Made by a program: the position numbers and the translations under genes
Part shown: piece after piece, positions 1-64,000 of the stretch
Numbering within the stretch: position 1 is the stretch's first letter
How the letters are laid out: the number at the start of each line of letters is the position of its first letter
Assembly: GCF_004365705.1 (NCBI RefSeq)
Contig: NZ_SOBN01000002.1
Location: 1,612,001-1,676,000, forward strand
Reading direction: 5' to 3'
Origin: Streptomyces sp. 846.5
GTDB taxonomy: Bacteria > Actinomycetota > Actinomycetes > Streptomycetales > Streptomycetaceae
Length of the DNA: 64,000 bases
Notes under the pieces: generated by a model
What the model was told of the DNA's origin: nothing
The model's database searches: none
Seen by the model: the letters and a program-made list of their open reading frames with translations, nothing else

Positions 1-498
1 CACCGAGCCCTTCTCCCCCATCTGCTTGGCCAGCGCGTCCGCCGCGACCTGGCCGCCCTTGACGTTGTCCGAGGAGATCCGGGTGATGCCGATGGAGGGG
101 TCGGTCACCGAGGTGTCCACCAGGGCGACCTTCGTCCCGGCGTTCTGGATCTGCTTGAGCGAGGGGGTCAGCGCGGTGGTGTCCACCGGTGACACCAGCA
201 GCCCGGCGGGCTTGGCCGCCGCCACCGAGTCGATCAGCGGGCGCTGCACCGAGACGTCCCACTGTGCGGAGCCGTCGGCGGTGAAGCCGACGCCCTTGGC
301 CTTGGCCTCGGCCTGGGCCGCGCAGGTCATGGTGATGTAGAAGGGGTCGCTCTTCACGCCGGTGATCAGGGTGATGCTCTTGGAGCCGCCGCCCGAGCCG
401 CCGGAGCCCGAGCTGCAGCTCGACAGGGTCAGGGCGAGTGCGGCCGCGGCGCCCAGCGCCAGCAGGGTTCTTGTGTTGTCTCGTGCCGTCGTTCCCAT
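1..498 (-). CDS. Sugar ABC transporter substrate-binding lipoprotein (partial, C-terminus outside window)
   Basis: N-terminal 166 codons of a periplasmic-binding-protein-like lipoprotein of the ribose/fructose (RbsB/FrcB) type. The ATG at 496-498 is preceded by AAGGAG about 9 nt upstream. A hydrophobic signal ends in the lipobox LSSC with the lipidated Cys at residue 28, followed by a Ser/Gly-rich linker. The segment SITLITGVKSDPFYITM and the later stretch on SPVDTTALTP match the first lobe of type-I sugar-binding proteins. It is the last gene of the operon shared with the permease (57-nt gap) and the ATPase, and would capture a sugar outside the membrane. The substrate is not readable from this fragment. 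Confidence 0.9.
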   Translation of the reverse strand, partial: MGTTARDNTRTLLALGAAAALALTLSSCSSGSGGSGGGSKSITLITGVKSDPFYITMTCAAQAEAKAKGVGFTADGSAQWDVSVQRPLIDSVAAAKPAGLLVSPVDTTALTPSLKQIQNAGTKVALVDTSVTDPSIGITRISSDNVKGGQVAADALAKQMGEKGSV

Positions 499-555
499 CG
501 CGTCCGATCTCCTTCTGCCGAGGGGTTGTGACTGCTGAGGTCCGCTCGGATCCGC

Positions 556-1550
<995 letters not shown>

Positions 1551-1554
<4 letters not shown>

Positions 1555-2348
1555 TTCTCTGCGCCCCCATCGCCGTTGCCGCCGTTGCCGCCGTCCGGTT
1601 CGTCCAGCGATCCGGTCATCGCGCCGACCAGCTCCTCGATCGAGCTGTCCGCCGCCCGGAACGAGGCCACCCTGCGGCCCAGCCGCAGCACCTCGACCCG
1701 GTCCGCGACCGACAGCACCTCCGGCATGTTGTGGCTGATCAGCACCACGCCCACGCCGCGGTCACGGACCCGGCGGACGGTGTCCAGGACCCGTCCGCGC
1801 TGCACCACGCCCAGTGCGGCGGTGGGTTCGTCCATGAAGATGACCTTGCGGGCGAAGGCCACCGCGCGGGCGACGGCCACCGACTGCCGCTGCCCGCCCG
1901 AGAGTTCGCCCACCGGCGCGCCGACGTCCAGCAGGGTCACCCCCAGTTCGGAGAACGCCTGGACGGCCGCGCGACGCATCGCGGGCCGGTCCAGCGCCTT
2001 GAAGGGGCGCAGGAATCCGCCGCGCAGGATCTCCCGCCCCAGGTAGAGGTTGGCGGCGGCGTCGAGGTGCGGGGCCAGCGAGAGGTCCTGGTAGACGGTC
2101 TCGACGCCGTGCCGCTGGGCGTCCATCGGGCCGGTGAAGCTCACCGGCCGCCCCTCGACGCTGATCTCCCCGCCGTCCGGCTGGACCACCCCGGAGAGGA
2201 TGTTCACCAGTGTCGACTTCCCCGCCCCGTTGTCGCCGATGAGCGCGACGACCTCGCCCGCGTAGGCGGTGAAGTCCGCGCCCTGCAGGGCCTGGACATG
2301 TCCGAACCGCTTCACCACGCCGCGTGCCGCAAGCAGGGGGTCGGGCAT
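1551..2348 (-). CDS. Sugar ABC transporter ATP-binding protein, single-domain FrcA type
   Basis: 265-residue ATPase with Walker A GDNGAGKST (residues 38-46), Q-loop YQD (86-88), signature LSGGQRQ (149-155), Walker B VIFMDEP (169-175) and switch His in LISHNMPE (206). It carries one nucleotide-binding domain, unlike the double-domain RbsA (about 500 aa), so it fits the FrcA architecture. The chosen ATG has AGGAG 8 nt upstream; an in-frame ATG at 2367-2369 lacks a good ribosome site, and the open frame further upstream runs into the divergent LacI gene. It heads the ATPase-permease-lipoprotein operon and energises import. Confidence 0.92.
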
Positions 2349-2381
2349 CGTTGCCACTCCTGTCGACATCGTTGTCAGCTT

Positions 2382-2459
2382 GGTATCGTTAACAGCGCTC
2401 CGATCCTCAACCTCGGTCTGATGCGACGTCAATAGCCTTGCAGGCGTTGTATCGTTACC
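2382..2459 (+). promoter_or_regulatory. Repeated LacI-type operator candidates between sugar operon and lacI gene
   Basis: The divergent intergenic region carries two same-orientation copies of GTATCGTTA(A/C)C, at about 2383-2393 and 2449-2459, 66 nt apart. TATCGTTA with a central CG step resembles LacI/GalR family half-sites. Both lie between the ATPase start (2348) and the LacI start (2488), so the divergent regulator probably binds here and controls both directions. The right halves are not palindromic, so the exact site is uncertain. Confidence 0.5.
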
Positions 2460-2487
2460 GTTCGATCTCGCCGGAGGGGGCCGGGTC

Positions 2488-3489
2488 ATGACGGTTCGGC
2501 CCACCATGAAGGACGTCGCCCGGCAGGCCGGTGTCAGCGCCATGACGGTCTCCCGGGTGGTCAACGGGGAGCGCGGGGTGATGCCCGAGACCGCGGCCCG
2601 GGTGCACCGCGCCATCCGCTCGCTGGGCTACCAGCGCGACGACGTGGCCCGGCAGTTGCGGCGCAAGGGCCAGCTCACCCAGACCGTCGGCATCCTGCTC
2701 GACAATGTCGCCGACCCGTTCATGGCCTCGCTGGCCTCCGCGGTCGAGGACGTGGCCCGGCGGCAGGGCAGCGTGGTGCTGATCGGCTCCTCGCGGGACG
2801 ACCCGGTCCGCGAGCGCGAGGTGGTCTCGGCGTTCACCTCGCGCCGGATCGACGGGCTGATCCTGATCCCGGTGGCCGGAAGCCACCGCTTCCTGCGCAA
2901 CGCGGTCGCCACCGGCACCCGGGTGGTCTGCGCGGACCGCTCCGCCTCCGGACTGAAGACCGACACCGTGGTGGTGGACAACCGCGGTTCGGCGAACCAG
3001 GCGATCGCCCATCTGATCGCGCACGGCCACCGCCGGATCGCCTACCTGGGCGACCGGCTGGACATCTGGACCATCGAGGAGCGCTACGCCGGCTACCTCA
3101 CCGCGCTGGCGGACGCGGGGATCCCGGCCGATCCGTCGATCGTCCGGCACGGCCTGCGGCTCGGCCCGGACGCGGCCGCCGCGGTGACCGGGATGCTGGC
3201 CCGCCCTGACCCGCCGACGGCCGTGCTGGCCAGCAACGGCATCGTCGGACTCGGCGTCAGGGCCGCCCTGCCGGCCACCGTCGCGCTGGTCACCTTTGAC
3301 GACTTCGTGCTCGCCGAGCAGCTGGACCCGCCGGTCACGGTGATCGCCCAGGACCCGGTGGCCATGGGCAGCACCGCCGCGCACCTGCTGTTCGCCCGGA
3401 TCCACGGCGACAGCTCGCCCCCGCGCACGGTGGTGCTGCCGACCCGGCTGGTGGCCCGCGGCTCCGGCGAGATCGCCGGCCCCTACTGA
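2488..3489 (+). CDS. LacI family transcriptional regulator
   Basis: 333-residue repressor. A LacI helix-turn-helix lies at residues 7-27 (MKDVARQAGVSAMTVSRVVNG), followed by the hinge and a periplasmic-binding-protein-like effector domain (GILLDNVADPFMASL from about residue 67; ICADRS-like and DNRGSANQAIAHL segments). ATG is preceded by GGAGGGGG. It is divergent from the FrcBCA-like operon and very likely its local regulator, with the imported sugar or its phosphate as probable inducer. The last 7 nt overlap the convergent esterase gene. Confidence 0.93.
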   Translation: MTVRPTMKDVARQAGVSAMTVSRVVNGERGVMPETAARVHRAIRSLGYQRDDVARQLRRKGQLTQTVGILLDNVADPFMASLASAVEDVARRQGSVVLIGSSRDDPVREREVVSAFTSRRIDGLILIPVAGSHRFLRNAVATGTRVVCADRSASGLKTDTVVVDNRGSANQAIAHLIAHGHRRIAYLGDRLDIWTIEERYAGYLTALADAGIPADPSIVRHGLRLGPDAAAAVTGMLARPDPPTAVLASNGIVGLGVRAALPATVALVTFDDFVLAEQLDPPVTVIAQDPVAMGSTAAHLLFARIHGDSSPPRTVVLPTRLVARGSGEIAGPY

Positions 3490-4463
3490 GCCGGCCCGAT
3501 GTCCATCAGCGTCCCCAGCCAGTCCAGTTGCATCCGGCTCTGCCGCGACCCGCCTCCTTCGTGGTCGTTGTACGGGTACACCGTGATGGCCTTCCGTTCC
3601 CCGCCGTAGTGGTTGTAGGCGGCGTACACCGTCGAAGGGGGGCAGGTGCGGTCCATCAGGGCGACCGAGAACAGCGCGGGGACCTCGGCCTGGGCGGCGA
3701 AGTTGACGCCGTCGAAGTAGCGCAGGGTGGCCAGGGTGCGTTCGGCCCGCTCGGGGCGGCTCGCCAGCAGCGCGGCGACGTCGGCGTACGGCGGGCGTTC
3801 GGCCAGGCGGACGGCTCGGGGCCAGTGGCACAGGAAGGGGATGTCCACCATCAGCGCCGTCACCGTCGGCTCCAGCGCGGCCACCGCCAGGGCCATTCCG
3901 CCGCCCTGGCTGGTGCCGCAGACCGCGACCCGGCCGGCGTCCACCGCGCCGAACTCCCGTACCGCCTCGACCGCCCGGACCGCGTCGACCAGGACCCGGC
4001 GGTAGTAGTAGCTGCGGTGGTCCTGGGTGCCCCGGGTGACGAAGGCGACCTCGCCGGGGGCGGCGGTCGAGAAGTCGCCCAGGTCCCGGGTGTCGCTGCC
4101 CTGGCCCCTGGTGTCCATGACCAGGTGCGCGTAGCCCGCGCTGGCCCACAGCAGGTGGTCGCCGGGCCAGCCCCGGCCGCCGCCGTAGCCGAGGTACTGG
4201 ACCACTGCGGGCAGCGGGGCGGCGACCGGCTCGGCCGGGAGGATCAGCCAGGCGTGGACCCGGTGCCCCTGGTAGCCGTTGAAGGAGACGTCGAGGGTGG
4301 TCAGCCGGGTCAGTCCGACGTCGACCGGGTCGGCTCGCAGGTCCAGCGGACGGCTTCGGCTGTCCGACAAGGTGTCCTTCCAGAACTGCCGGAAGTCCTC
4401 GGGTTCGTCCCGGTCCGGCCGGTAGCGGATGAGGTCTTCCAGGGGGAGGTCGAACTCGGCCAT
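3483..4463 (-). CDS. Acetyl xylan esterase / cephalosporin-C deacetylase family hydrolase
   Basis: 326-residue cytoplasmic alpha/beta hydrolase of the AXE1 (carbohydrate esterase 7) family; no signal peptide is seen. The nucleophile is Ser185 in GTSQGG, with Asp271 (ALMDRTCPP) and His301 (YPYNDHEGG) completing the triad. RGQGSDT near residues 119-125 is the family RGQ motif. The ATG is preceded by GAGGAGC. It lies 49 nt after the oligosaccharide permease genes on the same strand, so it is probably the last gene of that operon and would remove acetyl groups from imported oligosaccharides. The actual substrate is inferred from context. Confidence 0.9.
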   Translation of the reverse strand: MAEFDLPLEDLIRYRPDRDEPEDFRQFWKDTLSDSRSRPLDLRADPVDVGLTRLTTLDVSFNGYQGHRVHAWLILPAEPVAAPLPAVVQYLGYGGGRGWPGDHLLWASAGYAHLVMDTRGQGSDTRDLGDFSTAAPGEVAFVTRGTQDHRSYYYRRVLVDAVRAVEAVREFGAVDAGRVAVCGTSQGGGMALAVAALEPTVTALMVDIPFLCHWPRAVRLAERPPYADVAALLASRPERAERTLATLRYFDGVNFAAQAEVPALFSVALMDRTCPPSTVYAAYNHYGGERKAITVYPYNDHEGGGSRQSRMQLDWLGTLMDIGPAQ

Positions 4464-4512
4464 CGGTGCTCCTCGGTTCTCGGCTCCTGGGTTCTCGGCT
4501 ACTGGGCGACGG

Positions 4513-5358
4513 CTACTTGACGGCGCCCGCCAGCAGGCCCCGGACGAAGTAGCGCTGCAGGGTCAGGAAGATCAGCAGGGGGAAGGCCATGGACACGAAG
4601 GCCGCCGCGGTGAGCAGTTGCCAGCCCTGGCCGGTGTTGGCGTTGACCAGATTGCTCAGGGACACCGTCATCGGGGCCACGGCCGGGTCGCCGCCCAGGA
4701 AGATCAGTGCCAGCAGCAGGTCGTTCCAGACCCAGAGGAACTGGAAGATGGCGAAGGACGCCAGTGCCGGGGCGCTGATCGGCAGGGCGATCCGCAGGAA
4801 CACGGTCGGCGCCGAGGCCCCGTCCACGGCCGCCTGCTCGAAGACCTCCTCGGGCAGGCCCGCCATGAAGTTGCGCAGCAGGTAGACCGCGAAGGGCATC
4901 GCGAAGCCGGCGTGCACCAGCCAGATCCCGGGGAAGGTCCCGGCCAGGTGCAGGGTGTTGTAGAGGCGCAGCACCGGGGCGAGCGCCATCTGAGCCGGCA
5001 CCACCAGCAGCGCGATCAGGACGATGAACACGGTCCGGCGTCCGGCGAAGCGCATCCGCGCGAAGGCGTAGGCGGCGACGGCGCCCACCGAGGTCATCAC
5101 GGTCACCGCGGGGACGGTGATCAGCAGGCTGTTGACGAAGGCCCGGCCGAGGCCGCCCGTCGTCAGCACCTGGGTGTAGTTGTCGACGGTGAAGCGGTAG
5201 GGCGGCAGCAGTCCGTGCCACCAGCCCGAGGTGGTGATGTCGTAGGGGGTGCGGACGGAGCTGACGAGCAGTCCGACGAGCGGGACGAGCCATGCCGCGC
5301 AGAGCACGAGGAGGGTCAGATGAACGGGCAGGCGTCGCGCCCGGGGCCTGGATGCCAT
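4513..5358 (-). CDS. Carbohydrate ABC transporter permease, MalG/AglG type
   Basis: 281-residue inner-membrane permease with six predicted transmembrane segments. The cytoplasmic EAA loop reads EQAAVDGASAPTVFLRIALP around residues 178-197, where the ATPase docks. The start is 6 nt from the MalF-type permease stop. No ATPase gene is present in this operon; in Streptomyces such CUT1 systems usually share the multitask ATPase MsiK encoded elsewhere (family knowledge, not visible here). Confidence 0.93.
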   Translation of the reverse strand: MASRPRARRLPVHLTLLVLCAAWLVPLVGLLVSSVRTPYDITTSGWWHGLLPPYRFTVDNYTQVLTTGGLGRAFVNSLLITVPAVTVMTSVGAVAAYAFARMRFAGRRTVFIVLIALLVVPAQMALAPVLRLYNTLHLAGTFPGIWLVHAGFAMPFAVYLLRNFMAGLPEEVFEQAAVDGASAPTVFLRIALPISAPALASFAIFQFLWVWNDLLLALIFLGGDPAVAPMTVSLSNLVNANTGQGWQLLTAAAFVSMAFPLLIFLTLQRYFVRGLLAGAVK

Positions 5359-5364
5359 CAGCGG

Positions 5365-6342
5365 CTACTCCCTTCCCTCGCGGCGGAGGGTGCGGACGTT
5401 GATGGCCAGGATGGGCGAGATCACCGCGGTGAGCAGGACGGCGACGGCGCTCGCCCGGCCGAAGTCCTGGTTGATGAACAGCTGTTGGTAGAGCAGGTTG
5501 GCGATGACATCGGTGTGGTAGTTGCCGTTGGTCATCACATAGACCACGTCGAACGCCTTGAAGGCGCTGATCGCGAGCAGGGTGGCGACCACGGTGAGGG
5601 TCGGCCGCAGCTGCGGCAGCAGGACGTGCCGCAGCAGCTGCCGGCTGTTGGCGCCGTCGATCCGGGCGGCCTCGACGAGCTCGGCGGGGACCATCTTCAG
5701 CGCCGCCGAGATGATCACGGTGGCGAACCCGGTGGTCATCCAGATGCCGACGGTGATCAGCGCCGAGTTGTTGGTGGAGGTGTCGACCAGCCAGGCGACC
5801 GGTGGCTGTCGGCTCACCGTGGTCCAGGCGGCGTTGAGGGTGCCGGTCTGGGCGTAGCCGGCCGGCTGGTAGTCGAACATGAACTTCCAGATCACCGCGC
5901 CGGCCACGAAGGACACGGCGGTGGGCATGACGACGATGGACTTCACGCCGACCTCGTAGCGCACCCGGTCGGCGAGCAGGGCGATGGCGAGGCCGAAGAG
6001 CAGGCATCCGGCGGTGAGCAGGACCACCCACATCAGGCTGTTGCGCAGCGCCGAGTGCGCCTCCGCGTCGTCGAGCAGGTAGCGGAAGTTGGCCAGTCCG
6101 GCCCAGCGGCCGGAGTCGGCGCTGCGAAAGCTCAGCAGCAGCGTGTTGAGCATGGGATAGAACAGGAAGACACCGATCAGGATCAGGGCCGGGGCCAGCC
6201 AGGCCCAGGGGCGGAGCCGGCGCCTGGTGCGTTCCGTGAACGGGGTCAGCAGCTTCTCGACGGTCCAGAGGTAGCCGAACAGGGCGACGGGGACGCCGAC
6301 CGTGACGCCGGCGGCGAGGAGTGCGGTCGTGGTCGACGTCAT
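5365..6342 (-). CDS. Carbohydrate ABC transporter permease, MalF/AglF type
   Basis: 325-residue permease partner of the MalG-type protein. It has an extra N-terminal membrane segment (residues about 5-25), then the standard six, and the EAA loop ELVEAARIDGANSRQLLRHV around residues 219-238. It lies 34 nt downstream of the binding-lipoprotein gene. With its partner it forms the channel of a CUT1-type oligosaccharide importer. Confidence 0.93.
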   Translation of the reverse strand: MTSTTTALLAAGVTVGVPVALFGYLWTVEKLLTPFTERTRRRLRPWAWLAPALILIGVFLFYPMLNTLLLSFRSADSGRWAGLANFRYLLDDAEAHSALRNSLMWVVLLTAGCLLFGLAIALLADRVRYEVGVKSIVVMPTAVSFVAGAVIWKFMFDYQPAGYAQTGTLNAAWTTVSRQPPVAWLVDTSTNNSALITVGIWMTTGFATVIISAALKMVPAELVEAARIDGANSRQLLRHVLLPQLRPTLTVVATLLAISAFKAFDVVYVMTNGNYHTDVIANLLYQQLFINQDFGRASAVAVLLTAVISPILAINVRTLRREGRE

Positions 6343-6376
6343 CGCGGCGTCCCCTCCAGCAGTCGCTCGGCGGGGC

Positions 6377-7744
6377 CTACTTGGTGTAGGCGGTGGCTGC
6401 GGTGCGGTCCAGGCCCGCCAGGATCGCGTCCAGATGGGCCGGGGTCTTCACATAGTCGAGGACCGCGCTGAAGAACGCCGTCTCCATGGCCAGCGGCATG
6501 GAGCCCTGGGCGGTGTAGCGGACGTCGGGAGCGCTGTCGTAGGTCCGGGCCGCCTGCTGTTCCAGCACGGTGGAGTAACTCGTCGCCGGGACGGTCTTGT
6601 TGGCGGCCAGCCACTGCCCGCTGGAGGCGACCATGGCGGCGAACTGCGGAGTGGCCAGGTAGCGCATGAAGGCCTCGGTCTGCGGGGTGTCCCGGAAGGT
6701 GGCCAGCATCTCCCCGGAGGTCTCGATCACGCCGCCGTCTCCAGTACTACTGACGGCCGGGAAGGCGAAGAAGTCGATGTCGTTGACCGGGGTCACCCCG
6801 GGCACGGTCTGCGCCAGGGTGTTGCCCAACCAGTCCGCCTGGACGGTCAGCGAGCACTTGGCCGGCTTGGAGTAGAGGCCGTTGGGGCTGGTGCTGAAGC
6901 TGGTGGTGAGCACCGAGGTGGGCGCGCCGACCACCATCCTCGGGTTGGTCGCGACCTGTCCGAAGGCCTGGAAGGCGGCCTTGACCTGCGGCGAGGACCA
7001 GGCGAGCTTGCCCTGCCACCAGGAGTCGTAGGCGGCGGTCCCGGCCTGCCGCAGCATGAACTGCTCGATCCAGGCGGCGCCCGGCCAGCCGCTGGCCGAG
7101 CCCGACTCCAGGCCGACGCACCAGGGGGTGTGCCCGGCCGCGGCCTGCTGGGTCGCCCAGGTCTGCAGCTGGGCCCAACTGGTGGGCGGGTTGGGCCCGG
7201 TGTAGGTCTTGGGGTCGTACCAGACCAGGTTCTGCACCGAGGTGTTGTAGAACAGCCCGTAGAGGTGGCTGCCGGAGGTGCCCAGGTTCAGCAGCCCGGC
7301 CGGGAACTGGGATCTGACCTGGCCCATGTTCAGCCAGGAGTCGATGGGTGTCAGCTTGCCCTGCTGGGCGAGGGTCTGCAGCTGGCCGGCGCTGGGGTCG
7401 GAGACGACGTCGGGCGGCTTGCCGCCGCTGATCCTGGTCTGCAGCACCGCGAACAGGTCGGCCGTGGTCTCGTACTTGACAGTGATCCCGGTGGCGTCCT
7501 CGAACGGCTTCAGGGTGGCCAGATAGGCGGTGAGCTGGGCTCCGGTCAGCTCGCCCATGAGGTCCAGGGTGCCGCCGGGCCGCTTGCCGCCGGCGGCGGT
7601 ACTGGCCGCGGCCTGCGCTGCGGCGACCAGCCCGCCCGAGGCGGTGGGCACCGGTGCGGTCTTCGGTGCACTGCTGCTGCACGCCGTGACCAGCAGGGCT
7701 GATCCCAGTACGACGGCGGTGGGTTTCCATCCGATCCTGATCAT
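6377..7744 (-). CDS. Oligosaccharide ABC transporter substrate-binding lipoprotein, AglE-like
   Basis: 455-residue solute-binding lipoprotein with a signal peptide ending in LVTAC (lipid-modified Cys22), a Ser/Ala/Pro-rich tether, then a CUT1 extracellular solute-binding fold. The stretch WCVGLESGSASGWPGAAWIE resembles the alpha-glucoside-binding AglE/GgtB group. First gene of the operon binding protein, permease, permease, esterase. Its promoter region, shared with the divergent LacI gene, holds copies of TCGAAGT(T/G)CT. The ligand is a sugar oligomer; alpha-glucosides fit by similarity, whereas the esterase next door suggests an acetylated glycan. Confidence 0.9.
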   Translation of the reverse strand: MIRIGWKPTAVVLGSALLVTACSSSAPKTAPVPTASGGLVAAAQAAASTAAGGKRPGGTLDLMGELTGAQLTAYLATLKPFEDATGITVKYETTADLFAVLQTRISGGKPPDVVSDPSAGQLQTLAQQGKLTPIDSWLNMGQVRSQFPAGLLNLGTSGSHLYGLFYNTSVQNLVWYDPKTYTGPNPPTSWAQLQTWATQQAAAGHTPWCVGLESGSASGWPGAAWIEQFMLRQAGTAAYDSWWQGKLAWSSPQVKAAFQAFGQVATNPRMVVGAPTSVLTTSFSTSPNGLYSKPAKCSLTVQADWLGNTLAQTVPGVTPVNDIDFFAFPAVSSTGDGGVIETSGEMLATFRDTPQTEAFMRYLATPQFAAMVASSGQWLAANKTVPATSYSTVLEQQAARTYDSAPDVRYTAQGSMPLAMETAFFSAVLDYVKTPAHLDAILAGLDRTAATAYTK

Positions 7745-7789
7745 CGTGGCCTCCGGCCCGAGTGTCTCTCTGAGTGCCTCACCCGATCA

Positions 7790-7813
7790 TCGAAGTGCTA
7801 CTGTCGAAGTTCT
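7790..7813 (+). promoter_or_regulatory. Two direct copies of the LacI-type half-site upstream of the oligosaccharide operon
   Basis: TCGAAGTGCT (7790-7799) and TCGAAGTTCT (7804-7813) lie 14 nt apart, 45-70 nt upstream of the binding-lipoprotein start. They match the core of the palindrome in front of the LacI gene at 7900-7920, which suggests that one regulator binds both promoters. Confidence 0.55.
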
Positions 7814-7899
7814 TTGAGTTGAGCACGCGGGTCCGGGGCCGTCAATAGACTGTGAGCTCAACGCATATGCGCATGGGGGCAGTTGGCGCAAAAAAGCGC

Positions 7900-7920
7900 T
7901 ACGATAGAACTTCGATCGTA
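7900..7920 (+). promoter_or_regulatory. 21-bp near-perfect palindrome, LacI-type operator
   Basis: The site runs TACGAT, one base, GAA, C, TTC, one base, ATCGTA; nine of ten base pairs are symmetric about the central C at 7910. It ends 13 nt before the TTG start of the LacI gene, so it fits an autoregulatory operator. Its core reads TCGAAGTTCT on the minus strand, the same word found at 7790-7813 in front of the sugar operon. Confidence 0.65.
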
Positions 7921-7933
7921 AGGGGTTCGTGCC

Positions 7934-8941
7934 TTGACGAATCGTCAGAGAGCGACTATCTACGACGTCGCGGCACAGGCGGGCGTGAGCATCTCGACGG
8001 TCTCGCTGGCCTTCAACAACCCGGGCCGGGTCAGGGCGGAGACGCTGCACCGGATCCTGGACGTGGCGGAGCGGCTCGGCTTCGAGCGCAGGGCCGAGGC
8101 GGTCAGCCGGGCCAAGCGCTCCCACAGCCGGGTCGGCGTGCTGGCCCCCTTCACCTCCTACACCTCCTTCGCGCTGCGGCTGAACGGGGTGCTCAGCGGC
8201 TTCGCCAGGAGCCCCACCGACGTGGTCGTCTACGACCACGGCTCGGCCGCCGCCAGCGACTCCCCGCTGCTGGCCAGCCTGCCGCTGAGCGGTGCGCTGG
8301 ACGGCCTGATCATCATGGGCCTGCCGATCGCCGACGAGGTCGCCGAACGCCTGGCCCGGCAGCGGCTGAACGTGGTGCTGGTGGAGACCCAGCGCCGCGA
8401 CTTCAGCAGCGTCTGCGTCGACAACGTCGGCGGCGGGGAGTCGGTGGCCCGGCATCTGCTGGCCAGGGGGCACCGCCGGGTGGCCTACCTGGGCGAGGAA
8501 CAGGTCTCACACCTCTACCGCTCGCCCTCCGAGGAGCGCTTCGAGGGGTTCACCCGAGAGCTGCGCCGGGGCGGACTGGCCGAGGCCGACATCGTCAAGA
8601 TGATCGTCCCGCACAGTGTCGAGGGCGCCATGCGGGCGGCGCGCGAGGTGTTCGACCTGCCGGACCGGCCGACCGCGCTGTTCGCCTACGACGACGCGCT
8701 GGCGAGCGGGGTGCTGCGGGCCGCGGCGCAGCGCGGGCTCTCGGTGCCGGGCGACATCGCGGTCGTGGGCTTCGACGACCTCGACCTGGCCGGAGCGCTG
8801 GGGCTGACCACGGTCAGGGTGCCGTTCGCCGAGTCGGGCAGCGCCGCGGCCGAACTGCTGGCCGCGCAGGTGCTGCACCCGGAGCACAGCGCACGGCAGG
8901 TCAGTCTGCAACTCGCCCTGGTGGAGCGGGAGACAGCCTGA
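7934..8941 (+). CDS. LacI family transcriptional regulator of the oligosaccharide operon
   Basis: 335 residues with a helix-turn-helix at about 8-29 (TIYDVAAQAGVSISTVSLAFNN) and a C-terminal ligand-binding domain. The start is TTG, with AAGGGG about 10 nt upstream; no in-frame ATG or GTG fits the domain better. It is divergent from the binding-protein/permease/esterase operon, with the 21-bp palindrome immediately upstream. It probably represses both itself and the operon until an oligosaccharide or its product binds. Confidence 0.93.
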   Translation: MTNRQRATIYDVAAQAGVSISTVSLAFNNPGRVRAETLHRILDVAERLGFERRAEAVSRAKRSHSRVGVLAPFTSYTSFALRLNGVLSGFARSPTDVVVYDHGSAAASDSPLLASLPLSGALDGLIIMGLPIADEVAERLARQRLNVVLVETQRRDFSSVCVDNVGGGESVARHLLARGHRRVAYLGEEQVSHLYRSPSEERFEGFTRELRRGGLAEADIVKMIVPHSVEGAMRAAREVFDLPDRPTALFAYDDALASGVLRAAAQRGLSVPGDIAVVGFDDLDLAGALGLTTVRVPFAESGSAAAELLAAQVLHPEHSARQVSLQLALVERETA

Positions 8942-8973
8942 CCTGCCGCACGGGGAAGCGGGAAGCTCTGATC

Positions 8974-9749
8974 TCAGTCGGAACGGTAGTAGCGCCGCAC
9001 CGCCAGCGGGACGGCGACCAGCAGCGCTCCGGCCGTCCAGGCCAGAGTGACCGGCAGCGCCGACCCCGGCTGCTGACCCTGCATCAGGGCCCGGGCCGCG
9101 TCCACCGCCTGCGAGATCGGCTGGTGCGCCGCGAAGGGCCGCAGCCATCCCGGCATGGTGGACACCGGCACCAGCGCGCTGGAGGCGAACATCAGCGGGA
9201 ACACCCAGATGAAGCTGGCCGCGAGCGCCGCCTCGGCGCCCCGCACGGTCAGTCCGATCAGCGCGAAGAACCAGTTGAAGGCATAGCCGAAGAGCACGAT
9301 CAGCAGGATCGCCGCGACCACCCCGGCCGCACCGCCGTGCGGCCGGAAGCCGACCAGCGCGCCGGCCGCCGTCATCAGCACCACCACGAACAGATTGCGG
9401 CAGGCGTCGGCGAGGGTCCGCCCGGCCAGGGCGGCCGCCGGGGACATGGGCAGCGAACGGAAGCGCTCCACCGTGCTGGTGCTGACGTCCTCGGCGATGC
9501 CGACCGCCGTCTGGGTGCTGTCCCAGGCGACGGTCTGCACCAGCACTCCCGGCACCAGGAAGTCGATGTAGCGCATCCCCGGGGTGGCCACCGCGCCGCC
9601 GAAGACCTGGGCGAACAGCACCACCAGGATCACCGGCTGGACCGTGGAGAGCAGGGCCAGCTGCGGCTGCCTGAACCAGTGCCGAAGGCTGCGCCCGGTC
9701 AGCACGGAAGTGTCGGAGACGAAGGCCGCGGCCCCGGCGGTCGCGGCGC

Positions 9750-9753
<4 letters not shown>
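8974..9753 (-). CDS. ABC-2 type exporter permease, DrrB-like
   Basis: 259-residue six-helix ABC-2 membrane protein of the daunorubicin-resistance DrrB group (RHWFRQPQLALLSTVQPVILVVLF near the N-terminus; AAHQPISQAVDAARALMQG near the C-terminus, typical of the family). The GTG start overlaps the ATPase stop by 4 nt. With the ATPase it forms a drug or metabolite exporter. It is the last gene of the operon that begins with the adenylating enzyme at 13131. Confidence 0.92.
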
Positions 9754-10702
<949 letters not shown>

Positions 10703-10706
<4 letters not shown>

Positions 10707-11470
10707 GTCACGGCCCCGGCACGCTGCTCGGGATCGCCGGCCGGCTCCCCGCCGGCCGCTGCCGACGGTCCGTCAGGCCGTTCCCCGGGCCGTACCGCCA
10801 GGGCGTGCAGCCTGCGGAGGCTGTCCGCGCCGAGCGGCTGGCGGAAGAGCTCCAGGTTCTCCTTGATCAATGTCGGCGGCCACTCCCACCAGCGCAGTTC
10901 CAGCAGCTTCTGGACGACCGGCTCGGGGAACCGCATCCGGATCCGCCGGGCCGGGATGCCGCCCACGATCTCGTAGTCGGCGACATCGCGCGTGACCACG
11001 GCGCCGGCGCCCACCACCGCGCCGCAGCCGATGACGACTCCCGCCCGCACGGTCGCTCCCGCCCCGATCCACGCGTCCGCGCCCACGACCGTGCGCGGCA
11101 CCTGCGGCCACGGACCCTCGTAGAAACCGAACTCGGCGTTGAACGGGAAGACATGACTGGTCGGCAGTTCCGGCCAGTGCGGGCTGGCGCCGATGGTGAC
11201 CTTCTCGGCTATCCCGCAGTAGTCGCCGACGTCGGTGTTGAAGATCGAGGCGTAGCGGCCGACGATCGAGTAGCGGCCGATCCTGCTCTGCCAGACCAGG
11301 GCGTACTCCATGACCAGGGCGTTGGTCTCGACGACGGCGTCCTTGAGCTCCACGTCGTGCAGGGCCACCGTGGCACCGCGGTACCGGGCGCCGAGAACGG
11401 CGCGGAGGTTCTCCAGGGAGTGTTTGCGAGGCCAGGCATTGACCGTCCTCGGCATCGGGCTGCGGTTCAT
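10703..11470 (-). CDS. Left-handed beta-helix (hexapeptide repeat) O-acetyltransferase, CatB-like
   Basis: 255-residue hexapeptide-repeat acyltransferase. Hexad-like turns run from about residue 45 to 185 ([39 protein letters not shown]), with a loop [13 protein letters not shown] around residues 98-110 like that of xenobiotic (CatB/Vat) acetyltransferases; the His is the probable catalytic base. The C-terminal 50 residues are an unstructured Pro/Ala/Gly tail. It sits 29 nt after the adenylating-enzyme gene and overlaps the exporter ATPase start by 4 nt. It may acetylate the exported compound or act in resistance. Confidence 0.87.
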
Positions 11471-11499
11471 CGCGCCTTCCCTTCGCAGGACCTGTGGTC

Positions 11500-13131
11500 C
11501 TAGTGACGGAGACTGGGTTCAACTACTGCACTGGGGACGGCGTCCGCGTCGGACCCGTCGGCGAGCAGGGAGCGGAGACGTCGCTTGTCCGCCCTGCCGA
11601 GCATGTTCCGGGGCAGGTCGTCCATCACCACGATCCGGTGCGGCGCCGCCCTCCCCTGCCGCTCCCGCACATAGGCGCCGAGCGCCTCCGTGGCCAGTCC
11701 GGGCGCGGCCCGGACCACGGCCATCACGCACTCGGTCAGCACGGGGTGCGGGACCCCGACCACGGCCGCCTCGATGACGCCGGGGTAGTCCATGATGGTG
11801 GCCTCGACGTCCAGGCTGGAGACGTTCAGCCCGCCGGTGTTGATCAGGTCCGGGTTGCGGTCCACCAGGGAGAACCAGCCGTCCGCGTCGAGCACGCCGA
11901 CGTCCCCGGTGCGGGTCCACCCGTCGGCCAGGAACACCTGGGAGGCGCCGTTTCCAGCGTCGCCCGCCTCGCCCGCACCGGTCTCGCCGTCGTAGCGGCG
12001 CTGCGGCGCGTCACTGCGCAGCTGGACGTCCCCGGCCACCCCGGGCGGAGCGACCCGGCCGTCGGCGCCGACGATCCGCAGCTGTGATCCCGCCGAGGGG
12101 CGCCCCAGCGACTTGGGCCGGGCCGGGTCGTAGTCGGCGCCCATCCGGCGCGGCCAGGACTCGGTGGTCGCGTAGACATTGCGGATCCGCGCGGTGGGGA
12201 ACAGCTCCGCGAGCCGCGCCAGGGTGGCCGGGTGGCTGGGCGCACTGGTGGTGCGGACCTGACGTACCGAACCCAGCTCGTAGGAGCCCCGGGCCGCGGC
12301 GTTGACCAGCGCGATCGCCATGGCCGGCACCAGCACCACATGGGTGGGCCGGTACTGCTCGACGGCCCGCAGCAGCGCCTCGGGGCTGAACCGGGGCAGC
12401 GTCAGAACGCTGTGCGGGCTCGGCCCGAGCGGCTGGACCAGCAGCCCCTGGCCCACCGTGGTCCCTGGCGGGAGCGAGTGCAGAGCAGTGCTGTCGTCCC
12501 GCGACAGCGAATGCATCAGCGGGTACAGGATGTTGGCGTGGGTGGCGACAACTCCCCTGGGAACCCCGGTGGTTCCGGAGGTGTAGATGATCTCGGCGTC
12601 GGACGCGGGGGTGAGCGCGATCCCGTCCCGGGTGGTCGCGATCCCGAACGTCGACGTCGACCGCCCCTCGGCCAGCTCGGCGACGCTCGCGGACCAGCTG
12701 CAGCGGAGTCCCGCGGGGACCGCCCCCACCGCGCCGACGGCACCGGACGCCCGGAGCACCATGGCCGTCCGCTCGGCCCCGGCCGCCTGCGAGACCGGCA
12801 CCGCGACCGCTCCCGTCTTCAGCACGGCGACCCAGGCCACCGCGTAGTCGATCCAGTCGGCGGTGGAGCACGGGAGCAGCACCCGGTCGCCGGGGAGCAC
12901 ACCACGGTCCTGCAGGCCCCGGGCCACCGCGTTGGAGGACTCCTCCCAGGCCGCCAGGGTCAGCGTGGCTCCGTCGACGACCCGGTGCGCCGTCGCGTCC
13001 GGCCGCTCGGCGGCCCGCTGCCGCAGCTGCGCGGGGACGGTCCAGTCGAGCGGGCAGTTGGACAAGGTGATGGGCTTGAGCTTCCTGGGGCTGGGCGTCT
13101 TGGGGTTGGGCGTCTTGGGGTTCGCAGTCAC
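11500..13131 (-). CDS. AMP-dependent acyl/aryl-CoA synthetase family (adenylate-forming) enzyme
   Basis: 543-residue ANL superfamily enzyme. The P-loop-like motif [14 protein letters not shown] lies at residues 181-194, the adenylate-binding motif is [10 protein letters not shown], and [19 protein letters not shown] with a C-terminal [13 protein letters not shown] supply the hinge and the likely catalytic Lys. It would activate a carboxylic acid as the acyl-AMP and pass it to CoA or another acceptor. No carrier-protein gene is nearby. The N-terminus holds a short repeat ([14 protein letters not shown]) encoded by a 15-bp tandem duplication. GTG start with GGAGG about 9 nt upstream. First gene of the operon with acetyltransferase and exporter. 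Confidence 0.87.
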
Positions 13132-13243
13132 AGAAGTTTCCCTCCAGCGGAGCCGACAAGCCCCCTGCTGGATCCGGGAATTCGCCCGCCACGCGCCGTC
13201 GCGTATCAGTACTCACACGCTAAGCCCGTGCCCCTGGCATTGT

Positions 13244-13261
13244 CTTCCGGCATATGACGGA
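13244..13261 (+). promoter_or_regulatory. 18-bp imperfect palindrome upstream of the adenylating-enzyme operon
   Basis: TTCCG, G, CATATG, A, CGGAA forms a palindrome with 16 of 18 bases symmetric, centred about 120 nt upstream of the GTG at 13131. The 166-nt gap between the GNAT gene and this operon contains no other gene. It may be an operator for an unlinked regulator. Confidence 0.35.
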
Positions 13262-13297
13262 ATCTTCGGATCCTCCTGAAGACGGACGTCCTCCGGA

Positions 13298-14032
13298 CTA
13301 CGCGCGCCCCTCGTCGGGAACCCGCACCGCCACAAAGCTCACCTCACGCCGCAGCCGGAACCCCAGCGACAGATAGAGCCTGATGGCGGTGGTGTTGGTG
13401 GCCGCCGCATGCAGGAACGGGATCTCGCCACGGGCCCGGATGCCGTCCGCGACGGCGAGCACCAGCCTCGTGGCCAGCCCCTGGCCGCGGTGGCTGTCGG
13501 CCGTGCAGACCGCGCTGATCTCGGTGAAGCCCGGCGGGTGCAGCCGCTCGCCGGCCATCGCCACCAGCCGGCCCTCGCGGCGGATGCCGAGGTAGGTGCC
13601 GAGTTCGACGGTCCGGGGCAGGAACGGTCCCGGCTTGGCGTGCTCCACCAGGGCCAGCATCTCCGGCACGTCCTCCGCGCCCAGCCGGACCGCCTCGCCG
13701 TCCGGGGCGGCGTCGATGCCGTCGTCGATCAACTGCACCCCGCGGAGGTCCATCACCGTCTCCCAGTGCGGCGGCGGCGAGCTCTCGATCCCGGCCACCG
13801 GGACCACCGCGCCCGGCCCCAGCAGCGCGGCCACATCACGCCAGGTCTGCTCGTCGGGCTCGTCCGGCAGGGCCACGAACGGCGTGACGTCCGAGGGGTA
13901 GCGGAGCACCGACCCCCGGCGCTCGGCGAAGTGCGCGTGCGGGCCGAGCAGCGCGGCACGGGCGGGGTTGTCCAGCGGGTGACGGGGGTCGGCCGTCGAC
14001 GGGGCGCTCTCCCGAAGGGACTCTGCGGGCAT
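13298..14032 (-). CDS. GNAT family N-acetyltransferase
   Basis: 244 residues from the ATG at 14030-14032. A C-terminal GNAT domain has the acetyl-CoA site VCTADSHRGQGLATRLVLAVADG (motif A, RGQGLA) and the terminal NTTAIRLYLSLGFRLRREV, as in FR47-like enzymes. The N-terminal half (DNPARAALLGPHAHFAERRG onward) is a degenerate GNAT-like region common in these proteins. An upstream GTG at 14080 is possible but overlaps a hairpin and adds only polar sequence. The substrate is unknown; it is transcribed toward the adenylating operon but separated from it by 166 nt. Confidence 0.85.
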   Translation of the reverse strand: MPAESLRESAPSTADPRHPLDNPARAALLGPHAHFAERRGSVLRYPSDVTPFVALPDEPDEQTWRDVAALLGPGAVVPVAGIESSPPPHWETVMDLRGVQLIDDGIDAAPDGEAVRLGAEDVPEMLALVEHAKPGPFLPRTVELGTYLGIRREGRLVAMAGERLHPPGFTEISAVCTADSHRGQGLATRLVLAVADGIRARGEIPFLHAAATNTTAIRLYLSLGFRLRREVSFVAVRVPDEGRA

Positions 14033-14068
14033 GGCAGGGCGGGGCCTTTCTGATCGGATCTCGCGCTT

Positions 14069-14091
14069 ACAGGACGGCACAGCCGTCCTGT
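14069..14091. promoter_or_regulatory. Perfect 10-bp inverted repeat with 3-nt loop upstream of the GNAT gene
   Basis: ACAGGACGGC (14069-14078) and GCCGTCCTGT (14082-14091) form a perfect 10-bp stem around ACA. It lies 37 nt upstream of the GNAT start, in the 214-nt gap after the downstream fluC gene. No T-run follows on either strand. It could be an operator, a leader hairpin, or a weak terminator. Confidence 0.4.
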
Positions 14092-14246
14092 CGGGTCATC
14101 ACCTGGAGCACCCCACCGCGGACGAGGGTTGCCGGCCAGCAAGCCAGGGCTCGACGCTGACACTCATGACCGCTGATCACGTTAACCTCTTGGCGGCCTC
14201 GGGGCAATCCCCATCCCTCAGGTAGGCATTGACCCAGACCGGGGGC

Positions 14247-14615
14247 TCACAGCCAGGTCAGCAGCGCGTAGCCGAGCGCGGCCGCGGCCAGCCCGAGGGC
14301 GAGACTGCCGACGGCGTTCAGCCCGGCCTCGGCCAGCGAGCCGTCCTCCATCAGCCGCACCGTCTCGTAGGAGAAGGTGGAGAAGGTGGTGAACCCGCCG
14401 CACACCCCGGTGCCCAGCAGCAGGCCGAGATCGGGCGCGAGGTGGTGGTGCACGGTCGCGGCGCCCAGGGCGCCGAGGACGAACGAACCGGTGACGTTGA
14501 TGGCGAAGGTGCCCCAGGGAAACACGCTGTCATGGCGCCGCTGCACGGCCCGGTCGGCCAGGAAGCGCAGCGGCGCGCCGACCATCCCGCCGAGGAAGAC
14601 CATCAGCACGGGCAT
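14247..14615 (-). CDS. crcB: Fluoride exporter FluC/CrcB (first subunit)
   Basis: 122-residue four-helix membrane protein of the Fluc family. It shows GAPLRFLADR at the N-terminus, WGTFAINVTGSFVLG (with the Asn that lines the pore) and GGFTTFSTF at residues 73-81, which supplies the central Na+ site and the Phe box. It works as a dual-topology or heterodimeric fluoride channel at the cell membrane. The start overlaps the DUF190 stop in TGATG, and a second FluC follows upstream in the operon, so a heterodimer is likely. Confidence 0.96.
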   Translation of the reverse strand: MPVLMVFLGGMVGAPLRFLADRAVQRRHDSVFPWGTFAINVTGSFVLGALGAATVHHHLAPDLGLLLGTGVCGGFTTFSTFSYETVRLMEDGSLAEAGLNAVGSLALGLAAAALGYALLTWL

Positions 14616-15028
14616 CAGGACGTCCCCCCGGTAGCGGCGGGCGGTGCCGCGGGGGCGACGAGTTCGATCTCCTCCACGGTGACCAGACTGCGCGGGCTGA
14701 TCTCGCGCAGTTCCGGCACAAAGGCGCGGATGCGTTCGGGGGTGTCGATGACGACCACCAGCAGCGGCAGGTTGTCGGCCAGGTCCAGCAGCCGTGAGGT
14801 GTGGACGGCCCGGGAGTTCCGGCCGAAGCCCTCCATCCCCCGGAACACGCTGGCCCCGGCCAGCCCGGCACGGTGCGCCCGGTGCACGATCTCGGTGTAG
14901 ACGGGGCGGTGGTGGAACTGCTCGCCGTCGGCGAGGTACACGGTCAGCCGCAGGGCCGTCCCGGACAGCTCCTCGCGCGGCTCGGCGGCCAGGTCGTCCT
15001 CGTGGTGGCGGTGCAGTAGCGGGGTCAT
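14615..15028 (-). CDS. DUF190 family PII-like protein
   Basis: 137 residues of the DUF190 family, a GlnB/PII-like fold commonly encoded beside crcB (family knowledge). [31 protein letters not shown], then [11 protein letters not shown], then [14 protein letters not shown] are typical. It sits between the two fluC genes with 1-nt and 4-nt overlaps, so the three are translated together. It probably has a regulatory or accessory role in fluoride resistance; its exact role is unknown. Confidence 0.93.
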
Positions 15029-15570
15029 CGGGAGACTCCTTCAGCGGACGGCTCTTCGGAAGGCAGGGTCGCGGCGGGCCGGCCGCCCCCGCTGCGGCGG
15101 CTGGGCCCGCGCCGCACCGGGAGCCCGGTCAGCCTCCGGGCGAGCGCGATCCCGGTCCAGACCGCGGCGAGTCCGGCGATCAGGCTGGTCAGCGCATAGG
15201 CGTCGGCGAGCGAGAGGTGCCCGCTGGCGATCAGTCCGCGGGTCTCGTTCATATAGGTGGAGAAGGTGGTGAAGCCGCCGAGGATGCCGACGCCGAGGAA
15301 GGGGCGGCGGTAGCGCGAGGGCGGCCAGACCTCGACGACGTAGACCATCAGCGCGCCCAGCAGCAGGCTGCCCAGCACATTGGTGGTGAACGTCGCCCAG
15401 GGGAAGCCGTCGGCCGGAGTGGCCCAGCCCCGGGCCAGCCCGTAGCGGGCGACACTGCCCAGCCCGCCGCCGAGCGCGACGACGGCCAGCACGTCCCAGT
15501 GCCGGGTCCGCCCCGGCTCGGATTCCGATCCGGGCATCGGCCCTCCACGAAGGCGAGGTGAGCGGGGCAT
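15025..15570 (-). CDS. crcB: Fluoride exporter FluC/CrcB (second subunit)
   Basis: 181-residue FluC with GGFTTFSTY at residues 98-106 and [15 protein letters not shown] holding the pore Asn. It is longer than its partner because of a 25-residue N-terminal and a 30-residue basic C-terminal extension outside the channel core. The ATG at 15568-15570 has AGGAG 4 nt upstream; the open frame further upstream has no family similarity. The stop overlaps the DUF190 start (ATGA). I looked for a crcB-type fluoride riboswitch upstream and did not find a convincing one. Confidence 0.94.
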
Positions 15571-15775
15571 GGTTCTCCTACCTGAATCCAGGGTCGCCGA
15601 AAGGTCGACCGCCAGGTAGGGACCGTTGGCAGCGGAATGCTGCGGTTCTACGGCGAGCCCCTCCGCCGTGGCTACGAGGATAGCGGGCCCCTCGACCGAT
15701 GTGCCCGCACCACCCCCGGACGACGCGACATGCCGCGGCAGCACGCCGTTCACAAACGGCGCCCAGGATCGAGGT

Positions 15776-16594
15776 ATGACGATTCAGGAGATCGACCGGG
15801 AAAGCTTCGTCGAGCAGTGGGAGCAGTGGCACCGTGCGCATGAGCGGGTGCTGGCCGACCCGCACGGGTTCCTCGCCATCACCAGCCTGCACTGGCTGGA
15901 CGAGCGGCCCACCCGCTTCGAGGACGCGCCGGGCGCGTGGTCGACCACCGCCGACGGGGTGGTCGTGGACCTGGCCCAGGGCGAGGAGCTCACCGTCGAC
16001 GGCGTCGCGGTCCGCGGACGGCACGGCTTCGGGGTGATCGCCGAGCGGGACAGCCGCTACCTCGGCGCCGGTGACGCGGTGGTCGAGGTCGCCAAGCGCG
16101 GCGGGTACGACATCCTGCGCCCCCGCCACCCCGAGAACGCGCTCAGGGCCGGCTACACCAGCACTCCCGCGTACCAGCCGGACCCGCGCTGGGTGCTGAC
16201 CGGCCGCTACCTGCCGTTCGCCGAGCCGCGCCCGGTGACCGTGGGCGCGGCGGTCGAGGGCCTCCAGCATGTGTACGACGCCCCCGGGCAGGTCGAGTTC
16301 GAGCTCGAATGGACGACGCACCGGCTGACCGCGTTCAACGGACGCGAGCCCGGCAGCCTCCACATCCTGTTCACCGACGCCACCTCGGGCGTGACCACCT
16401 ACCCGGCCAACCGCTCCCTCTCGGTGCCGGCGCCGGACGCCGAGGGCGCGGTGCTGATCGACTTCAACCGCGCGACCAACCTGCCCTGCGCCTACACCGA
16501 TCTGGCGACCTGCCCGCTGCCGCCGGCCGAGAACCGGCTGCCGGTGCCGATCGAGGCCGGCGAGAAGATCCCCTTCGAGCGCCTGGGCGGCTGA
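15776..16594 (+). CDS. DUF1684 domain-containing protein
   Basis: 272-residue cytoplasmic protein of the DUF1684 family: DPHGFLAITSLHWLDE near residue 30, a central beta-rich region (GRYLPFAEPRPVTVG), and the conserved end DFNRATNLPCAYTDLATCPLPPAENRL. Members are widespread in actinobacteria and have no assigned reaction. The ATG at 15776 is preceded by GAGG. The 205-nt gap to the divergent fluC operon should hold both promoters; I see no clear operator there. Confidence 0.88.
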   Translation: MTIQEIDRESFVEQWEQWHRAHERVLADPHGFLAITSLHWLDERPTRFEDAPGAWSTTADGVVVDLAQGEELTVDGVAVRGRHGFGVIAERDSRYLGAGDAVVEVAKRGGYDILRPRHPENALRAGYTSTPAYQPDPRWVLTGRYLPFAEPRPVTVGAAVEGLQHVYDAPGQVEFELEWTTHRLTAFNGREPGSLHILFTDATSGVTTYPANRSLSVPAPDAEGAVLIDFNRATNLPCAYTDLATCPLPPAENRLPVPIEAGEKIPFERLGG

Positions 16595-16608
16595 GGGACG
16601 GCCCCGGC

Positions 16609-17322
16609 TCAGACCGGACGGCGGGCCAGCACCATCCGGCAGCGCGGCCCGCCGCCGGACAGCTCACCGAGCCCGGTCAGCGGCACCGTCGACACGGCGA
16701 AGCCGGCCTGCTCCAGCTCGGCTCGCACGTCCGCGAGTTGGAAGGTCCGGTAGTACATCACGAAAGTCGGGCGCAGCAGCGCGTTGCGGACCCGCATCGC
16801 CGCGTCGAAGCCCCACAGCGCCCAGTACAGCGGCGAGCCCACCGGCGCGGGGGCGGCGATCGGGAAGGCGAACAGCCCGCCCGGCCGGAGCGCCCCGTAC
16901 GCCTGCGCGAAGAGCTCAGGGCGCTCCCGGGGCAGGAAGTGGCCGAACGCGCCGAAGCTCACCGCGAGGTCGAACTCCGGCGCGAAGGGCAGCCGGCGGA
17001 CGTCCGCCCGGACCCAGTCCACGCCCGACTCGGCCGCCCGCGCGACCTGCAGCATGCCGACGCTGAAGTCCACCCCGACCACCCGCTCCCCGCACAGCTC
17101 CCGCAGCACCCCTGAGCCCGCGCCGGTGCCGCAGCAGAGGTCGACCCCGCTGCCGAACGGCCCGAGCGGCTCCAGGGCCTCGGCCACCGCGTCGAGCACC
17201 CGCTCGGAGGTACGGAAGGGCGTCCGGTCGAACCTCGGCGCCAGCAGGTCGTACCCGTGCTCGATGGAGGAGAGCGCCTGCACCGTCAGCTCGCGGAGCG
17301 TGGGGCCCTGGGGAGAGAACAC
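16609..17322 (-). CDS. SAM-dependent methyltransferase (class I)
   Basis: 237 residues with a Rossmann-type methyltransferase core: motif I VDLCCGTGAGSG around residues 59-70, VVGVDFSVGMLQVAR (motif II) and WVRADVRRLPFAPEFDLAVSF (motifs III-IV). The acceptor is unknown. The GTG start has only a weak ribosome site. It lies 37 nt downstream of the TetR gene on the same strand and may be co-transcribed. Convergent with the DUF1684 gene. Confidence 0.87.
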   Translation of the reverse strand: MFSPQGPTLRELTVQALSSIEHGYDLLAPRFDRTPFRTSERVLDAVAEALEPLGPFGSGVDLCCGTGAGSGVLRELCGERVVGVDFSVGMLQVARAAESGVDWVRADVRRLPFAPEFDLAVSFGAFGHFLPRERPELFAQAYGALRPGGLFAFPIAAPAPVGSPLYWALWGFDAAMRVRNALLRPTFVMYYRTFQLADVRAELEQAGFAVSTVPLTGLGELSGGGPRCRMVLARRPV

Positions 17323-17359
17323 CCCGGCAGCGTAGCGCGCGGCCCGGCCGGCAGGAGGG

Positions 17360-18061
17360 TCAGCGCCAGTCCGCGAGCAGGGCGGGGCCGAGCTGGTCGA
17401 GGTGGCGTTCCAGCACCTGGACGAAGTCCTCCGGGGCTGCGCCGAGCGGGTCGTCGGCGCCGACGGCCCATGCGTGCTGGGCGGTCCGTCCGACCGCGCT
17501 GAACACCGCAGCCAGCACCTTGGGCCGCAGGTCGACGGTCGGGTCGACCCCCTCGCGCTCGGCGAGGACCTCGGCGATCAGCTGCTGCTGCTCGGCGAGC
17601 CGGTGCAGGTAGGCGGCGAGCAGCGTCGGGGTGCACTCGACCAGCTGGAAGATCTCCAGCGCGGCATGGGCGGAGGCGGCCGCCTGGTCGGGGGCGCTGC
17701 GGCTCTCCCAGGTCTCCCGGGTCGCGGCGCTCAGCGCCTGGAGCGGGTTCTCGTCGCTCGGCCGGGCCCGCAGGTAGTCGATGAAATCGTCCGCGCCGTC
17801 CGCCATCAGGGCGAGCGCCACCTGCTCCTTGTTGGCGAAGTAGCGGAAGAAGGTGCGCTGCGAGACGTCGACGACCGCAGTGATCTCGTCCACCGTGGTG
17901 CGGGCGTAGCCCTGGCGGAGAAAGAGCTGCTGGGCGGCGTCCAGGAGTTGGTCGCGGGTGCGCTGCTTCTTGCGCTGGCGCAGTCCCGGAGCGGGGCCGG
18001 CGCCGCGCTGGGCGGGGGCCGCGACCTGCTGGACCAAGGGATGCCACCTCCGAACTGCCAC
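17360..18061 (-). CDS. TetR family transcriptional regulator
   Basis: 233 residues. The TetR helix-turn-helix spans about residues 31-77 (RDQLLDAAQQLFLRQGYARTTVDEI, then VSQRTFFRYFANKEQVAL), with a variable ligand-binding domain following. The chosen GTG at 18059-18061 has AGGAGA 6 nt upstream; a TTG 21 nt inside with GGAGG upstream is an alternative, and an earlier GTG would lie inside the operator. It is divergent from an EmrB/QacA-type pump, with two palindromes between them, so it very likely represses that pump. Confidence 0.92.
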   Translation of the reverse strand: MAVRRWHPLVQQVAAPAQRGAGPAPGLRQRKKQRTRDQLLDAAQQLFLRQGYARTTVDEITAVVDVSQRTFFRYFANKEQVALALMADGADDFIDYLRARPSDENPLQALSAATRETWESRSAPDQAAASAHAALEIFQLVECTPTLLAAYLHRLAEQQQLIAEVLAEREGVDPTVDLRPKVLAAVFSAVGRTAQHAWAVGADDPLGAAPEDFVQVLERHLDQLGPALLADWR

Positions 18062-18088
18062 CGGGTTTCTCCTGGGACTATACCTCGC

Positions 18089-18144
18089 TGACACATGTCA
18101 TTAACACGCATACGTCAGACTTTGCCAAGTGTCAGTAGCTGACA
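18089..18144. promoter_or_regulatory. Two TGACA/TGTCA palindromes between tetR and the MFS pump gene
   Basis: Site 1 is TGACA-CA-TGTCA (18089-18100). Site 2 is TGTCAG-TAG-CTGACA (18130-18144), with perfect 6-bp arms. Both use the same TGACA/TGTCA words, are 41 nt apart, and fall in the 125-nt divergent region. They fit TetR dimer sites that control both genes. Confidence 0.65.
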
Positions 18145-18186
18145 TATTGTGGCGGCAGACGGCACCGACCAAGGAAGTCAGGCAGC

Positions 18187-19782
18187 ATGACTGAGCGCGT
18201 GGTTGAAGCAACCGAAGACCGGTTGGACGCAATACCCGACGGCCGCAGAGGACTGCGCGGCCACCCCTGGCTGACGCTGCTGACCGTCGCCGTCGGCGTG
18301 ATGATGGTCGCGCTGGACGGCACGATCGTGGCCATCGCCAACCCCGCCATCCAGACCCATCTGCACGCCTCCCTGGCCAGCATCCAGTGGGTGACCAACG
18401 GCTACCTGCTGGCCCTCGCCGTCTTCCTGATCACCGCCGGGAAGATCGGCGACCGGTTCGGGCACCGCACCACCTTCCTGGTCGGCGCCGTCGGCTTCGC
18501 GGCGGCCTCGGCGGCGATCGGCTTCTCCAGCAGCATCGGGCTGGTGATCGCCTTCCGGGTGCTCCAGGGACTGTTCGGGGCGCTGCTGCAGCCCGCCGCG
18601 CTGGGCCTGCTGCGGGCGACCTTCCCGGCGAACAAGCTGAACATGGCCATCGGCATCTGGGGCGGCGCCATCGGCGTCTCCACCGCGGCAGGCCCGATCG
18701 TGGGCGGGCTGCTGGTCCAGCACATCAGCTGGCAGTCGGTCTTCTTCGTCAACGTCCCGGTCGGCCTGCTCACCCTGGGGCTGGGCCTGTGGATCCTGCG
18801 CGACGCACGGCCGCAGAAGACCGGCCAGGCCTTCGACCTCCCCGGCATCGCGCTGCTCTCGGTCGCGATGTTCCTGCTGGTCTTCGGCATCATCAAGGCC
18901 CCCGCCTGGGGCTGGGGGGACGCCCGCACCCTCGGCTTCCTGGGCGGCGCGGTGCTCCTCGCCGCGGCCTTCACCTACTGGCAGACCAGGTCGTCGCACC
19001 CGCTGCTGCCGCTCAGCCTGTTCCGCTCGGTGTCCCTGTCGGCGGGCACCGTGCTGATGATCCTGATGATGTTCGGCTTCTTCGGTGCGCTGTTCTTCGT
19101 CACCTTCTACCTGCAGAACGTGCGCGGCATGTCGCCGGTCGCGGCCGGGGTGCACCTGCTGCCGATGACCGCGATGCTGATCGTCGGCTCGCCGATCGCC
19201 GGCGTGGTCATCGGCAGGATCGGCCCGCGCATCCCCATCGTCTTCGGCATGCTGTGCACCGCCGCGGCCATGTTCGGGATGTCCGCCCTGCACACCGGAA
19301 CCAACACCGCATTGCTGTCGCTGTGGTTCGTGATGCTGGGCCTCGGCCTCAGCCCGGTGATCGTGGGCGCCACCGAGATCATCGTCGGCAACGCCCCGGT
19401 GGAGCTGGCCGGAGTGGCCGGCGGCCTGCAGCAGTCGGCCATGCAGGTGGGCGGCACCCTGGGCACCGCCGTCCTGGGGGCCGTGATGGCCGCCAGGGTG
19501 GACAGCGTGCTACCGGGAAAGTGGGCGGCCGCCAAGCTGCCCGCCGTCTCGGCCCAGGACTACGCCGGGCTCAAGCAGGCCGTGCAGGTCGGCGCCGCCC
19601 CGATCGCCAAGGGCACCCCGGCGCAGACGGCCCAGGCCATCACCCGGGTCGCCCACGACTCCTTCGTCAGCGGCATGTCCCTGGCCTTCACCGTGGCCGC
19701 CGTGGTCGCCCTGCTGGCCGCCGGCCTCGGCCTGCTGACGCGGCGCGGTGCCGGCGACTCCGGCCCGGCCGTGCACATCTGA
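18187..19782 (+). CDS. MFS drug efflux transporter, DHA2 (EmrB/QacA) family, 14 TM
   Basis: 531-residue pump with 14 hydrophobic segments. Motif A appears as GKIGDRFGHRTTFLVGA around residues 86-102, motif C as WGGAIGVSTAAGPIVGGLL, and VALDGTIVAIANPAI is the DHA2 motif D1 in helix 1. It exports drugs or an endogenous metabolite in exchange for protons. The ATG has AGGAAG upstream. It is divergent from the TetR gene and probably derepressed by a ligand of that protein. Confidence 0.94.
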   Translation: MTERVVEATEDRLDAIPDGRRGLRGHPWLTLLTVAVGVMMVALDGTIVAIANPAIQTHLHASLASIQWVTNGYLLALAVFLITAGKIGDRFGHRTTFLVGAVGFAAASAAIGFSSSIGLVIAFRVLQGLFGALLQPAALGLLRATFPANKLNMAIGIWGGAIGVSTAAGPIVGGLLVQHISWQSVFFVNVPVGLLTLGLGLWILRDARPQKTGQAFDLPGIALLSVAMFLLVFGIIKAPAWGWGDARTLGFLGGAVLLAAAFTYWQTRSSHPLLPLSLFRSVSLSAGTVLMILMMFGFFGALFFVTFYLQNVRGMSPVAAGVHLLPMTAMLIVGSPIAGVVIGRIGPRIPIVFGMLCTAAAMFGMSALHTGTNTALLSLWFVMLGLGLSPVIVGATEIIVGNAPVELAGVAGGLQQSAMQVGGTLGTAVLGAVMAARVDSVLPGKWAAAKLPAVSAQDYAGLKQAVQVGAAPIAKGTPAQTAQAITRVAHDSFVSGMSLAFTVAAVVALLAAGLGLLTRRGAGDSGPAVHI

Positions 19783-19819
19783 GCCGCCGTCACCGCATCC
19801 CGCCGCCTTCGGGACGCGA

Positions 19820-21397
19820 TCAGGAGCGCTGCCAGATGGAGTAGTAGTGGGTACCCGAGCTGGTGGCCCCGGGTACCTTCTCCACCAGGTGGTAGCGGCC
19901 GCCCGAACCCTTCAGGGCCGTGGTGAGCTGTGCGTCCAGCTGGGCGGTGGGGCCGAAGTCCAGTACGACGAGGTCGAAGTAGCGGTCGTTGATCGCGGCC
20001 CGGTAGGCCGGCAGCCCGGTCAACGACTGCCCCGACGGGTCCGTGTACTGGAAGAAGTACGTGGTCAGCCACTCGTACGGCTGGGTCTGCCGGCGCAGGT
20101 AGTAGCGCGGGACCTCGTTCTCCTCGACGAGGTAGTGCTGGTGGCCCTCCTGCACCAGGGGACGGATGGCCGCGACCATGCGGGACGAGTTCGGCCAGCC
20201 TCCGTACATCGGCCCGACCGCGTGGTCGGCGTAGAAGGCGAGCAGCGCGCAGACGCCGATCGCGAGGCCCGGGACGGCGCCGGCCGCCGTCCGCAGCCGG
20301 TCGAGGCGGGCGAGGCCCGCGAGACCGGCACCGGCCACCGGGGCGGCGAACACCAGCCCGAAGCCGACATGCTTGTGCAGCGACACGGACGTGCCCAGGT
20401 GCGCCTGGTAGGCCGTGGCCAGCAGTGCCGTGCCGGTCAGCGCGGCGGCGAGCAGCGCCGGCGCCGGGCGCCGGGCCTGCGGGCGGGCCTGCGGGCCGCG
20501 GCGCAGGGCGGTGTAGACGACCCCGACGACCGCGAGCACGAACACCCAGCCGCCCCAGACGGCGGACAGCCGCAGGATGTTGGCCAGCGGCTCGGTACCG
20601 GCGGTCCGGTTGACCGTGGTCTGCGAGAGTCCGGCACGCAGACCGGGACCGGCGGCGTAGAGCCAGGCCGCGATGAGGCCTGCCACCGCGACGGCGAGGA
20701 GCAGCCCGCGGATCGCGCCGCGCAGCCACGGTCGGCCCCTGACCGCGGCTGCGGCGGGGACGGCCAGCACCGCGACGACGAGGACGGTCGGAACATACAG
20801 CGTGGACGCGTACTTGACTCCGGCGGCGAGGACCAGTGGCGGGGCGGCCAGCAGCACGAGGACCACCGGTCCCCCGGCCGTCCTGACGACGATCCAGAGC
20901 GCGAGGGCCAGCAGGAACAGCGCAGGGGCGTCGAAGGTGGCCAGCCTGCTCAGGAAGAGGGTCGGCGCGGCAACGGCGAACAGGGCGGCGCCGACGGCGG
21001 CCGCCGGCTTGCCGTAGAGGCGACGCGCGGTCATCCACACGCATGTGGTCGCGCCCAGCATCGCCAGCAGGCTGAACGCGCGGACGCCCTCCAGGCCGAG
21101 GCCGGTGTCGATGACGGCGGCCACCACCGGGTACAGGAAGGGAGCGCCGGAGAAGTAGCTGGCGTAGGTGTCGTACGTCGGCGTTCCGTGCTGCAGGAAG
21201 GCCAGTTCGCGGTGGCCCGCGTAGACGTACAGCGCCTCGTCCTCGAAGGCGGTGTTGCTGAGCCGGTAGGCGAGGAACGCCTGCAGCAGCAGGATCAGCA
21301 TCAGCGGCAGGCGGTCGACCAGGATCAGCTGCAGCCGGGCGGTGCGGGCCGGGGCGGCGTCCGCCGGGACGTGCGGGGTCTCGACTGCGGTGGTCAC
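19820..21397 (-). CDS. GT-C fold membrane glycosyltransferase (PMT/ArnT-like, GT39/GT83 type)
   Basis: 525-residue polytopic protein with about 11 membrane segments. Helix 1 is followed by FEDEALYVYAGHREL, where the DE(A/G) dyad of GT-C enzymes sits and catalyses transfer from a polyprenyl-phosphate sugar. The C-terminal 130 residues form an extracytoplasmic domain (PLVQEGHQHYLVEENEVPRYYLRR onward). Its start overlaps the upstream GT-C gene by 4 nt. It would add a sugar outside the membrane to a protein or glycan; donor and acceptor are not readable. Confidence 0.87.
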   Translation of the reverse strand: MTTAVETPHVPADAAPARTARLQLILVDRLPLMLILLLQAFLAYRLSNTAFEDEALYVYAGHRELAFLQHGTPTYDTYASYFSGAPFLYPVVAAVIDTGLGLEGVRAFSLLAMLGATTCVWMTARRLYGKPAAAVGAALFAVAAPTLFLSRLATFDAPALFLLALALWIVVRTAGGPVVLVLLAAPPLVLAAGVKYASTLYVPTVLVVAVLAVPAAAAVRGRPWLRGAIRGLLLAVAVAGLIAAWLYAAGPGLRAGLSQTTVNRTAGTEPLANILRLSAVWGGWVFVLAVVGVVYTALRRGPQARPQARRPAPALLAAALTGTALLATAYQAHLGTSVSLHKHVGFGLVFAAPVAGAGLAGLARLDRLRTAAGAVPGLAIGVCALLAFYADHAVGPMYGGWPNSSRMVAAIRPLVQEGHQHYLVEENEVPRYYLRRQTQPYEWLTTYFFQYTDPSGQSLTGLPAYRAAINDRYFDLVVLDFGPTAQLDAQLTTALKGSGGRYHLVEKVPGATSSGTHYYSIWQRS

Positions 21398-23046
21398 TGT
21401 GCGCCCCCGGCGGCGTTGAGGGTGTGATTGACCTTCAGGATCTGAATCTGCTGGGTGCCGTAGCCGAAGCTCGCGACGACCGTGGAGTTCTTGATCGCGT
21501 CACGGACCGTGGGCAGGCCGTTGGGGTCCTGGCGAATGATCGAGGTGGAGACGACGTAGTCGAGGTCGCGCCAGCCGTGCGGCAGGGTGCTGGTGACCGC
21601 CGGGTCGAGGTCGACCTTGTAGAACCAGATCGCGCCGAGGCCCGGCCGGAAGCCGTCGTCGACCATGTCCGGCCAGAGCGCATCGTCCACGACGATGCGG
21701 GTGTGCGCCGGGTCCTTGATGTGGGTGCGGATCCAGGCGGACGCCGCGCCGTACTCGTTGTTGGAGTACGCCGTGTCAGCGGTTTCGTCACCGGTCTCCC
21801 AGTGCGGCGCGACCAGGCCGACGAGGAGTACCGCGAGCAGGGCCACCAGGTTGCGTCCGCCGAACCAGGTGGCCAGCCAGCCGGTCCGGCTGCTCCGGGG
21901 GCCGTCGGTCTTCGGCGCCCTGAGTATCCGTCGGACAACGGCGTCGGCCACGCCGGCGATGGCCAGCGCGAAGAAGGGCAGCGCCTGGATGATGTACATG
22001 GCCGGCAGATAGCCACCGGGGCGGGCGGCCACCAGGACCAGCAGCGTCCCGGCGACCGCGATCTCCCGCATCCGGCGCAGGGCCAGCGCGATCAGACTCG
22101 CGGCGGCGCCCGCGCAGACGATGATCGGGTCGTTGACCAGCCACCAGTGCAGGGTCATGTTGGTCACCGAGCCGGACTGCAGGATCTGGCCGGAACCGCT
22201 TCGGGAGAGCTGGAACTGCAGCGCACCGATCAGCGAGTTGTGATGCGGACCCGGCAGGAACTCGCCCTTGAGCAGTGCGTACAGCACGTACTGAACGCCG
22301 ATCAGCGAGAACGCGGCGGCAAAGCCGACCAGCGAGAACTTGCGGGTGACCCGGTCGCTCCCCCGCCACACGGCGAGGAGCAGCGCCGGGGCGACGATGA
22401 TCATCGTCTCCTTGGACAGCACCGCGACCGCCGCGCAGAAGCCCGCGGCTATGTGGTGCCACAGGTGCCTGCGCGGGGACAGCGCCAGCGCGAAGGCCGC
22501 GAGCATCCAGACCACCGCGAAGTTGTCCAGGTAGATCTCGCGCTGCTCGGTGACCGACAGCGGCGAGAGCCCGAAGACGACCGTCGCCAGCACCGCTGCC
22601 CAGCGGGGCAGGTCGATCCGCCGGGCCACCAGGTAGACCAGGGCGACGGCGACGGCCGTGACCGGCAGCATGATGATCCGCGCCTGTTCCACGACCTGGG
22701 TGCCGTGGTCGAACAGGGCCGGGATCCAGGAGAGCATCGCGATCTGGATCCAGCCCAGCGGCGGATGGTCGTACCAGTAGCTGTAGTGCGCCAGCCCGAT
22801 GCCGTGCTGGACCGCCCACGCCTGGGCGAGGTAGGTGCCCTCGTCGTCGCTGACGGTCGGGAAGTTGCCGATGTTGACGGCCTGGACCGTCACGATGACC
22901 GCGATCAGCAGGGCGACCAGTACCGCGTCCTTGTGCCCGGCGACGAATCGGGCCGCCCTCCCCGGCTCTGGCGGTTCGGGGAGCCCGCCGAGCTCCTCCG
23001 GTTCCTGTTCGGCTCTTTCCTGGATGACTACCGTCACCGTGTCCAT
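21394..23046 (-). CDS. GT-C fold membrane glycosyltransferase (ArnT-like)
   Basis: 550 residues from the ATG at 23044-23046, preceded by AGGAGGGG. The long open frame upstream belongs to another frame of the neighbouring GT2 gene and is excluded. About 11 membrane helices; after helix 1 comes VSDDEGTYLAQAWAVQHG with the GT-C acidic dyad, then YDHPPLGWIQIA, a PMT-like substrate loop. A C-terminal soluble domain of about 140 residues follows (YSNNEYGAASAWIRTHIKDPAHTR). Paralogue-like partner of the next gene, and probably acting in the same pathway as the GT2 gene 60 nt upstream. Confidence 0.87.
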   Translation of the reverse strand: MDTVTVVIQERAEQEPEELGGLPEPPEPGRAARFVAGHKDAVLVALLIAVIVTVQAVNIGNFPTVSDDEGTYLAQAWAVQHGIGLAHYSYWYDHPPLGWIQIAMLSWIPALFDHGTQVVEQARIIMLPVTAVAVALVYLVARRIDLPRWAAVLATVVFGLSPLSVTEQREIYLDNFAVVWMLAAFALALSPRRHLWHHIAAGFCAAVAVLSKETMIIVAPALLLAVWRGSDRVTRKFSLVGFAAAFSLIGVQYVLYALLKGEFLPGPHHNSLIGALQFQLSRSGSGQILQSGSVTNMTLHWWLVNDPIIVCAGAAASLIALALRRMREIAVAGTLLVLVAARPGGYLPAMYIIQALPFFALAIAGVADAVVRRILRAPKTDGPRSSRTGWLATWFGGRNLVALLAVLLVGLVAPHWETGDETADTAYSNNEYGAASAWIRTHIKDPAHTRIVVDDALWPDMVDDGFRPGLGAIWFYKVDLDPAVTSTLPHGWRDLDYVVSTSIIRQDPNGLPTVRDAIKNSTVVASFGYGTQQIQILKVNHTLNAAGGAQ

Positions 23047-23105
23047 CCCCCTCCTGGCCGGTGCCGGAGCACTGGCAAAAGACCAAAAGACATGCGTACT
23101 CACCG

Positions 23106-24359
23106 TCAGGACACGGTCTCGGCCTCGATCAGGTGGGCGCCGACGTGCTGGGTCAGCTCCCAGTCGCTCTCGCCGCGGAACTCCCGCCACACCGCGCGCA
23201 GCGCTGCGGCGGTGAGGATGAGCTGGTAGAAGGGACTGCCGACGATCAGCTTCACGTAGTCCGGGAACCTCACCGGCAGGCCGTACTGCTGTCCGAAGTC
23301 GTGCAGACCGACTGCCTCGAAGGCGGCGGTGGCGGTCATCGGGATCACCGGGCTGAAGGAGATCAGCGCCACCACGATCGACACATGGGCGAAGAAGGCG
23401 ACCGCGATCCCGATGACGATCATGACGCCCGAGAGTGCCTGCATGAACGGGGTGACCAGGGTGTAGCGGGCCAGCATCCGCTGCCGCAGGTTGGGCAGCC
23501 GTTTCCAGTCCTTCTTGCGGTAGACCTGCAGGAAGCCCTGGTTCCACCGGGTGCGTTGCTTCAGCAGCGCGGTGATGGAGCCGGGGGTCTCCTCCCGGGT
23601 CACCATCTGCGAGTCGTAGGCGACGACGACCCTCGCGCCCTGGCTGGACAGCCGGACGCCCAGGTCGCAGTCCTCGGCCAGGCAGTTGGGGTCCCAGCCG
23701 TCGTTCGCGCGCAGCAGCGGGGTGCGGACGAAGACGGTGTTGCCGCCGAGCGGGATGAAGCCCTTCTCCGCGTGCAGGTGCAGCCGGCTGCGGAACCAGA
23801 AGAAGTACTCCAGGCAGTTGCGCAGGCTGTACCAGCTGGAGTGGAAGTTGATCAGCTGGACGCCGCCCTGGACGACGTCGGCCTCGGTGTCCCTGAAGGC
23901 GTGGTCGACGTGGGCGAGCAGTTCGGGGTGGACCTGGTCCTCGGCGTCGAAGACGCCCACGACCTCGCCCCGGCAGTACGGCAGCGCGGAGTTGAGGGCC
24001 TTGGGCTTGTTCTTCTTCTCGTGGGTGTCGGTGACGACCGAGACGAGCCCGGGATGGGCCGCGGCCAGCCGGTGCGCGACCTCGGCGGTGTCGGGGTCGT
24101 CGTGGCCGACGATGACGATCACCTCGTAGTCGCGGTGGCTGGACTCCAGTAGGCGGAGCACGGTGCGTTCGAGGACTTCCTGCTCGTGGCGGGCCGGAAC
24201 CAGTAACGAGAAGGACAGCGCTCCGGCGCCGTCCGGGTCGGTGAAGCGGGTGGACGCGAGCGTCTCGGGCGTGCGCCAGGCGTGCAGCATCCACCACAAG
24301 GTGGAGACAGCCACTCCGAACAACGCCGTCGAACAGAACACGATGACTATGGAAACCAT
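23106..24359 (-). CDS. Membrane-bound family 2 glycosyltransferase, BcsA/hyaluronan-synthase-like
   Basis: 417 residues: one N-terminal membrane helix, a GT2 catalytic domain (SFSLLVPARHEQE, then VFDAEDQVHP as the DxD, then AEDCDLG as the acceptor Asp, then LKQRTRWNQG as the Q(Q/R)xRW motif) and three or so C-terminal helices. These are the marks of processive-type synthases that polymerise from nucleotide sugars and pass the chain across the membrane. First gene of the GT2, GT-C, GT-C operon. Promoter region 24360-24491. Confidence 0.88.
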   Translation of the reverse strand: MVSIVIVFCSTALFGVAVSTLWWMLHAWRTPETLASTRFTDPDGAGALSFSLLVPARHEQEVLERTVLRLLESSHRDYEVIVIVGHDDPDTAEVAHRLAAAHPGLVSVVTDTHEKKNKPKALNSALPYCRGEVVGVFDAEDQVHPELLAHVDHAFRDTEADVVQGGVQLINFHSSWYSLRNCLEYFFWFRSRLHLHAEKGFIPLGGNTVFVRTPLLRANDGWDPNCLAEDCDLGVRLSSQGARVVVAYDSQMVTREETPGSITALLKQRTRWNQGFLQVYRKKDWKRLPNLRQRMLARYTLVTPFMQALSGVMIVIGIAVAFFAHVSIVVALISFSPVIPMTATAAFEAVGLHDFGQQYGLPVRFPDYVKLIVGSPFYQLILTAAALRAVWREFRGESDWELTQHVGAHLIEAETVS

Positions 24360-24491
24360 GAACTTCCCCCCTGAAGCGCCCGGAATTGGGCCGCGGTCAG
24401 ATAATCATTCTTTCTGTCCGCACCGGGATCCGGGGGGAAAGACATGGGCTGTTGACCAGCACTTAACGTCGCCGACCCACTGTCTATGCGA

Positions 24492-24527
24492 ATCCTTTGC
24501 CCGGTAGATGCATTCCGGACAAAGGAT
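24492..24527 (-). terminator. Strong hairpin downstream of the large secreted-protein gene
   Basis: Arms 24492-24504 and 24515-24527 pair over 13 bp (one G-U in minus-strand RNA) around a 10-nt loop. It begins 60 nt after the stop of the 1357-residue gene and lies 130 nt before the GT2 start on the same strand. No U-run follows, which is common for streptomycete terminators. It probably separates the two transcripts, though attenuation is possible. Confidence 0.6.
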
Positions 24528-24586
24528 CTCGGCATGTTCCTCGCAATTTGTCAGTGATACGTCAAAGCATTCCCGGGACCGGAAGG

Positions 24587-27500
24587 TCAGGAGGTGTAGC
24601 TGATCGTCGGTGCGGAGACCGCGAAGGTGTCGGTCGACGCCCCGGTCGCCGCGGTGAAGGCGACCAGGACCTTGCTCGGCAGGGTCGCCGCGACGTCCAG
24701 TACCTGGTTCCCGTCGATCTTCACCACGAGGTGGCTCGCCGCGGTGACGGTGATGTCGACCAGGTGCGTGGCCCCCTGCAGGGCCGGAACCGACTTGGTG
24801 TACCCCAGGGTGTTGAACGTGGTGGTGCTCGCACTGGCAGTGGCGACTCCGACCACGGGTGCGCTGCCGGACCCGAAGTTGGCGAACGTGCACAGCCCGG
24901 TGACGACGGCGTTCAGGCCGGTGGCGCCCAGCCCGCTGCCGTTGTGGCCCAGTGCGCTCGTGGTACTGCTGGACGCGTCCAGCAGCGAGAGCGTCAGACC
25001 GTCGCCCTGCGCGGCGCTGGTGCCGCTGATCTGCTCGGTGAAGCTGGCATGCAGCCCGATCGGTGACACAGCCTTGCTGTTGACGATGGAGCCCTTCGCG
25101 GACTTCATCCCGTCGGTGGTCAGCGCGACCACACCGGCGTTGTCGGCCGCGACACCGTTGAGGTGCCAGGTGGAGTCGGTGAAGCCGGGCAGCGTGCCGC
25201 CGGTCGTCACCGGCTGGCCGGTACCGGTCAGGGAGACCGTGACCGTCCCGCTGGTGGTGGTGACGGCGAAGCTGCTGTTCTGGGCCCCCGCCAGCGTCGG
25301 TGCGAAGGTCACCGGAACGGTGACGCTCGCTCCGACGGCGACCGTGGTCCCGACGGCGGGAAGGGTCGCGCCGAACGGCGCGGTCGGTGCGGTGACGGCC
25401 GAGACGGTCTCGACGGCGGTGCCGTCATTGACCAGCGTCACCGACTGCGTGCCGGTGGTGCCCAGGGTCTGTGAACCGAAGGCGACGACGCTCGGCGTCG
25501 GCGTGAGCGGCTGCGGACCGGTCTGGGCGGCCGGCGGGGTGATGGTGATCCCGCTGACCGCGTGGATGTCCGTGCTCGCGCCGGTCGAGCCGGTGAAGCC
25601 GACGTACGCGTTGGACGGGATCACCCCGGCGGCCGGGACGTAGTCGAGCAGTTGGGTCCCGTCGACGGTCACCTTGACGTGCCCGCCGGCGACGGTGACC
25701 GTCACCGGGTGGGTACCGGTTCGCAACGAGGTCGGCACGGCCGCGTAGGCGAGGTAGGTCAGATTGTCCTTGCCGGTGTTGGGGCCTGCGGCGATGCCGA
25801 CGAAGTTGCCCATCCCGGTCTGCCCGTTCCAACTGCTGGAGAGGACGACCGCGAGTCCCGGCAGCCCGGAGAAGCCCATGCCGCCGCCGTTGACCCCGGT
25901 GCCGGTGGCGGTGCCCTTGGTCGAGTCGACCATGGCGAAGGCCATGCCGTCACCGCCGGTGCCGCCGTTCTGCTGGGCGGTGAAGCTGGCGGTCAGGCCG
26001 TCGGTGGCGACCGCGGTGCCGTAGAAGGCGGACCCGGTCTGCGACGCGGTCGCGGCGGTGAGCTGGATGGAGCCGCTGGCCAGCGTGGCGGAGCCGTTGG
26101 CCGTCCAGCCGGTCGGGGGCGCGGGAAGACTGGTGACTCCGGAGCCGGTCAGCTGGACGTACATGTCGCCCTGGCCGGTGTTGCCGGTGATCTCGTAGCT
26201 GTCCGAGGCCGCGCCTGCGGTCGCCGGCGTGAACACCACCGGGACGGCCACCGACTGGCCCGCACCGAGAACTTGGCCCTCGGGGATGGCGTTGGTGGAG
26301 CTGAAGACGCCGACCGGGGCCTTGGCCTTGTTGAGCGTCACCGGGATGTTGCCGTCATTGGTCACGGTGAAGCTCAGCGGCGCCGAGGTGGTGCCGACCG
26401 GGACCGAGCCGAAGGCGAGGCTGGTCGGACTGATCGTCAGATGGCCCTGACCGGTGACCGCCGTACCACTGAGCGGGACGGAGAAGGTGCCCGAGGTGGA
26501 GGTGACCGAGAGCGTCTCCGCACTCGAACCCGCCACGGTCGGGCTGTAGGTGACGTTCTCGATGAAGGAGCCGCCGGGGGCGACCACGGTACCCACGGCG
26601 GGCGCGCCGGTGACGCTCCAGGGCGCGGTGAGCGCGCTGTTCGCGCTGATGGTCTCGCTGCCGGTGCCGGTGTTGGTGAACTGGACGCTGGTCGAGACCG
26701 GCACGCTGGTGGGCTGGTTGGTGATGGTCACGGTGCTCGGCGCGGTGGAGAACCCGGCCTTCAGGCCGGTGCCCGAGAGCGAGAACCCGATGGTGCCGAC
26801 GTCGGTGGTGATGGTGACGATGCCGCTGGACGCGCCTGCGGCGGTGGGCGAGTAGCTGACCGGGATCGCCAGGGTGTCGCCCGCCGCCATCGCGTGCGGC
26901 AGTGTCGGGGCGGTGACGGCGAACGGCGTGGCCGTGCTGATGCCGGTGATGTTCAGCGCCTTGGTCGCGGTCACTGTGAGCGTCCCGGTGGCCTGGGCGC
27001 CGACGTTCACCTTGCCGAGGTCGACGGGGGAACCGGTGAGCACGGAGGCGGCCGGTCGCCCGAAGGCGAGCAGGTGGCCGTCCCGGGTTCCGATGTAGAC
27101 GCGGCCGTTGTTGGTCGCCGGAGTGACGAACTTGGAGGAGACGCCGATCGGCCCGGACCACAGCAGTGTCAGCGAACCGTCGGCGTTGGGCGTGCCGTTG
27201 TAGGCGTACAGCGTTCCGCTGTTCCCGTACATGTCGGCCGAGCGCTCCACCCAGACGACGGCGCTCCCGGCGGTGGTACCGGTGGAGGTGACCACAGGAG
27301 AGCCCTCGGCGAGGTAGCCGAAGTTGACGGTGCCCTGCCCGACCAGTGCCAGCGCGGGGTTCCCGGAGCCGTCGGCGCCGAGCTTGAACGCCTGCAGCGG
27401 ACCGCCGTTGCCGGAGTAGTAGACGTACCCGGTACCGCCGCCCCAGAACGCCGGGTGGCAGTAGCAGCCCTGGTACGGGCCGAGGGTCTGGACGATGGCG

Positions 27501-28660
27501 TCGGTGCCGCCCGTACCCTGGGAGTGGCCGCCGAGGTTGTCGCGGTTGAGCAGGAAGATCCGGCCGTCCTTGCCCTCGGTGACGGCGAGGTGCGGCACCG
27601 ACGTGGTGCCGTACGCGTCGGGTATCGCCATCACACCGCCGGAGCCCAGGTCGCGGTCGTTCTGGTCGAGGGTCGTCGCGTCGGAGGGGCTGAAGAAGTC
27701 CGTGGCGGACAGCGAGCCGTTCGATCCGACCGCGAGGCTGATCACCGACTCCGACATGCTGGCGGGCGGCGAGGTGCCGACGCCGACCGGCGGGGAGACG
27801 CCGTTGCCGGTGGAGAACTCGATGTGCCCGGAACTGTCGGCGACCAGACCGCCGCCGGACGCCCAGATGCCGCCGCCCTTGTTGGCCGTACCGGTCTCGT
27901 CGACCCACAGCGCGGTCTGCACACCCGCGGTGGAGACGCCGGCGACGTAGCCGCGCCAGTTGCCGTGGTCGCAGACCGAGCCGAAGCCGGCGTACACCAC
28001 GCCGTTCAGCAGCAGCAGACCCGGCCTCTGGCCCTGGTCCACCGGATTGAAGACCGACGAGGAGTCATTGGACGGTGAACCACCGATGACGACCGGGAAG
28101 CCGGCCTTCTCGGCCCCGGTAGCCGGGTCGATCGCGTGCATCTTCCAGACCGGGGCCTGGTGGTAGGTGCCGCCGTCCTCCTTGGAGGTCAGGTACACAT
28201 AGCCGGAGGCCGAGTCGTACACCGGAGTTGAGGTGATCCCGATGTACGGGGCGAGGTCGCCGCAGGACCAGGTCGCACCGGGGGTGGTCACCCCGGACGC
28301 GGGCCAGGGGGCGCCGTAGGCATCGGTCCACCTGATGGCACCGGTCGCCGGGTCGACCCCGTAGACGTGGTTGGTCTCCGTCGCCACGACCACGGTGCTG
28401 CCCACGACGACGGGCGTGGCATAGACCTGGCCGTCGACGGCCGTGGAGAACTGCTGGCCGAAATCGGACGAGGTCACCTGTGCGGGCGTGAGTCCCGGCT
28501 CGTTCCGGTCCCAGCCGGTGCGATAGGTGTCCTGGGAGATGGTGGTCACGTCGGCGTGCGCGACAGGCGCGCTCGCCGCGAGAAGGCTGAGCGCCGTAAG
28601 TGCAAAGCTGAGCGCGGCGGACGTCAGACGTCTCTTGGCGCGGGTCATCGAACCGGACAT
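24587..28660 (-). CDS. Large secreted multidomain protein: PQQ-like propeller, HYDIN-like repeats, lectin-like domains
   Basis: 1357 residues. A signal peptide with twin basic start (MTRAKRR) ends near AHA-DV at residue 36. Residues about 40-540 form a PQQ-like beta-propeller (YATPVVVGSTVVVATETNHVYG; GRVYIGTRDGHLLAFGRP). Residues about 545-845 carry three immunoglobulin-like choice-of-anchor D/HYDIN repeats ending in SLSGTG, PLSGTA and QLTGSG. About 850-1040 is an L-type-lectin-like beta-sandwich, about 1050-1145 a fourth HYDIN repeat, and about 1150-1357 a second lectin-like domain. No sortase or membrane anchor is seen at the C-terminus. It probably acts outside the cell in binding surface glycan. 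The ATG has a GGGGGG ribosome site. Confidence 0.85.
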   Translation of the reverse strand: MSGSMTRAKRRLTSAALSFALTALSLLAASAPVAHADVTTISQDTYRTGWDRNEPGLTPAQVTSSDFGQQFSTAVDGQVYATPVVVGSTVVVATETNHVYGVDPATGAIRWTDAYGAPWPASGVTTPGATWSCGDLAPYIGITSTPVYDSASGYVYLTSKEDGGTYHQAPVWKMHAIDPATGAEKAGFPVVIGGSPSNDSSSVFNPVDQGQRPGLLLLNGVVYAGFGSVCDHGNWRGYVAGVSTAGVQTALWVDETGTANKGGGIWASGGGLVADSSGHIEFSTGNGVSPPVGVGTSPPASMSESVISLAVGSNGSLSATDFFSPSDATTLDQNDRDLGSGGVMAIPDAYGTTSVPHLAVTEGKDGRIFLLNRDNLGGHSQGTGGTDAIVQTLGPYQGCYCHPAFWGGGTGYVYYSGNGGPLQAFKLGADGSGNPALALVGQGTVNFGYLAEGSPVVTSTGTTAGSAVVWVERSADMYGNSGTLYAYNGTPNADGSLTLLWSGPIGVSSKFVTPATNNGRVYIGTRDGHLLAFGRPAASVLTGSPVDLGKVNVGAQATGTLTVTATKALNITGISTATPFAVTAPTLPHAMAAGDTLAIPVSYSPTAAGASSGIVTITTDVGTIGFSLSGTGLKAGFSTAPSTVTITNQPTSVPVSTSVQFTNTGTGSETISANSALTAPWSVTGAPAVGTVVAPGGSFIENVTYSPTVAGSSAETLSVTSTSGTFSVPLSGTAVTGQGHLTISPTSLAFGSVPVGTTSAPLSFTVTNDGNIPVTLNKAKAPVGVFSSTNAIPEGQVLGAGQSVAVPVVFTPATAGAASDSYEITGNTGQGDMYVQLTGSGVTSLPAPPTGWTANGSATLASGSIQLTAATASQTGSAFYGTAVATDGLTASFTAQQNGGTGGDGMAFAMVDSTKGTATGTGVNGGGMGFSGLPGLAVVLSSSWNGQTGMGNFVGIAAGPNTGKDNLTYLAYAAVPTSLRTGTHPVTVTVAGGHVKVTVDGTQLLDYVPAAGVIPSNAYVGFTGSTGASTDIHAVSGITITPPAAQTGPQPLTPTPSVVAFGSQTLGTTGTQSVTLVNDGTAVETVSAVTAPTAPFGATLPAVGTTVAVGASVTVPVTFAPTLAGAQNSSFAVTTTSGTVTVSLTGTGQPVTTGGTLPGFTDSTWHLNGVAADNAGVVALTTDGMKSAKGSIVNSKAVSPIGLHASFTEQISGTSAAQGDGLTLSLLDASSSTTSALGHNGSGLGATGLNAVVTGLCTFANFGSGSAPVVGVATASASTTTFNTLGYTKSVPALQGATHLVDITVTAASHLVVKIDGNQVLDVAATLPSKVLVAFTAATGASTDTFAVSAPTISYTS

Positions 28661-28757
28661 GCTGTGGAACCCCCCTGGGTCACTGGCGATGGGACACGGC
28701 CCTGGCCGTTCGCATCATCGCTGGCAGCAAGATAGCGAGCCGGAGGGACAGAGGTGC

Positions 28758-28784
28758 ACGTTCCCGGACTTATTGCGGGAACGT
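28758..28784 (-). terminator. Hairpin between the DPM1-like gene and the large secreted-protein gene
   Basis: ACGTTCCCG (28758-28766) and CGGGAACGT (28776-28784) form a perfect 9-bp stem with a 9-nt AT-rich loop, about 30 nt after the stop of the GT2-GtrA gene on the minus strand. It overlaps an 11-bp tandem repeat (AACGTCAGAAG at 28780-28790 and 28791-28801). Probable terminator. Confidence 0.55.
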
Positions 28785-28814
28785 CAGAAGAACGTCAGAA
28801 GGCGGCGATCGCTC

Positions 28815-30008
28815 TCACTCGACGGAGGCGGCCGGCACCGGGACCGGCTGCGCGCCGAGCCCGGCCACCACGGAGCCGGGCGCAGCGCGGCGCGGGAGGT
28901 AGATCATTCGCTCGGCGATCAGGAATCGCGCCGCGAAGGAGGCGATCAGCGTGAGGGCCGTCGCCACGATCACCTGCATGCCGAGACCGCTGACCAGCAG
29001 GGCCAGCAGGGGGATGCGCAGCAGCAGGTCGGCGTTGCCGAGCAGCCAGAACCGACCGGTGCGACTGGCCCAGTGACGGTGCCTCCGGTCGCGGAAGAGA
29101 GTGGCCTCCAGCAGGCTCAGATTCCATAACAGGGCACCCTGGTTGGCGACGACCTCGGCCGGGAGATAGTGCATTCCGGCGCGGATCAGCAGATGCAGCA
29201 GCCCGAGGTTGGGCAGCACGCCGGACAGCCCGATCAGGCCGAAGGCCAGGGCGCGTCCGGCCGGCGTGGACAGACGCAGGGTCAGCAGATGGCGGAGGAA
29301 GCGTATCCCCTCCCTGACCGTGGACTTGGACGTGCCGGCGTAGCGCTCCCCGAAGGTGTAGGGCACCTCGGCGACCTTGCGGAGACGGGAGCGCACCGCG
29401 AGCTCCAGCAGGATCTTGTAGCCGAGCGGGCGCAGCTCGGAGGTGTTCACCGCGGACCGCCGGATCGCGAAGAACCCGCTCATCGGGTCGCTGACGCCCC
29501 GCAGTTCCCGTGCGAAGAGGCCCTTGGTGAGCAGCGTGGACACGCCGGAGACCGCCATCCGGTAGCCGCCGGCCAGGCCGTCCCTGCTGCCTCCGGCCGC
29601 ATAGCGGCTGGCGACCACCAGGTCGGCCTGCTGCCTGCGGCCGGCCTCGACGAGTTCGGGGAGCAGCGCGGGCGGGTGCTGGAGGTCGGCGTCCATGACC
29701 ACCACCCATTCGCCGACGGCCTGCCGCATCCCGGCGACGACCGCGCCCCCGAGGCCGCCCTCGGCGACATCCCGGTGCAGCACCTTGATCGACAGCGGGC
29801 AGCCGGCCGCGGCCTCGCGGAGGAGCTGCGGCGTCCGATCGGTGCTGTCGTCGACGAAGAGCAACTCCGGCGCGGGCGACCGGCCGTCGACGGGGAGCGC
29901 GTCGACGAGCCGGCGGAGCAGCTCGGGGATGTTCTCCTGCTCGTTGAAGGTCGGGATGAGCACGGTGAACGGCGGATCCAGGGAAATCGGCAGGTCGGAG
30001 ATCGACAT
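28815..30008 (-). CDS. DPM1-like family 2 glycosyltransferase fused to a GtrA membrane domain
   Basis: 397 residues from the ATG at 30006-30008 (AAAGG upstream). Residues 1 to about 235 are a polyprenyl-phosphate sugar synthase (VLIPTFNEQENI, FVDDSTDRT, VMDADLQHPP as DxD, MSGFFAIRR). Residues about 240-375 are four-helix GtrA, as in fused polyprenyl-phosphate mannose or glucose synthases. It would make the lipid-linked sugar donor used by GT-C enzymes, and two GT-C genes are encoded 5 kb away, so a functional link is plausible. An upstream in-frame start in the AT-richer leader is less likely. Confidence 0.9.
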   Translation of the reverse strand: MSISDLPISLDPPFTVLIPTFNEQENIPELLRRLVDALPVDGRSPAPELLFVDDSTDRTPQLLREAAAGCPLSIKVLHRDVAEGGLGGAVVAGMRQAVGEWVVVMDADLQHPPALLPELVEAGRRQQADLVVASRYAAGGSRDGLAGGYRMAVSGVSTLLTKGLFARELRGVSDPMSGFFAIRRSAVNTSELRPLGYKILLELAVRSRLRKVAEVPYTFGERYAGTSKSTVREGIRFLRHLLTLRLSTPAGRALAFGLIGLSGVLPNLGLLHLLIRAGMHYLPAEVVANQGALLWNLSLLEATLFRDRRHRHWASRTGRFWLLGNADLLLRIPLLALLVSGLGMQVIVATALTLIASFAARFLIAERMIYLPRRAAPGSVVAGLGAQPVPVPAASVE

Positions 30009-30294
30009 GATGGGACCTTTCTCATCCGTTCGGAACTGAGGGAGATCCAGGAGGCGGGGAAGGACTGCCCTGGCAATTGGCATGCCCATGATGAACAAAT
30101 CGCATACGAATGCCGGTGATCCATCGGCGACCGCAGGAACAGTAGATAGCATCGGGAGGTCGTGTGGAGGACTGGTATTCAGAGTTTTACAAGCCAGCAA
30201 TTACGGCGACATTTCCAGGTAAGGAAGCCGGGGCGGCCCCGCCGACGCGTTCGTCGGCTGAGGCCGGCTACGGAGCGCATGCGATCCTGGTGCG

Positions 30295-30867
30295 GTGACG
30301 CAGGCGTTCGGAGTGCTGGAGTTCCAGCTGGTGCTGCTGCGGCGGATGGCCGACTTCCAGCCGGTGCTGGTGGAGCGGGCCCGCAGCGGGCTGGGCGTGT
30401 CGGTCGGCGAGATGCGCCAGGTCAACGCCGCCTGGCAGCGCTTCGTCCGGGCGAAGGGGGCACCGCGCGGGGTGGCCCGGCTGGTCGCGGTGCTCGGGCC
30501 GCAGCTTTCGGTCCGGGAACAGCAGACCGGCGACCTCACCTGCCGGCTGCACCACTGGACCCTGCCGCTGTGGCCCGCGCTGCGCTTCGAGGCGGTCGCC
30601 GGTCCGGACGGCGGCGTCTGGCAGGAGTGGCTGGTCCGCGCACCCGGCGAGGCACCGCCGCCGGCGCCCGCCGACGGTGAGCTCGCGCCCTGGGAGTACG
30701 TGGTCGCCGATCTGGAGCGGCTGCTCCCCGAGGTCCGCCATCTGCCGGAGGACGCGCCCAGCCGCTGGACCAGCCAGTTCGCCGTCCCCGACGGAAACGG
30801 CGGGACGATCCGTCGCCGGGCCCGCTTCGTCCACGGACTGCTCCAGGAAGCCACGCCGGTCAACTGA
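30295..30867 (+). CDS. Hypothetical protein
   Basis: 190 residues, predicted soluble. It starts at GTG with little ribosome site. I recognise no domain. The composition is rich in Arg, Val and aromatic residues in the middle (TCRLHHWTLPLWPALRFEA), followed by a Pro/Ala linker and a segment ending in RRRARFVHGLLQEA. It has the strong third-position GC expected of a real gene and fills the space between the divergent GT2-GtrA gene and the convergent HxlR gene. The start could be 18 nt further in. Confidence 0.6.
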   Translation: MTQAFGVLEFQLVLLRRMADFQPVLVERARSGLGVSVGEMRQVNAAWQRFVRAKGAPRGVARLVAVLGPQLSVREQQTGDLTCRLHHWTLPLWPALRFEAVAGPDGGVWQEWLVRAPGEAPPPAPADGELAPWEYVVADLERLLPEVRHLPEDAPSRWTSQFAVPDGNGGTIRRRARFVHGLLQEATPVN

Positions 30868-30870
30868 CCG

Positions 30871-31281
30871 CTACGAGGCCTGTCCCTCGGCCGCGGCCTC
30901 CCGGGCGGCCATGACGTCCGGCACCCGGCGCTGGGCCCACGCGGCCAGCTGGACCACCAGCTCGGCGGCCTCGGCGCCGAGCGCGGTCAGGCTGTACTCC
31001 ACATGCGGTGGGATCACCGGGAACGCCCGGCGCAGCACGAAGCCGTCCCGCTCCAGCGTCTGCAGGGTCTGCGCCAGCATCTTCTCGCTGACCCCGTCGA
31101 CCCGGCGGCGCAGCTCGCTGAAGCGGTAGGTGCGCTCGCTGAGGGCCGCCAGCACCAGCACCCCCCAGCGGCTGGTGACATGCTCCAGCACCTCGCGCGA
31201 CGGACACATCCGGCTGTAGACGTCCGCGCCCCGCTCGTCGAAGAGTTTCGAGAGCGTGTCTTCCTTGCTGCTTACCGACAT
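30871..31281 (-). CDS. HxlR family winged-helix transcriptional regulator
   Basis: 136 residues with the HxlR layout: Cys near the N-terminus (SRMCPSREVLEHVTSRWGVLVLAAL), then recognition region TYRFSELRRRVDGVSEKMLAQTLQTLERDG, then wing HVEYSLTALGAE. The N-terminal Cys at residue 26 could sense electrophiles or oxidants, as in the HypR and QorR groups. It is divergent from an NmrA/QorB-type oxidoreductase gene, the classic HxlR target, with an inverted repeat between them. Confidence 0.93.
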   Translation of the reverse strand: MSVSSKEDTLSKLFDERGADVYSRMCPSREVLEHVTSRWGVLVLAALSERTYRFSELRRRVDGVSEKMLAQTLQTLERDGFVLRRAFPVIPPHVEYSLTALGAEAAELVVQLAAWAQRRVPDVMAAREAAAEGQAS

Positions 31282-31284
31282 ACC

Positions 31285-31309
31285 AGTACCTTACTTCAAA
31301 GTGGGTACT
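31285..31309. promoter_or_regulatory. Inverted repeat between hxlR-type gene and oxidoreductase
   Basis: AGTACC (31285-31290) and GGTACT (31304-31309) are perfect inverted arms; the spacer itself holds ACTT-CA-AAGT. It starts 3 nt upstream of the HxlR start and lies 74 nt before the oxidoreductase ATG. Resembles QorR/HypR-type sites. Likely operator. Confidence 0.6.
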
Positions 31310-31382
31310 TTCGATAGGTTAGCTTGCAGCCTAGAGTCGGTTCCGAACGGATCGCACTACCATCTCACCTTTGGGAGCAATC

Positions 31383-32237
<855 letters not shown>

Positions 32238-32257
32238 CGCCAGGGGCCATAACTAGC

Positions 32258-32276
32258 TAAGGCAAGGCTGCCCTTA
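32258..32276 (+). promoter_or_regulatory. Iron-box-like site (DmdR/IdeR type) in front of a membrane-protein gene
   Basis: The 19-bp site TAAGGCAAGGCTGCCCTTA matches 13 of 19 positions of the actinobacterial iron box as I recall it (TTAGGTTAGGCTCACCTAA), keeping AGG, AGGCT and CCT. It ends 11 nt before the ATG at 32288, where binding would block initiation. It is the only AT-richer patch here. Confidence 0.45.
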
Positions 32277-32287
32277 TGCTTTGCCCC

Positions 32288-32857
32288 ATGGCGACCACCG
32301 CTACCCCGATCCAGCAGCCGCTCCGCAGCAGCGCGGAGCGGCTCGCCGACTCCCTCGTGCAGGCCGGCCTGGTGAGCGTCGGATGGTGCGCCGCGGTCGT
32401 CCTGGCCCACCAGGTGGAACCGACCGCGGCCGTCCGTCAGCTGGCGCTCGGCGTCCATCTGGCCGGTCTGGCCGTCGGATTCGGCGCCGTGCTGGCCGTC
32501 GACGCGGTGGCGCTGCGCGTCCTGCTCCGCCGGAGTTCCGGGCTGGCCGGTGCGATCCGCTTCGCCGGGGCCGCCGAGGCGTGGATCTGGTCCGGTTTCG
32601 CCGCACTGGCGGTGTCCGGCGTGTTCCTGCGCCCCCACTTCGGTTCCCCGTGGACCGTGGTGAGTCTGTTCGCGGTGCTGCTGGTGGGCCTCAACGGCGT
32701 CTATGCGCGGGATCTCCGCCAGCTGATGACGACCCTGCCCGCGACGGCCACCGCCGGGGACGTCCCGCGCCGCCTCGCCCTGCGCGGCCTGGTCTCCGGC
32801 GCGGTCTCCCAGGCCGCCTGGTGGACCGCGATCGTCATCGGACTGCTCGGTCGCTGA
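32288..32857 (+). CDS. Hypothetical four-helix membrane protein
   Basis: 189 residues with four to five hydrophobic helices (about residues 30-45, 58-80, 95-112, 122-140 and 165-185). No domain recognised; the topology resembles small CopD- or DUF2214-like membrane proteins, but I cannot confirm a family. The ATG follows closely after the iron-box-like site and lacks a clear ribosome site, so translation may be near-leaderless. The last 23 nt overlap the convergent HutD gene. Confidence 0.75.
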   Translation: MATTATPIQQPLRSSAERLADSLVQAGLVSVGWCAAVVLAHQVEPTAAVRQLALGVHLAGLAVGFGAVLAVDAVALRVLLRRSSGLAGAIRFAGAAEAWIWSGFAALAVSGVFLRPHFGSPWTVVSLFAVLLVGLNGVYARDLRQLMTTLPATATAGDVPRRLALRGLVSGAVSQAAWWTAIVIGLLGR

Positions 32858-33410
32858 CCGTCGAGAAGACCAGCACCGCCGCCGTGCCAAGCACGTCCAG
32901 GACGTCCGTGGCCGCGCCGGTGAGACGGACCGCGTCCAGCGCCCCGAGCTCGGTGCCGTCCCCCTCCAGCCGCGCCGTGCCGTCCAGGACGACGGCGAGG
33001 GTGTCCGGCCCGCTCAGCGCGGTCCGCCCGGCCACGATGTCCACCCGCACCGAGGCCCGGTCCCGACGGGTCATCACATTGAAGTCCAGCAGCGGGCCTT
33101 CGAGCAGACGGCAGTCCGTTCCGACGCCCCCGGGGAAGGCGAACGGACGGTAGCGCTCGTCCATCCGGTGCTCGACGCCGTCGACGGTCAGCACCATCCC
33201 GGCGCCCCGGACCACGGTGATCACCCGGTCCACCCCGGGGAACACCGAGAACGACCCGCCCTGCGCGACATCGGCCAGGCTGACCCGCCAGTGGAAGCCG
33301 TCCACCCCAGAGCCCTCCGGATGCGCCGCCACCTCCCGGGTGACCCCGCCGCCGTTCTTCCACGGCGAGGCCTCCCGCTCCGCCGCCCGCAGCACCGTCA
33401 CACCCGCCAT
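32835..33410 (-). CDS. HutD/Ves family cupin protein
   Basis: 191-residue bicupin-like protein of the HutD family. The N-terminal signature SPWKNGGGVTREVAAHPEG (residues 15-33) is diagnostic, followed by FHWRVSLADVAQGGSFSVFPGVDRVI. HutD is linked to histidine utilisation in proteobacteria and Ves to cold response in E. coli, and the biochemical role is unsettled. No hut genes are nearby. The ATG has GAGGAG upstream. Confidence 0.9.
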   Translation of the reverse strand: MAGVTVLRAAEREASPWKNGGGVTREVAAHPEGSGVDGFHWRVSLADVAQGGSFSVFPGVDRVITVVRGAGMVLTVDGVEHRMDERYRPFAFPGGVGTDCRLLEGPLLDFNVMTRRDRASVRVDIVAGRTALSGPDTLAVVLDGTARLEGDGTELGALDAVRLTGAATDVLDVLGTAAVLVFSTVSDRAVR

Positions 33411-33459
33411 CGACCGCTCTCCTCGCCCTCACCCTGCTTGCCTGTCCGCGATCATCACC

Positions 33460-34443
33460 CTATTCGCCCGCGAGGCCGCGCAGCCCCTTCCAGGCCGGCT
33501 GCCGCAGGCTGCCGCCGTCGGTGACCTCGGTGTACTGGACCTCGCCCCGGAGCAGCGGCCGGACCCAGTGGACGTCGGCCGGAGGGAGCGCCATCCGGGG
33601 CAGGTCCAAACCCGCCGTGAAGGGCGACTGCTCGGCTGCGGCCTCGGTGAGCAGCGGCAGCAGCAGCCTGCGCTGGGCGGCGGAAAGTCCGGAGCCGACG
33701 GAGCCGAGGTAGCGCAGCCCGTCCCGCTCCGGCGCGCCAACCAGCAGGGAGCGCGGTTCGCCGCGCTCGTCGGCCAGCCAGCCGCCGATCAGCACGTCCG
33801 CCGTGGGCCGAAACTTCACCTTGATCCAGTCCTGGGACCGCCGGCCGGACTGGTAGACGGAGGCCAGGCGCTTGAGGATGACGCCCTCCATCCCGTGCTC
33901 CCGGGTCCACTCGATGCCGGACCGTACGTCGCCGATCCATGCGGGCGGCGCGGCGACCGACCCGTCCGCCGGCAGGTCCAGCCGGTCCAGCAGCCGGCGC
34001 CGCTCCAGGTAGCTGCGACCGGTCACCGCCACGCCACGGTGCCGCAGTATGTCGAAGGCCATCAGCGCCACCGGGGTCCGTACCCGGGCGCTGTCGATCC
34101 GGTCCTGCTGACTCAGCGTCATCCGCTGCTGCAGCCGTTCGAAGGACGGGGTTCCGGTGGCCGGATCCAGGGCCACCACCTCCGCGTCCAGGACCAGCGG
34201 ACCCTCGGCCGCGAGGCAGCCGAGCGACTGGAGTTCGGGGTAGCGTGCGGTGGCGTCGGCGCCGGACCGGGCGTAGGCCCGGACCGTGCCCCGGGCGTCG
34301 ACGCCGACGATGACGCGCATGCCGTCCCACTTCACCTCCGCGGCCCAGGCACCGGTGTCCGCGGGGACCGGACCCTCACCGGCCAGCATCGGCGCGACCC
34401 AGCCCGCCGCCGCTGCCCCCGCCCGTGCCGCCGCCGCACTCAT
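33460..34443 (-). CDS. ATP-dependent DNA ligase (LigD ligase-domain / LigC type)
   Basis: 327 residues. Nucleotidyltransferase motif I EVKWDGMR with adenylated Lys38; motif III VLDAEVVAL; motif IV EGVILKR; motif V SQDWIKVKF; then an OB domain. It seals nicks and double-strand ends in Ku-dependent end joining. The ATG at 34441-34443 overlaps the stop of the polymerase gene by 4 nt (ATGA). In mycobacteria polymerase, nuclease and ligase are fused in LigD; here ligase and polymerase are separate genes, and no LigD 3'-phosphoesterase domain is seen. Confidence 0.94.
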   Translation of the reverse strand: MSAAAARAGAAAAGWVAPMLAGEGPVPADTGAWAAEVKWDGMRVIVGVDARGTVRAYARSGADATARYPELQSLGCLAAEGPLVLDAEVVALDPATGTPSFERLQQRMTLSQQDRIDSARVRTPVALMAFDILRHRGVAVTGRSYLERRRLLDRLDLPADGSVAAPPAWIGDVRSGIEWTREHGMEGVILKRLASVYQSGRRSQDWIKVKFRPTADVLIGGWLADERGEPRSLLVGAPERDGLRYLGSVGSGLSAAQRRLLLPLLTEAAAEQSPFTAGLDLPRMALPPADVHWVRPLLRGEVQYTEVTDGGSLRQPAWKGLRGLAGE

Positions 34444-35333
34444 CCGGGCAGCCCCCGGGCGGCCGAGGGGTCCAGCAGCGGCGCCTGGAGGTCGCCGAGC
34501 CGCCCGAGCCGGTCCGGGAGCTCGTCCGCGGTGAACGACAGCTCCTCGGGGTCGCGGCAGTCCGCGATCTCCTCCCAGCTCACCGGCGTCGACACGGTCG
34601 GCTCCTCGAAGGCCCGCAGCGAGTAGGCGGCGACGGTGGTCTTCGCGGAGGCGTTCTGGGACCAGTCCAGCAGCACCCGGTCCCGCCGCAGCTCCTTGCC
34701 CATCCGGCTGACGATCAGCTGCGGGTACTGCGCCTTCAGCCGTTGGGCCAGCCGCTTGGCGTAGGCGTTCACCGCCACGGCGGGCGCCGGGATCAACGGG
34801 ACCGTCAGGTGCAGCCCCTTGGAGCCGGAGGTCTTGGCCCAGGTGCCCAGCCCGTCCTCGGCTAGGACGGTCCGCACCGCCAGGGCGGCGGCGCAGCAGT
34901 GCAGCATGTCGGCGCCCTCGCCCGGGTCCAGGTCGACGATCAGCCGGTCGTGCAGCTCCGGGGCGTCCCGCCACTGCGGCACGTGGAACTCGATGGTGTC
35001 CAGGTTGGCCGCCCAGATCAGCGTGGCCAGGTCGGCGACCACCACCTGGCGGGCCGGGCCGGTGCGGAGTTCGACCTCCAGGTCGGAGATCCAGCCCGGA
35101 GCCCCCGGCGGCACCCGTTTGGCCCAGAACCGCTCCCCTTCCACCCCGCCGGGACAGCGCACAAAACTGGCCGGGCGCCCCTGGAGGTGCGGCAGCATCA
35201 CCGGCGCCACCTGCTCGTAGTAGCTCAGCACGGCCGCCTTGGTGAAGCCGCTCACCGGGTAGAGCGGTTTCTCCAGATGGGACAGCGACAGCCTGCGGCC
35301 GTCCACCTGCACCACCGTGCGTTCCGTCGGCAT
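34440..35333 (-). CDS. LigD-type primase-polymerase domain protein
   Basis: 297-residue stand-alone AEP-family polymerase like the LigD polymerase domain: SHLEKPLYP near the N-terminus, FWAKRVPPGAPGW, catalytic LIVDLDPGEG with Asp134 and Asp136, WAKTSGSKGLHL in the nucleotide site, and a late DWSQNASAKTTVAAYS. It fills gaps at broken ends with ribo- or deoxynucleotides before ligation. Overlaps the PHP gene stop in TGATG and the ligase start in ATGA, so the three are coupled. Confidence 0.95.
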   Translation of the reverse strand: MPTERTVVQVDGRRLSLSHLEKPLYPVSGFTKAAVLSYYEQVAPVMLPHLQGRPASFVRCPGGVEGERFWAKRVPPGAPGWISDLEVELRTGPARQVVVADLATLIWAANLDTIEFHVPQWRDAPELHDRLIVDLDPGEGADMLHCCAAALAVRTVLAEDGLGTWAKTSGSKGLHLTVPLIPAPAVAVNAYAKRLAQRLKAQYPQLIVSRMGKELRRDRVLLDWSQNASAKTTVAAYSLRAFEEPTVSTPVSWEEIADCRDPEELSFTADELPDRLGRLGDLQAPLLDPSAARGLPG

Positions 35334-36403
35334 CAGGCCCCCCTGGTCCGGGCCGGCACGCGCCGGGTGCGGGTCCAGGTCAGCACCTCACGAGCGGTCC
35401 AGGTGTTGACGACCCGTTCGGCCGGGACGCCGGCCTCCTCGGCGCGGGCGCAGCCGTAGATCTGCCAGTCCAGCTGCCCCGGGGCGTGGGCGTCGCTGTC
35501 GATCGCGAAGAGCACTCCGGCGTCGAGGGCCTGCCGCAGCAGCCGTCGGGGCGGGTCCAGCCGGTCGGGGCGGCAGTTGATCTCGACCGCCGTCCCCCGT
35601 TCGGCGCAGGCCGCGAAGACCGCCTCGGCGTCGAAGTCCGACTCGGGCCGGCTTCTGGCGCCCACCAGCCGGCCGGTGCAGTGGCCCAGGATGTCCACCC
35701 GGGGGTCCGACACGGCTTTGAGCAGCCGCCGGGTCATCGCCTCGCGGCCCATCCGCAGCTCGGAGTGGACCGAGGCCACCACCACGTCCAGCCGCTCCAG
35801 CAGGTCGTCCTCCTGGTCCAGCGCCCCACCGGTGAGGATGTCGCACTCGATGCCGGTCAGCAGCCGGAACGGGGCCGACCTGGTGTCGATGTCGGCGACG
35901 ATGTCCAGCTGCTCCCGCAGCCGTTCCGCGCTGAGCCCGCGGGCGATCCGCAGCCGCGGCGAGTGGTCGGTGAGCACCGCCCAGCTGTGTCCGAGTCCGC
36001 GCGCCGCCCGGACCATCGCCTCGATCGGGCTGCCGCCGTCCGACCAGTCGGAGTGCAGATGGCAGTCCCCGCGCAGGGCGGCCCGCAGTTCCAGGCCGCT
36101 GTCGGTGAGCGCGGCCGAGGAGCGCTGCTCCAGGTCGGCGAGATAGTCCGGAGTGCGTCCTGCCGCGGCCTCGGCGATGACCCTGGCGGTCGTCGGACCG
36201 ATGCCCTCCAGTTCGGTGAGCCGCCCGCTCACAGCCCGCTGCAGCACCTCCAGCTGGGACATCCCAGACACCAGCTGGGCCGCGTGACGGAACGCCTGCA
36301 CCGGGTAGGTGGGCGCCTGCTCGCGCTCGAGCAGGAACGCGATCCGTTCCAGGGCTTCCCTCGGTTCCATGCCGGGCGTATCCCCGGCTCCCGGCTCGTT
36401 CAA
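35333..36403 (-). CDS. PHP-domain protein with PolX-like helix-hairpin-helix N-terminus
   Basis: 356 residues from TTG at 36401-36403 (an ATG at 36370 would remove 11 residues). Residues about 13-95 match the 8-kDa/HhH region of family X polymerases (ALERIAFLLEREQAP..., ELEGIGPTTARVI), and residues about 105-340 are a PHP phosphoesterase (GDCHLHSDWSDGG, LTDHSPRL, GIECDIL, VASVHSELRMG, HCTGRL, IDSDAH). The polymerase palm of PolX is absent. The metal site suggests a nuclease or phosphatase. First gene of the operon with polymerase and ligase, so it may clean DNA ends in place of the missing LigD phosphoesterase. Confidence 0.9.
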   Translation of the reverse strand: MNEPGAGDTPGMEPREALERIAFLLEREQAPTYPVQAFRHAAQLVSGMSQLEVLQRAVSGRLTELEGIGPTTARVIAEAAAGRTPDYLADLEQRSSAALTDSGLELRAALRGDCHLHSDWSDGGSPIEAMVRAARGLGHSWAVLTDHSPRLRIARGLSAERLREQLDIVADIDTRSAPFRLLTGIECDILTGGALDQEDDLLERLDVVVASVHSELRMGREAMTRRLLKAVSDPRVDILGHCTGRLVGARSRPESDFDAEAVFAACAERGTAVEINCRPDRLDPPRRLLRQALDAGVLFAIDSDAHAPGQLDWQIYGCARAEEAGVPAERVVNTWTAREVLTWTRTRRVPARTRGA

Positions 36404-36485
36404 CCGATTCCGTCATAACGGGACAAAATGGTCAGACGACCGTGAGACGGCAACGAGGCGGCAATGAGCTGGAGGAGGTGCCGGC

Positions 36486-37367
36486 GTGGACTTCGACGAG
36501 GTCGCCGACCAGCTCTACGCCCTGCCCCCGCCGCAGTTCACCGCGGCCCGCGACACCGCCGCAGCGCAGGCGGACGCCGCCGCGGCCGAACGGATCCGCG
36601 GCCTGCGCCGTCCCACCCTCGGCGCCTGGCTGGCGAATCTGCTGGTACGCGAGCACCCCACCGAGTCGCAGGCGCTGCTGGAACTCGGCGCCGATCTGCG
36701 GGCCGCCCAGGACGGGCTCGCGGGCGAGCGGCTGCGCGAACTCACCGCCGGTCGCCGCGCCGTGGTCGGCGCGCTGGTCCAGCAGGCCAAAGCGGCGGCC
36801 GTACGCGCCGGGCTCCCGGTCGGCGAGGGCCCGCTGGCGGATCTGGAGCAGACGCTCACCACTGTGCTGGCCGACCGGCAGGCCGCCGAAGCCTTCGCGG
36901 CCGGCCGGCTGACCAAGCCGCTGACCGTTCAGCCCATCACGGACCTCGCACCCCCGCGCGGCACGCGATCGCCCGCGCCGGGCACCGTCACGGATCCGGA
37001 TGTCCTGGCCCAGGCCCGCCAGAACCTGAAGGAGGCCGAACGGCAGGCCGCCGCAGCGGCCACGGCTGCCGCCTCGGCCCGCCGCGCGCTGGACCGCGCC
37101 ACCGCCCGTCACCAGCGCGCCCGCAGCGCCGCGGAGCAGCTCTCGGCCCGCCTGGACCAGGCCCGCGCGGACGAGCGCACCGCAGCGGAGGAGGAGCGCA
37201 CGCTGCTGGCCCGGGTGGAGACCACCGACCGCGACGCCCGCAGGGCCACGGGCCGCGCCCGGGACGCCGGCGTCCGCGTGCGGCATCTCGACAACAGACG
37301 TATCAGGGATGAACAACCAACAAGAGGAGCAGAGCGATGGCGCGAGCGACCTGGACCGGGGCGCTGA
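36486..37367 (+). CDS. Coiled-coil protein upstream of Ku
   Basis: 293 residues, starting at GTG with GGAGGAGG upstream. The N-terminus DFDEVADQLYALPPPQFTAARDTAAA and RPTLGAWLANLLVREHP form one block; residues about 175-260 are Ala/Arg/Glu-rich heptads predicted as a coiled coil. No catalytic motif. Its 3' end overlaps the Ku gene by 31 nt in another frame, so it is probably co-transcribed with Ku and faces the LigD operon. A role as an end-joining accessory factor is inference from position. Confidence 0.8.
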   Translation: MDFDEVADQLYALPPPQFTAARDTAAAQADAAAAERIRGLRRPTLGAWLANLLVREHPTESQALLELGADLRAAQDGLAGERLRELTAGRRAVVGALVQQAKAAAVRAGLPVGEGPLADLEQTLTTVLADRQAAEAFAAGRLTKPLTVQPITDLAPPRGTRSPAPGTVTDPDVLAQARQNLKEAERQAAAAATAAASARRALDRATARHQRARSAAEQLSARLDQARADERTAAEEERTLLARVETTDRDARRATGRARDAGVRVRHLDNRRIRDEQPTRGAERWRERPGPGR

Positions 37368-38326
37368 CATTCGGCCTGGTCACCGTCCCGGTGTCGATGT
37401 TCTCGGCGACGGAGGACCACACCACGCGGTTCCGCCAGATCCAGCGCGGCACCGCCGACCGGGTCAGGATCCGGCGCACCAACGAGCGCACCGGCGACGA
37501 GGTCGCCTTCAACGAGATCGTCAAGGGCTACGACCTGGGCGATGACCAGTACGTGGTCATCGAGCCCAGCGAGCTGGACGAGATCGCCCCGGGACGCTCG
37601 CGGCTGATCGAGGTCTCCGGCTTTGTCGACCTGGCGGCCGTCGACCCGGTCTACTTCGTCTCCGGCTACTTCCTGGCGCCGCGCGGGGAGGAGTTCACCC
37701 AGGTCTACTCGCTGCTGGTGGAGGCCCTGGAGGAGTCGGGCCGGGCGGCCGTCGCGACCATGGTGATGCGCGGCAGGCAGTACCTCACCGCCATCCGCGC
37801 CACCGGCGACGTGCTCGAACTGCACACCCTGCACTGGGCCGACGAGGTCCGCGACCCGGCCGAGGAACTGCCCAGCCCGCCGGTGCGCACCCGGGTCTCG
37901 GCCGAACAGCTGAGCGCCGCAAAGCAGTTGATCGAGGCCATGAGTGTGGAGTGGAGCCCGACGGACTACCGCGACGACTACGAGGACCGGGTGCGCGAAC
38001 TGATCGACGCCAAGCGCGCCGGCCAGGAGATCGTCACCGCCGAGGCCGCCCCCGAGGCCACCAATGTCATCGACCTGATGGAGGCGCTGCGGCGCAGCCT
38101 GGACCGGTCCGGCGCCACCCCGCCCCGGCGGTCGAAGTCCACCGCGACCAAGGCGCGTGCCAAGGTCGGCAGGGAGGAGGACCTGGGCGCGCTGAGCAAG
38201 GCCGAGCTCTACCAGCGCGCCACCGGGCTCGCGGTGCCGGGGCGCTCGAAGATGACCCGCGCCCAACTGGAGCGGGCCATCGCCAAGGCCGCCGCGCCGT
38301 CGAAGCGGCCGCACGCGGTGGCCTGA
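37337..38326 (+). CDS. ku: Ku protein, non-homologous end joining
   Basis: 329 residues. The Ku core begins ARATWTGALTFGLVTVPVSMFSA, with FRQIQRGTADRVRIRRTNERTG and VVIEPSELDEI, and runs to about residue 255. A basic linker (about 255-285) and a C-terminal SAP-like or HeH-like segment (LSKAELYQRATGLAVPGRSKMTRAQLERAI) follow, a common extension in Streptomyces Ku. It forms a homodimer ring on broken DNA ends and recruits the polymerase and ligase. The ATG has AGAGGAGCAGAGCG upstream, inside the end of the coiled-coil gene. Confidence 0.96.
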   Translation: MARATWTGALTFGLVTVPVSMFSATEDHTTRFRQIQRGTADRVRIRRTNERTGDEVAFNEIVKGYDLGDDQYVVIEPSELDEIAPGRSRLIEVSGFVDLAAVDPVYFVSGYFLAPRGEEFTQVYSLLVEALEESGRAAVATMVMRGRQYLTAIRATGDVLELHTLHWADEVRDPAEELPSPPVRTRVSAEQLSAAKQLIEAMSVEWSPTDYRDDYEDRVRELIDAKRAGQEIVTAEAAPEATNVIDLMEALRRSLDRSGATPPRRSKSTATKARAKVGREEDLGALSKAELYQRATGLAVPGRSKMTRAQLERAIAKAAAPSKRPHAVA

Positions 38327-38407
38327 ACCGGTGGCGCGATTGGGACCGCCCGCTGCGGGGAGGAGACCTCTCGGACCGCGCACGCACGGCACGCGGAAGG
38401 ACACACG

Positions 38408-38851
38408 GTGGAGTTCCATCTGCTGACCGGGGGCGTGGGCGCGCCACAGCTGCGCCTCGACCTGGACGGCGGCAGCGGGACGGCGGCGAGGGCCAGGGAG
38501 GCCGTCGCCGGGTTCCTCACCGCCCTGGCCCGGAGCTGCCGTCCGAGCCGCCGGGGCGCTCCCGGGGACGTCCTGATCGTGGTCTCGGAACTCGTCACCA
38601 ACGCGGTGCGCCACGCCCCCGGCGCACTGACCGTCAGCCTGGCCCATCTGCCCGGCGAGGTGCGGATAACGGTGCGTGACAGCAGCCCCGCCGCGCCCCG
38701 GGCCCGCCCGCCCGACCTGAGAACCGGCAACGGCGGCTTCGGCTGGCCCACCGTCCAACGCCTCGCCCGGGAGGTCCGGGTGGTCCCCCGCCGGGGCGGC
38801 AAGGAGATCCATGCCTACGTGCCCTGGGAAGCCGACGAGGCCGACGCGTAG
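38408..38851 (+). CDS. RsbW-like ATP-binding protein (HATPase_c, anti-sigma type)
   Basis: 147-residue GHKL ATPase domain: N-box SELVTNAVRHAPG around residues 61-73, G1-like RITVRDSSPAAP and NGGFGWPTVQRLA. There is no sensor or transmembrane part. Streptomycetes encode dozens of such single-domain kinases or anti-sigma factors; the partner is not visible here. GTG start with AAGGA upstream. Follows Ku by 81 nt. Confidence 0.88.
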   Translation: MEFHLLTGGVGAPQLRLDLDGGSGTAARAREAVAGFLTALARSCRPSRRGAPGDVLIVVSELVTNAVRHAPGALTVSLAHLPGEVRITVRDSSPAAPRARPPDLRTGNGGFGWPTVQRLAREVRVVPRRGGKEIHAYVPWEADEADA

Positions 38852-38898
38852 GGTGGGGCGCGCCACAGAACACCCACACACCTGCACAAGGAACTCAC

Positions 38899-40023
38899 CT
38901 GCGCCGTTTGACCCTCCTGCTGGCACTGGTGGTGTGTGTCGTCCTGGTGCTGCTGCCCCCGTCCTCGACGACGCCGGCCTCCACCCGACCGGCCCTGCCC
39001 TCCCTGCGCCTGGGCATCGCCTACGGCGACACCCTCGTTCGGATGTCCCATGCGGATCTCGCCGCATCGCTCGACGACGCGGTCGCGGTGGGCGCGCAGT
39101 GGGTGCGGGCGGACCTGTCCTGGGACGACATCCAGAGGGACGCACCGGACAGGTACGACTGGCAGCTGTTCGACCGGGTCGTCGACGCCGCCGCCGCACG
39201 TGGCCTCACCGTCCTGCCGGTCCTCGCCTACACGCCGACGTGGGCACGGTCCCCGGGCTGCACGAGCGACAAGTGTCCGCCCGCCGATCCGGCAGCGTTC
39301 GCCGCGTTCGCCGCCGCTGCGGCCAAGCGGTACGCGCCGCGCGGTGTTCACGTCTGGGAGGTGTGGAACGAGCCCAACCTCAGCGGCTTCTGGCAGCCCG
39401 CACCCGACCCGGCCGCGTACACGACGCTGCTGCGGGCGACCAGCCGGGCGCTTCGGAGTGCGGATCCGTCGGCGTATGTGATCCTCGGCGGCCTTGCCGC
39501 GACGCGTACCGCCGGCGGGGCGATCTCGCCGACGGACTTCCTGGCGGCTGTGTCGGCGCTCGGTGGGAACCGGCTCGTCGACGCCGTCGGCTACCACCCG
39601 TACACCTATCCGTACCTCGCCGGCGCCGCGACGTCGTGGGGAACCGCCTGGGAGCGGATCGACCGTACCCGGACCAGCCTGCGCAGCGTGCTGTCGGCGA
39701 ACGGCACCCCCGACCTGCCGGTGTGGGTCACCGAGACCGGGGCGCCGACCGGCGGCCCCGGCGCACCGTCCGACGGGCGGCCCTCGACGATCGGGCCGAC
39801 GACGACGCATGTGACCGAGGCCCGGCAGGCCTCGATCGCGGCGGACGCGGTGCGGACGGCGGCCGCCGACCCGGGCGTGGGCGCACTCTTCTGGTACTCC
39901 GACCGCGATCTGGGCACCGACCCGTCGTCGAACGAGAACTTCTACGGCCTGCGCCGCGCCGACGGAAGCGCCAAGCCCGCCTTCGCCGCCCTGCGCGGCG
40001 CCATTGCCGCACTCGGCGGCTGA
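38899..40023 (+). CDS. Secreted clan-A glycoside hydrolase (GH39/GH5-like)
   Basis: 374 residues if it starts at CTG 38899, 371 if at TTG 38908. CTG is favoured because AAGGA (38888-38892) lies 6 nt before it but 15 nt before the TTG, and because it adds Arg-Arg in front of the hydrophobic signal helix. A TIM-barrel hydrolase follows: acid/base Glu in VWEVWNEPNLSGF (Glu158 in the CTG numbering) and nucleophile Glu in VWVTETGAP (Glu279). Probably exported and possibly lipid- or membrane-held, since no clear cleavage site is seen. It ends 8 nt from the convergent glycan operon and may trim that glycan. Confidence 0.85.
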   Translation: MRRLTLLLALVVCVVLVLLPPSSTTPASTRPALPSLRLGIAYGDTLVRMSHADLAASLDDAVAVGAQWVRADLSWDDIQRDAPDRYDWQLFDRVVDAAAARGLTVLPVLAYTPTWARSPGCTSDKCPPADPAAFAAFAAAAAKRYAPRGVHVWEVWNEPNLSGFWQPAPDPAAYTTLLRATSRALRSADPSAYVILGGLAATRTAGGAISPTDFLAAVSALGGNRLVDAVGYHPYTYPYLAGAATSWGTAWERIDRTRTSLRSVLSANGTPDLPVWVTETGAPTGGPGAPSDGRPSTIGPTTTHVTEARQASIAADAVRTAAADPGVGALFWYSDRDLGTDPSSNENFYGLRRADGSAKPAFAALRGAIAALGG

Positions 40024-40030
40024 CGGACGC

Positions 40031-42301
40031 TCAGCGGAGCAGCGACCGGAACAGCCGGAGGTAACGGTCGGTCAGCGCCGGCCAGGCGTAGCACTCGACC
40101 GCCTCCTTGTGGCCGGCCGCGCCCAGGCGGTCGGCCAGATCGGCGTCCTGAAGGAGTCGGCGGCAGGCCCCGGACAGTGCGTCGGCGTCATCGGGCGGGA
40201 CGAGCAGACCGGTGACGTCATGCGTGATGACATGCGGGATGCCGCCCACGTCGGAGCCGACGACGGGCGTGCCGCAGGCCATCGCCTCGGCGAGGGCCAT
40301 GCCGAAGGACTCCGCCTCCGTGCGCGAGGGCAGTACCAGTACGGCCGCGGTCTGCAGTTCGGCGACGAGCGCGTCCCCGGTGAGTTCGCCGGTGAAGGCC
40401 ACGCGGGCGGCGATGCCGAGCTGCTCGGCGAGTGCCGCATGATCGGGGACCGCGTCCCCGCCTCCCACGAGTCGTAGCCGTGCGTCGGGCAGGTCGGCCA
40501 GCAACGCGAACGCCCGGAGCAGGACGTCGACGCCCTTCCACGCCGACGAGCGGTCCATGCGTCCGACATAGACGAGAGTCCTCGGACGCGTCGAGGCCGG
40601 CGCACCGGGAGTGAACCGGCTGATGTCGACGCCGGGCGTGATCTGCACCGCGCCGGCGCGGCCGTAGGCGAGCGAGACCGGCGAGACGGCGACCAGCGCG
40701 CGGGCACGCGAGAACACCCTCGGCAGCGCATGCCGCTCGTAGGCGGCGATCAGCCGGTCGGCATTCCTGCTCCCCTTGCTCCCCTTGAACATCGAGCCGG
40801 CGTGGTAGGTCAGCACGGTCGGACGCCGCCCGGCCACGGCGATCGCCAGATCCCCCAGGCCGGGCACCGGTGCGTGGGCGTTGACGAGGTCGACGTCGAA
40901 ACGACGCAGCCACCGGCGCAGCTGTAGCGGCCACAGCGGGCTGACCGGGGTGTTCGACAGCCGCGCCCAGGTCCCGAGCCGGACCACCGGCACGCCGGCG
41001 TCCTCTCCGACCGAGGTCCGCCGCCCTGCCGTGTTCGTGGTGAGGACGACGGCACGCAGCGCGGGATCGTCGGCGACCGCGCGGGCCACGCGCGCGACGT
41101 AGTTCTCAACCCCGCCGACCTTCGGCGGATAGTAGGGCGCGACGAGGGCGACCGTGCGTATCCGGCGGTCGCCGCCGTCCAGGGCACGGTCGAAGAGCTC
41201 TGCGGTGCGGTCGGACTGGCGCTCCCAGGACAGATCTTCGGCCACGCGTCTGCGGCCGGCCTCGCCGAGGCGCTGCGCGAGCGCGTCGTCGCCGAGCACC
41301 GAGCCGAGTGCCTCGGTGAAGCCCGCGCTGTCCCCCGCTGCGACCAGCAGGCCGCTGCCCCCGTCCTGGACCAGCGACGGGATTCCGCCGACCCGGGTCG
41401 TGACGACCGGGCGTCCGCAGGCCATCGCCTCGACCAGCACGCTGGGGAAGCTGTCGTAGTACGTCGGCAGGGCCAGGACGCGGGCGCGTCGATACGCCAC
41501 GGCCAGTTCCTCACCCTCCAGCCGACCGGTGAAGGTCACCTGGCGGGTGAGCCCGAGCCGGTCCGCGAGCGCCTCGTGGTCGGCGGCTGCCGACCCCGAG
41601 CCCACCACCTCGAGGTGCACGTCCGGGACCGTCCGCTTCAGCACCGCAACCGAGCGAAGCAGGTCGGACAAGCCCTTGTAGGAGGCGCTGCGCTCCAGTG
41701 ACCCGGCGAAGACGATGCGCGGCTCGGCCGGAATCGGACTCACCGTGAAGCGGTCGAGGTCGACGCCGGGTGAGATCGTCGTCGAGCGTCCCGCGAAGAG
41801 GTCGGGCAGGTCGGCGGCGACGTAGTCCGACGAGCACACGATCGCGCGTGCGCGACGCGCGGTCCCGGCCAGCAGGGTCCGCTCGTACGCCGCGCACACC
41901 AGGTCCGGCAGCATCCGTCCCTTGCGCATCCGGCCGGTGTGGTAAGTGAGCACGAACGGCAGCTCCCCGCAGGCGCGGGCGGCCGCGTCGGCGAAGAGCG
42001 GAACCGGCGCGTGCGCGTTGACGAGGTCGACCCGCTCCTCGTCGATGATGCTGCGGAGGCGGCGGCGCCAGTGCAGGCCGAGCGGTGTGTTGGAGGTCTT
42101 CGCGGGCGCCGCGATTCGGTACACCGGCATGCCGTCGGGGCCGTCGGACCGCCCGGTCTCCGCCCCCCTCGCGGCGGTCGTCGCAATCACGACCCGGTAG
42201 CCGTGCCGTGACTGCAGCAGTCGTGCGAGGTGCCAGACGTACTGCTGCACGCCACCGAGGTCGGGTGGGAAGTACGGCGTGGCGAGCAGAACCGTGGTCA
42301 T
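40031..42301 (-). CDS. Tandem double-GT4 glycosyltransferase fusion
   Basis: 756 residues made of two complete GT4 (GT-B) units. Unit 1 (1 to about 375) starts VLLATPYFPPDLGGVQQYV and has its E-x7-E region at DSFPSVLVEAMACGRPV. Unit 2 (about 381-756) starts VALVAPYYPPKVGGVENYV and has EAESFGMALAEAMACGTPV. Both contain NTPLG/NTPVS and LVNAHAPVP, so the halves arose by duplication. Each half has the length of one normal GT4 (about 375 aa). One polypeptide could add two successive sugars. Last gene of the ten-gene operon; the start overlaps the pyruvyl transferase stop (ATGA). Confidence 0.92.
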   Translation of the reverse strand: MTTVLLATPYFPPDLGGVQQYVWHLARLLQSRHGYRVVIATTAARGAETGRSDGPDGMPVYRIAAPAKTSNTPLGLHWRRRLRSIIDEERVDLVNAHAPVPLFADAAARACGELPFVLTYHTGRMRKGRMLPDLVCAAYERTLLAGTARRARAIVCSSDYVAADLPDLFAGRSTTISPGVDLDRFTVSPIPAEPRIVFAGSLERSASYKGLSDLLRSVAVLKRTVPDVHLEVVGSGSAAADHEALADRLGLTRQVTFTGRLEGEELAVAYRRARVLALPTYYDSFPSVLVEAMACGRPVVTTRVGGIPSLVQDGGSGLLVAAGDSAGFTEALGSVLGDDALAQRLGEAGRRRVAEDLSWERQSDRTAELFDRALDGGDRRIRTVALVAPYYPPKVGGVENYVARVARAVADDPALRAVVLTTNTAGRRTSVGEDAGVPVVRLGTWARLSNTPVSPLWPLQLRRWLRRFDVDLVNAHAPVPGLGDLAIAVAGRRPTVLTYHAGSMFKGSKGSRNADRLIAAYERHALPRVFSRARALVAVSPVSLAYGRAGAVQITPGVDISRFTPGAPASTRPRTLVYVGRMDRSSAWKGVDVLLRAFALLADLPDARLRLVGGGDAVPDHAALAEQLGIAARVAFTGELTGDALVAELQTAAVLVLPSRTEAESFGMALAEAMACGTPVVGSDVGGIPHVITHDVTGLLVPPDDADALSGACRRLLQDADLADRLGAAGHKEAVECYAWPALTDRYLRLFRSLLR

Positions 42302-43578
42302 GATGCCACCCCGGCCCGCTCGTGCACCTGCTCCGGCAGCAACTCACCGAGCTGCTCCGACAGTTGCTCCGCCTGCACGATGTACTCCGGCAGCCGCTGC
42401 CGGAGTGCCGCGGCATAGTCCTCGCGGTCTGCTTCGAGCCGCTGCACCAGCGACCAGAGGCGCTGGTACGTCACGTCGGCGATGGGCAGGACCCACTCCT
42501 CCAGACCGAGGTCACGCATGATCCCGCGGGTCTTGTGCTCGTACTCGATCGCGACACAGGGAACACCACTGGTGAGCGAGAAGATCACTGAGTGGAAGCG
42601 GGTGCCGATCAGCAGGGCGCACTCACCGTAGAGGCCCTTCAGATCGCGGTAGTCGACGCGATCGTCGATCCACAGCGGCTGGGTGGTGCAGTAGCCGGCG
42701 ATGCGGCCGCCGACGACGCGGTCGTCGTCGCCGAGATAGTCCGTGCTCACCTGCGGAATGAGCACCACGCGGGCCCCGCTCGCCTGGATCGAGTCGATCG
42801 TCTCGGCGACGGCGCGCTCGTAGCGCTCCTGGGCGGCCGGAGCGAGCCAGCGGCGCGCGGTGACGCCCACCAGGCGCGTGGTGGCGTCGACACCGAGACG
42901 GGCACGCCAGTCCGAGGTCTTCGCGGGGGCGAAGGCGAAACCGGAGTCGACCCCGCGAAGGATCCGCGCAGCGGGCACACCGCACTCCTGCAGGATCTCG
43001 GCGCTGACGTCCTCCCGGACCAGGACCAGCGCCGCGCGGCGCAGCACATGGGCGACCAGGCGCCGCTGCGGGGCGGCGGGGAAGGGTCCGTACGACTGCG
43101 GCGCGAAGACGACGGGGACGTCGCGGCGCAGCGCCATCAGGGCCGGGAGCAGGACGAAGAAGACGTTCTGGTAACCGTCGAGACCGGGCCGCGCGTTGAG
43201 GTAGCCGCCGCCCATCGACACCACGAGGTCCGCTGTGGACACGGCGTCGGTCTCGCACCGTACCTCGGCCGGCAGCACCGGCCGCAGCGCGCGGGACAGG
43301 AACTGAGGCAGCACCAGGTGGGCGGTACCGAAGGCGAGCGCCAGGAGCCTGCGCGCCATTCGCCGCAGCCTGGGGATCTCAGCCGCGGAGACATAGCGGC
43401 GGATCGAACCGATGTTCTCGGCGTTCTCGAACGAGGGGTGGGTGGCGGCGTCCTCCATCCCCGCTATCCGTACCCGGGCGTCCGGGAACGCCTCGCGGAT
43501 CTGGCGCAGGCAGACCGAGAGCAGCGCCGCGTCGCCGGCGTTCTCCCGTACGTACGCATTGATGACGACAACCTTCAT
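42298..43578 (-). CDS. Polysaccharide pyruvyl transferase family protein (CsaB/WcaK-like)
   Basis: 426 residues from the ATG at 43576-43578 (GGAGGAAG upstream). It begins VVVINAYVRENAGDAALLSV, the NxGDxA motif of the PS_pyruv_trans family, with VVSMGGGYLN, VVFAPQSYGPF and the late IGTRFHSVIFSLTSGVPCVAIEYEHKT, whose Arg/His pair is conserved. Family members transfer pyruvate from phosphoenolpyruvate as a ketal to a sugar of a surface polysaccharide, giving it negative charge. The stop overlaps the double-GT4 gene and the start overlaps the flippase stop. Confidence 0.91.
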   Translation of the reverse strand: MKVVVINAYVRENAGDAALLSVCLRQIREAFPDARVRIAGMEDAATHPSFENAENIGSIRRYVSAAEIPRLRRMARRLLALAFGTAHLVLPQFLSRALRPVLPAEVRCETDAVSTADLVVSMGGGYLNARPGLDGYQNVFFVLLPALMALRRDVPVVFAPQSYGPFPAAPQRRLVAHVLRRAALVLVREDVSAEILQECGVPAARILRGVDSGFAFAPAKTSDWRARLGVDATTRLVGVTARRWLAPAAQERYERAVAETIDSIQASGARVVLIPQVSTDYLGDDDRVVGGRIAGYCTTQPLWIDDRVDYRDLKGLYGECALLIGTRFHSVIFSLTSGVPCVAIEYEHKTRGIMRDLGLEEWVLPIADVTYQRLWSLVQRLEADREDYAAALRQRLPEYIVQAEQLSEQLGELLPEQVHERAGVAS

Positions 43579-44933
43579 CGACGGTCTTCCTCCAGAAGAA
43601 CGGGCTCGGGCAGTTGGCTCGTGGGTGAGGGTGCGGCGCGCCCGCCGAACAGCGCCAGGACGGCGTAGGCACCGGACGCGAGGTTGCCGATGTCCCAGGC
43701 CCAGCCCATCCAGACGAGTCCGCGGGACGCCCACAGGACGGCGAGGCCGATGGTGACGACGGAGTAGACGACGTTGCTGACGATGAGATGCGTCATCCGT
43801 CGGGCCAGCTTGAGCGCGAAGCTCGCCCAGGTGTTCAGCGCGACGGCGAGCGCGCCGAGGGAGAGCACGACGAGCAGCGGTTGCGCACGGACCCCGTAAC
43901 TGCCGCCGAAGAGTTGCAGCAGCAGACCGCTGCCGGCCGCCATCACCGCTGCGGCGGGCGCCTGGACCGCGGCGACGACGGCCGCCGACCGTCGCAGCAG
44001 CTCCCCGAAGCGCGACTCGTCGTAGGAGACCTCGGCGAACACCGCCTCACCGACGGCATAGGAGACCGAGTTGAGCAGGTTCGCCATCTGGAACGCGATG
44101 AAGTAGTAGCCGGCCTCGTCCGCTCCGAGGCGTTGCAGCACGATCATCGGGATCGCCATGATCGGTGCGAGGTTGAGGATGCTGGAGACGTGGCTCGCGG
44201 CGGAGTACCCCATCTGCTCGACCAGCGGAGTGCGGCGAGGGCGGAAGTCGAAGCGGAAGCCGAGCTTGCGCCACATGAAGAACAACGACGCGAGCACCGC
44301 CGCGACGTAGCCGCCCCCGGTCGCTCCCAGGATGCCGAACGCCCCCAGACCCAGCAGGGCCAGGGGCAGCGCGAGCTTGGTCAGTCCCTGGATGAAACCG
44401 TCGACGAGCACGTTGTACTGCGGCACGCGTTCGCCGACGAAGACGGCGTCGGTCAGCAGGTTGAGAGCCGCGAACACGCAGAACCCGACGAACGCCACCG
44501 ACGTCAGCGGGTCGTCCCGGACGAACAGCAGCCTCTGCCCGTACCACGGCAGGCCGAGGAGGTAGACCGACCCGACGACGCAGGCCGCCACCGCGACCAG
44601 GCCGGTCGCCTGCGTGATCTGCGCGTTGCGGGCGCCCGGAGCCGCAGGGAAGCGGATGAGTGTGCTGTTGAGCCCGAAGAGGCTGAGGTAGGCGATCAGG
44701 GACGTGGCGGAGATCAGCGATGTCGCCACGCCCACCTCCGCAGGCGTGTAGAACCGCGCGACCACGACCCAGAAGAGGAAGCCCAGGGCAGCCATCGTCG
44801 CCGTCGACGACATCAGGAAGAACGAGTTGCGCACCACCTGGTCCTGGGGACGGGCATGGTGGACGCCCACCGGACCGCGCGGGGCGCGCTCGGCGCCCCG
44901 GGCCCGCCGCACCCCCCTGATACCGCTACCCAT
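43575..44933 (-). CDS. Wzx-like polysaccharide flippase (MOP superfamily)
   Basis: 452 residues with 12-14 predicted helices. N-terminal VRNSFFLMSSTATMAALGFLFWVVVARFYTPAEVGVATSLIS is the classic polysaccharide-export signature. It would flip a lipid-linked repeat unit to the outside. The ATG at 44931-44933 overlaps the upstream gene by 8 nt; an earlier start would extend into that gene. It sits in the middle of the glycan operon. Confidence 0.9.
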   Translation of the reverse strand: MGSGIRGVRRARGAERAPRGPVGVHHARPQDQVVRNSFFLMSSTATMAALGFLFWVVVARFYTPAEVGVATSLISATSLIAYLSLFGLNSTLIRFPAAPGARNAQITQATGLVAVAACVVGSVYLLGLPWYGQRLLFVRDDPLTSVAFVGFCVFAALNLLTDAVFVGERVPQYNVLVDGFIQGLTKLALPLALLGLGAFGILGATGGGYVAAVLASLFFMWRKLGFRFDFRPRRTPLVEQMGYSAASHVSSILNLAPIMAIPMIVLQRLGADEAGYYFIAFQMANLLNSVSYAVGEAVFAEVSYDESRFGELLRRSAAVVAAVQAPAAAVMAAGSGLLLQLFGGSYGVRAQPLLVVLSLGALAVALNTWASFALKLARRMTHLIVSNVVYSVVTIGLAVLWASRGLVWMGWAWDIGNLASGAYAVLALFGGRAAPSPTSQLPEPVLLEEDRR

Positions 44934-45414
44934 GGCGCAGCGCCTCTGTCGCCTCTGTCGCCCCGTCGGCCGTCGCCGCACGGGTCCGCAGCGCGAACAG
45001 GGCGGCGGCGGAGGCCGCGAAGCACCAGACCGCTGTGGTGCCCTCGGTCGGAAAGTCGGTGAAATGGGTCAGCTGCCGGGCGATGGTTTCTGGGTGCGTG
45101 ATCGAGTTGGCGCCGAGATACGCCCACGCCAACAGGGTGTAGACGACGATCGTCCGCAGCGCCGCGTCGACCGGACCGCGACGGCGTTCCCGGCGCACCC
45201 ACAGCGTGCCGGTGCCGAGCTGCAGGGCGAACGACGCCAGTGCGGACACCGCGAAGCAGCACGCTCCGAAGGTGTCACGGCGCACCGGCAGCGGCGAGGC
45301 GATCGGCAGGGCGAGGTCCTGCAGCCGGAACACGGCCACGGCCGCGACATACAGCCAGCCCAGCAGGCCGTGGACCAGCGCCACTTCGAGTGCAGACCGA
45401 CGGAGCCCCCTCAC
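44926..45414 (-). CDS. Small four-helix membrane protein of unknown function in the glycan operon
   Basis: 162 residues with hydrophobic helices near 10-28, 48-68, 85-102 and 122-142; the loops are basic inside (RRERRRGPVDAALR). No family recognised; the layout resembles small Pr6Pr-like or FAR-17a-like integral membrane proteins, but the match is not firm. The GTG start overlaps the GT4 stop by 4 nt and the TAG stop lies 8 nt inside the flippase gene, so it is clearly a translated member of the operon. Confidence 0.8.
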   Translation of the reverse strand: MRGLRRSALEVALVHGLLGWLYVAAVAVFRLQDLALPIASPLPVRRDTFGACCFAVSALASFALQLGTGTLWVRRERRRGPVDAALRTIVVYTLLAWAYLGANSITHPETIARQLTHFTDFPTEGTTAVWCFAASAAALFALRTRAATADGATEATEALRHG

Positions 45415-46631
45415 CTCGCCTCCGCCGGGGTGCGCTCCCGCTCGACCGGCCCTCCCGGGCTCGTCTGCGGGACCCGGGCCAGGACATCGCCGTAGAGCCG
45501 GAGCAGCGAGTTGGCGTGCTCCTCCCAGGCGAAGCCCGTGACGGCGTACCGCCGCGAGTACTCGCCCGCGCGTGCACGTACCCCTGGGTCCCCGGCGAGT
45601 GCCGTCAAGGCCCCGCGCAGTGCCTCGACGTCCCGCGGCAGCAGCGTGACGTGTTCCCGGTCCAGCTCGTACGGGGCGTAGCCGGGGTCGTCGGTGGTGA
45701 CGACGGGAAGCCCCGACGCCATGGCCTCCTGGACGGTCAGCGGAAAGCCCTCGGCGGTGGACGGCAGCGCGAACACGTCGCAGGCGCGGTACACCTCGGC
45801 CAGCGCGTCCGGGGGCAGCGCGCCCAGGTGGTGCACACCGGGGCGGTTCTCCGCCGCGCGGCCCTCAGCGCCGTCCCCGACGAACACGACGTCGAACCCG
45901 GGGCCGGCCGCCGCGAGGAGCAGGTCGTAGCCCTTCTTGGGCACCAGTCTGCCGACGAAGAGGACGAGGACGCGGTCCTTCGGCAGCGCGAAGCGATCTC
46001 GCGCGCGATCGCGGTCCGCGCTGGAACTCGCGGGGCGGAACAGCTCGGTGTCCACCCCGTTCGCGAAGTGACACACGGTCTCCGGGCGCGCGCCCTGCTC
46101 GACCGCGAACGCCGCCACCGCGGTGTTGAGCACCAGGACCCGGCCGGCGCGACGCAGCAGCCCGCGCCCCGCCACCGCGTAGACGGCCCGCTGCACCCCG
46201 CGGACCAGCGCGGACGGATGCTCCACCAGGGCGATGTGCTGCGTGAGGACATGCGGCGTGCGGGTGGCCGCGCCGGCGAGTCCGGCAGCCCATGACGTCA
46301 TGTAGAGGCAGTCGTGCACATGCACGACGTCCGCCCAGCGCGCCCAGCGCAGTGCGGCGAACAGCAGCCGCGGCGCCAGGACGGGGAAGGGGACGCCCGC
46401 GCGCTCCTCCGCGCCGTTCCACGCCGCGACGCGGACGACGCGCACCCCGGGCGCGTCCGACCCGTCGTCCGTCCCGCTGCGCGACCCGCTGGTCAGCACC
46501 GTGACCTCCACGCCCCGGCGCGCGAGGTGGAGGGCCTCGTGCCGGACGACGTTCTCGATCCCGCCCACGTGCGGTGGGTAGTAGTGACCGACGAGCAGCA
46601 CACGCAGGGGACGCTCGGGCGGTGTCCTCAT
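45411..46631 (-). CDS. Family 4 glycosyltransferase
   Basis: 406 residues, GT-B fold. N-terminal VLLVGHYYPPHVGGIENVV, a donor domain with VLFVGRLVPKKGYDLLLAA, and acceptor-donor motif EGFPLTVQEAMASGLPVV (E-x7-E). It is a cytosolic, membrane-associated enzyme adding one sugar to a lipid-linked intermediate. N- and C-termini overlap neighbouring genes by 4 nt each. The donor sugar is not readable. Confidence 0.94.
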   Translation of the reverse strand: MRTPPERPLRVLLVGHYYPPHVGGIENVVRHEALHLARRGVEVTVLTSGSRSGTDDGSDAPGVRVVRVAAWNGAEERAGVPFPVLAPRLLFAALRWARWADVVHVHDCLYMTSWAAGLAGAATRTPHVLTQHIALVEHPSALVRGVQRAVYAVAGRGLLRRAGRVLVLNTAVAAFAVEQGARPETVCHFANGVDTELFRPASSSADRDRARDRFALPKDRVLVLFVGRLVPKKGYDLLLAAAGPGFDVVFVGDGAEGRAAENRPGVHHLGALPPDALAEVYRACDVFALPSTAEGFPLTVQEAMASGLPVVTTDDPGYAPYELDREHVTLLPRDVEALRGALTALAGDPGVRARAGEYSRRYAVTGFAWEEHANSLLRLYGDVLARVPQTSPGGPVERERTPAEAR

Positions 46632-48979
46632 CGGTAGATCTCCGCTCCCTCACTGCTGTAGAGCTCGTCCTTGGTCACGTCCAGGAACGCGACAGGATAG
46701 CGGTAGGTCACCAGGTCGCCCTGGTAGAAGGTGGTCGCCTCGCCCTTCTGCACCGTCGTCGTGCCGAGGAAGACGTACGAGCGCACCCCGACCAGCGTCG
46801 GGTAGATGTCGTCCTGCGCGCGTCCGCGGATCAGTGTCTGCAGCCGTCCGAAGGTGTAACGGTCGGTCTGGACCTCCGAGTGGACGTTCGCGAGCTCGTC
46901 GGCCGACGTACGGCTGTCCAGCCAGGCGATCGCCGTGCGCTCCTCGGGGTGGACGTAGTAGATGTCGTAGTACTGACCGGAGTTGTCGAGGTTCAGCTGC
47001 GCCGGGTAACCCCCGAGCACCTGCGGGACCGCACCGGTGAGGTCGAGGAAGAACGCCAGCGCCAGCGAGCACGCGATCGGCGCCGCAAGTCGCCCGGCCC
47101 ACCGGCACACCCACATCGACCCGGCCACGACGAACGGGGCGAAGACGAACAGCCCCTGCTGGAACGCCCGCAGCACGCCGTAGTCGACCGAGAGCTGCGG
47201 CAGCACCGTGAGCAGTCCGATGACGACCAGCATCCCTACGGTCAGGGTGACCTGGTCGCGTGACGGCCGGAACGCCCTGCGCCGGCCCAGGACCGTCGTG
47301 GCGACGCCGAGCAGCAGCAGCAGTTGCAGCAGTCGCGCGGCGGTCTGGCGGACGAAGCCGTTGGCCGCCGTCACATCGATGCCGTGCTGCTGCAGCGTTC
47401 GGCCGATCAGTGTGAGCGGAAGGTCCTGCTGCTGCACGACCGGTGTGGCATAGGCGTCGATGACGTTCAGCGACGCGTAGCCCCCGGCCGCCCGTTCCGT
47501 CGTGGTCTGGCTCACGGTGGCGGCGCGGTACTCGGTCAACCGCTGCGCCGGACTGACCGCCGTCCCGCCGAACAGGCTGTACGAGGTGTCGGACGACCCG
47601 CTCACCGACTGCCCGCCCAGGAGTCCCTGCACCGTCTTGGAGAGGGTGCTGTGCAACTGACCGGTCGTATGGGTGACGGGGCCGGTCCAGAGGACGGCCG
47701 CGGCCGCCGTCGCCGCCAGCATCCACCAGGTCACGAAACCCCGTACCGCCGGGCGTTCTCCGCTCCCCGCCGCGCGGGATCGGGCCCTGCGCCGGGGCAT
47801 CGGCCAGGCCTGCCGTCGGAGCAGCCGCCAGCCGAGATCGGTGCAGAACGCCAGCCCGAGGACCGCCATGACGACATAGGTGGTCGAGTAGTGCGAGAGC
47901 ACGATGCCGGCGAGCAGGACCGTGACCATGACCTGACGGCTTCTCAGCGGGCGGGCGGTGTCGGTGATGACGACCATCGTGCCACCGAGTAGGACGAAGG
48001 CGATCTCCTGGCGTCCCAGGAAGGTCATGTCCGTGAAGAACGTCGGGAACGCCATGAAGTAGACCGCCGACAGCAGCGCCACCAACTGGGGCGCCACATT
48101 GCGCACCGAGCGGTAGACGAGCACCGGAGCCAGTGCGAAGAACAGCGGGAGCAGCACCTTGAAGACGTACGTACCGGGGATGCCGGTGAGCCGGGCCAGC
48201 GACGTCGGCAGCAGGGTGATACTCAGGCAGGCGTTGTACGGGTCCTGGAAGGCCGCGATGGACCAGTGGTCGGCCGTGGCCGTCAACTGGAAGACCTCGT
48301 ACTCCCGTTGGATGTCGTGCCCAGTGATGTACCAACCGCGCAGCGAGGTGAGCAGCAGCAGCGCCGCCGCCGCGCAGAACAGGCCGAGTTCCAGCACGGC
48401 CGTCGGGTAGTGGCGGCGGCGCGCCACCAGGAGCGTGAGCAGTGCCGCGTTGCTGACGAGCGCTACGACGCCGACCGCCGAGCCCAGTTGGTTGTTCAGC
48501 CGGATCGCGCCCGCGACCGACAGAGCGAGCGTGACGGCGCCGAAGGCCGACACCGCGACCAGGCCCGGAGGCGCGGAGAAGGCATCGGCGCGCGACCGCG
48601 CGGCGCTTTCGGACGAGCGGGACGGCAGGGGGGCCGCGAGGGCGAGAACCAGAAGGGCCAGTACCGAGGCGCCCAGGAGCGGCCCATGGGCGAGCGGGTG
48701 GGCCACCCCGGCGAGCGGCAGGACGGTGTTCACGGCCAGCGCGACGACGATGTCGGTGATGATGCCCAGACCGACGGCGATCAGCACGCACCCGTCCCGC
48801 GTCGACACCGCGCGGGAAGCGGCTCCGTACCACAGCACCGTCGGCGCACCGACGAGGAGCCAGAGGCCGGCGAGCGCCACCAGTGCGGCGGGAGCCCCGG
48901 GCAGCAGCTCGATCGCACCGGCGAGCGCAACGGCGCCGAGGACCGCGCGACGGCTCTCCAGCCGTGTCCGGGCGGTCAT
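46628..48979 (-). CDS. DUF2206-like large membrane protein, candidate polymerase or transferase
   Basis: 783 residues with roughly 14-16 helices and a C-terminal extracytoplasmic domain of about 130 residues (NLDNSGQYYDIYYVHPEERTAIAWLDS onward). The stretch GWYITGHDIQREYEVFQLT matches the DUF2206 signature, where acidic residues after the first loops resemble GT-C active sites. In this operon, which otherwise lacks a Wzy polymerase, it is the best candidate for the polymerase or a lipid-donor glycosyltransferase (inference). 4-nt overlaps on both sides. Confidence 0.82.
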   Translation of the reverse strand: MTARTRLESRRAVLGAVALAGAIELLPGAPAALVALAGLWLLVGAPTVLWYGAASRAVSTRDGCVLIAVGLGIITDIVVALAVNTVLPLAGVAHPLAHGPLLGASVLALLVLALAAPLPSRSSESAARSRADAFSAPPGLVAVSAFGAVTLALSVAGAIRLNNQLGSAVGVVALVSNAALLTLLVARRRHYPTAVLELGLFCAAAALLLLTSLRGWYITGHDIQREYEVFQLTATADHWSIAAFQDPYNACLSITLLPTSLARLTGIPGTYVFKVLLPLFFALAPVLVYRSVRNVAPQLVALLSAVYFMAFPTFFTDMTFLGRQEIAFVLLGGTMVVITDTARPLRSRQVMVTVLLAGIVLSHYSTTYVVMAVLGLAFCTDLGWRLLRRQAWPMPRRRARSRAAGSGERPAVRGFVTWWMLAATAAAAVLWTGPVTHTTGQLHSTLSKTVQGLLGGQSVSGSSDTSYSLFGGTAVSPAQRLTEYRAATVSQTTTERAAGGYASLNVIDAYATPVVQQQDLPLTLIGRTLQQHGIDVTAANGFVRQTAARLLQLLLLLGVATTVLGRRRAFRPSRDQVTLTVGMLVVIGLLTVLPQLSVDYGVLRAFQQGLFVFAPFVVAGSMWVCRWAGRLAAPIACSLALAFFLDLTGAVPQVLGGYPAQLNLDNSGQYYDIYYVHPEERTAIAWLDSRTSADELANVHSEVQTDRYTFGRLQTLIRGRAQDDIYPTLVGVRSYVFLGTTTVQKGEATTFYQGDLVTYRYPVAFLDVTKDELYSSEGAEIYR

Positions 48980-50067
48980 GCGAGAGCCTCGGCGTAGACG
49001 TCCTCGACCCGACGGACGACCGCGTCCCAGGAGTAGGCGCGCGCGGCCTCGGCGCTGCGCCGCCCCAGGCGCAGCCGCAGTTCGGGGTCGCCGGCGACCG
49101 CGTCGATCACGGCCGCGAGCGCGGCGGGATCGGGCGCGGCGAGCAGCCCGACATCGCCGAGCAGTTCGGTGTTGCCCGGTACGTCCGTGGCCACGATCGG
49201 GAGGGCGGCCGCCATCGCCTCAAGAGCGACCAGCGGCATGCCTTCCTTCTCCGACGGCAGCACGAACGCGTCGGCCTCGGCGTACGCACGGACGAGTTCC
49301 GGACCGAGACGCTGTCCGGCGAAGGTGACGTCCGTCAGGCCGAGCTGAGCCGCCTGCGCCTGCAGCATCGCTCGTTGCTCGCCGTCGCCGACGACGGTCA
49401 GGTGGACGGGTTGGCGCACCAGTCCCATTGCCTCCAGGAGCCGTCCGACGTTCTTCTGCGGGCTGAGCCTTCCGACGTAGAGCAGGCGCAGCGGACGGTC
49501 CGTCACCTCCCGTACCGGCATGAAGTAGGCGGGACCGACGCCGTTGGGCACGACGAAGGTGCGGTCGGCGCGGACGCCGTACGTCTCCTGCACAAAGCCG
49601 GCCTGAGCCTCCGTCAGTACGACGACAGCGGCGGCATCCCGCAGCACGCGCCCGAAGACGTGCTTCTTGTACGCCGGCAGCAGCCAGCCCAGCCGGCCGG
49701 AGGCGTCGACGTCGAGATGGAAGTGCAGCACGAAGCGCTGCCCCCGGGCCCGTGCCGCGAGGGCGACCAGCTCGGGCAGCAGGGCGTGCGCACAGTGCAG
49801 GTGCAGCACCGAGGTCCGCGGTGACCGCAGCAGCGACATCAGCAGCCCGGGGGCGAGCGGTGTGTGCGCGAGCTCCACCGCGCGGTGCCGCCGGACGGTC
49901 ACACCACCGGCCCGCGAGCACCGCGGCTCCGTGCCCGCGCCGATGTCGGTCGTGACGACCCGGACGTCGTGGCGGTCGCCGAGCCCGGCCGCCAGGCTCT
50001 CCACGACGCGCTCCAGGCCTCCGAGATGCGGCGGGTAGTACGGCGTGATCTGCAGGATCGTGCTCAT
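48976..50067 (-). CDS. Family 4 glycosyltransferase
   Basis: 363 residues from the ATG at 50065-50067. It begins ILQITPYYPPHLGGLERVV, with donor-site LLYVGRLSPQKNVGRLLEA and EGMPLVALEAMAAALPIV. Similar in layout to the other GT4 enzymes of the operon and to both halves of the fusion protein. The start overlaps the deacetylase stop (ATGA), which rules out the longer in-frame extension upstream. Confidence 0.94.
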   Translation of the reverse strand: MSTILQITPYYPPHLGGLERVVESLAAGLGDRHDVRVVTTDIGAGTEPRCSRAGGVTVRRHRAVELAHTPLAPGLLMSLLRSPRTSVLHLHCAHALLPELVALAARARGQRFVLHFHLDVDASGRLGWLLPAYKKHVFGRVLRDAAAVVVLTEAQAGFVQETYGVRADRTFVVPNGVGPAYFMPVREVTDRPLRLLYVGRLSPQKNVGRLLEAMGLVRQPVHLTVVGDGEQRAMLQAQAAQLGLTDVTFAGQRLGPELVRAYAEADAFVLPSEKEGMPLVALEAMAAALPIVATDVPGNTELLGDVGLLAAPDPAALAAVIDAVAGDPELRLRLGRRSAEAARAYSWDAVVRRVEDVYAEALA

Positions 50068-50816
50068 CGGACCGCCAGTTCGAGGAGGTCGCGGTTGGGG
50101 ACATAGGCGACGTCGGGCCGTCCTGCGATGTGGTCGAGGACCCGCTCCAGCCGGTACCAGTCGCGCCTCGCGTCGACCTCCCAGCTGTGACCCCAGAGAT
50201 GGAACACCCCGCCGTTCCTGAGGCACAACTCGAACCACCTGAAGGCGAGTTCGTCCCAGCGCAGAAACAGCTTGGCGGCGGCCCACGGCCGCAGCCGCGC
50301 CAGGCGCAGGGAGAGCGGTCCGTCCACCCGGTGGGCGTAGGCGTTGACCGTCGTGTCCGTCTCCAGCGGTGCCCCGGGGACGAGCGTGCTGCGTCGGACC
50401 GTGCGCGCGAGCGTGAAGCCGACCTCACCGGCGAGGCCGACGTGGGTCGGCGTGTACTCGCCGCGGGGGTAGCAGAAGCTGGTCACCTGCGTTCCGACGA
50501 TCTCTTCGAGCTCCGCCTTGCCGGCGCTCATCTCCTCACGGGCCTCGGCTTCGGACAGCAGGGGCAGCCGCTGGTGGGTCAGTGTGTGGCCGCCGATCTC
50601 GAAGCGCTCGGCCAGTTCGCGGATCCCGGTGGAGGGGAGACGGTCCGCGGGGTCCAGCTCAAGGTTGCGTGGCGCGATGTAGAACGTGCCGGCGATGCCG
50701 TACTTGTCGAGCAGCGCGGCAAGGCGGGGGTCGAGCCGGTGCCCGTCGTCCCAACTCGTCGTGACGACGGTGCGCGGACGCCCGTCGGGAGCTGCCGGAG
50801 TCGGTGTGGCGGTCAT
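50064..50816 (-). CDS. Polysaccharide deacetylase family protein (NodB homology)
   Basis: 250 residues from the ATG at 50814-50816. Motif 1 TTSWDDGH supplies Asp23/Asp24 and motif 2 GGHTLTHQ supplies metal His77 and His81; FCYPRGEYT is motif 3. No signal peptide is seen, so it may act in the cytoplasm on lipid-linked or nucleotide sugars, or on an intermediate. It would N- or O-deacetylate the glycan. Coupled at both ends by 4-nt overlaps. Confidence 0.92.
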   Translation of the reverse strand: MTATPTPAAPDGRPRTVVTTSWDDGHRLDPRLAALLDKYGIAGTFYIAPRNLELDPADRLPSTGIRELAERFEIGGHTLTHQRLPLLSEAEAREEMSAGKAELEEIVGTQVTSFCYPRGEYTPTHVGLAGEVGFTLARTVRRSTLVPGAPLETDTTVNAYAHRVDGPLSLRLARLRPWAAAKLFLRWDELAFRWFELCLRNGGVFHLWGHSWEVDARRDWYRLERVLDHIAGRPDVAYVPNRDLLELAVR

Positions 50817-51352
50817 GGTGTGCCCTTGCTCGTGGGGAGCGACGAACTCCCGAGGCGGAAGTGCAACTTCTGGGTGTGGCCGAGCAGTTCGACGTGGACG
50901 ACGAAGACCCCCCGGGGCGGCGCGAGGCGGACGACGGTCGACACCGGCACGTCGGGCTGCGGGACCAGCGTGGTGGTGGTCGACGCCGTGACGCGACCGT
51001 CGGAGCTCTCCAGCCACACCTTGAGTGAGTACGTCCCCGTACCGGTGCCGTGGTCGACCAGCGAGACCGGAACCACCGCGAGGGCGTGCTCGACGGTCGG
51101 CGCACGGGTGAAGTACAGCTCGGCGTAAGGGCTCGGCAGCCGCGTGAACGACGCGCGCAGCTGCTGCCGCACGGCCGGAGTCGACCACGCGGCAACCGCG
51201 ACGACCACCGCGGTCAGCAGCACCGCGATCATCCGGCGACCGGCGGACGCACGGCTGTGCCCGCCGCGCCGACGGCGCGGCGGCACGTGGTCGGTCGGCC
51301 CCGACGGCTGCTCCGTGTCCGTCCCGAGGTCGTCGTCGAGCATCGGGCTCAT
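50813..51352 (-). CDS. Membrane-anchored extracytoplasmic protein of unknown function
   Basis: 179 residues: an acidic then Arg-rich cytoplasmic N-terminus (PPRRRRGGHSRASAGRR), one helix at about 41-58, and an outside domain of about 115 residues rich in beta-forming Val/Thr (VVPVSLVDHGTGTGTYSLKVWLES), resembling a small immunoglobulin-like or carbohydrate-binding sandwich. No named family. ATGA overlaps on both sides. It might be a scaffold or chain-length factor for the glycan machinery. Confidence 0.78.
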   Translation of the reverse strand: MSPMLDDDLGTDTEQPSGPTDHVPPRRRRGGHSRASAGRRMIAVLLTAVVVAVAAWSTPAVRQQLRASFTRLPSPYAELYFTRAPTVEHALAVVPVSLVDHGTGTGTYSLKVWLESSDGRVTASTTTTLVPQPDVPVSTVVRLAPPRGVFVVHVELLGHTQKLHFRLGSSSLPTSKGTP

Positions 51353-52110
51353 ACGGCGCCGATCTCCTCGGCCTGCAACGGACCGGGCCCCTCGGCGAAG
51401 CCGACGACGATGGACGGCACCACGGGTCTGGTCGGCCGGAGGCGGTGCTCGAAGAGCTGGCGAAGGTTCCGTATCCCGTCGGACACCGCGTTCAACTTCA
51501 CCTCCCCGCCGCGCTTGCGGTACTCGATCGGTGCCTCCAGGTATCGGTAACCCGCCGTCGTCGCCGCGTTCTTGATCTCCTGCGAGAAGGCCATGCCGGT
51601 CGAGCGGACGTCGATGCGCTCCCAGACATGGCGCTGGAATATCCACATGCCTGACTGCGAGTCACGCAGCCCGTTGCGGAACAGCGTACGGCTGACCGCG
51701 CTGAGGACGTGGTTGGCGAGCGAGTGCGAGGGCTTCATCGCCTTGTTGCTGCGGGAGAGGCGGTTCGTGGTCATGAACTCGACGTTGCTGGCCACCAGGG
51801 TTCTCAACAGCTGCGGCAGCGCGTCGAAGGGGTAGGTGCAGTCGGCGTCACCGGTGGCGATCACGTCACCGGTCGCCGCCGCGAACCCCGCGTGGTAGGC
51901 GTTGCCGTAGCCGCGCTCGGGCTGCTGGACCACCCGGGCGCCGAGCGAGCGGGCGACGTCCCCGGTGCCGTCGGTCGACCCGTTGTCGACGATGATGACC
52001 TCGGCCTCCCAGCCCTCGGCGGCGAGTTCGGCCACGGGGATGGCCGCCATGACCGGCGGCAGGTTGGGTGCTTCGTTGAGTGCGGGAATGACGATCGACA
52101 GCGTGTTCAT
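51349..52110 (-). CDS. Family 2 glycosyltransferase, DPM1-like (polyprenyl-phosphate sugar synthase)
   Basis: 253 residues: SIVIPALNEAPNLPPVM, IIVDNGSTDGTG, ATGDADCTYPFD as DxD, and RDSQSGMWIFQRHVW as the acceptor region. It lacks membrane helices, so it is a soluble or peripheral GT2 that either makes a lipid-phosphate sugar or starts the repeat unit. The ATG at 52108-52110 is preceded by GAGGGGG. First gene of the operon; the long AT-richer leader 52111-52580 lies upstream. Confidence 0.9.
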   Translation of the reverse strand: MNTLSIVIPALNEAPNLPPVMAAIPVAELAAEGWEAEVIIVDNGSTDGTGDVARSLGARVVQQPERGYGNAYHAGFAAATGDVIATGDADCTYPFDALPQLLRTLVASNVEFMTTNRLSRSNKAMKPSHSLANHVLSAVSRTLFRNGLRDSQSGMWIFQRHVWERIDVRSTGMAFSQEIKNAATTAGYRYLEAPIEYRKRGGEVKLNAVSDGIRNLRQLFEHRLRPTRPVVPSIVVGFAEGPGPLQAEEIGAV

Positions 52111-52231
52111 CGTGGACCCCCTCATGGCTTGTAAGAACGACGTCCTGGATCCGGGCAGGCCGAATCGACGTGCCGGACGATGAGTCCGAAGGCGGGCTGA
52201 GATACAGCCCGATGTAAAGGCTTCATTTCAC

Positions 52232-52252
52232 AGTGATTACATGATCTTCACT
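52232..52252. promoter_or_regulatory. AGTGA/TCACT inverted pair, BldD-like
   Basis: AGTGA (52232-52236) and TCACT (52248-52252) are inverted with an 11-nt spacer, 122-142 nt upstream of the operon start. The arms match the recalled AGTgA-n-TCACc consensus of the developmental repressor BldD, though the spacing is variable in known sites. Weak evidence alone. Confidence 0.35.
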
Positions 52253-52266
52253 CGCCGAGTCGGCGC

Positions 52267-52302
52267 GTCACAGGATTTTGGCCACCCCCGAATCCCCGTG
52301 AC
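52267..52302 (-). promoter_or_regulatory. Imperfect hairpin in the glycan-operon leader
   Basis: Arms GTCACAGGATT (52267-52277) and AATCCCCGTGAC (52291-52302) pair 5 + 5 bp around a small internal loop, closing a 13-nt loop. It lies about 160-190 nt upstream of the first gene. It may be an RNA leader element or a protein-binding palindrome. Confidence 0.4.
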
Positions 52303-52580
52303 ATACCTTCAGCACAGCTATACACAAAGGCGAAATGCCCAGGAAACAATTCGGCCGTACCCCCGCCCCCCAGGCGTTCGAGCTGGATACCGACCTGCAC
52401 GTCAGTGCAGATCGGGCGCAGGACCGATGCTGACGGCTGACGCATCCGGAGAGAAAGTCTTTTTGATTAGCGTTACTCATCCGTTATTGCACAGACGGGT
52501 CAGGTCACAACGGATGGACCACTGTCATGGACATCGTTTATCATCCACACAGGGAGGCTTCATAAGCCGATGACCGACCG

Positions 52581-52748
52581 TTACCGCACCGGCCGGCGGT
52601 GGCGCCGGGACCAGCGCATCGCGCCCCAGACCAGGTCGGCGGCCAGCAACAGGCAGCCGATGACCAACAGGTAGAGCAGCCCCTTCACGGCGAAGCCGAT
52701 GATGCCCAGCACGATCGCGATGATCACGACCGACAGGAAGAGTGTCAT
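52581..52748 (-). CDS. Small hydrophobic membrane protein (55 aa)
   Basis: 55 residues, read directly from the sequence: MTLFLSVVIIAIVLGIIGF followed by a second hydrophobic stretch and a basic end (WSRRHRRPVR). Two membrane helices. Such short hydrophobic proteins are common in Streptomyces with no known function. GAGGAGG lies about 9 nt before the ATG at 52746-52748, and the gene follows the PRC-barrel gene by 14 nt, so the two form an operon. Ends in TAA. Confidence 0.75.
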   Translation of the reverse strand: MTLFLSVVIIAIVLGIIGFAVKGLLYLLVIGCLLLAADLVWGAMRWSRRHRRPVR

Positions 52749-52762
52749 GACCGCGTGCCTCC

Positions 52763-53119
52763 TCAGCCGCGGGCGAGCTGCCGCTCGCCGTCCGTGCCGG
52801 GCTGGTAGGTGAGTTCGTAGTGGTCGAAGATCGCCTTCTCGTCCTCGGCGGCCAGGACGTCGTCGGTCCCCATCGAGGGCGCGCTCTTCACCAGGCTCTT
52901 GGTGTAGGGGACTCTGACGTACTCGGGGCCCACCACGGCCTCGGCCAGCGGGACGAAGACCAGTCGGCGCCGGGACGGCAGCCCGATCAGAACCGTCGCC
53001 ATGGCGGGCTGGTCCGTACGGGTGTCGACGTAGACCGCCTCCAGGGAGCCGATGCGGTGTCCTGTCGCATCGACCACGTCATGGGTGCGCCACTCTCGGA
53101 TGTCCCCGACCTCGATCAC
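52763..53119 (-). CDS. PRC-barrel domain protein
   Basis: 118 residues from the GTG at 53117-53119 (GAGGAAG upstream). The PRC-barrel region is IREWRTHDVVDATGHRIGSLEAVYVDTRTDQPAMATV, followed by VPLAEAVVGPEYVRVPYTKSLVKSAPS and an acidic C-terminus. PRC barrels act in RNA processing and stress proteins; the role here is unknown. A second PRC-barrel protein (DUF2382) is encoded 1.2 kb away. The longer upstream frame has no similarity to the family. Confidence 0.87.
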   Translation of the reverse strand: MIEVGDIREWRTHDVVDATGHRIGSLEAVYVDTRTDQPAMATVLIGLPSRRRLVFVPLAEAVVGPEYVRVPYTKSLVKSAPSMGTDDVLAAEDEKAIFDHYELTYQPGTDGERQLARG

Positions 53120-53264
53120 TGGACTTCCTCTCCGGACTCTCGGTGCCGCCGCGTCCGATGCACTGGTCCGACGTAGTCTGTCTCTGCTCTGTATCTGCCC
53201 CCGGTCCGCCCCGCGCACGCCCCGGTGGCGCGACCGGCCGTCGCTTCGAGAGGACCACTCGATC

Positions 53265-53780
53265 ATGGCTGTGACAAGCACCGATCTGCTCACCGACGCC
53301 TTCGGCCGGATCAGCGAGCGGGTGGGCGACGTGCTCCAGGGCCTCAGCGGGGACGACCTGGTCGCGCGGGTCGGCCCGGACGCCAACTCGATCGGCTGGC
53401 TGGTCTGGCACCTGACCCGGGTCCAGGACGACCACATCGCCGCGGCGGCCGGTCTGGAGCAGGTCTGGATCGCCGAAGGCTGGCAGCAGCGCTTCGGCCT
53501 CCGCTACAAGCCGAAGTCCATCGGCTACGGCCAGTCCAGCGCGGAGGTGGGCGAGTTCCAGGGCGTGTCGGCGGGCCTGCTGCAGGAGTACCACCTCGCC
53601 GTCCACGAGCAGACGTTGCGCTTCCTCAAGGGCCTGTCCGAGGGCGACCTGGACCGGGTGGTGGACCCTTCCTACCGTCCGCCGGTCACCCTGGCGGTCC
53701 GGCTGGTCAGCATCGTCTCCGACGATCTGCAGCACGTGGGCCAGGCGGCCTTCGTCCGGGGTCTGCTGCGGCGGCGCTGA
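53265..53780 (+). CDS. DinB/DUF664-like protein (mycothiol-dependent transferase fold)
   Basis: 171 residues, four-helix DinB-like fold. SIGWLVWHLTRVQDDHIAAAAG carries the first metal His, EYHLAVHEQTLRFL the middle one, and SIVSDDLQHVGQAAFVRGLL the last. This His pattern suits metal-dependent mycothiol or thiol transferases and detoxification enzymes of actinobacteria. The substrate is unknown. The ATG has GAGAGGA upstream; divergent from the PRC-barrel operon. Confidence 0.87.
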   Translation: MAVTSTDLLTDAFGRISERVGDVLQGLSGDDLVARVGPDANSIGWLVWHLTRVQDDHIAAAAGLEQVWIAEGWQQRFGLRYKPKSIGYGQSSAEVGEFQGVSAGLLQEYHLAVHEQTLRFLKGLSEGDLDRVVDPSYRPPVTLAVRLVSIVSDDLQHVGQAAFVRGLLRRR

Positions 53781-53790
53781 CGCCGCTCCC

Positions 53791-53814
53791 GGTGACGTAC
53801 CGGGTGACGTACCG
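53791..53814 (+). repeat. 12-bp perfect tandem duplication
   Basis: GGTGACGTACCG occurs twice back to back (53791-53802 and 53803-53814), 10 nt after the DinB-like gene stop. Small local duplication; no structure or regulator suggested. Confidence 0.7.
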
Positions 53815-53904
53815 TCGGATGTGTCACGCCGTTCGCGGCGGGCAGGGGCCTTGGGGGCCTCGGCGAAGCCGAAGCCGAATCCGTCCGGCAGGGGGTTGTG
53901 GAAC

Positions 53905-54165
53905 ATGCACGCAGGGAAGCTCTGGCGATTCCGGTCACGAACGGCGCGGCGGGAACCGGAACCGGCCGTGCGCTACGGGATCCCCCAGGTGACGCCGGCG
54001 CATCCGGTGGCGGGCCTGGACCATGCCCTGGCGCAGGCGACCGCGCTGCTCTCCCGGGCCCGCTCGGCCCGGGACTGGGCCGAGGTGCAGCGGCTGCTGG
54101 GATGGATAGACGCACACCTGGACCAGCGGCTCCGGCTGACCAGACCGCCGGCGCCCACGCCCTGA
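53905..54165 (+). CDS. Small hypothetical protein
   Basis: 86 residues from ATG 53905. A basic N-terminus (HAGKLWRFRSRTARR) precedes HPVAGLDHALAQATALLSRARSARDWAEVQRLLGWIDAHLDQRLRL, which looks like two amphipathic helices. No family recognised. The ribosome site is modest (GGGGG about 9 nt upstream) and an earlier start at 53821 is possible. Real-gene codon bias but short, so the call is tentative. Confidence 0.5.
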   Translation: MHAGKLWRFRSRTARREPEPAVRYGIPQVTPAHPVAGLDHALAQATALLSRARSARDWAEVQRLLGWIDAHLDQRLRLTRPPAPTP

Positions 54166-54297
54166 GTGACGACTCCCTCACCCCGAGTTGCGGGTCCGGG
54201 GGGTCGGGGGCACCGTCGAGGCGTGGCGTCCGTCTGTCGCTGTGCGCTTTCCGGCGTGGCCGCCGCACCACCCCCTCACCCCTCCGTGGAGGTAGTT

Positions 54298-55116
54298 GTG
54301 AGTACGACCCTCGACCCGGCCCGTGTGATCGGGCACAAGGTCCTCGACGCCGACGGCCACAAGATCGGGCAGGCGGACGAGGTGTACCTGGACGACAGCA
54401 CCGGCACCCCGCAGTGGGTCACCGTCAAGGGCGGGCGCTTCGGCGGCAAGGGCCACTTCGCCCCGCTGGGCGGCGCCGTCCTGGTGAACGACGATGTGCG
54501 GCTCGCCTATGCCAAGGCCCAGGTCGACAGCGCACCGGAGCTGGAGACCGGACGGCATCTCTCGGTGGAGGAGGAGCTCACCCTCTACCAGCACTACGGG
54601 CTGGGGCAGCCGGAGCACAGCATGACGGGCATGAACAACACGACCGGCGTGAACCACGTGACCGGCATGGCCGGCATGACCGGCGCCATGGCCCCTGCCG
54701 CCGCCCCGATGGGCACCGGCGAGCGCGACGGCAGGGTGATGACCCGGTACGAGGAGCGCCTGCACGTGGGCACCGAGCGGGTCGAGGCCGGCCAGGCCCG
54801 GCTCCGCAAGACCGTCACCACCGAACAGGTCCAGCGGATCGTGCCGCTCGCCCACCAGGAGATCCGGGTCGAGCGGGAGCCGATCCCCGAGGGCGAGCAC
54901 GGCACCACGACGAGCACCGCCGACTTCGCCGAGGCCGACCTGGACGTGACGCTCTACGAGGAGCGCGCCGTGGTCACCAAGGAGGTCGTCGCCGTCGAAC
55001 GGGTGCGGCTGACGGTCGAGGAGGTCACCGAGCAGGTGACCGTGCACGAGGAGATCCGCACCGAGCAGATCGACCTCGTCGGCGACTCCCGGGAGGACCC
55101 GAAGAACCGCATGTGA
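54298..55116 (+). CDS. PRC-barrel and DUF2382 domain protein
   Basis: 272 residues from GTG 54298, with GGAGG 5 nt upstream. Residues about 5-90 form a PRC barrel (VIGHKVLDADGHKIGQADEVYLDD, then WVTVKGGRFGGKGHFAPLGGA). A Met/Thr/Gly-rich linker (MTGMNNTTGVNHVTGMAGMTG) follows, and residues about 145-262 are DUF2382 (RYEERLHVGTERVEAGQARLRKTV, then EEVTEQVTVHEEIRTEQIDL). DUF2382 proteins are stress- and desiccation-associated in many bacteria, but the function is unproven. Confidence 0.9.
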   Translation: MSTTLDPARVIGHKVLDADGHKIGQADEVYLDDSTGTPQWVTVKGGRFGGKGHFAPLGGAVLVNDDVRLAYAKAQVDSAPELETGRHLSVEEELTLYQHYGLGQPEHSMTGMNNTTGVNHVTGMAGMTGAMAPAAAPMGTGERDGRVMTRYEERLHVGTERVEAGQARLRKTVTTEQVQRIVPLAHQEIRVEREPIPEGEHGTTTSTADFAEADLDVTLYEERAVVTKEVVAVERVRLTVEEVTEQVTVHEEIRTEQIDLVGDSREDPKNRM

Positions 55117-55214
55117 CCGGGGTGACCGCCGCTCCCGCCCGCGTGCGACCCGTCGCACCGGCGCGGGAGCGGCGTCTGCGCGCGGCCGGGCTGAGACTGG
55201 GGCCAAGGAGAGAC

Positions 55215-55604
55215 ATGGACGACTTCGCCGTACCGACCCCGCAGGACCAGGTCTCGCTCTACCTGGAGGCCCTCGAACTGCAGATGGACCCGGACCAGTT
55301 CCGGGTCCTCGGCGCCCTGCTGGAGGGCGCCGGGCAGCTGTACAAGTTCGGTCTCGAGCAGGTCGACGCCGCCGTCGACGACGTGGACGAGGAGTTCCTC
55401 ACCGAGGACGTGATGGAGGAGTTCCTGGTCATCGTGGGCATGCTCACCACCGGGCGGATGGACCAGCAGGTCGTGGACATCGGCGGCGGCATCGTCACGG
55501 TGGTGACCCAGGACGTCGCCACCGACCCGGTGCGGATGCGTGAGCTCCGTACCTGGGCCGCCCAGCAGCGGGCACTGCGCGACGCGGACGGGCCGGACGC
55601 CTGA
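55215..55604 (+). CDS. Acidic hypothetical protein
   Basis: 129 residues, strongly acidic (DDVDEEFLTEDVMEEF), all-helical prediction. No family recognised. ATG 55215 has AAGGAG 4 nt upstream, a strong site, which is why this frame is chosen over the long overlapping frames. It lies 98 nt after the DUF2382 gene and probably belongs to the same transcript. Confidence 0.72.
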   Translation: MDDFAVPTPQDQVSLYLEALELQMDPDQFRVLGALLEGAGQLYKFGLEQVDAAVDDVDEEFLTEDVMEEFLVIVGMLTTGRMDQQVVDIGGGIVTVVTQDVATDPVRMRELRTWAAQQRALRDADGPDA

Positions 55605-55634
55605 CGGCGGCCGCGGCGGGCTGCTACGCGCGGC

Positions 55635-56105
55635 TCAGCCGGTCGGCTCGGGGCTGATCCGCAGGGTCTCCCGGTCGACCTGCTCGCCGCAGTGGTGGCA
55701 GACGGTGTCCACCTCCAGCGGGTGGCCGCAGTCGTGGGCGAACTCGGCGGTGCCGCCAGGCCCCCACTTCTGCCCCCACTGGGCCAGCGCCAGCAGGATC
55801 GGCCCGACCTCCGCGCCCGCCGCGGTGAGGTGGTACTCGTGGCGCGGCGGATGTTCGGAGTACTGGCGGCGTTCGACCACGCCGGCCGCCTCCAGCTTGC
55901 GCAGCCGGTCGGCCAGGATGTCGCGCGAGGCCCCGGTGAACCTGGTGATCTGCTCGAAGCGGTGCACCCCGTAGCGCATCTCGCGGATGGCCAGCAGCGT
56001 CCAGCGCTCCCCCAGCAGCTCCAGCGACGCCGCGACGGGGCAGGGGCGCGGCCTGGGCGTCCGGTCGGCCATGGTGTCCATCCCGACCATCGTGTCGATG
56101 TCCAT
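55635..56105 (-). CDS. HxlR family transcriptional regulator with C-terminal Cys cluster
   Basis: 156 residues from the ATG at 56103-56105; a shorter start at 56072 is possible. HxlR core: CPVAASLELLGERWTLLAIREM, then RFEQITRFTGASRDILADRLRKLEAAG, then wing RHEYHLTAAGAEV. Unusually the C-terminus adds AHDCGHPLEVDTVCHHCGEQVD, with four Cys/His positions that could bind metal. Divergent from an MFS pump, with a 17-bp inverted repeat between them. Confidence 0.91.
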   Translation of the reverse strand: MDIDTMVGMDTMADRTPRPRPCPVAASLELLGERWTLLAIREMRYGVHRFEQITRFTGASRDILADRLRKLEAAGVVERRQYSEHPPRHEYHLTAAGAEVGPILLALAQWGQKWGPGGTAEFAHDCGHPLEVDTVCHHCGEQVDRETLRISPEPTG

Positions 56106-56117
56106 GCGACCCACTCT

Positions 56118-56181
56118 AGTCAGTTGTGGTTTCCAACGCACAGCACTAGGGTCGAGAGTCCGTAGGAAATCCCAACTGACT
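56118..56181. promoter_or_regulatory. 17-bp inverted repeats between hxlR-type gene and MFS pump
   Basis: AGTCAGTTGTGGTTTCC (56118-56134) recurs inverted at 56165-56181 with 15 of 17 bases matching, including a perfect 9-bp AGTCAGTTG/CAACTGACT. Centres are 47 nt apart, one beside each divergent start (13 nt from each gene). They look like paired HxlR operators giving autoregulation and pump control. Confidence 0.7.
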
Positions 56182-56194
56182 TCATGGAGCTGCC

Positions 56195-57694
56195 ATGTCC
56201 GCCACCGATCCGACCGCGCGCGGACTGGCGGAACCACCGCCCGCGGCCGAACCCGAGGCCCCCGAGGACCCCGCGGCCCGCAGACACGCCCTGCGGGTGC
56301 TGGCCCTGGGCAGCCTGGGGGTGTTCGTGGTGTTCCTCGACACCACGATCGTCAACATCGCCTTCCCGACCATCAGCCGCAGCTTCCACACCGGCTCCGC
56401 GCAGCTGTCCTGGGTGCTGAACGCCTACAGCCTGGTCTTCGCCGCGGTGCTGATACCGGCAGGACGCCTGGCCGACCGCTACGGACGCAAGCGGCTTTTC
56501 CTGACCGGGATGCTCGGATTCGCCCTGATGAGCGGGGTCTGCGGGCTGGCGCCCGGCACCGGCCTGCTGATCGCGGCCCGGGCCCTGCAGGCCGTGTTCG
56601 CCGCCCTGGTGGTGCCGACCTCGCTGGCGCTGATCCTGCCCGAGTTCAGCGCCGCCCGGCGCCATGTCGCCGTCGGCACCTGGGGCGCCATGGGAGCCGC
56701 GGCCGCGGCGCTCGGGCCCACCATCGGCGCGCTGCTCACCGAGTACGCCTCCTGGCGCTGGATCTTCCTGGTCAACGTGCCGATCTGCGTGCTCGTCGCG
56801 GTCCTCGGCCGCCGGCTGCTGCCGGAGAGCCGCGATCCCGCCGCCAGCGGCATCCCCGACCCGCTCGGCGTGCTGCTCGTCGCCGGCGCGCCGGCGATGC
56901 TGAGCCTCGCCATCGTCGAGGGCCCGGACTGGGGCTGGTCCGATCCCCGGGTGCTCGGCGCCTTCGCACTGTCCGCCGTGCTGCTCGCGGCGTTCCTGCG
57001 GCGCTCGGCCACCGCCGCCCAGCCGGTCCTGGACCTGTCGCTGTTCCGGGAGCACCAGTTCCGGGTGGTCAATGCCGCGACCCTGCTCTTCGCGACCGCC
57101 TTCTACGGGATGCTGCTGGCCAATGTGATCTTCCTGCAGACCGTCTGGCACTACTCCGTGCTGCGCTCCGCGCTCGCCAGCGCCCTCGGACCGATGCTGG
57201 TCACGCTGATCGCGCGGACCTCCAGCCGGATCGCGGCGAAGGCCGGACACCGCCCGGTGCTGCTGGCCGGGTCGGTCGCCTGGGTGCTCGCCGCCGCCGG
57301 ATTCGCCACGGCCGCCGGGGGTTCGCCGCACTGGCTCACCCACTGGCTGCCGTGGACGCTGCTGATGGGCCTGGCGATCGGGCTGACCCTGCCGGTCCAG
57401 TCGGGCGCCGCGGTCAAGCATCTGCCGCCGGAGCGCTTCGCCATCGGATCGGCCGTCAACTCCAGCTTCCGGCAGCTCGGCGCGGTGCTCGGGATCAGCA
57501 TCTTCGTCGCCGTCCTCGGCACCCCGGCGCCGGCCGCCGCTGTCAGCGCGTTCGACCACGTCTGGTGGGTCTTCGCCGGCCTCGGACTGGCCGCCGGACT
57601 GGTCCAACTCCTGCCCGCACGAACGCCGCTGACCTTGCCTGAAGTGCCGTCCTCCGCCACTACACTGGAGGCCACACCCCCGCGGAGCGCCTGA
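56195..57694 (+). CDS. MFS efflux transporter, DHA2 (EmrB/QacA) family
   Basis: 499 residues, about 14 helices. VFVVFLDTTIVNIAFPTISRSF is the helix-1 motif, GRLADRYGRKRLFLTGM is motif A, and WGAMGAAAAALGPTIGALL is motif C. Exports a toxic or signalling compound. ATG with GGAGC 5 nt upstream; regulated by the divergent HxlR protein through the repeat pair. Followed 8 nt later by the broken methyltransferase, so read-through is likely. Confidence 0.93.
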   Translation: MSATDPTARGLAEPPPAAEPEAPEDPAARRHALRVLALGSLGVFVVFLDTTIVNIAFPTISRSFHTGSAQLSWVLNAYSLVFAAVLIPAGRLADRYGRKRLFLTGMLGFALMSGVCGLAPGTGLLIAARALQAVFAALVVPTSLALILPEFSAARRHVAVGTWGAMGAAAAALGPTIGALLTEYASWRWIFLVNVPICVLVAVLGRRLLPESRDPAASGIPDPLGVLLVAGAPAMLSLAIVEGPDWGWSDPRVLGAFALSAVLLAAFLRRSATAAQPVLDLSLFREHQFRVVNAATLLFATAFYGMLLANVIFLQTVWHYSVLRSALASALGPMLVTLIARTSSRIAAKAGHRPVLLAGSVAWVLAAAGFATAAGGSPHWLTHWLPWTLLMGLAIGLTLPVQSGAAVKHLPPERFAIGSAVNSSFRQLGAVLGISIFVAVLGTPAPAAAVSAFDHVWWVFAGLGLAAGLVQLLPARTPLTLPEVPSSATTLEATPPRSA

Positions 57695-57702
57695 AGGATG
57701 CG

Positions 57703-58512
57703 ATGACCGACCAGACCTGGATCCCGGCGGACGTGGACACCGGGCGGCCCAGCATCGCGCGCATCTACGACTTCCATCTCGGCGGGAGCCACAATGTTCC
57801 GGTCGACCGCGCGGCCGCCCGCGAAGTGGTCGCGATGATGCCGGAACTGCCCGCCATCCTGCGGGCGAACCGGGCCTTTCTGATCCGGTGCGTGGAGTAC
57901 CTGGCCGGACGGGGCGTCAGGAGCTTCCTGGACCTGGGCTCGGGCATCCCGACCGTGGGGAACGTCCATTAGATCGCCCAGGCGGTCGACCCGCAGGCCC
58001 AGGTGGTCTACGTGGACAACGACCCGGTCGCGGTGGAGCACAGCCGGCGGATACTGCTGGGCGACGACCGCGCCGTGGCCGTCGACGGGGACCTCCGCGA
58101 CGCGGTGTCGATCCTGACCGACCCCGAGGTCGACCGGCTGGTGCTGAGCCCCGGCGAGCCCGTCGCGGTGCTGATGAGCGCCGTGCTGCACTTCGTCCCC
58201 GACGACGCCGAGGCGGCCGACCTGGTCGCGGCCTACCGCGACGCGATCCCGTCCGGCAGCTACCTGGCGGTGTCGCACGCCAGTCTCCACGAGGAGTCCG
58301 CCGCCCGGATCGGACGGGCAGCGGAGAAGTACTCCCGCAAGGTCGCGCCGATGAAGGTGCGGTCCCGGGAACAGGTCGCCGAGCTGCTGAAGGGCTTCGA
58401 GATCGTGGCGCCCGGCGTCGTCTACTGCGAGCAGTGGCGACCCGGCCCCGACGACGACCCCGCGCCGGTCTACCCGCTGCCCCAGGCCTGCGCGGTGGCC
58501 CGCAAGCCCTGA
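57703..58512 (+). pseudogene. S-adenosylmethionine-dependent methyltransferase (DUF574/PF04672), interrupted by an in-frame TAG
   Basis: The frame is open from 57703 to 58512 (269 residues) except for a TAG at 57970-57972. Left part: WIPADVDTGRPSIARIYDFHLGGSHNVPVDR, then FLDLGSGIPTVGNVH, motif I of this family. Right part: IAQAVDPQAQVVYVDNDPVAVEHSRRIL, then VLMSAVLHFVPDD, then SHASLHEE. The family normally reads NVHEIAQ, so one G-to-T change (GAG to TAG) explains the stop. Everything else is intact and in frame, which argues for a recent mutation or a sequencing error. Restart at a later GTG would lack motif I. Confidence 0.85.
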
Positions 58513-58998
58513 TCACAGCTCCAGGTCCACCTGGATCCGCTTGCCGCCGGCCTGGCGCTCGACCTCGAAGCGGCGGCACAGCGCCAGGACGATCTCCAGC
58601 CCGTGCCGCCCGATCCGGGCCGGGTCGGTCTCGCTGGGGACCGGCAGCGTCGGCTGGGTGTCCCACAGGGTGACCCGCAGGCTCCCCTGATCCAGGATGC
58701 CGTCGTCGAGCTCCAGGTCCAGCAGGCACGGCCCCGGCGCGTACTTGGCGGCGTTGGTCACCAGCTCGCTGACCACCAGCCGGGCGTCCTCCAGCAGCGC
58801 GGCGGTGACGGCGACCCCGTGCTCCGACTGCGCGCGGGCCAGGAAGTCCGTGACGAAGCCGCGGGCCGCGCCGACGGTGCCGGGGCTGCCGTCGTAGGTC
58901 GCACCCGCGGTGAGCCCGGCCCGACGCGGCCACGTCCCGTCCCGGGCCTGCCGCACCCCGTGCGCCCGCCGCCGTTCCCACGCCTGCTGGGCCTCCAT
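58513..58998 (-). CDS. RsbW-like ATP-binding protein (HATPase_c)
   Basis: 161 residues: a basic N-terminal region of about 45 residues, then a GHKL ATPase domain with SELVTNAAKYAPG, LRVTLWDTQPTLP and IGRHGLEIVLALCRRFEVE. Single-domain anti-sigma-type kinase; its partner is unknown. Second such gene in the window. It abuts the methyltransferase stop, convergent with no gap. Confidence 0.88.
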   Translation of the reverse strand: MEAQQAWERRRAHGVRQARDGTWPRRAGLTAGATYDGSPGTVGAARGFVTDFLARAQSEHGVAVTAALLEDARLVVSELVTNAAKYAPGPCLLDLELDDGILDQGSLRVTLWDTQPTLPVPSETDPARIGRHGLEIVLALCRRFEVERQAGGKRIQVDLEL

Positions 58999-59122
58999 CG
59001 GCCGCCTGCCTCTCGTACCACCCGCCGGTCCGCCCGTGAGCGGCGGGCGACAGCCGCACGTCTACCCGCGTCGCCCACGTCCAATCCGGTCCGCCAGCCC
59101 TTTCCCTGGGTAGGAGCCGGGC

Positions 59123-60007
59123 ATGCGGTCGGAGACGAGCGGGGACACTGACGGTACTGTCATGGGCGCGCGCTCGCAGCAGGCGCCGGACTTTGGGCTG
59201 TTCGGCCCGGAGTCGGTGACCTGGCGGGTGCACGCCGATCCGATGATGCTGCCCGCCGGGCTGCGCGCGCTGCTGCTCCAGGCGCTGCACCCGCTGGCGA
59301 TGGCCGGCGTGGCCGAGCACTCCCGGTACCGGGAGGACCCCTGGGGGCGGCTGATGCGCACCGCGCAGTACGTCGGCGCGGTCACCTACGGCAGCACCGA
59401 GCAGGCGGAGCAGGCGCTGGCCCGGGTCCGGGCCGTGCACCTGCGGGTGCGCGGGACCGATCCGGAGACCGGCGCGAGCTACCGCGCCGACGACCCGGAG
59501 CTGCTGACCTGGGTGCACTGCTGCGAGACGGACAGCTTCCTGCGGGTCACCCGGGCCGGCGGGCTGCGGCTGACCGCCGCCGAGGCGGACCGCTATGTCG
59601 CCGAGCAGCGGGAGACGGCCTGGCGGCTGGGGGTCCCCCGGACGGCTCCGCTGCCCTCGACGGTGCGCGGGCTGGCCGACTACTTCGACCGGATCCGTCC
59701 GGAACTGCGGGCCGGTCCGGCGGCCCGGGAGGCCGCCCGCTTCGCCCTGCTGCCGCCGATGCCGCTCTGGGTCGAGCTGGCCACGCCCGCGCGGCCGGCC
59801 TGGACCGGGATAATGGCCTTGGGCGTGGCCTCGCTGCCGCGCTGGGCCAGGCGCCTCTATGGGCTCCCGGGATGGCCGGTGGCGGATCTGGGCGCGCGGG
59901 TGGCGACCCGCTCGCTGCGCACCTCGCTGCTGGTCCTGCCCGCAGGGCTGCGCGAGGGCCCGCACCTCAGGGAGGCCCGGGCCAGGCTCGCCGCCGTCCA
60001 CGGGTAG
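59123..60007 (+). CDS. DUF2236 / MpaB-like oxygenase family protein
   Basis: 294 residues. Family stretches: PDFGLFGPESVTWRVHADPMMLPAGLRALLLQALHPLAMAGVAEHS, then GRLMRTAQYVGAVTYGS, then LLTWVHCCETDSFL. The conserved His and Arg residues bind heme b in the latex-clearing Lcp and MpaB-like oxygenases of this superfamily (family knowledge). Substrate unknown. ATG 59123 with AGGAG 7 nt upstream. The next gene follows after 41 nt and may be co-transcribed. Confidence 0.88.
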   Translation: MRSETSGDTDGTVMGARSQQAPDFGLFGPESVTWRVHADPMMLPAGLRALLLQALHPLAMAGVAEHSRYREDPWGRLMRTAQYVGAVTYGSTEQAEQALARVRAVHLRVRGTDPETGASYRADDPELLTWVHCCETDSFLRVTRAGGLRLTAAEADRYVAEQRETAWRLGVPRTAPLPSTVRGLADYFDRIRPELRAGPAAREAARFALLPPMPLWVELATPARPAWTGIMALGVASLPRWARRLYGLPGWPVADLGARVATRSLRTSLLVLPAGLREGPHLREARARLAAVHG

Positions 60008-60048
60008 CCGAAGGACAGCGCAGGGCAGACCGGGAAAGGGAGGCAGCC

Positions 60049-60876
60049 GTGCCCGAGGGCGACTCGGTCTTCCGCACCGCCCGCATGCTGCACTCCGCGC
60101 TGGCCGGACGGGAGTTGACCACCGCCGAGCTGCGCGTGCCCGCGCACGCGACCGCGGAGCTGACCGGGCGGCAGGTGCTGGAGGTGCTGCCACGTGGCAA
60201 GCACCTGCTGACCAGGATCGAGGGCGGGCTGACCCTGCACACCCATCTGCGGATGGACGGCCGCTGGCAGACCTACGGCAGCTCCGAGCGCTGGGGCGGC
60301 GGCCCCGCCTGGCAGATCCGGGCGGTGCTGGGCAACGCCGAGCACACCGCCGTCGGCTACCGGCTGCCCGTGGTCGAACTGCTGCGGACCGGGGAGGAGC
60401 AGCGCGCGGTCGGCCATCTGGGCCCGGACCTGCTCGGCCCGGACTGGGACGCCGCCGAGGCCCTGCGGCGGCTGTCAGCCGATCTGGGACGGCCGCTCGC
60501 CCTCGCCCTGCTGGACCAGCGCAACCTGGCCGGTATCGGCAATGTCTACGCCAATGAGCTGTGCTTCCTGGCCGGGGCCGGCCCGTGGACCCCGTTCGGC
60601 GAGGTGGCGCGCCCGGACCGGGTGGTGGCCCTGGCCCACCGGCTGCTGGGTCTGAACCGGCTGCGCTCCGGACACATCACCACCGGCGACGTCCGCGCCG
60701 ACCGCCGGCACTGGGTCTACGGGCGGGCCGGGCAGCCCTGTCGCCGCTGCGGCACCCGGATCGCCCGCTCCACCATCGGCGCCCCGCCGCAGGACCGGAT
60801 CGTCTTCTGGTGCCCGCGCTGCCAGCCCGGCGAAGCGCTGTCGCGCCGAACGGAGCATTCGCCCGAAACGGTCTAA
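60049..60876 (+). CDS. nei: Formamidopyrimidine-DNA glycosylase family protein, Nei-type
   Basis: 275 residues starting at GTG 60049 with GGGAGG upstream. After Met removal the N-terminus is PEGDS, giving the catalytic Pro2 and Glu3 of Fpg/Nei glycosylases. H2TH region LDQRNLAGIGNVYANELCFLAG holds the conserved Asn; a C-terminal zinc finger follows with Cys in CRRCGT and CPRCQP. It removes oxidised bases and nicks the strand. Closest in layout to mycobacterial Nei2. Confidence 0.93.
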   Translation: MPEGDSVFRTARMLHSALAGRELTTAELRVPAHATAELTGRQVLEVLPRGKHLLTRIEGGLTLHTHLRMDGRWQTYGSSERWGGGPAWQIRAVLGNAEHTAVGYRLPVVELLRTGEEQRAVGHLGPDLLGPDWDAAEALRRLSADLGRPLALALLDQRNLAGIGNVYANELCFLAGAGPWTPFGEVARPDRVVALAHRLLGLNRLRSGHITTGDVRADRRHWVYGRAGQPCRRCGTRIARSTIGAPPQDRIVFWCPRCQPGEALSRRTEHSPETV

Positions 60877-60943
60877 AGTCGTCGCGATGGGCCATGTGCA
60901 CAGATTCGCCGATGTGCACAGCAGCACAGTCCAGGAGGAAGCG

Positions 60944-61759
60944 ATGACGGCACCACCGGCCGAGAGTCGGACCACCCCCCGGGTCCCCTGCATCCCGGGC
61001 GCCCCCAGCTGGGTCAGCCTGCTCGCCCGCGACCCGGCCGCCCAGCAGGCGTACTACGGCGCGCTGCTCGGCTGGCACTACGAACGGGTCCAGGAGGAGT
61101 GGTGGGGCGCCTACGCCTTCGCCGTGGCCCAGGGCCAGCGGGTGGCCGGCATCGGCTCGCAGCCCCAGGGCTGGGCCACCGCGCCGACGACCTGGACGGT
61201 CTTCTTCGGCGTCGAGGACATCGACGGGGCGGCCGCGCGGGTGCGCGAGCGCGTCGGCACGGTGGGGATCGGCCCGGTCGACGTCAGCGCCGGGCGCGTC
61301 GCCATCGCGGTGGACCCGTCCGGCGCGGTGTTCGGGCTGTGGCAGGGCCGGCCCGGGCCCACCCGGATCCTGGAGATGTCCGGCGCGCCGTCCTGGATGG
61401 AACTGCGCACCGACCCGTTCGCCGCCGCCCTGTTCTACGGCGAGGTGCTGGACTGGGCCGGCCAGGAGCGCAAGCACCTGGACGTGCAGTGGGAGAACGA
61501 GCGGGTGGTGCTGCGGGCCGGCGGCCATCGGATCGCCGCCCTGCGCGAGGCGGACCCGCTGCTGGCCGGCGGTACGACCCGGGCCGAACGCCCGTACTGG
61601 CATGTCTCCTTCGCGGTGGACGACGCCGACACCGCGGCCGAACGGGCGATCCGGCTGGGCGGCACCGCGGTGCTGCCGGTCGCCGACTCGCCCTACGGGC
61701 GCATCGCCGAACTGCGCGACCCCGAGGGCGCCCGGTTCGCGCTGATCAGCAACGACTGA
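60944..61759 (+). CDS. VOC superfamily protein with two glyoxalase-like domains
   Basis: 271 residues from ATG 60944 (AGGAGGAAGCG upstream). Two VOC repeats: residues about 20-140 (PSWVSLLARDPAAQQAYYGALLGWHYE ... VDPSGAVFGLWQ) and about 148-268 (PSWMELRTDPFAAALFYGEVLDWAG ... RDPEGARFALI). Both halves carry the A-x-x-FYGxxL signature. Such proteins cover dioxygenases, glyoxalases and hydroxylases; the exact activity is open. Starting further upstream is possible but lacks a ribosome site. Confidence 0.9.
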   Translation: MTAPPAESRTTPRVPCIPGAPSWVSLLARDPAAQQAYYGALLGWHYERVQEEWWGAYAFAVAQGQRVAGIGSQPQGWATAPTTWTVFFGVEDIDGAAARVRERVGTVGIGPVDVSAGRVAIAVDPSGAVFGLWQGRPGPTRILEMSGAPSWMELRTDPFAAALFYGEVLDWAGQERKHLDVQWENERVVLRAGGHRIAALREADPLLAGGTTRAERPYWHVSFAVDDADTAAERAIRLGGTAVLPVADSPYGRIAELRDPEGARFALISND

Positions 61760-61896
61760 ACCGGTCGCCCGGAAGCTGCGCAGCAGCCGGCCGGAAGCCG
61801 CGCCGATCCGGGCCGCTTGTGGCACTGTCGAGACCGTGGCGAGCACTACCGCGCTCCCTGTGCGACCCATCCGTCTCCTGATTATCTGGAGTGAGC

Positions 61897-62364
61897 ATGC
61901 GACAGGACACCCACCCCGACTACCACCCCGTCGTGTTCCGGGACCGGTCGGCCGGCTACGCCTTCCTCACCCGGTCCACGGCGACCAGCGAGCAGACCAT
62001 CGAGTGGGACGACGGCGCTACGTATCCGGTGGTGGACGTCGAGATCTCCGCCGAGAGCCACCCGTTCCACACCGGCCGGGCCAGGACCGTCGACCCGCAG
62101 GGCGAGATCGCCAAGTTCCAGCGCCGCTACGGCGGCGGCGGTGCCGGCGGCGGCGTCGGTGACGACGGTGACGACGCGGTGCGCACCCCGACCCCGGGCG
62201 AGGTCACACCGGACGCGCTGCTGCACACCGGCAGCGACGGCGAGGTGTCCCCCGAGGACCTGGTCCAGGCCAGCGGACGGGACGTCACCCCGCAGACGCT
62301 GGAGTGGGCCCGCCGGCGGCTGGCCGAGGAGGGCCGGGCGGCCGTGGAGAAGCAGCTGCCCTGA
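61897..62364 (+). CDS. rpmE2: Type B 50S ribosomal protein L31 with long C-terminal extension
   Basis: 155 residues from ATG 61897 (GGAGTGAGC upstream). Residues 1 to about 80 are L31B without the zinc Cys motif: HPDYHPVVFRDRSAGYAFLTRST, then DDGATYPVVDVEISAESHPFHTG, then GEIAKFQRRYG. L31B is usually 84-90 aa; here a Gly/Asp-rich linker and about 55 further residues follow (PTPGEVTPDALLHTGSDGEVSPEDL, then WARRRLAEEGRAAV). L31B replaces zinc-binding L31A under zinc limitation. I looked for a Zur box upstream and found none convincing. Confidence 0.88.
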   Translation: MRQDTHPDYHPVVFRDRSAGYAFLTRSTATSEQTIEWDDGATYPVVDVEISAESHPFHTGRARTVDPQGEIAKFQRRYGGGGAGGGVGDDGDDAVRTPTPGEVTPDALLHTGSDGEVSPEDLVQASGRDVTPQTLEWARRRLAEEGRAAVEKQLP

Positions 62365-62383
62365 CCAGCACACGACCGCAGGA

Positions 62384-62410
62384 GGCCCGGTGACCAACTG
62401 TCACCGGGCC
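62384..62410. terminator. Perfect 11-bp hairpin terminator between convergent genes
   Basis: GGCCCGGTGAC (62384-62394) and GTCACCGGGCC (62400-62410) form an 11-bp stem with a 5-nt loop, followed on the plus strand by CTTTCC. It sits between the L31 stop (62364) and the convergent DUF2630 stop (62421), so it can end both transcripts. Confidence 0.85.
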
Positions 62411-62420
62411 CTTTCCGGCG

Positions 62421-62666
62421 TCAGGACTTGTAGCCCTCGACCTCGGACGCCGGCCGGATCGCCGCGGCGTCCTCGGCCTGTCCGAACTCGCGCAGGGCCC
62501 GGCGCTGCCGCAGCAGGTCCCAGCACTGGTCCAGCTGCACCTCGATCTCGGCGAGCTGCTTGTGCGCCAGCTCCGGATCCGCCTCCCCCGAGGCGACCTT
62601 GGCCCTCAACTCGTGCTCGGCGGTGACCATGCTGTTGATGGCCTCCAGGATGTCGGGATCAGCCAT
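62421..62666 (-). CDS. DUF2630 family protein
   Basis: 81 residues: ILEAINSMVTAEHELRAKVASGEADPELAHKQLAEIEVQLDQCWDLLRQRRALREFG is the whole DUF2630 domain, an all-helical actinobacterial family of unknown role. Full family length. ATG with GAGGAGCGC upstream. Convergent with the L31 gene. Confidence 0.93.
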   Translation of the reverse strand: MADPDILEAINSMVTAEHELRAKVASGEADPELAHKQLAEIEVQLDQCWDLLRQRRALREFGQAEDAAAIRPASEVEGYKS

Positions 62667-62768
62667 GCGCTCCTCCTGAGGTCCTGCGGATTTGTCCTGT
62701 GGAAACGGCCGGATCGGGGGCTGCCCCCGCTCCCATCCTGCCCGTACGGCCCGCGCCCTGCACGGCGA

Positions 62769-63128
62769 TCAGGCCGCGCGCCCCCAGCCGCGCTCGGGTC
62801 CGGGCCGATGGGCCCGGCGGCGTTCGACTCCCAGCAGGGGAACCAGCACGGTGGCGGCCAGGAGCAGCAGCACCACGACCGTGACCACCACGACCGGCCC
62901 GGGGCGTCCGGGGACCTCAGCGGCCAGCAGCACCCCGGCCGCGACCACCAGCAGCAGGCCGACCGCGCCGCGCGAACCCCGCAGGAACAGCCACAGGTGC
63001 CAGATCCGGTGCAGCCGCATGGTGCTCAGTCTCCGGTCGAGCTCGGCGTCGGCCTTCAGCCGCTCCTCGATCCCGTCCAGGATCCGCTGTTCCCGCAAGG
63101 TCAGTGCCGGTCCGTCAGTCATCGCCAT
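62769..63128 (-). CDS. DUF3040-like small membrane protein
   Basis: 119 residues from the ATG at 63126-63128; ATG 63122 or GTG 63143 are alternatives. An N-terminal LTLREQRILDGIEERLKADAELDRRLSTM resembles the DUF3040 start (L-S-E-R-E-x-R-I-L), then two membrane helices (residues about 50-68 and 74-95) and a basic tail. Typical small actinobacterial membrane protein of unknown function. Confidence 0.82.
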   Translation of the reverse strand: MAMTDGPALTLREQRILDGIEERLKADAELDRRLSTMRLHRIWHLWLFLRGSRGAVGLLLVVAAGVLLAAEVPGRPGPVVVVTVVVLLLLAATVLVPLLGVERRRAHRPGPERGWGRAA

Positions 63129-63183
63129 CCCCGCAACCCCCACCGTCCACCATGGAGTGCGGCTTCCCGACCTGAGCGGGTTT

Positions 63184-64000
63184 CTAACCTCCGGACGCGA
63201 CCCGGTTCTCCTCGGACCGGTCCGGAGCAGGTGCTGCCAGGGGCGAGGAGGAGGCCACCAGCACCGACCGGCCGACGGCCCGCCGCGGGCGGACCAGGCC
63301 GACCAGGGCGAGGGCGGCCAGGGCCATCACCGCCAGGCCGTACTCGCGGGTGGTGGGGAGCAGGCCGCCGCCGTGCACCACCAGGACGCCGCCGATCACC
63401 GCGGGCAGGCCCATGGCCAGGTAGGAGACCACATAGAGGGTGGACAGCAGGCCGGACCGCTCGTGCGGGGCGGCTAGCGGGACGGTGGTCCTGATCGCGC
63501 CCTGGAAGCCGCCGCCGAACCCGGCCCCCGCCAGCGCGGTGCCGAGGAAGAAGCCGGCGGTGGAGCGGTGGTCGACCGAGAGCAGGGTGACGCCCACGCC
63601 GACGACCAGGGCGACGATGCCGAGCAGCATCACCACGCGCGGCCGGACGTCGCGCAGCAGCAGCACGGTCAGCGCGCCGCTGCCGGCCAGCACGAACAGG
63701 GCCAGGCCGCCGAGCAGGGAGGAGTCGGAGCCGACGACCACCCGGACCACTGCGGGCGCCACCGAGCCGTAGAAGCCGGCCAGGGCCCACACCGCCACCA
63801 GCACCGGCACGGCGGCCAGCACCGGGCCCAGAGCGGTCCTGGGGATGCCCAGCCGGGGCCGCAGCGAGGCCAGCGCGCCGGGCTTGGGCGTGGAGGTCTC
63901 CGCCATCAGCCACACGCCCACGCCCTGCAGCACGAAGACGCCGAGCAGCGCCAGGTAGACCAGGTGGACCGGCCAGGGCAGGAACTGGACCAGCAGCCCG
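63184..64000 (-). CDS. MFS transporter (partial, N-terminus outside window)
   Basis: C-terminal 271 codons of a 12-helix MFS protein; the frame stays open through the right edge (GLLVQFLPWPVHLVYLALLG precedes the internal Met codons), so those are not starts. At least seven helices are visible, including AGAGFGGGFQGAIRTTVP, the second-half motif, and HERSGLLSTLYVVSYLAMGLPAVIGG. Substrate unknown. Confidence 0.88.
   Translation of the reverse strand, partial: GLLVQFLPWPVHLVYLALLGVFVLQGVGVWLMAETSTPKPGALASLRPRLGIPRTALGPVLAAVPVLVAVWALAGFYGSVAPAVVRVVVGSDSSLLGGLALFVLAGSGALTVLLLRDVRPRVVMLLGIVALVVGVGVTLLSVDHRSTAGFFLGTALAGAGFGGGFQGAIRTTVPLAAPHERSGLLSTLYVVSYLAMGLPAVIGGVLVVHGGGLLPTTREYGLAVMALAALALVGLVRPRRAVGRSVLVASSSPLAAPAPDRSEENRVASGG

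Follow-up and report, generated by a model that had tools for sequence, protein, structure and literature searches.

A conserved Streptomyces operon for the probable assembly and export of a decorated surface glycan by way of an oligosaccharyltransferase-shaped DUF2206 protein

In archaeal Agl N-glycosylation, AglJ places the first hexose on a lipid monophosphate and acts alongside further glycosyltransferases (GTs), a flippase and AglB. A ten-gene operon of the soil actinobacterium Streptomyces sp. 846.5, located in the 64,000-nucleotide stretch of contig NZ_SOBN01000002.1 analysed here (hereafter the window), resembles this system in that its GT2 protein is nearest to AglJ and DPhHxTase, its modelled DUF2206 protein is similar to AglB (Z 18.0), and it encodes a flippase and soluble GTs. 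It differs in that the GT2 falls below the curated cut-offs, the genome holds no PF02516 protein at 1e-5, and four GT4 domains, a PslG-like hydrolase and an Ig-like membrane protein (TM-Ig) are added. The MOP flippase, GT4 enzymes, pyruvyl transferase and deacetylase also recall the Wzx/Wzy pathway, but the operon has no Wzy, Wzz or WbaP/WecA-type enzyme and carries instead a GT-C enzyme whose core resembles STT3. With the Psl locus of Pseudomonas aeruginosa it shares GT4 genes, a flippase and a PslG relative, whereas here the hydrolase is convergent and outside the operon, and Wzy-like, Wzz-like and outer-membrane parts are missing. DUF2206 is also akin to the bacterial polysaccharide polymerases and their relatives (GT119–GT135), as these are presented in PMC10920833, in being an integral membrane GT-C protein with putatively lipid-linked donors. 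The structural class given there to bacterial polysaccharide polymerases is, however, GT-CB, and the DUF2206 model matches GT-CA, in a comparison that covers neither GT-C2 nor GT-C3 (GT122–GT124). Among the papers listed in literature searches, none describes this cluster as judged by title or abstract opening, and DUF2206 (PF09971) was not named in the literature searched.

Analysis of reading frames and junctions in the window bore out a preliminary description of a minus-strand, ten-gene operon (40031–52110) in which every junction overlaps, by 4 nt at eight junctions and by 8 nt between mem7 and the flippase. The genes encode, in order, a 253-aa GT2 (51349–52110; PF00535, 1.5e-24; ATG 52125 is also a possible start), the 179-aa TM-Ig protein (50813–51352), a polysaccharide deacetylase (50064–50816; PF01522, 1.1e-18), the glycosyltransferase GT4a (48976–50067; PF13692, 2.1e-34), the 783-aa DUF2206 protein (46628–48979; PF09971, 4.2e-14), GT4b (45411–46631; PF00534, 7.5e-29), the 162-aa mem7 (44926–45414), a MOP (Wzx-like) flippase (43575–44933; PF13440, 3.5e-11), a polysaccharide pyruvyl transferase (42298–43578; PF04230, 5.6e-34, over the cut-off) and a 756-aa GT4-GT4 fusion (40031–42301). 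The three GT4 genes originally listed thus stand, but they carry four domains, since the terminal gene contains two stretches in GT4 families, 43% identical to each other. TM-Ig and mem7, listed as two unknown membrane proteins, indeed match no Pfam family (mem7 has no NCBIfam match either, and shows hydrophobic segments by eye), although TM-Ig is modelled as a hydrophobic helix plus an Ig-like beta domain. The facing hydrolase (38908–40023, plus strand; PF00150, 8.3e-10) is convergent as claimed, with 7 bases between its reading frame and the last base of the operon; its first possible start is a TTG at 38908 rather than 38899. GC content at the third codon position is 0.87–0.92 across the ten operon genes and 0.90 in the hydrolase. 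A defence-system reading was dropped, the four proteins checked having no PADLOC match.

The block forms one unit, which scattered relatives share. A DUF2206 orthologue occurs in 17 of 200 Streptomycetaceae genomes, TM-Ig in 17 of 200 (the identical set among the matches listed), and the hydrolase in 18, namely these 17 plus one; within the genus, all three occur in the same 4 of 14 genomes. Gene order across the family, which the preliminary description had proposed to compare, is conserved: GT2, TM-Ig, GT4a, DUF2206, GT4b, the flippase, the terminal GT4 and the hydrolase lie together in all 17 further loci of the family, each time with the hydrolase convergent, and the core block is present in 16 other family genomes. 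Both the single-pathway reading and the link between hydrolase and block, which had been proposed from one genome, are thereby supported, the latter within the family. The hydrolase was not seen in the locus DNA examined for 9 of 23 additional loci, several of them more distant. The remaining genes vary: mem7 occurs in 4 and the deacetylase in 3 of the 17 loci, and the full terminal fusion in 3, its first half being variable and its second half the core terminal GT4 found in all 17. Coupled junctions are widespread, as starts exactly 4 nt inside the preceding gene recur at 195 of 258 adjacent junctions in 40 other loci, so the overlaps are not a matter of chance; the downstream gene is in the frame of that start at 218 of the 258. 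This count leaves out L043, L044, L055, our own window, and neighbouring matches more than 260 bases apart or overlapping by more than 60. The 4-nt overlap is nearly constant around DUF2206 in the other loci (31 of 32 at GT4a–DUF2206, 32 of 32 at DUF2206–GT4b).

None of the eight flanking proteins matched other loci except a generic MFS transporter (28% identity, L056 and L060), which suggests that the site differs among genomes, over the few kilobases of flank compared. A search for plasmid-borne DUF2206 gave no match. Across the class, PF09971 was a weak probe (4 of 296), and the DUF2206 protein as query found 4 of 394, its own genome included; Methanosarcina acetivorans also carries DUF2206. 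The tree was built without L005, L011 and L013 (copies of the same contigs), L038 and L060. Alignment A2, the input for structure prediction, draws on 24 of the 26 named loci and leaves out L038, which is split in two, and the partial L060; alignment A3 covers 19 loci, without L041 (two pieces) and L048, while L056–L060 had no match.

The preliminary description had singled out DUF2206 as prime suspect for chain building, and the fold of its model supports this choice. In the AF2 model (pLDDT 84.5), residues ~187–783 match the STT3 oligosaccharyltransferase with Z 21.6 over 405 residues, followed by ArnT (18.5), AglB and PglB (17.8), a comparison in which absence from the list does not rule out a fold family. 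Foldseek placed AftA first (E 1.2e-5), with low TM-scores (0.37/0.46), and an additional helical module precedes the GT-C part. By sequence, all 25 DUF2206 members tested match PF09971, with weak matches to EpsG in one (0.03), Glucos_trans_II in one (0.0058) and PMT_2 in eight; a PDB profile search gave nothing credible. Among 55 residues invariant across 25 sequences, 32 fall within residues 208–368, and D222, E226, D317 and R323 are all invariant, whereas the SSD motif of DUF2206 has been lost in two relatives (L015 and L017). D222 and E226 sit in helix 221–236, after helix 193–212, and may lie on the outer face and be catalytic, like the acidic residues expected in the first outer loop of GT-C enzymes. 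DUF2206 is thus a candidate polymerase or transferase, and to call the chain builder "not yet described" was an overstatement, because a protein of the known GT-C class has no unknown fold. In the table of PMC10920833, GT66 oligosaccharyltransferases are the sole GT-CA family with an oligosaccharide donor, which speaks for transfer of a whole glycan by DUF2206. Four of five GT-CA families there use lipid-P-monosaccharides, however, so neither donor nor acceptor can be read from the fold.

Taken together, the likely role of the operon is to assemble a decorated surface glycan and export it, using this oligosaccharyltransferase-shaped protein. We infer a lipid, donor, acceptor, product, polymer and order of steps as follows. 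The glycan would be assembled on a polyprenyl-phosphate lipid, with the AglJ-like GT2 working inside the cell to attach the first hexose to the lipid monophosphate. The next sugars would come from GT4a, GT4b and the domains of the terminal GT4 gene, and the intermediate would be decorated by two enzymes that appear to be cytoplasmic and are swapped between strains, the deacetylase and the pyruvyl transferase. The MOP flippase would then turn the lipid-linked glycan outward, where DUF2206 would take it as donor, most likely for a growing chain and in place of Wzy, with TM-Ig as its partner outside the cell, and the PslG-like hydrolase would cut or trim the product. For the general archaeal-like line, in which a lipid-linked glycan is made inside, flipped, used by DUF2206 as donor and trimmed, we see just short of an even chance. 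The more specific proposal is possible, if doubtful: that DUF2206 is a GT-CA enzyme outside GT66 that, like Wzy, polymerises flipped lipid-monophosphate glycans or transfers them en bloc, with otherwise archaeal logic and, in this lineage, an Ig-like membrane partner. If true, a flippase cluster without Wzy and with an STT3-shaped GT-C enzyme would be a second solution to chain building, bacterial capsule-like polymers would be linked to the archaeal and eukaryotic N-glycosylation machinery, and DUF2206 would gain a testable function.

The first step of this pathway rests on the GT2, whose best NCBIfam matches are DPhHxTase_Halo (6.7e-35) and AglJ (5.6e-31), both below their cut-offs, with 120 bits against the 375 required and 108 against 325. 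No WbaP/WecA-type family was matched among the ten operon proteins by Pfam, and for this reason chain initiation is provisionally assigned to the GT2, as a putative lipid-phosphate hexose transferase. Its best PDB match, dolichol-phosphate mannose synthase (8.8e-12), speaks for an alternative in which the GT2 would make a lipid-P-hexose that is flipped and from which DUF2206 would add single hexoses to the exported glycan as branch or cap, following GtrB/ArnC plus ArnT logic. The closeness of the DUF2206 fold to ArnT and AftA and the weak PMT_2 matches point the same way, as does another GT2 of the window (28815–30200), which bears a GtrA/DPMS membrane domain. We nonetheless consider this alternative unlikely, as no such membrane domain was matched in the 253-aa operon GT2, GtrA was matched by none of the ten operon proteins, and chain initiation and polymerisation would be left without a gene in the block.

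Consistent with the earlier reading, none of the ten operon proteins matches a Wzy or Wzz family in Pfam. The same genome does hold Wzy_C at five places and Wzz at two, so that a Wzy could act in trans on the exported repeat unit with DUF2206 merely decorating it. All of these places lie outside the window, however, and the core block recurs in other family genomes with no Wzy among 19 extra ORFs scanned in the relatives' loci, 13 of which are GT4, which makes this arrangement improbable. Of the 25 gaps between matches in these loci, the scan for protein families covered all but two of under 500 bases in family loci (L023 and L034), those in L047 and L061, and one of the three in L060.

A third alternative returns to the archaeal precedent and takes DUF2206 as an oligosaccharyltransferase for protein, or for TM-Ig itself, within a glycoprotein system like that of AglB. 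STT3, AglB and PglB are among its best fold matches, the GT2 resembles AglJ, TM-Ig accompanies DUF2206 in the family, and TM-Ig has an invariant Ser68 and a Thr70 conserved to at least 90%, which lie where its second helix ends and could be O-linked acceptor sites. Set against this, DUF2206 does not match the STT3 family PF02516 at E up to 0.1, its alignment shows no motif like WWDYG, which we take to be the STT3-type motif, a PslG-like enzyme better suits a polymer, and TM-Ig was not found adjoining DUF2206 in five loci (four Nocardioides loci and a Parcubacteria MAG); we regard a glycoprotein system as very improbable. The TM-Ig model itself (pLDDT 76.6, pTM 0.56) matches Ig-like domains in Foldseek (best 1e-4) with low TM-scores. 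The idea that TM-Ig corresponds to the C-terminal part of DUF1616 was rejected, since a search of 20 members that admitted E values up to 1 did not list PF07760. One of 20 TM-Ig rows matches Wzy_C (E 0.18), which we take as chance.

Decoration of the glycan appears to vary between strains. The deacetylase keeps its DDG and HxxxH motifs and, by eye, has no hydrophobic N-terminus, so it probably acts inside the cell. The pyruvyl transferase, which falls below the CsaB and WcaK equivalog cut-offs, is found in 15 of the 17 other family loci (45–48% identity in seven, 64–71% in eight), is missing from many named loci as well as from two family loci, and is only 44–52% identical in others. Pyruvylation, which the preliminary description had read into the operon, therefore does not define the system, and the variation in pyruvyl transferase, deacetylase and mem7 makes "pyruvylated" a strain-specific term.

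The nearest solved relative of the hydrolase is PslG (1.5e-27), with the NEP and TE acidic motifs aligned; we take these residues to be catalytic in PslG-like (GH39-like) hydrolases. PF01229 scored 23.7 against a cut-off of 26, and the N-terminus is hydrophobic by eye, suggesting a secreted or anchored enzyme. Upstream of the operon, a scan of 52080–52800 found no terminator and two weak sigma-70-like sites (0.3 expected).

The operon consists of ten minus-strand genes running from window position 52110 to 40031 in a 9.03 Mb genome, in the order GT2, TM-Ig (179 aa, helix plus Ig-like), polysaccharide deacetylase, GT4a, DUF2206 (PF09971, 783 aa), GT4b, mem7 (162 aa, with hydrophobic segments by eye), MOP flippase, pyruvyl transferase, and finally a 756-aa protein in which two GT4 domains sharing 43% identity are fused, the second being the terminal GT4. 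A plus-strand hydrolase gene (38908-40023) converges on it, leaving 7 bases between its end and the operon's last base, and third-position GC is 0.87-0.92 across all ten operon genes. The overlaps reported in the preliminary description (4 nt, once 8 nt) were confirmed at eight junctions and one junction, respectively. Overlaps of this 4-nt kind are common in actinobacterial operons. Translational coupling is conserved among relatives: across 40 other loci, 195 of 258 junctions show a start that overlaps the upstream gene by exactly 4 nt, including 32/32 from DUF2206 to GT4b and 31/32 from GT4a to DUF2206, with lower frequencies from TM-Ig to GT4a (8/23) and from GT4b to flippase (11/23).

Within the family the block behaves as one unit. 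Among 200 Streptomycetaceae genomes, DUF2206 and TM-Ig are present in the same 17, which also carry the hydrolase; an eighteenth genome (G035) has the hydrolase as well, and in G133 each of the three genes occurs twice. Within the genus, all three genes are carried by the same 4 of 14 genomes, a pattern with a random chance of 1 in 1001, hence their agreement does not reflect kinship only. Gene-order comparison likewise upheld the earlier proposal of a single pathway, as an eight-gene core (GT2, TM-Ig, GT4a, DUF2206, GT4b, flippase, terminal GT4, and convergent hydrolase) occurs together in 17/17 other family loci from 16 genomes, the one exception in placement being L032, where GT2 lies beyond the hydrolase on the opposite strand. 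Around this core, the deacetylase (3/17), mem7 (4/17), complete GT4-GT4 fusion (3/17), and pyruvyl transferase (15/17; identity 45-48% in seven and 64-71% in eight) are variable, and several loci place an additional GT4 between flippase and terminal GT4. Two Streptacidiphilus genomes have paired adjacent PslG-like hydrolase genes at the cluster end (L031 13248-15557, L033 3273-5678). The hydrolase of G035 (L066 8720-9727, PslG-like, 65% identity) has no other block gene in the 20 kb taken around it, and may be a leftover or an enzyme acting on the polymer of others.

A wider survey of named genomes, one per species, yielded 26 loci, three being copies of loci already found and 23 others, from Streptomyces, Kitasatospora, Streptacidiphilus, Actinoplanes, Amycolatopsis, Pseudonocardia, Nocardioides, another actinobacterium, and one Parcubacteria MAG. 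TM-Ig is present in 18 of these 23; the five without it are the MAG and four Nocardioides loci. In 12, the hydrolase gene is convergent with the terminal GT4; two Nocardioides loci (L057, L058) each have two weaker matches (32-40%), one after DUF2206 and the other beyond the double GT4, and none was seen in the locus DNA of nine (L037, L038, L040, L049, for which this DNA is incomplete, L050, L056, L059, L060, and L061). L036 is without GT4b, and L061 (Streptomyces sp. V4I2) without GT4a and GT4b; in L061 the deacetylase match is short and the terminal GT4 gene is repeated in several tandem copies (13804-21711). The MAG (L059; 1.0 Mb, contig GC 0.49) extends a related set outside Actinomycetota at 28-54% identity: GT2, GT4, deacetylase, double GT4, DUF2206, GT4, and flippase. 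DUF2206 is rare in the class (4/394 genomes, own genome counted), and in its tree the window joins Streptomyces L061, L036, and L039 (98/98), apart from other Streptacidiphilus rows. The genes flanking the operon are also not common to other loci; the block is patchily distributed and has probably spread horizontally.

The DUF2206 protein matches its Pfam family at 4.2e-14 and PMT_2 weakly; among 25 aligned members, all match DUF2206, with weak matches to PMT_2 (8), DUF6541 (4), EpsG, and Glucos_trans_II (one each). Its AF2 model (25 sequences, pLDDT 84.5) has a GT-C enzyme fold. In VIA-align, residues ~187-783 matched yeast STT3 (Z 21.6, 4.6 A, 405 residues), followed by ArnT (18.5), AglB (18.0), PglB (17.8), AftA (16.5), and others, far above unrelated rows (~6), while Foldseek placed AftA first (1.2e-5, TM 0.37/0.46) and OST chains second. 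Residues 1-186 form an extra N-terminal helical module. Of 55 invariant residues, 32 are packed into 208-368. Late-starting alignment rows may understate conservation of the N-terminal part. Invariant H221-D222 and E226 lie at the start of the helix following the first core membrane helix, probably the place where GT-C enzymes keep acidic residues.

We tentatively favor, at close to even confidence, an Agl-like assembly line in which GT2 would prime a lipid phosphate, GT4 enzymes would extend the chain, decoration would occur in the cytoplasm, the MOP flippase would flip the glycan, DUF2206 would use it as donor, and the PslG-like enzyme would trim the product; we infer the steps from donor to product. 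In NCBIfam, GT2 scores best against AglJ and an archaeal dolichyl-phosphate hexose transferase but falls far short of either cut-off, and its best PDB match is dolichol-phosphate mannose synthase. The deacetylase has DDG and HxxxH motifs and, by eye, no hydrophobic N-terminal stretch, and so probably modifies the lipid-linked intermediate inside the cell. The hydrolase matches PslG at 1.5e-27, with WNEPNL-GFW and a second acidic motif aligned. TM-Ig matched no family; its model, of modest confidence (pLDDT 76.6, pTM 0.56), has eight beta strands and two helices, the first of which (37-56) was judged by eye to lie in the membrane, with low-scoring (TM-score) Ig-like structure matches.

The main alternative, rather unlikely in our assessment, is that DUF2206 transfers single sugars from a lipid-P-hexose. 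It is favored by another GT2, one that carries a fused GtrA/DPMS transmembrane domain and is encoded at a distance of 10 kb (28815-30200, minus strand); this protein is a candidate complete lipid-phosphate-hexose synthase and possibly the donor source. Less probable still is a Wzy acting in trans, for which the genome offers five Wzy_C and two Wzz sites outside the window; among 19 extra ORFs scanned in relatives no Wzy was found, 13 being GT4 and the others an esterase, laminin-G-like, acyltransferase-like, or without match. In PMC10920833, GT66 is the sole listed GT-CA family to take an oligosaccharide as donor; the polymerases that could be assigned there fall in GT-CB. The name DUF2206 was not found in the papers searched, and PF09971 is mentioned in one membrane-protein data paper. 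The parts of the block are already known; we rate their combination as new, with DUF2206 as the putative key enzyme.

Other proteins were observed near these genes. DUF2206-bearing Nocardioides loci encode laminin-G-like, putative esterase, and lipid A acyltransferase-like proteins (L058 13033-14976 and 18613-19482; L060 8796-9809). In the window, a minus-strand gene (24590-28660) adjoins a GT2 at 23109-24359; its 1357-aa product combines Ig domains of the HYDIN/ASH type with a legume-lectin-like domain and also matches PQQ_2.
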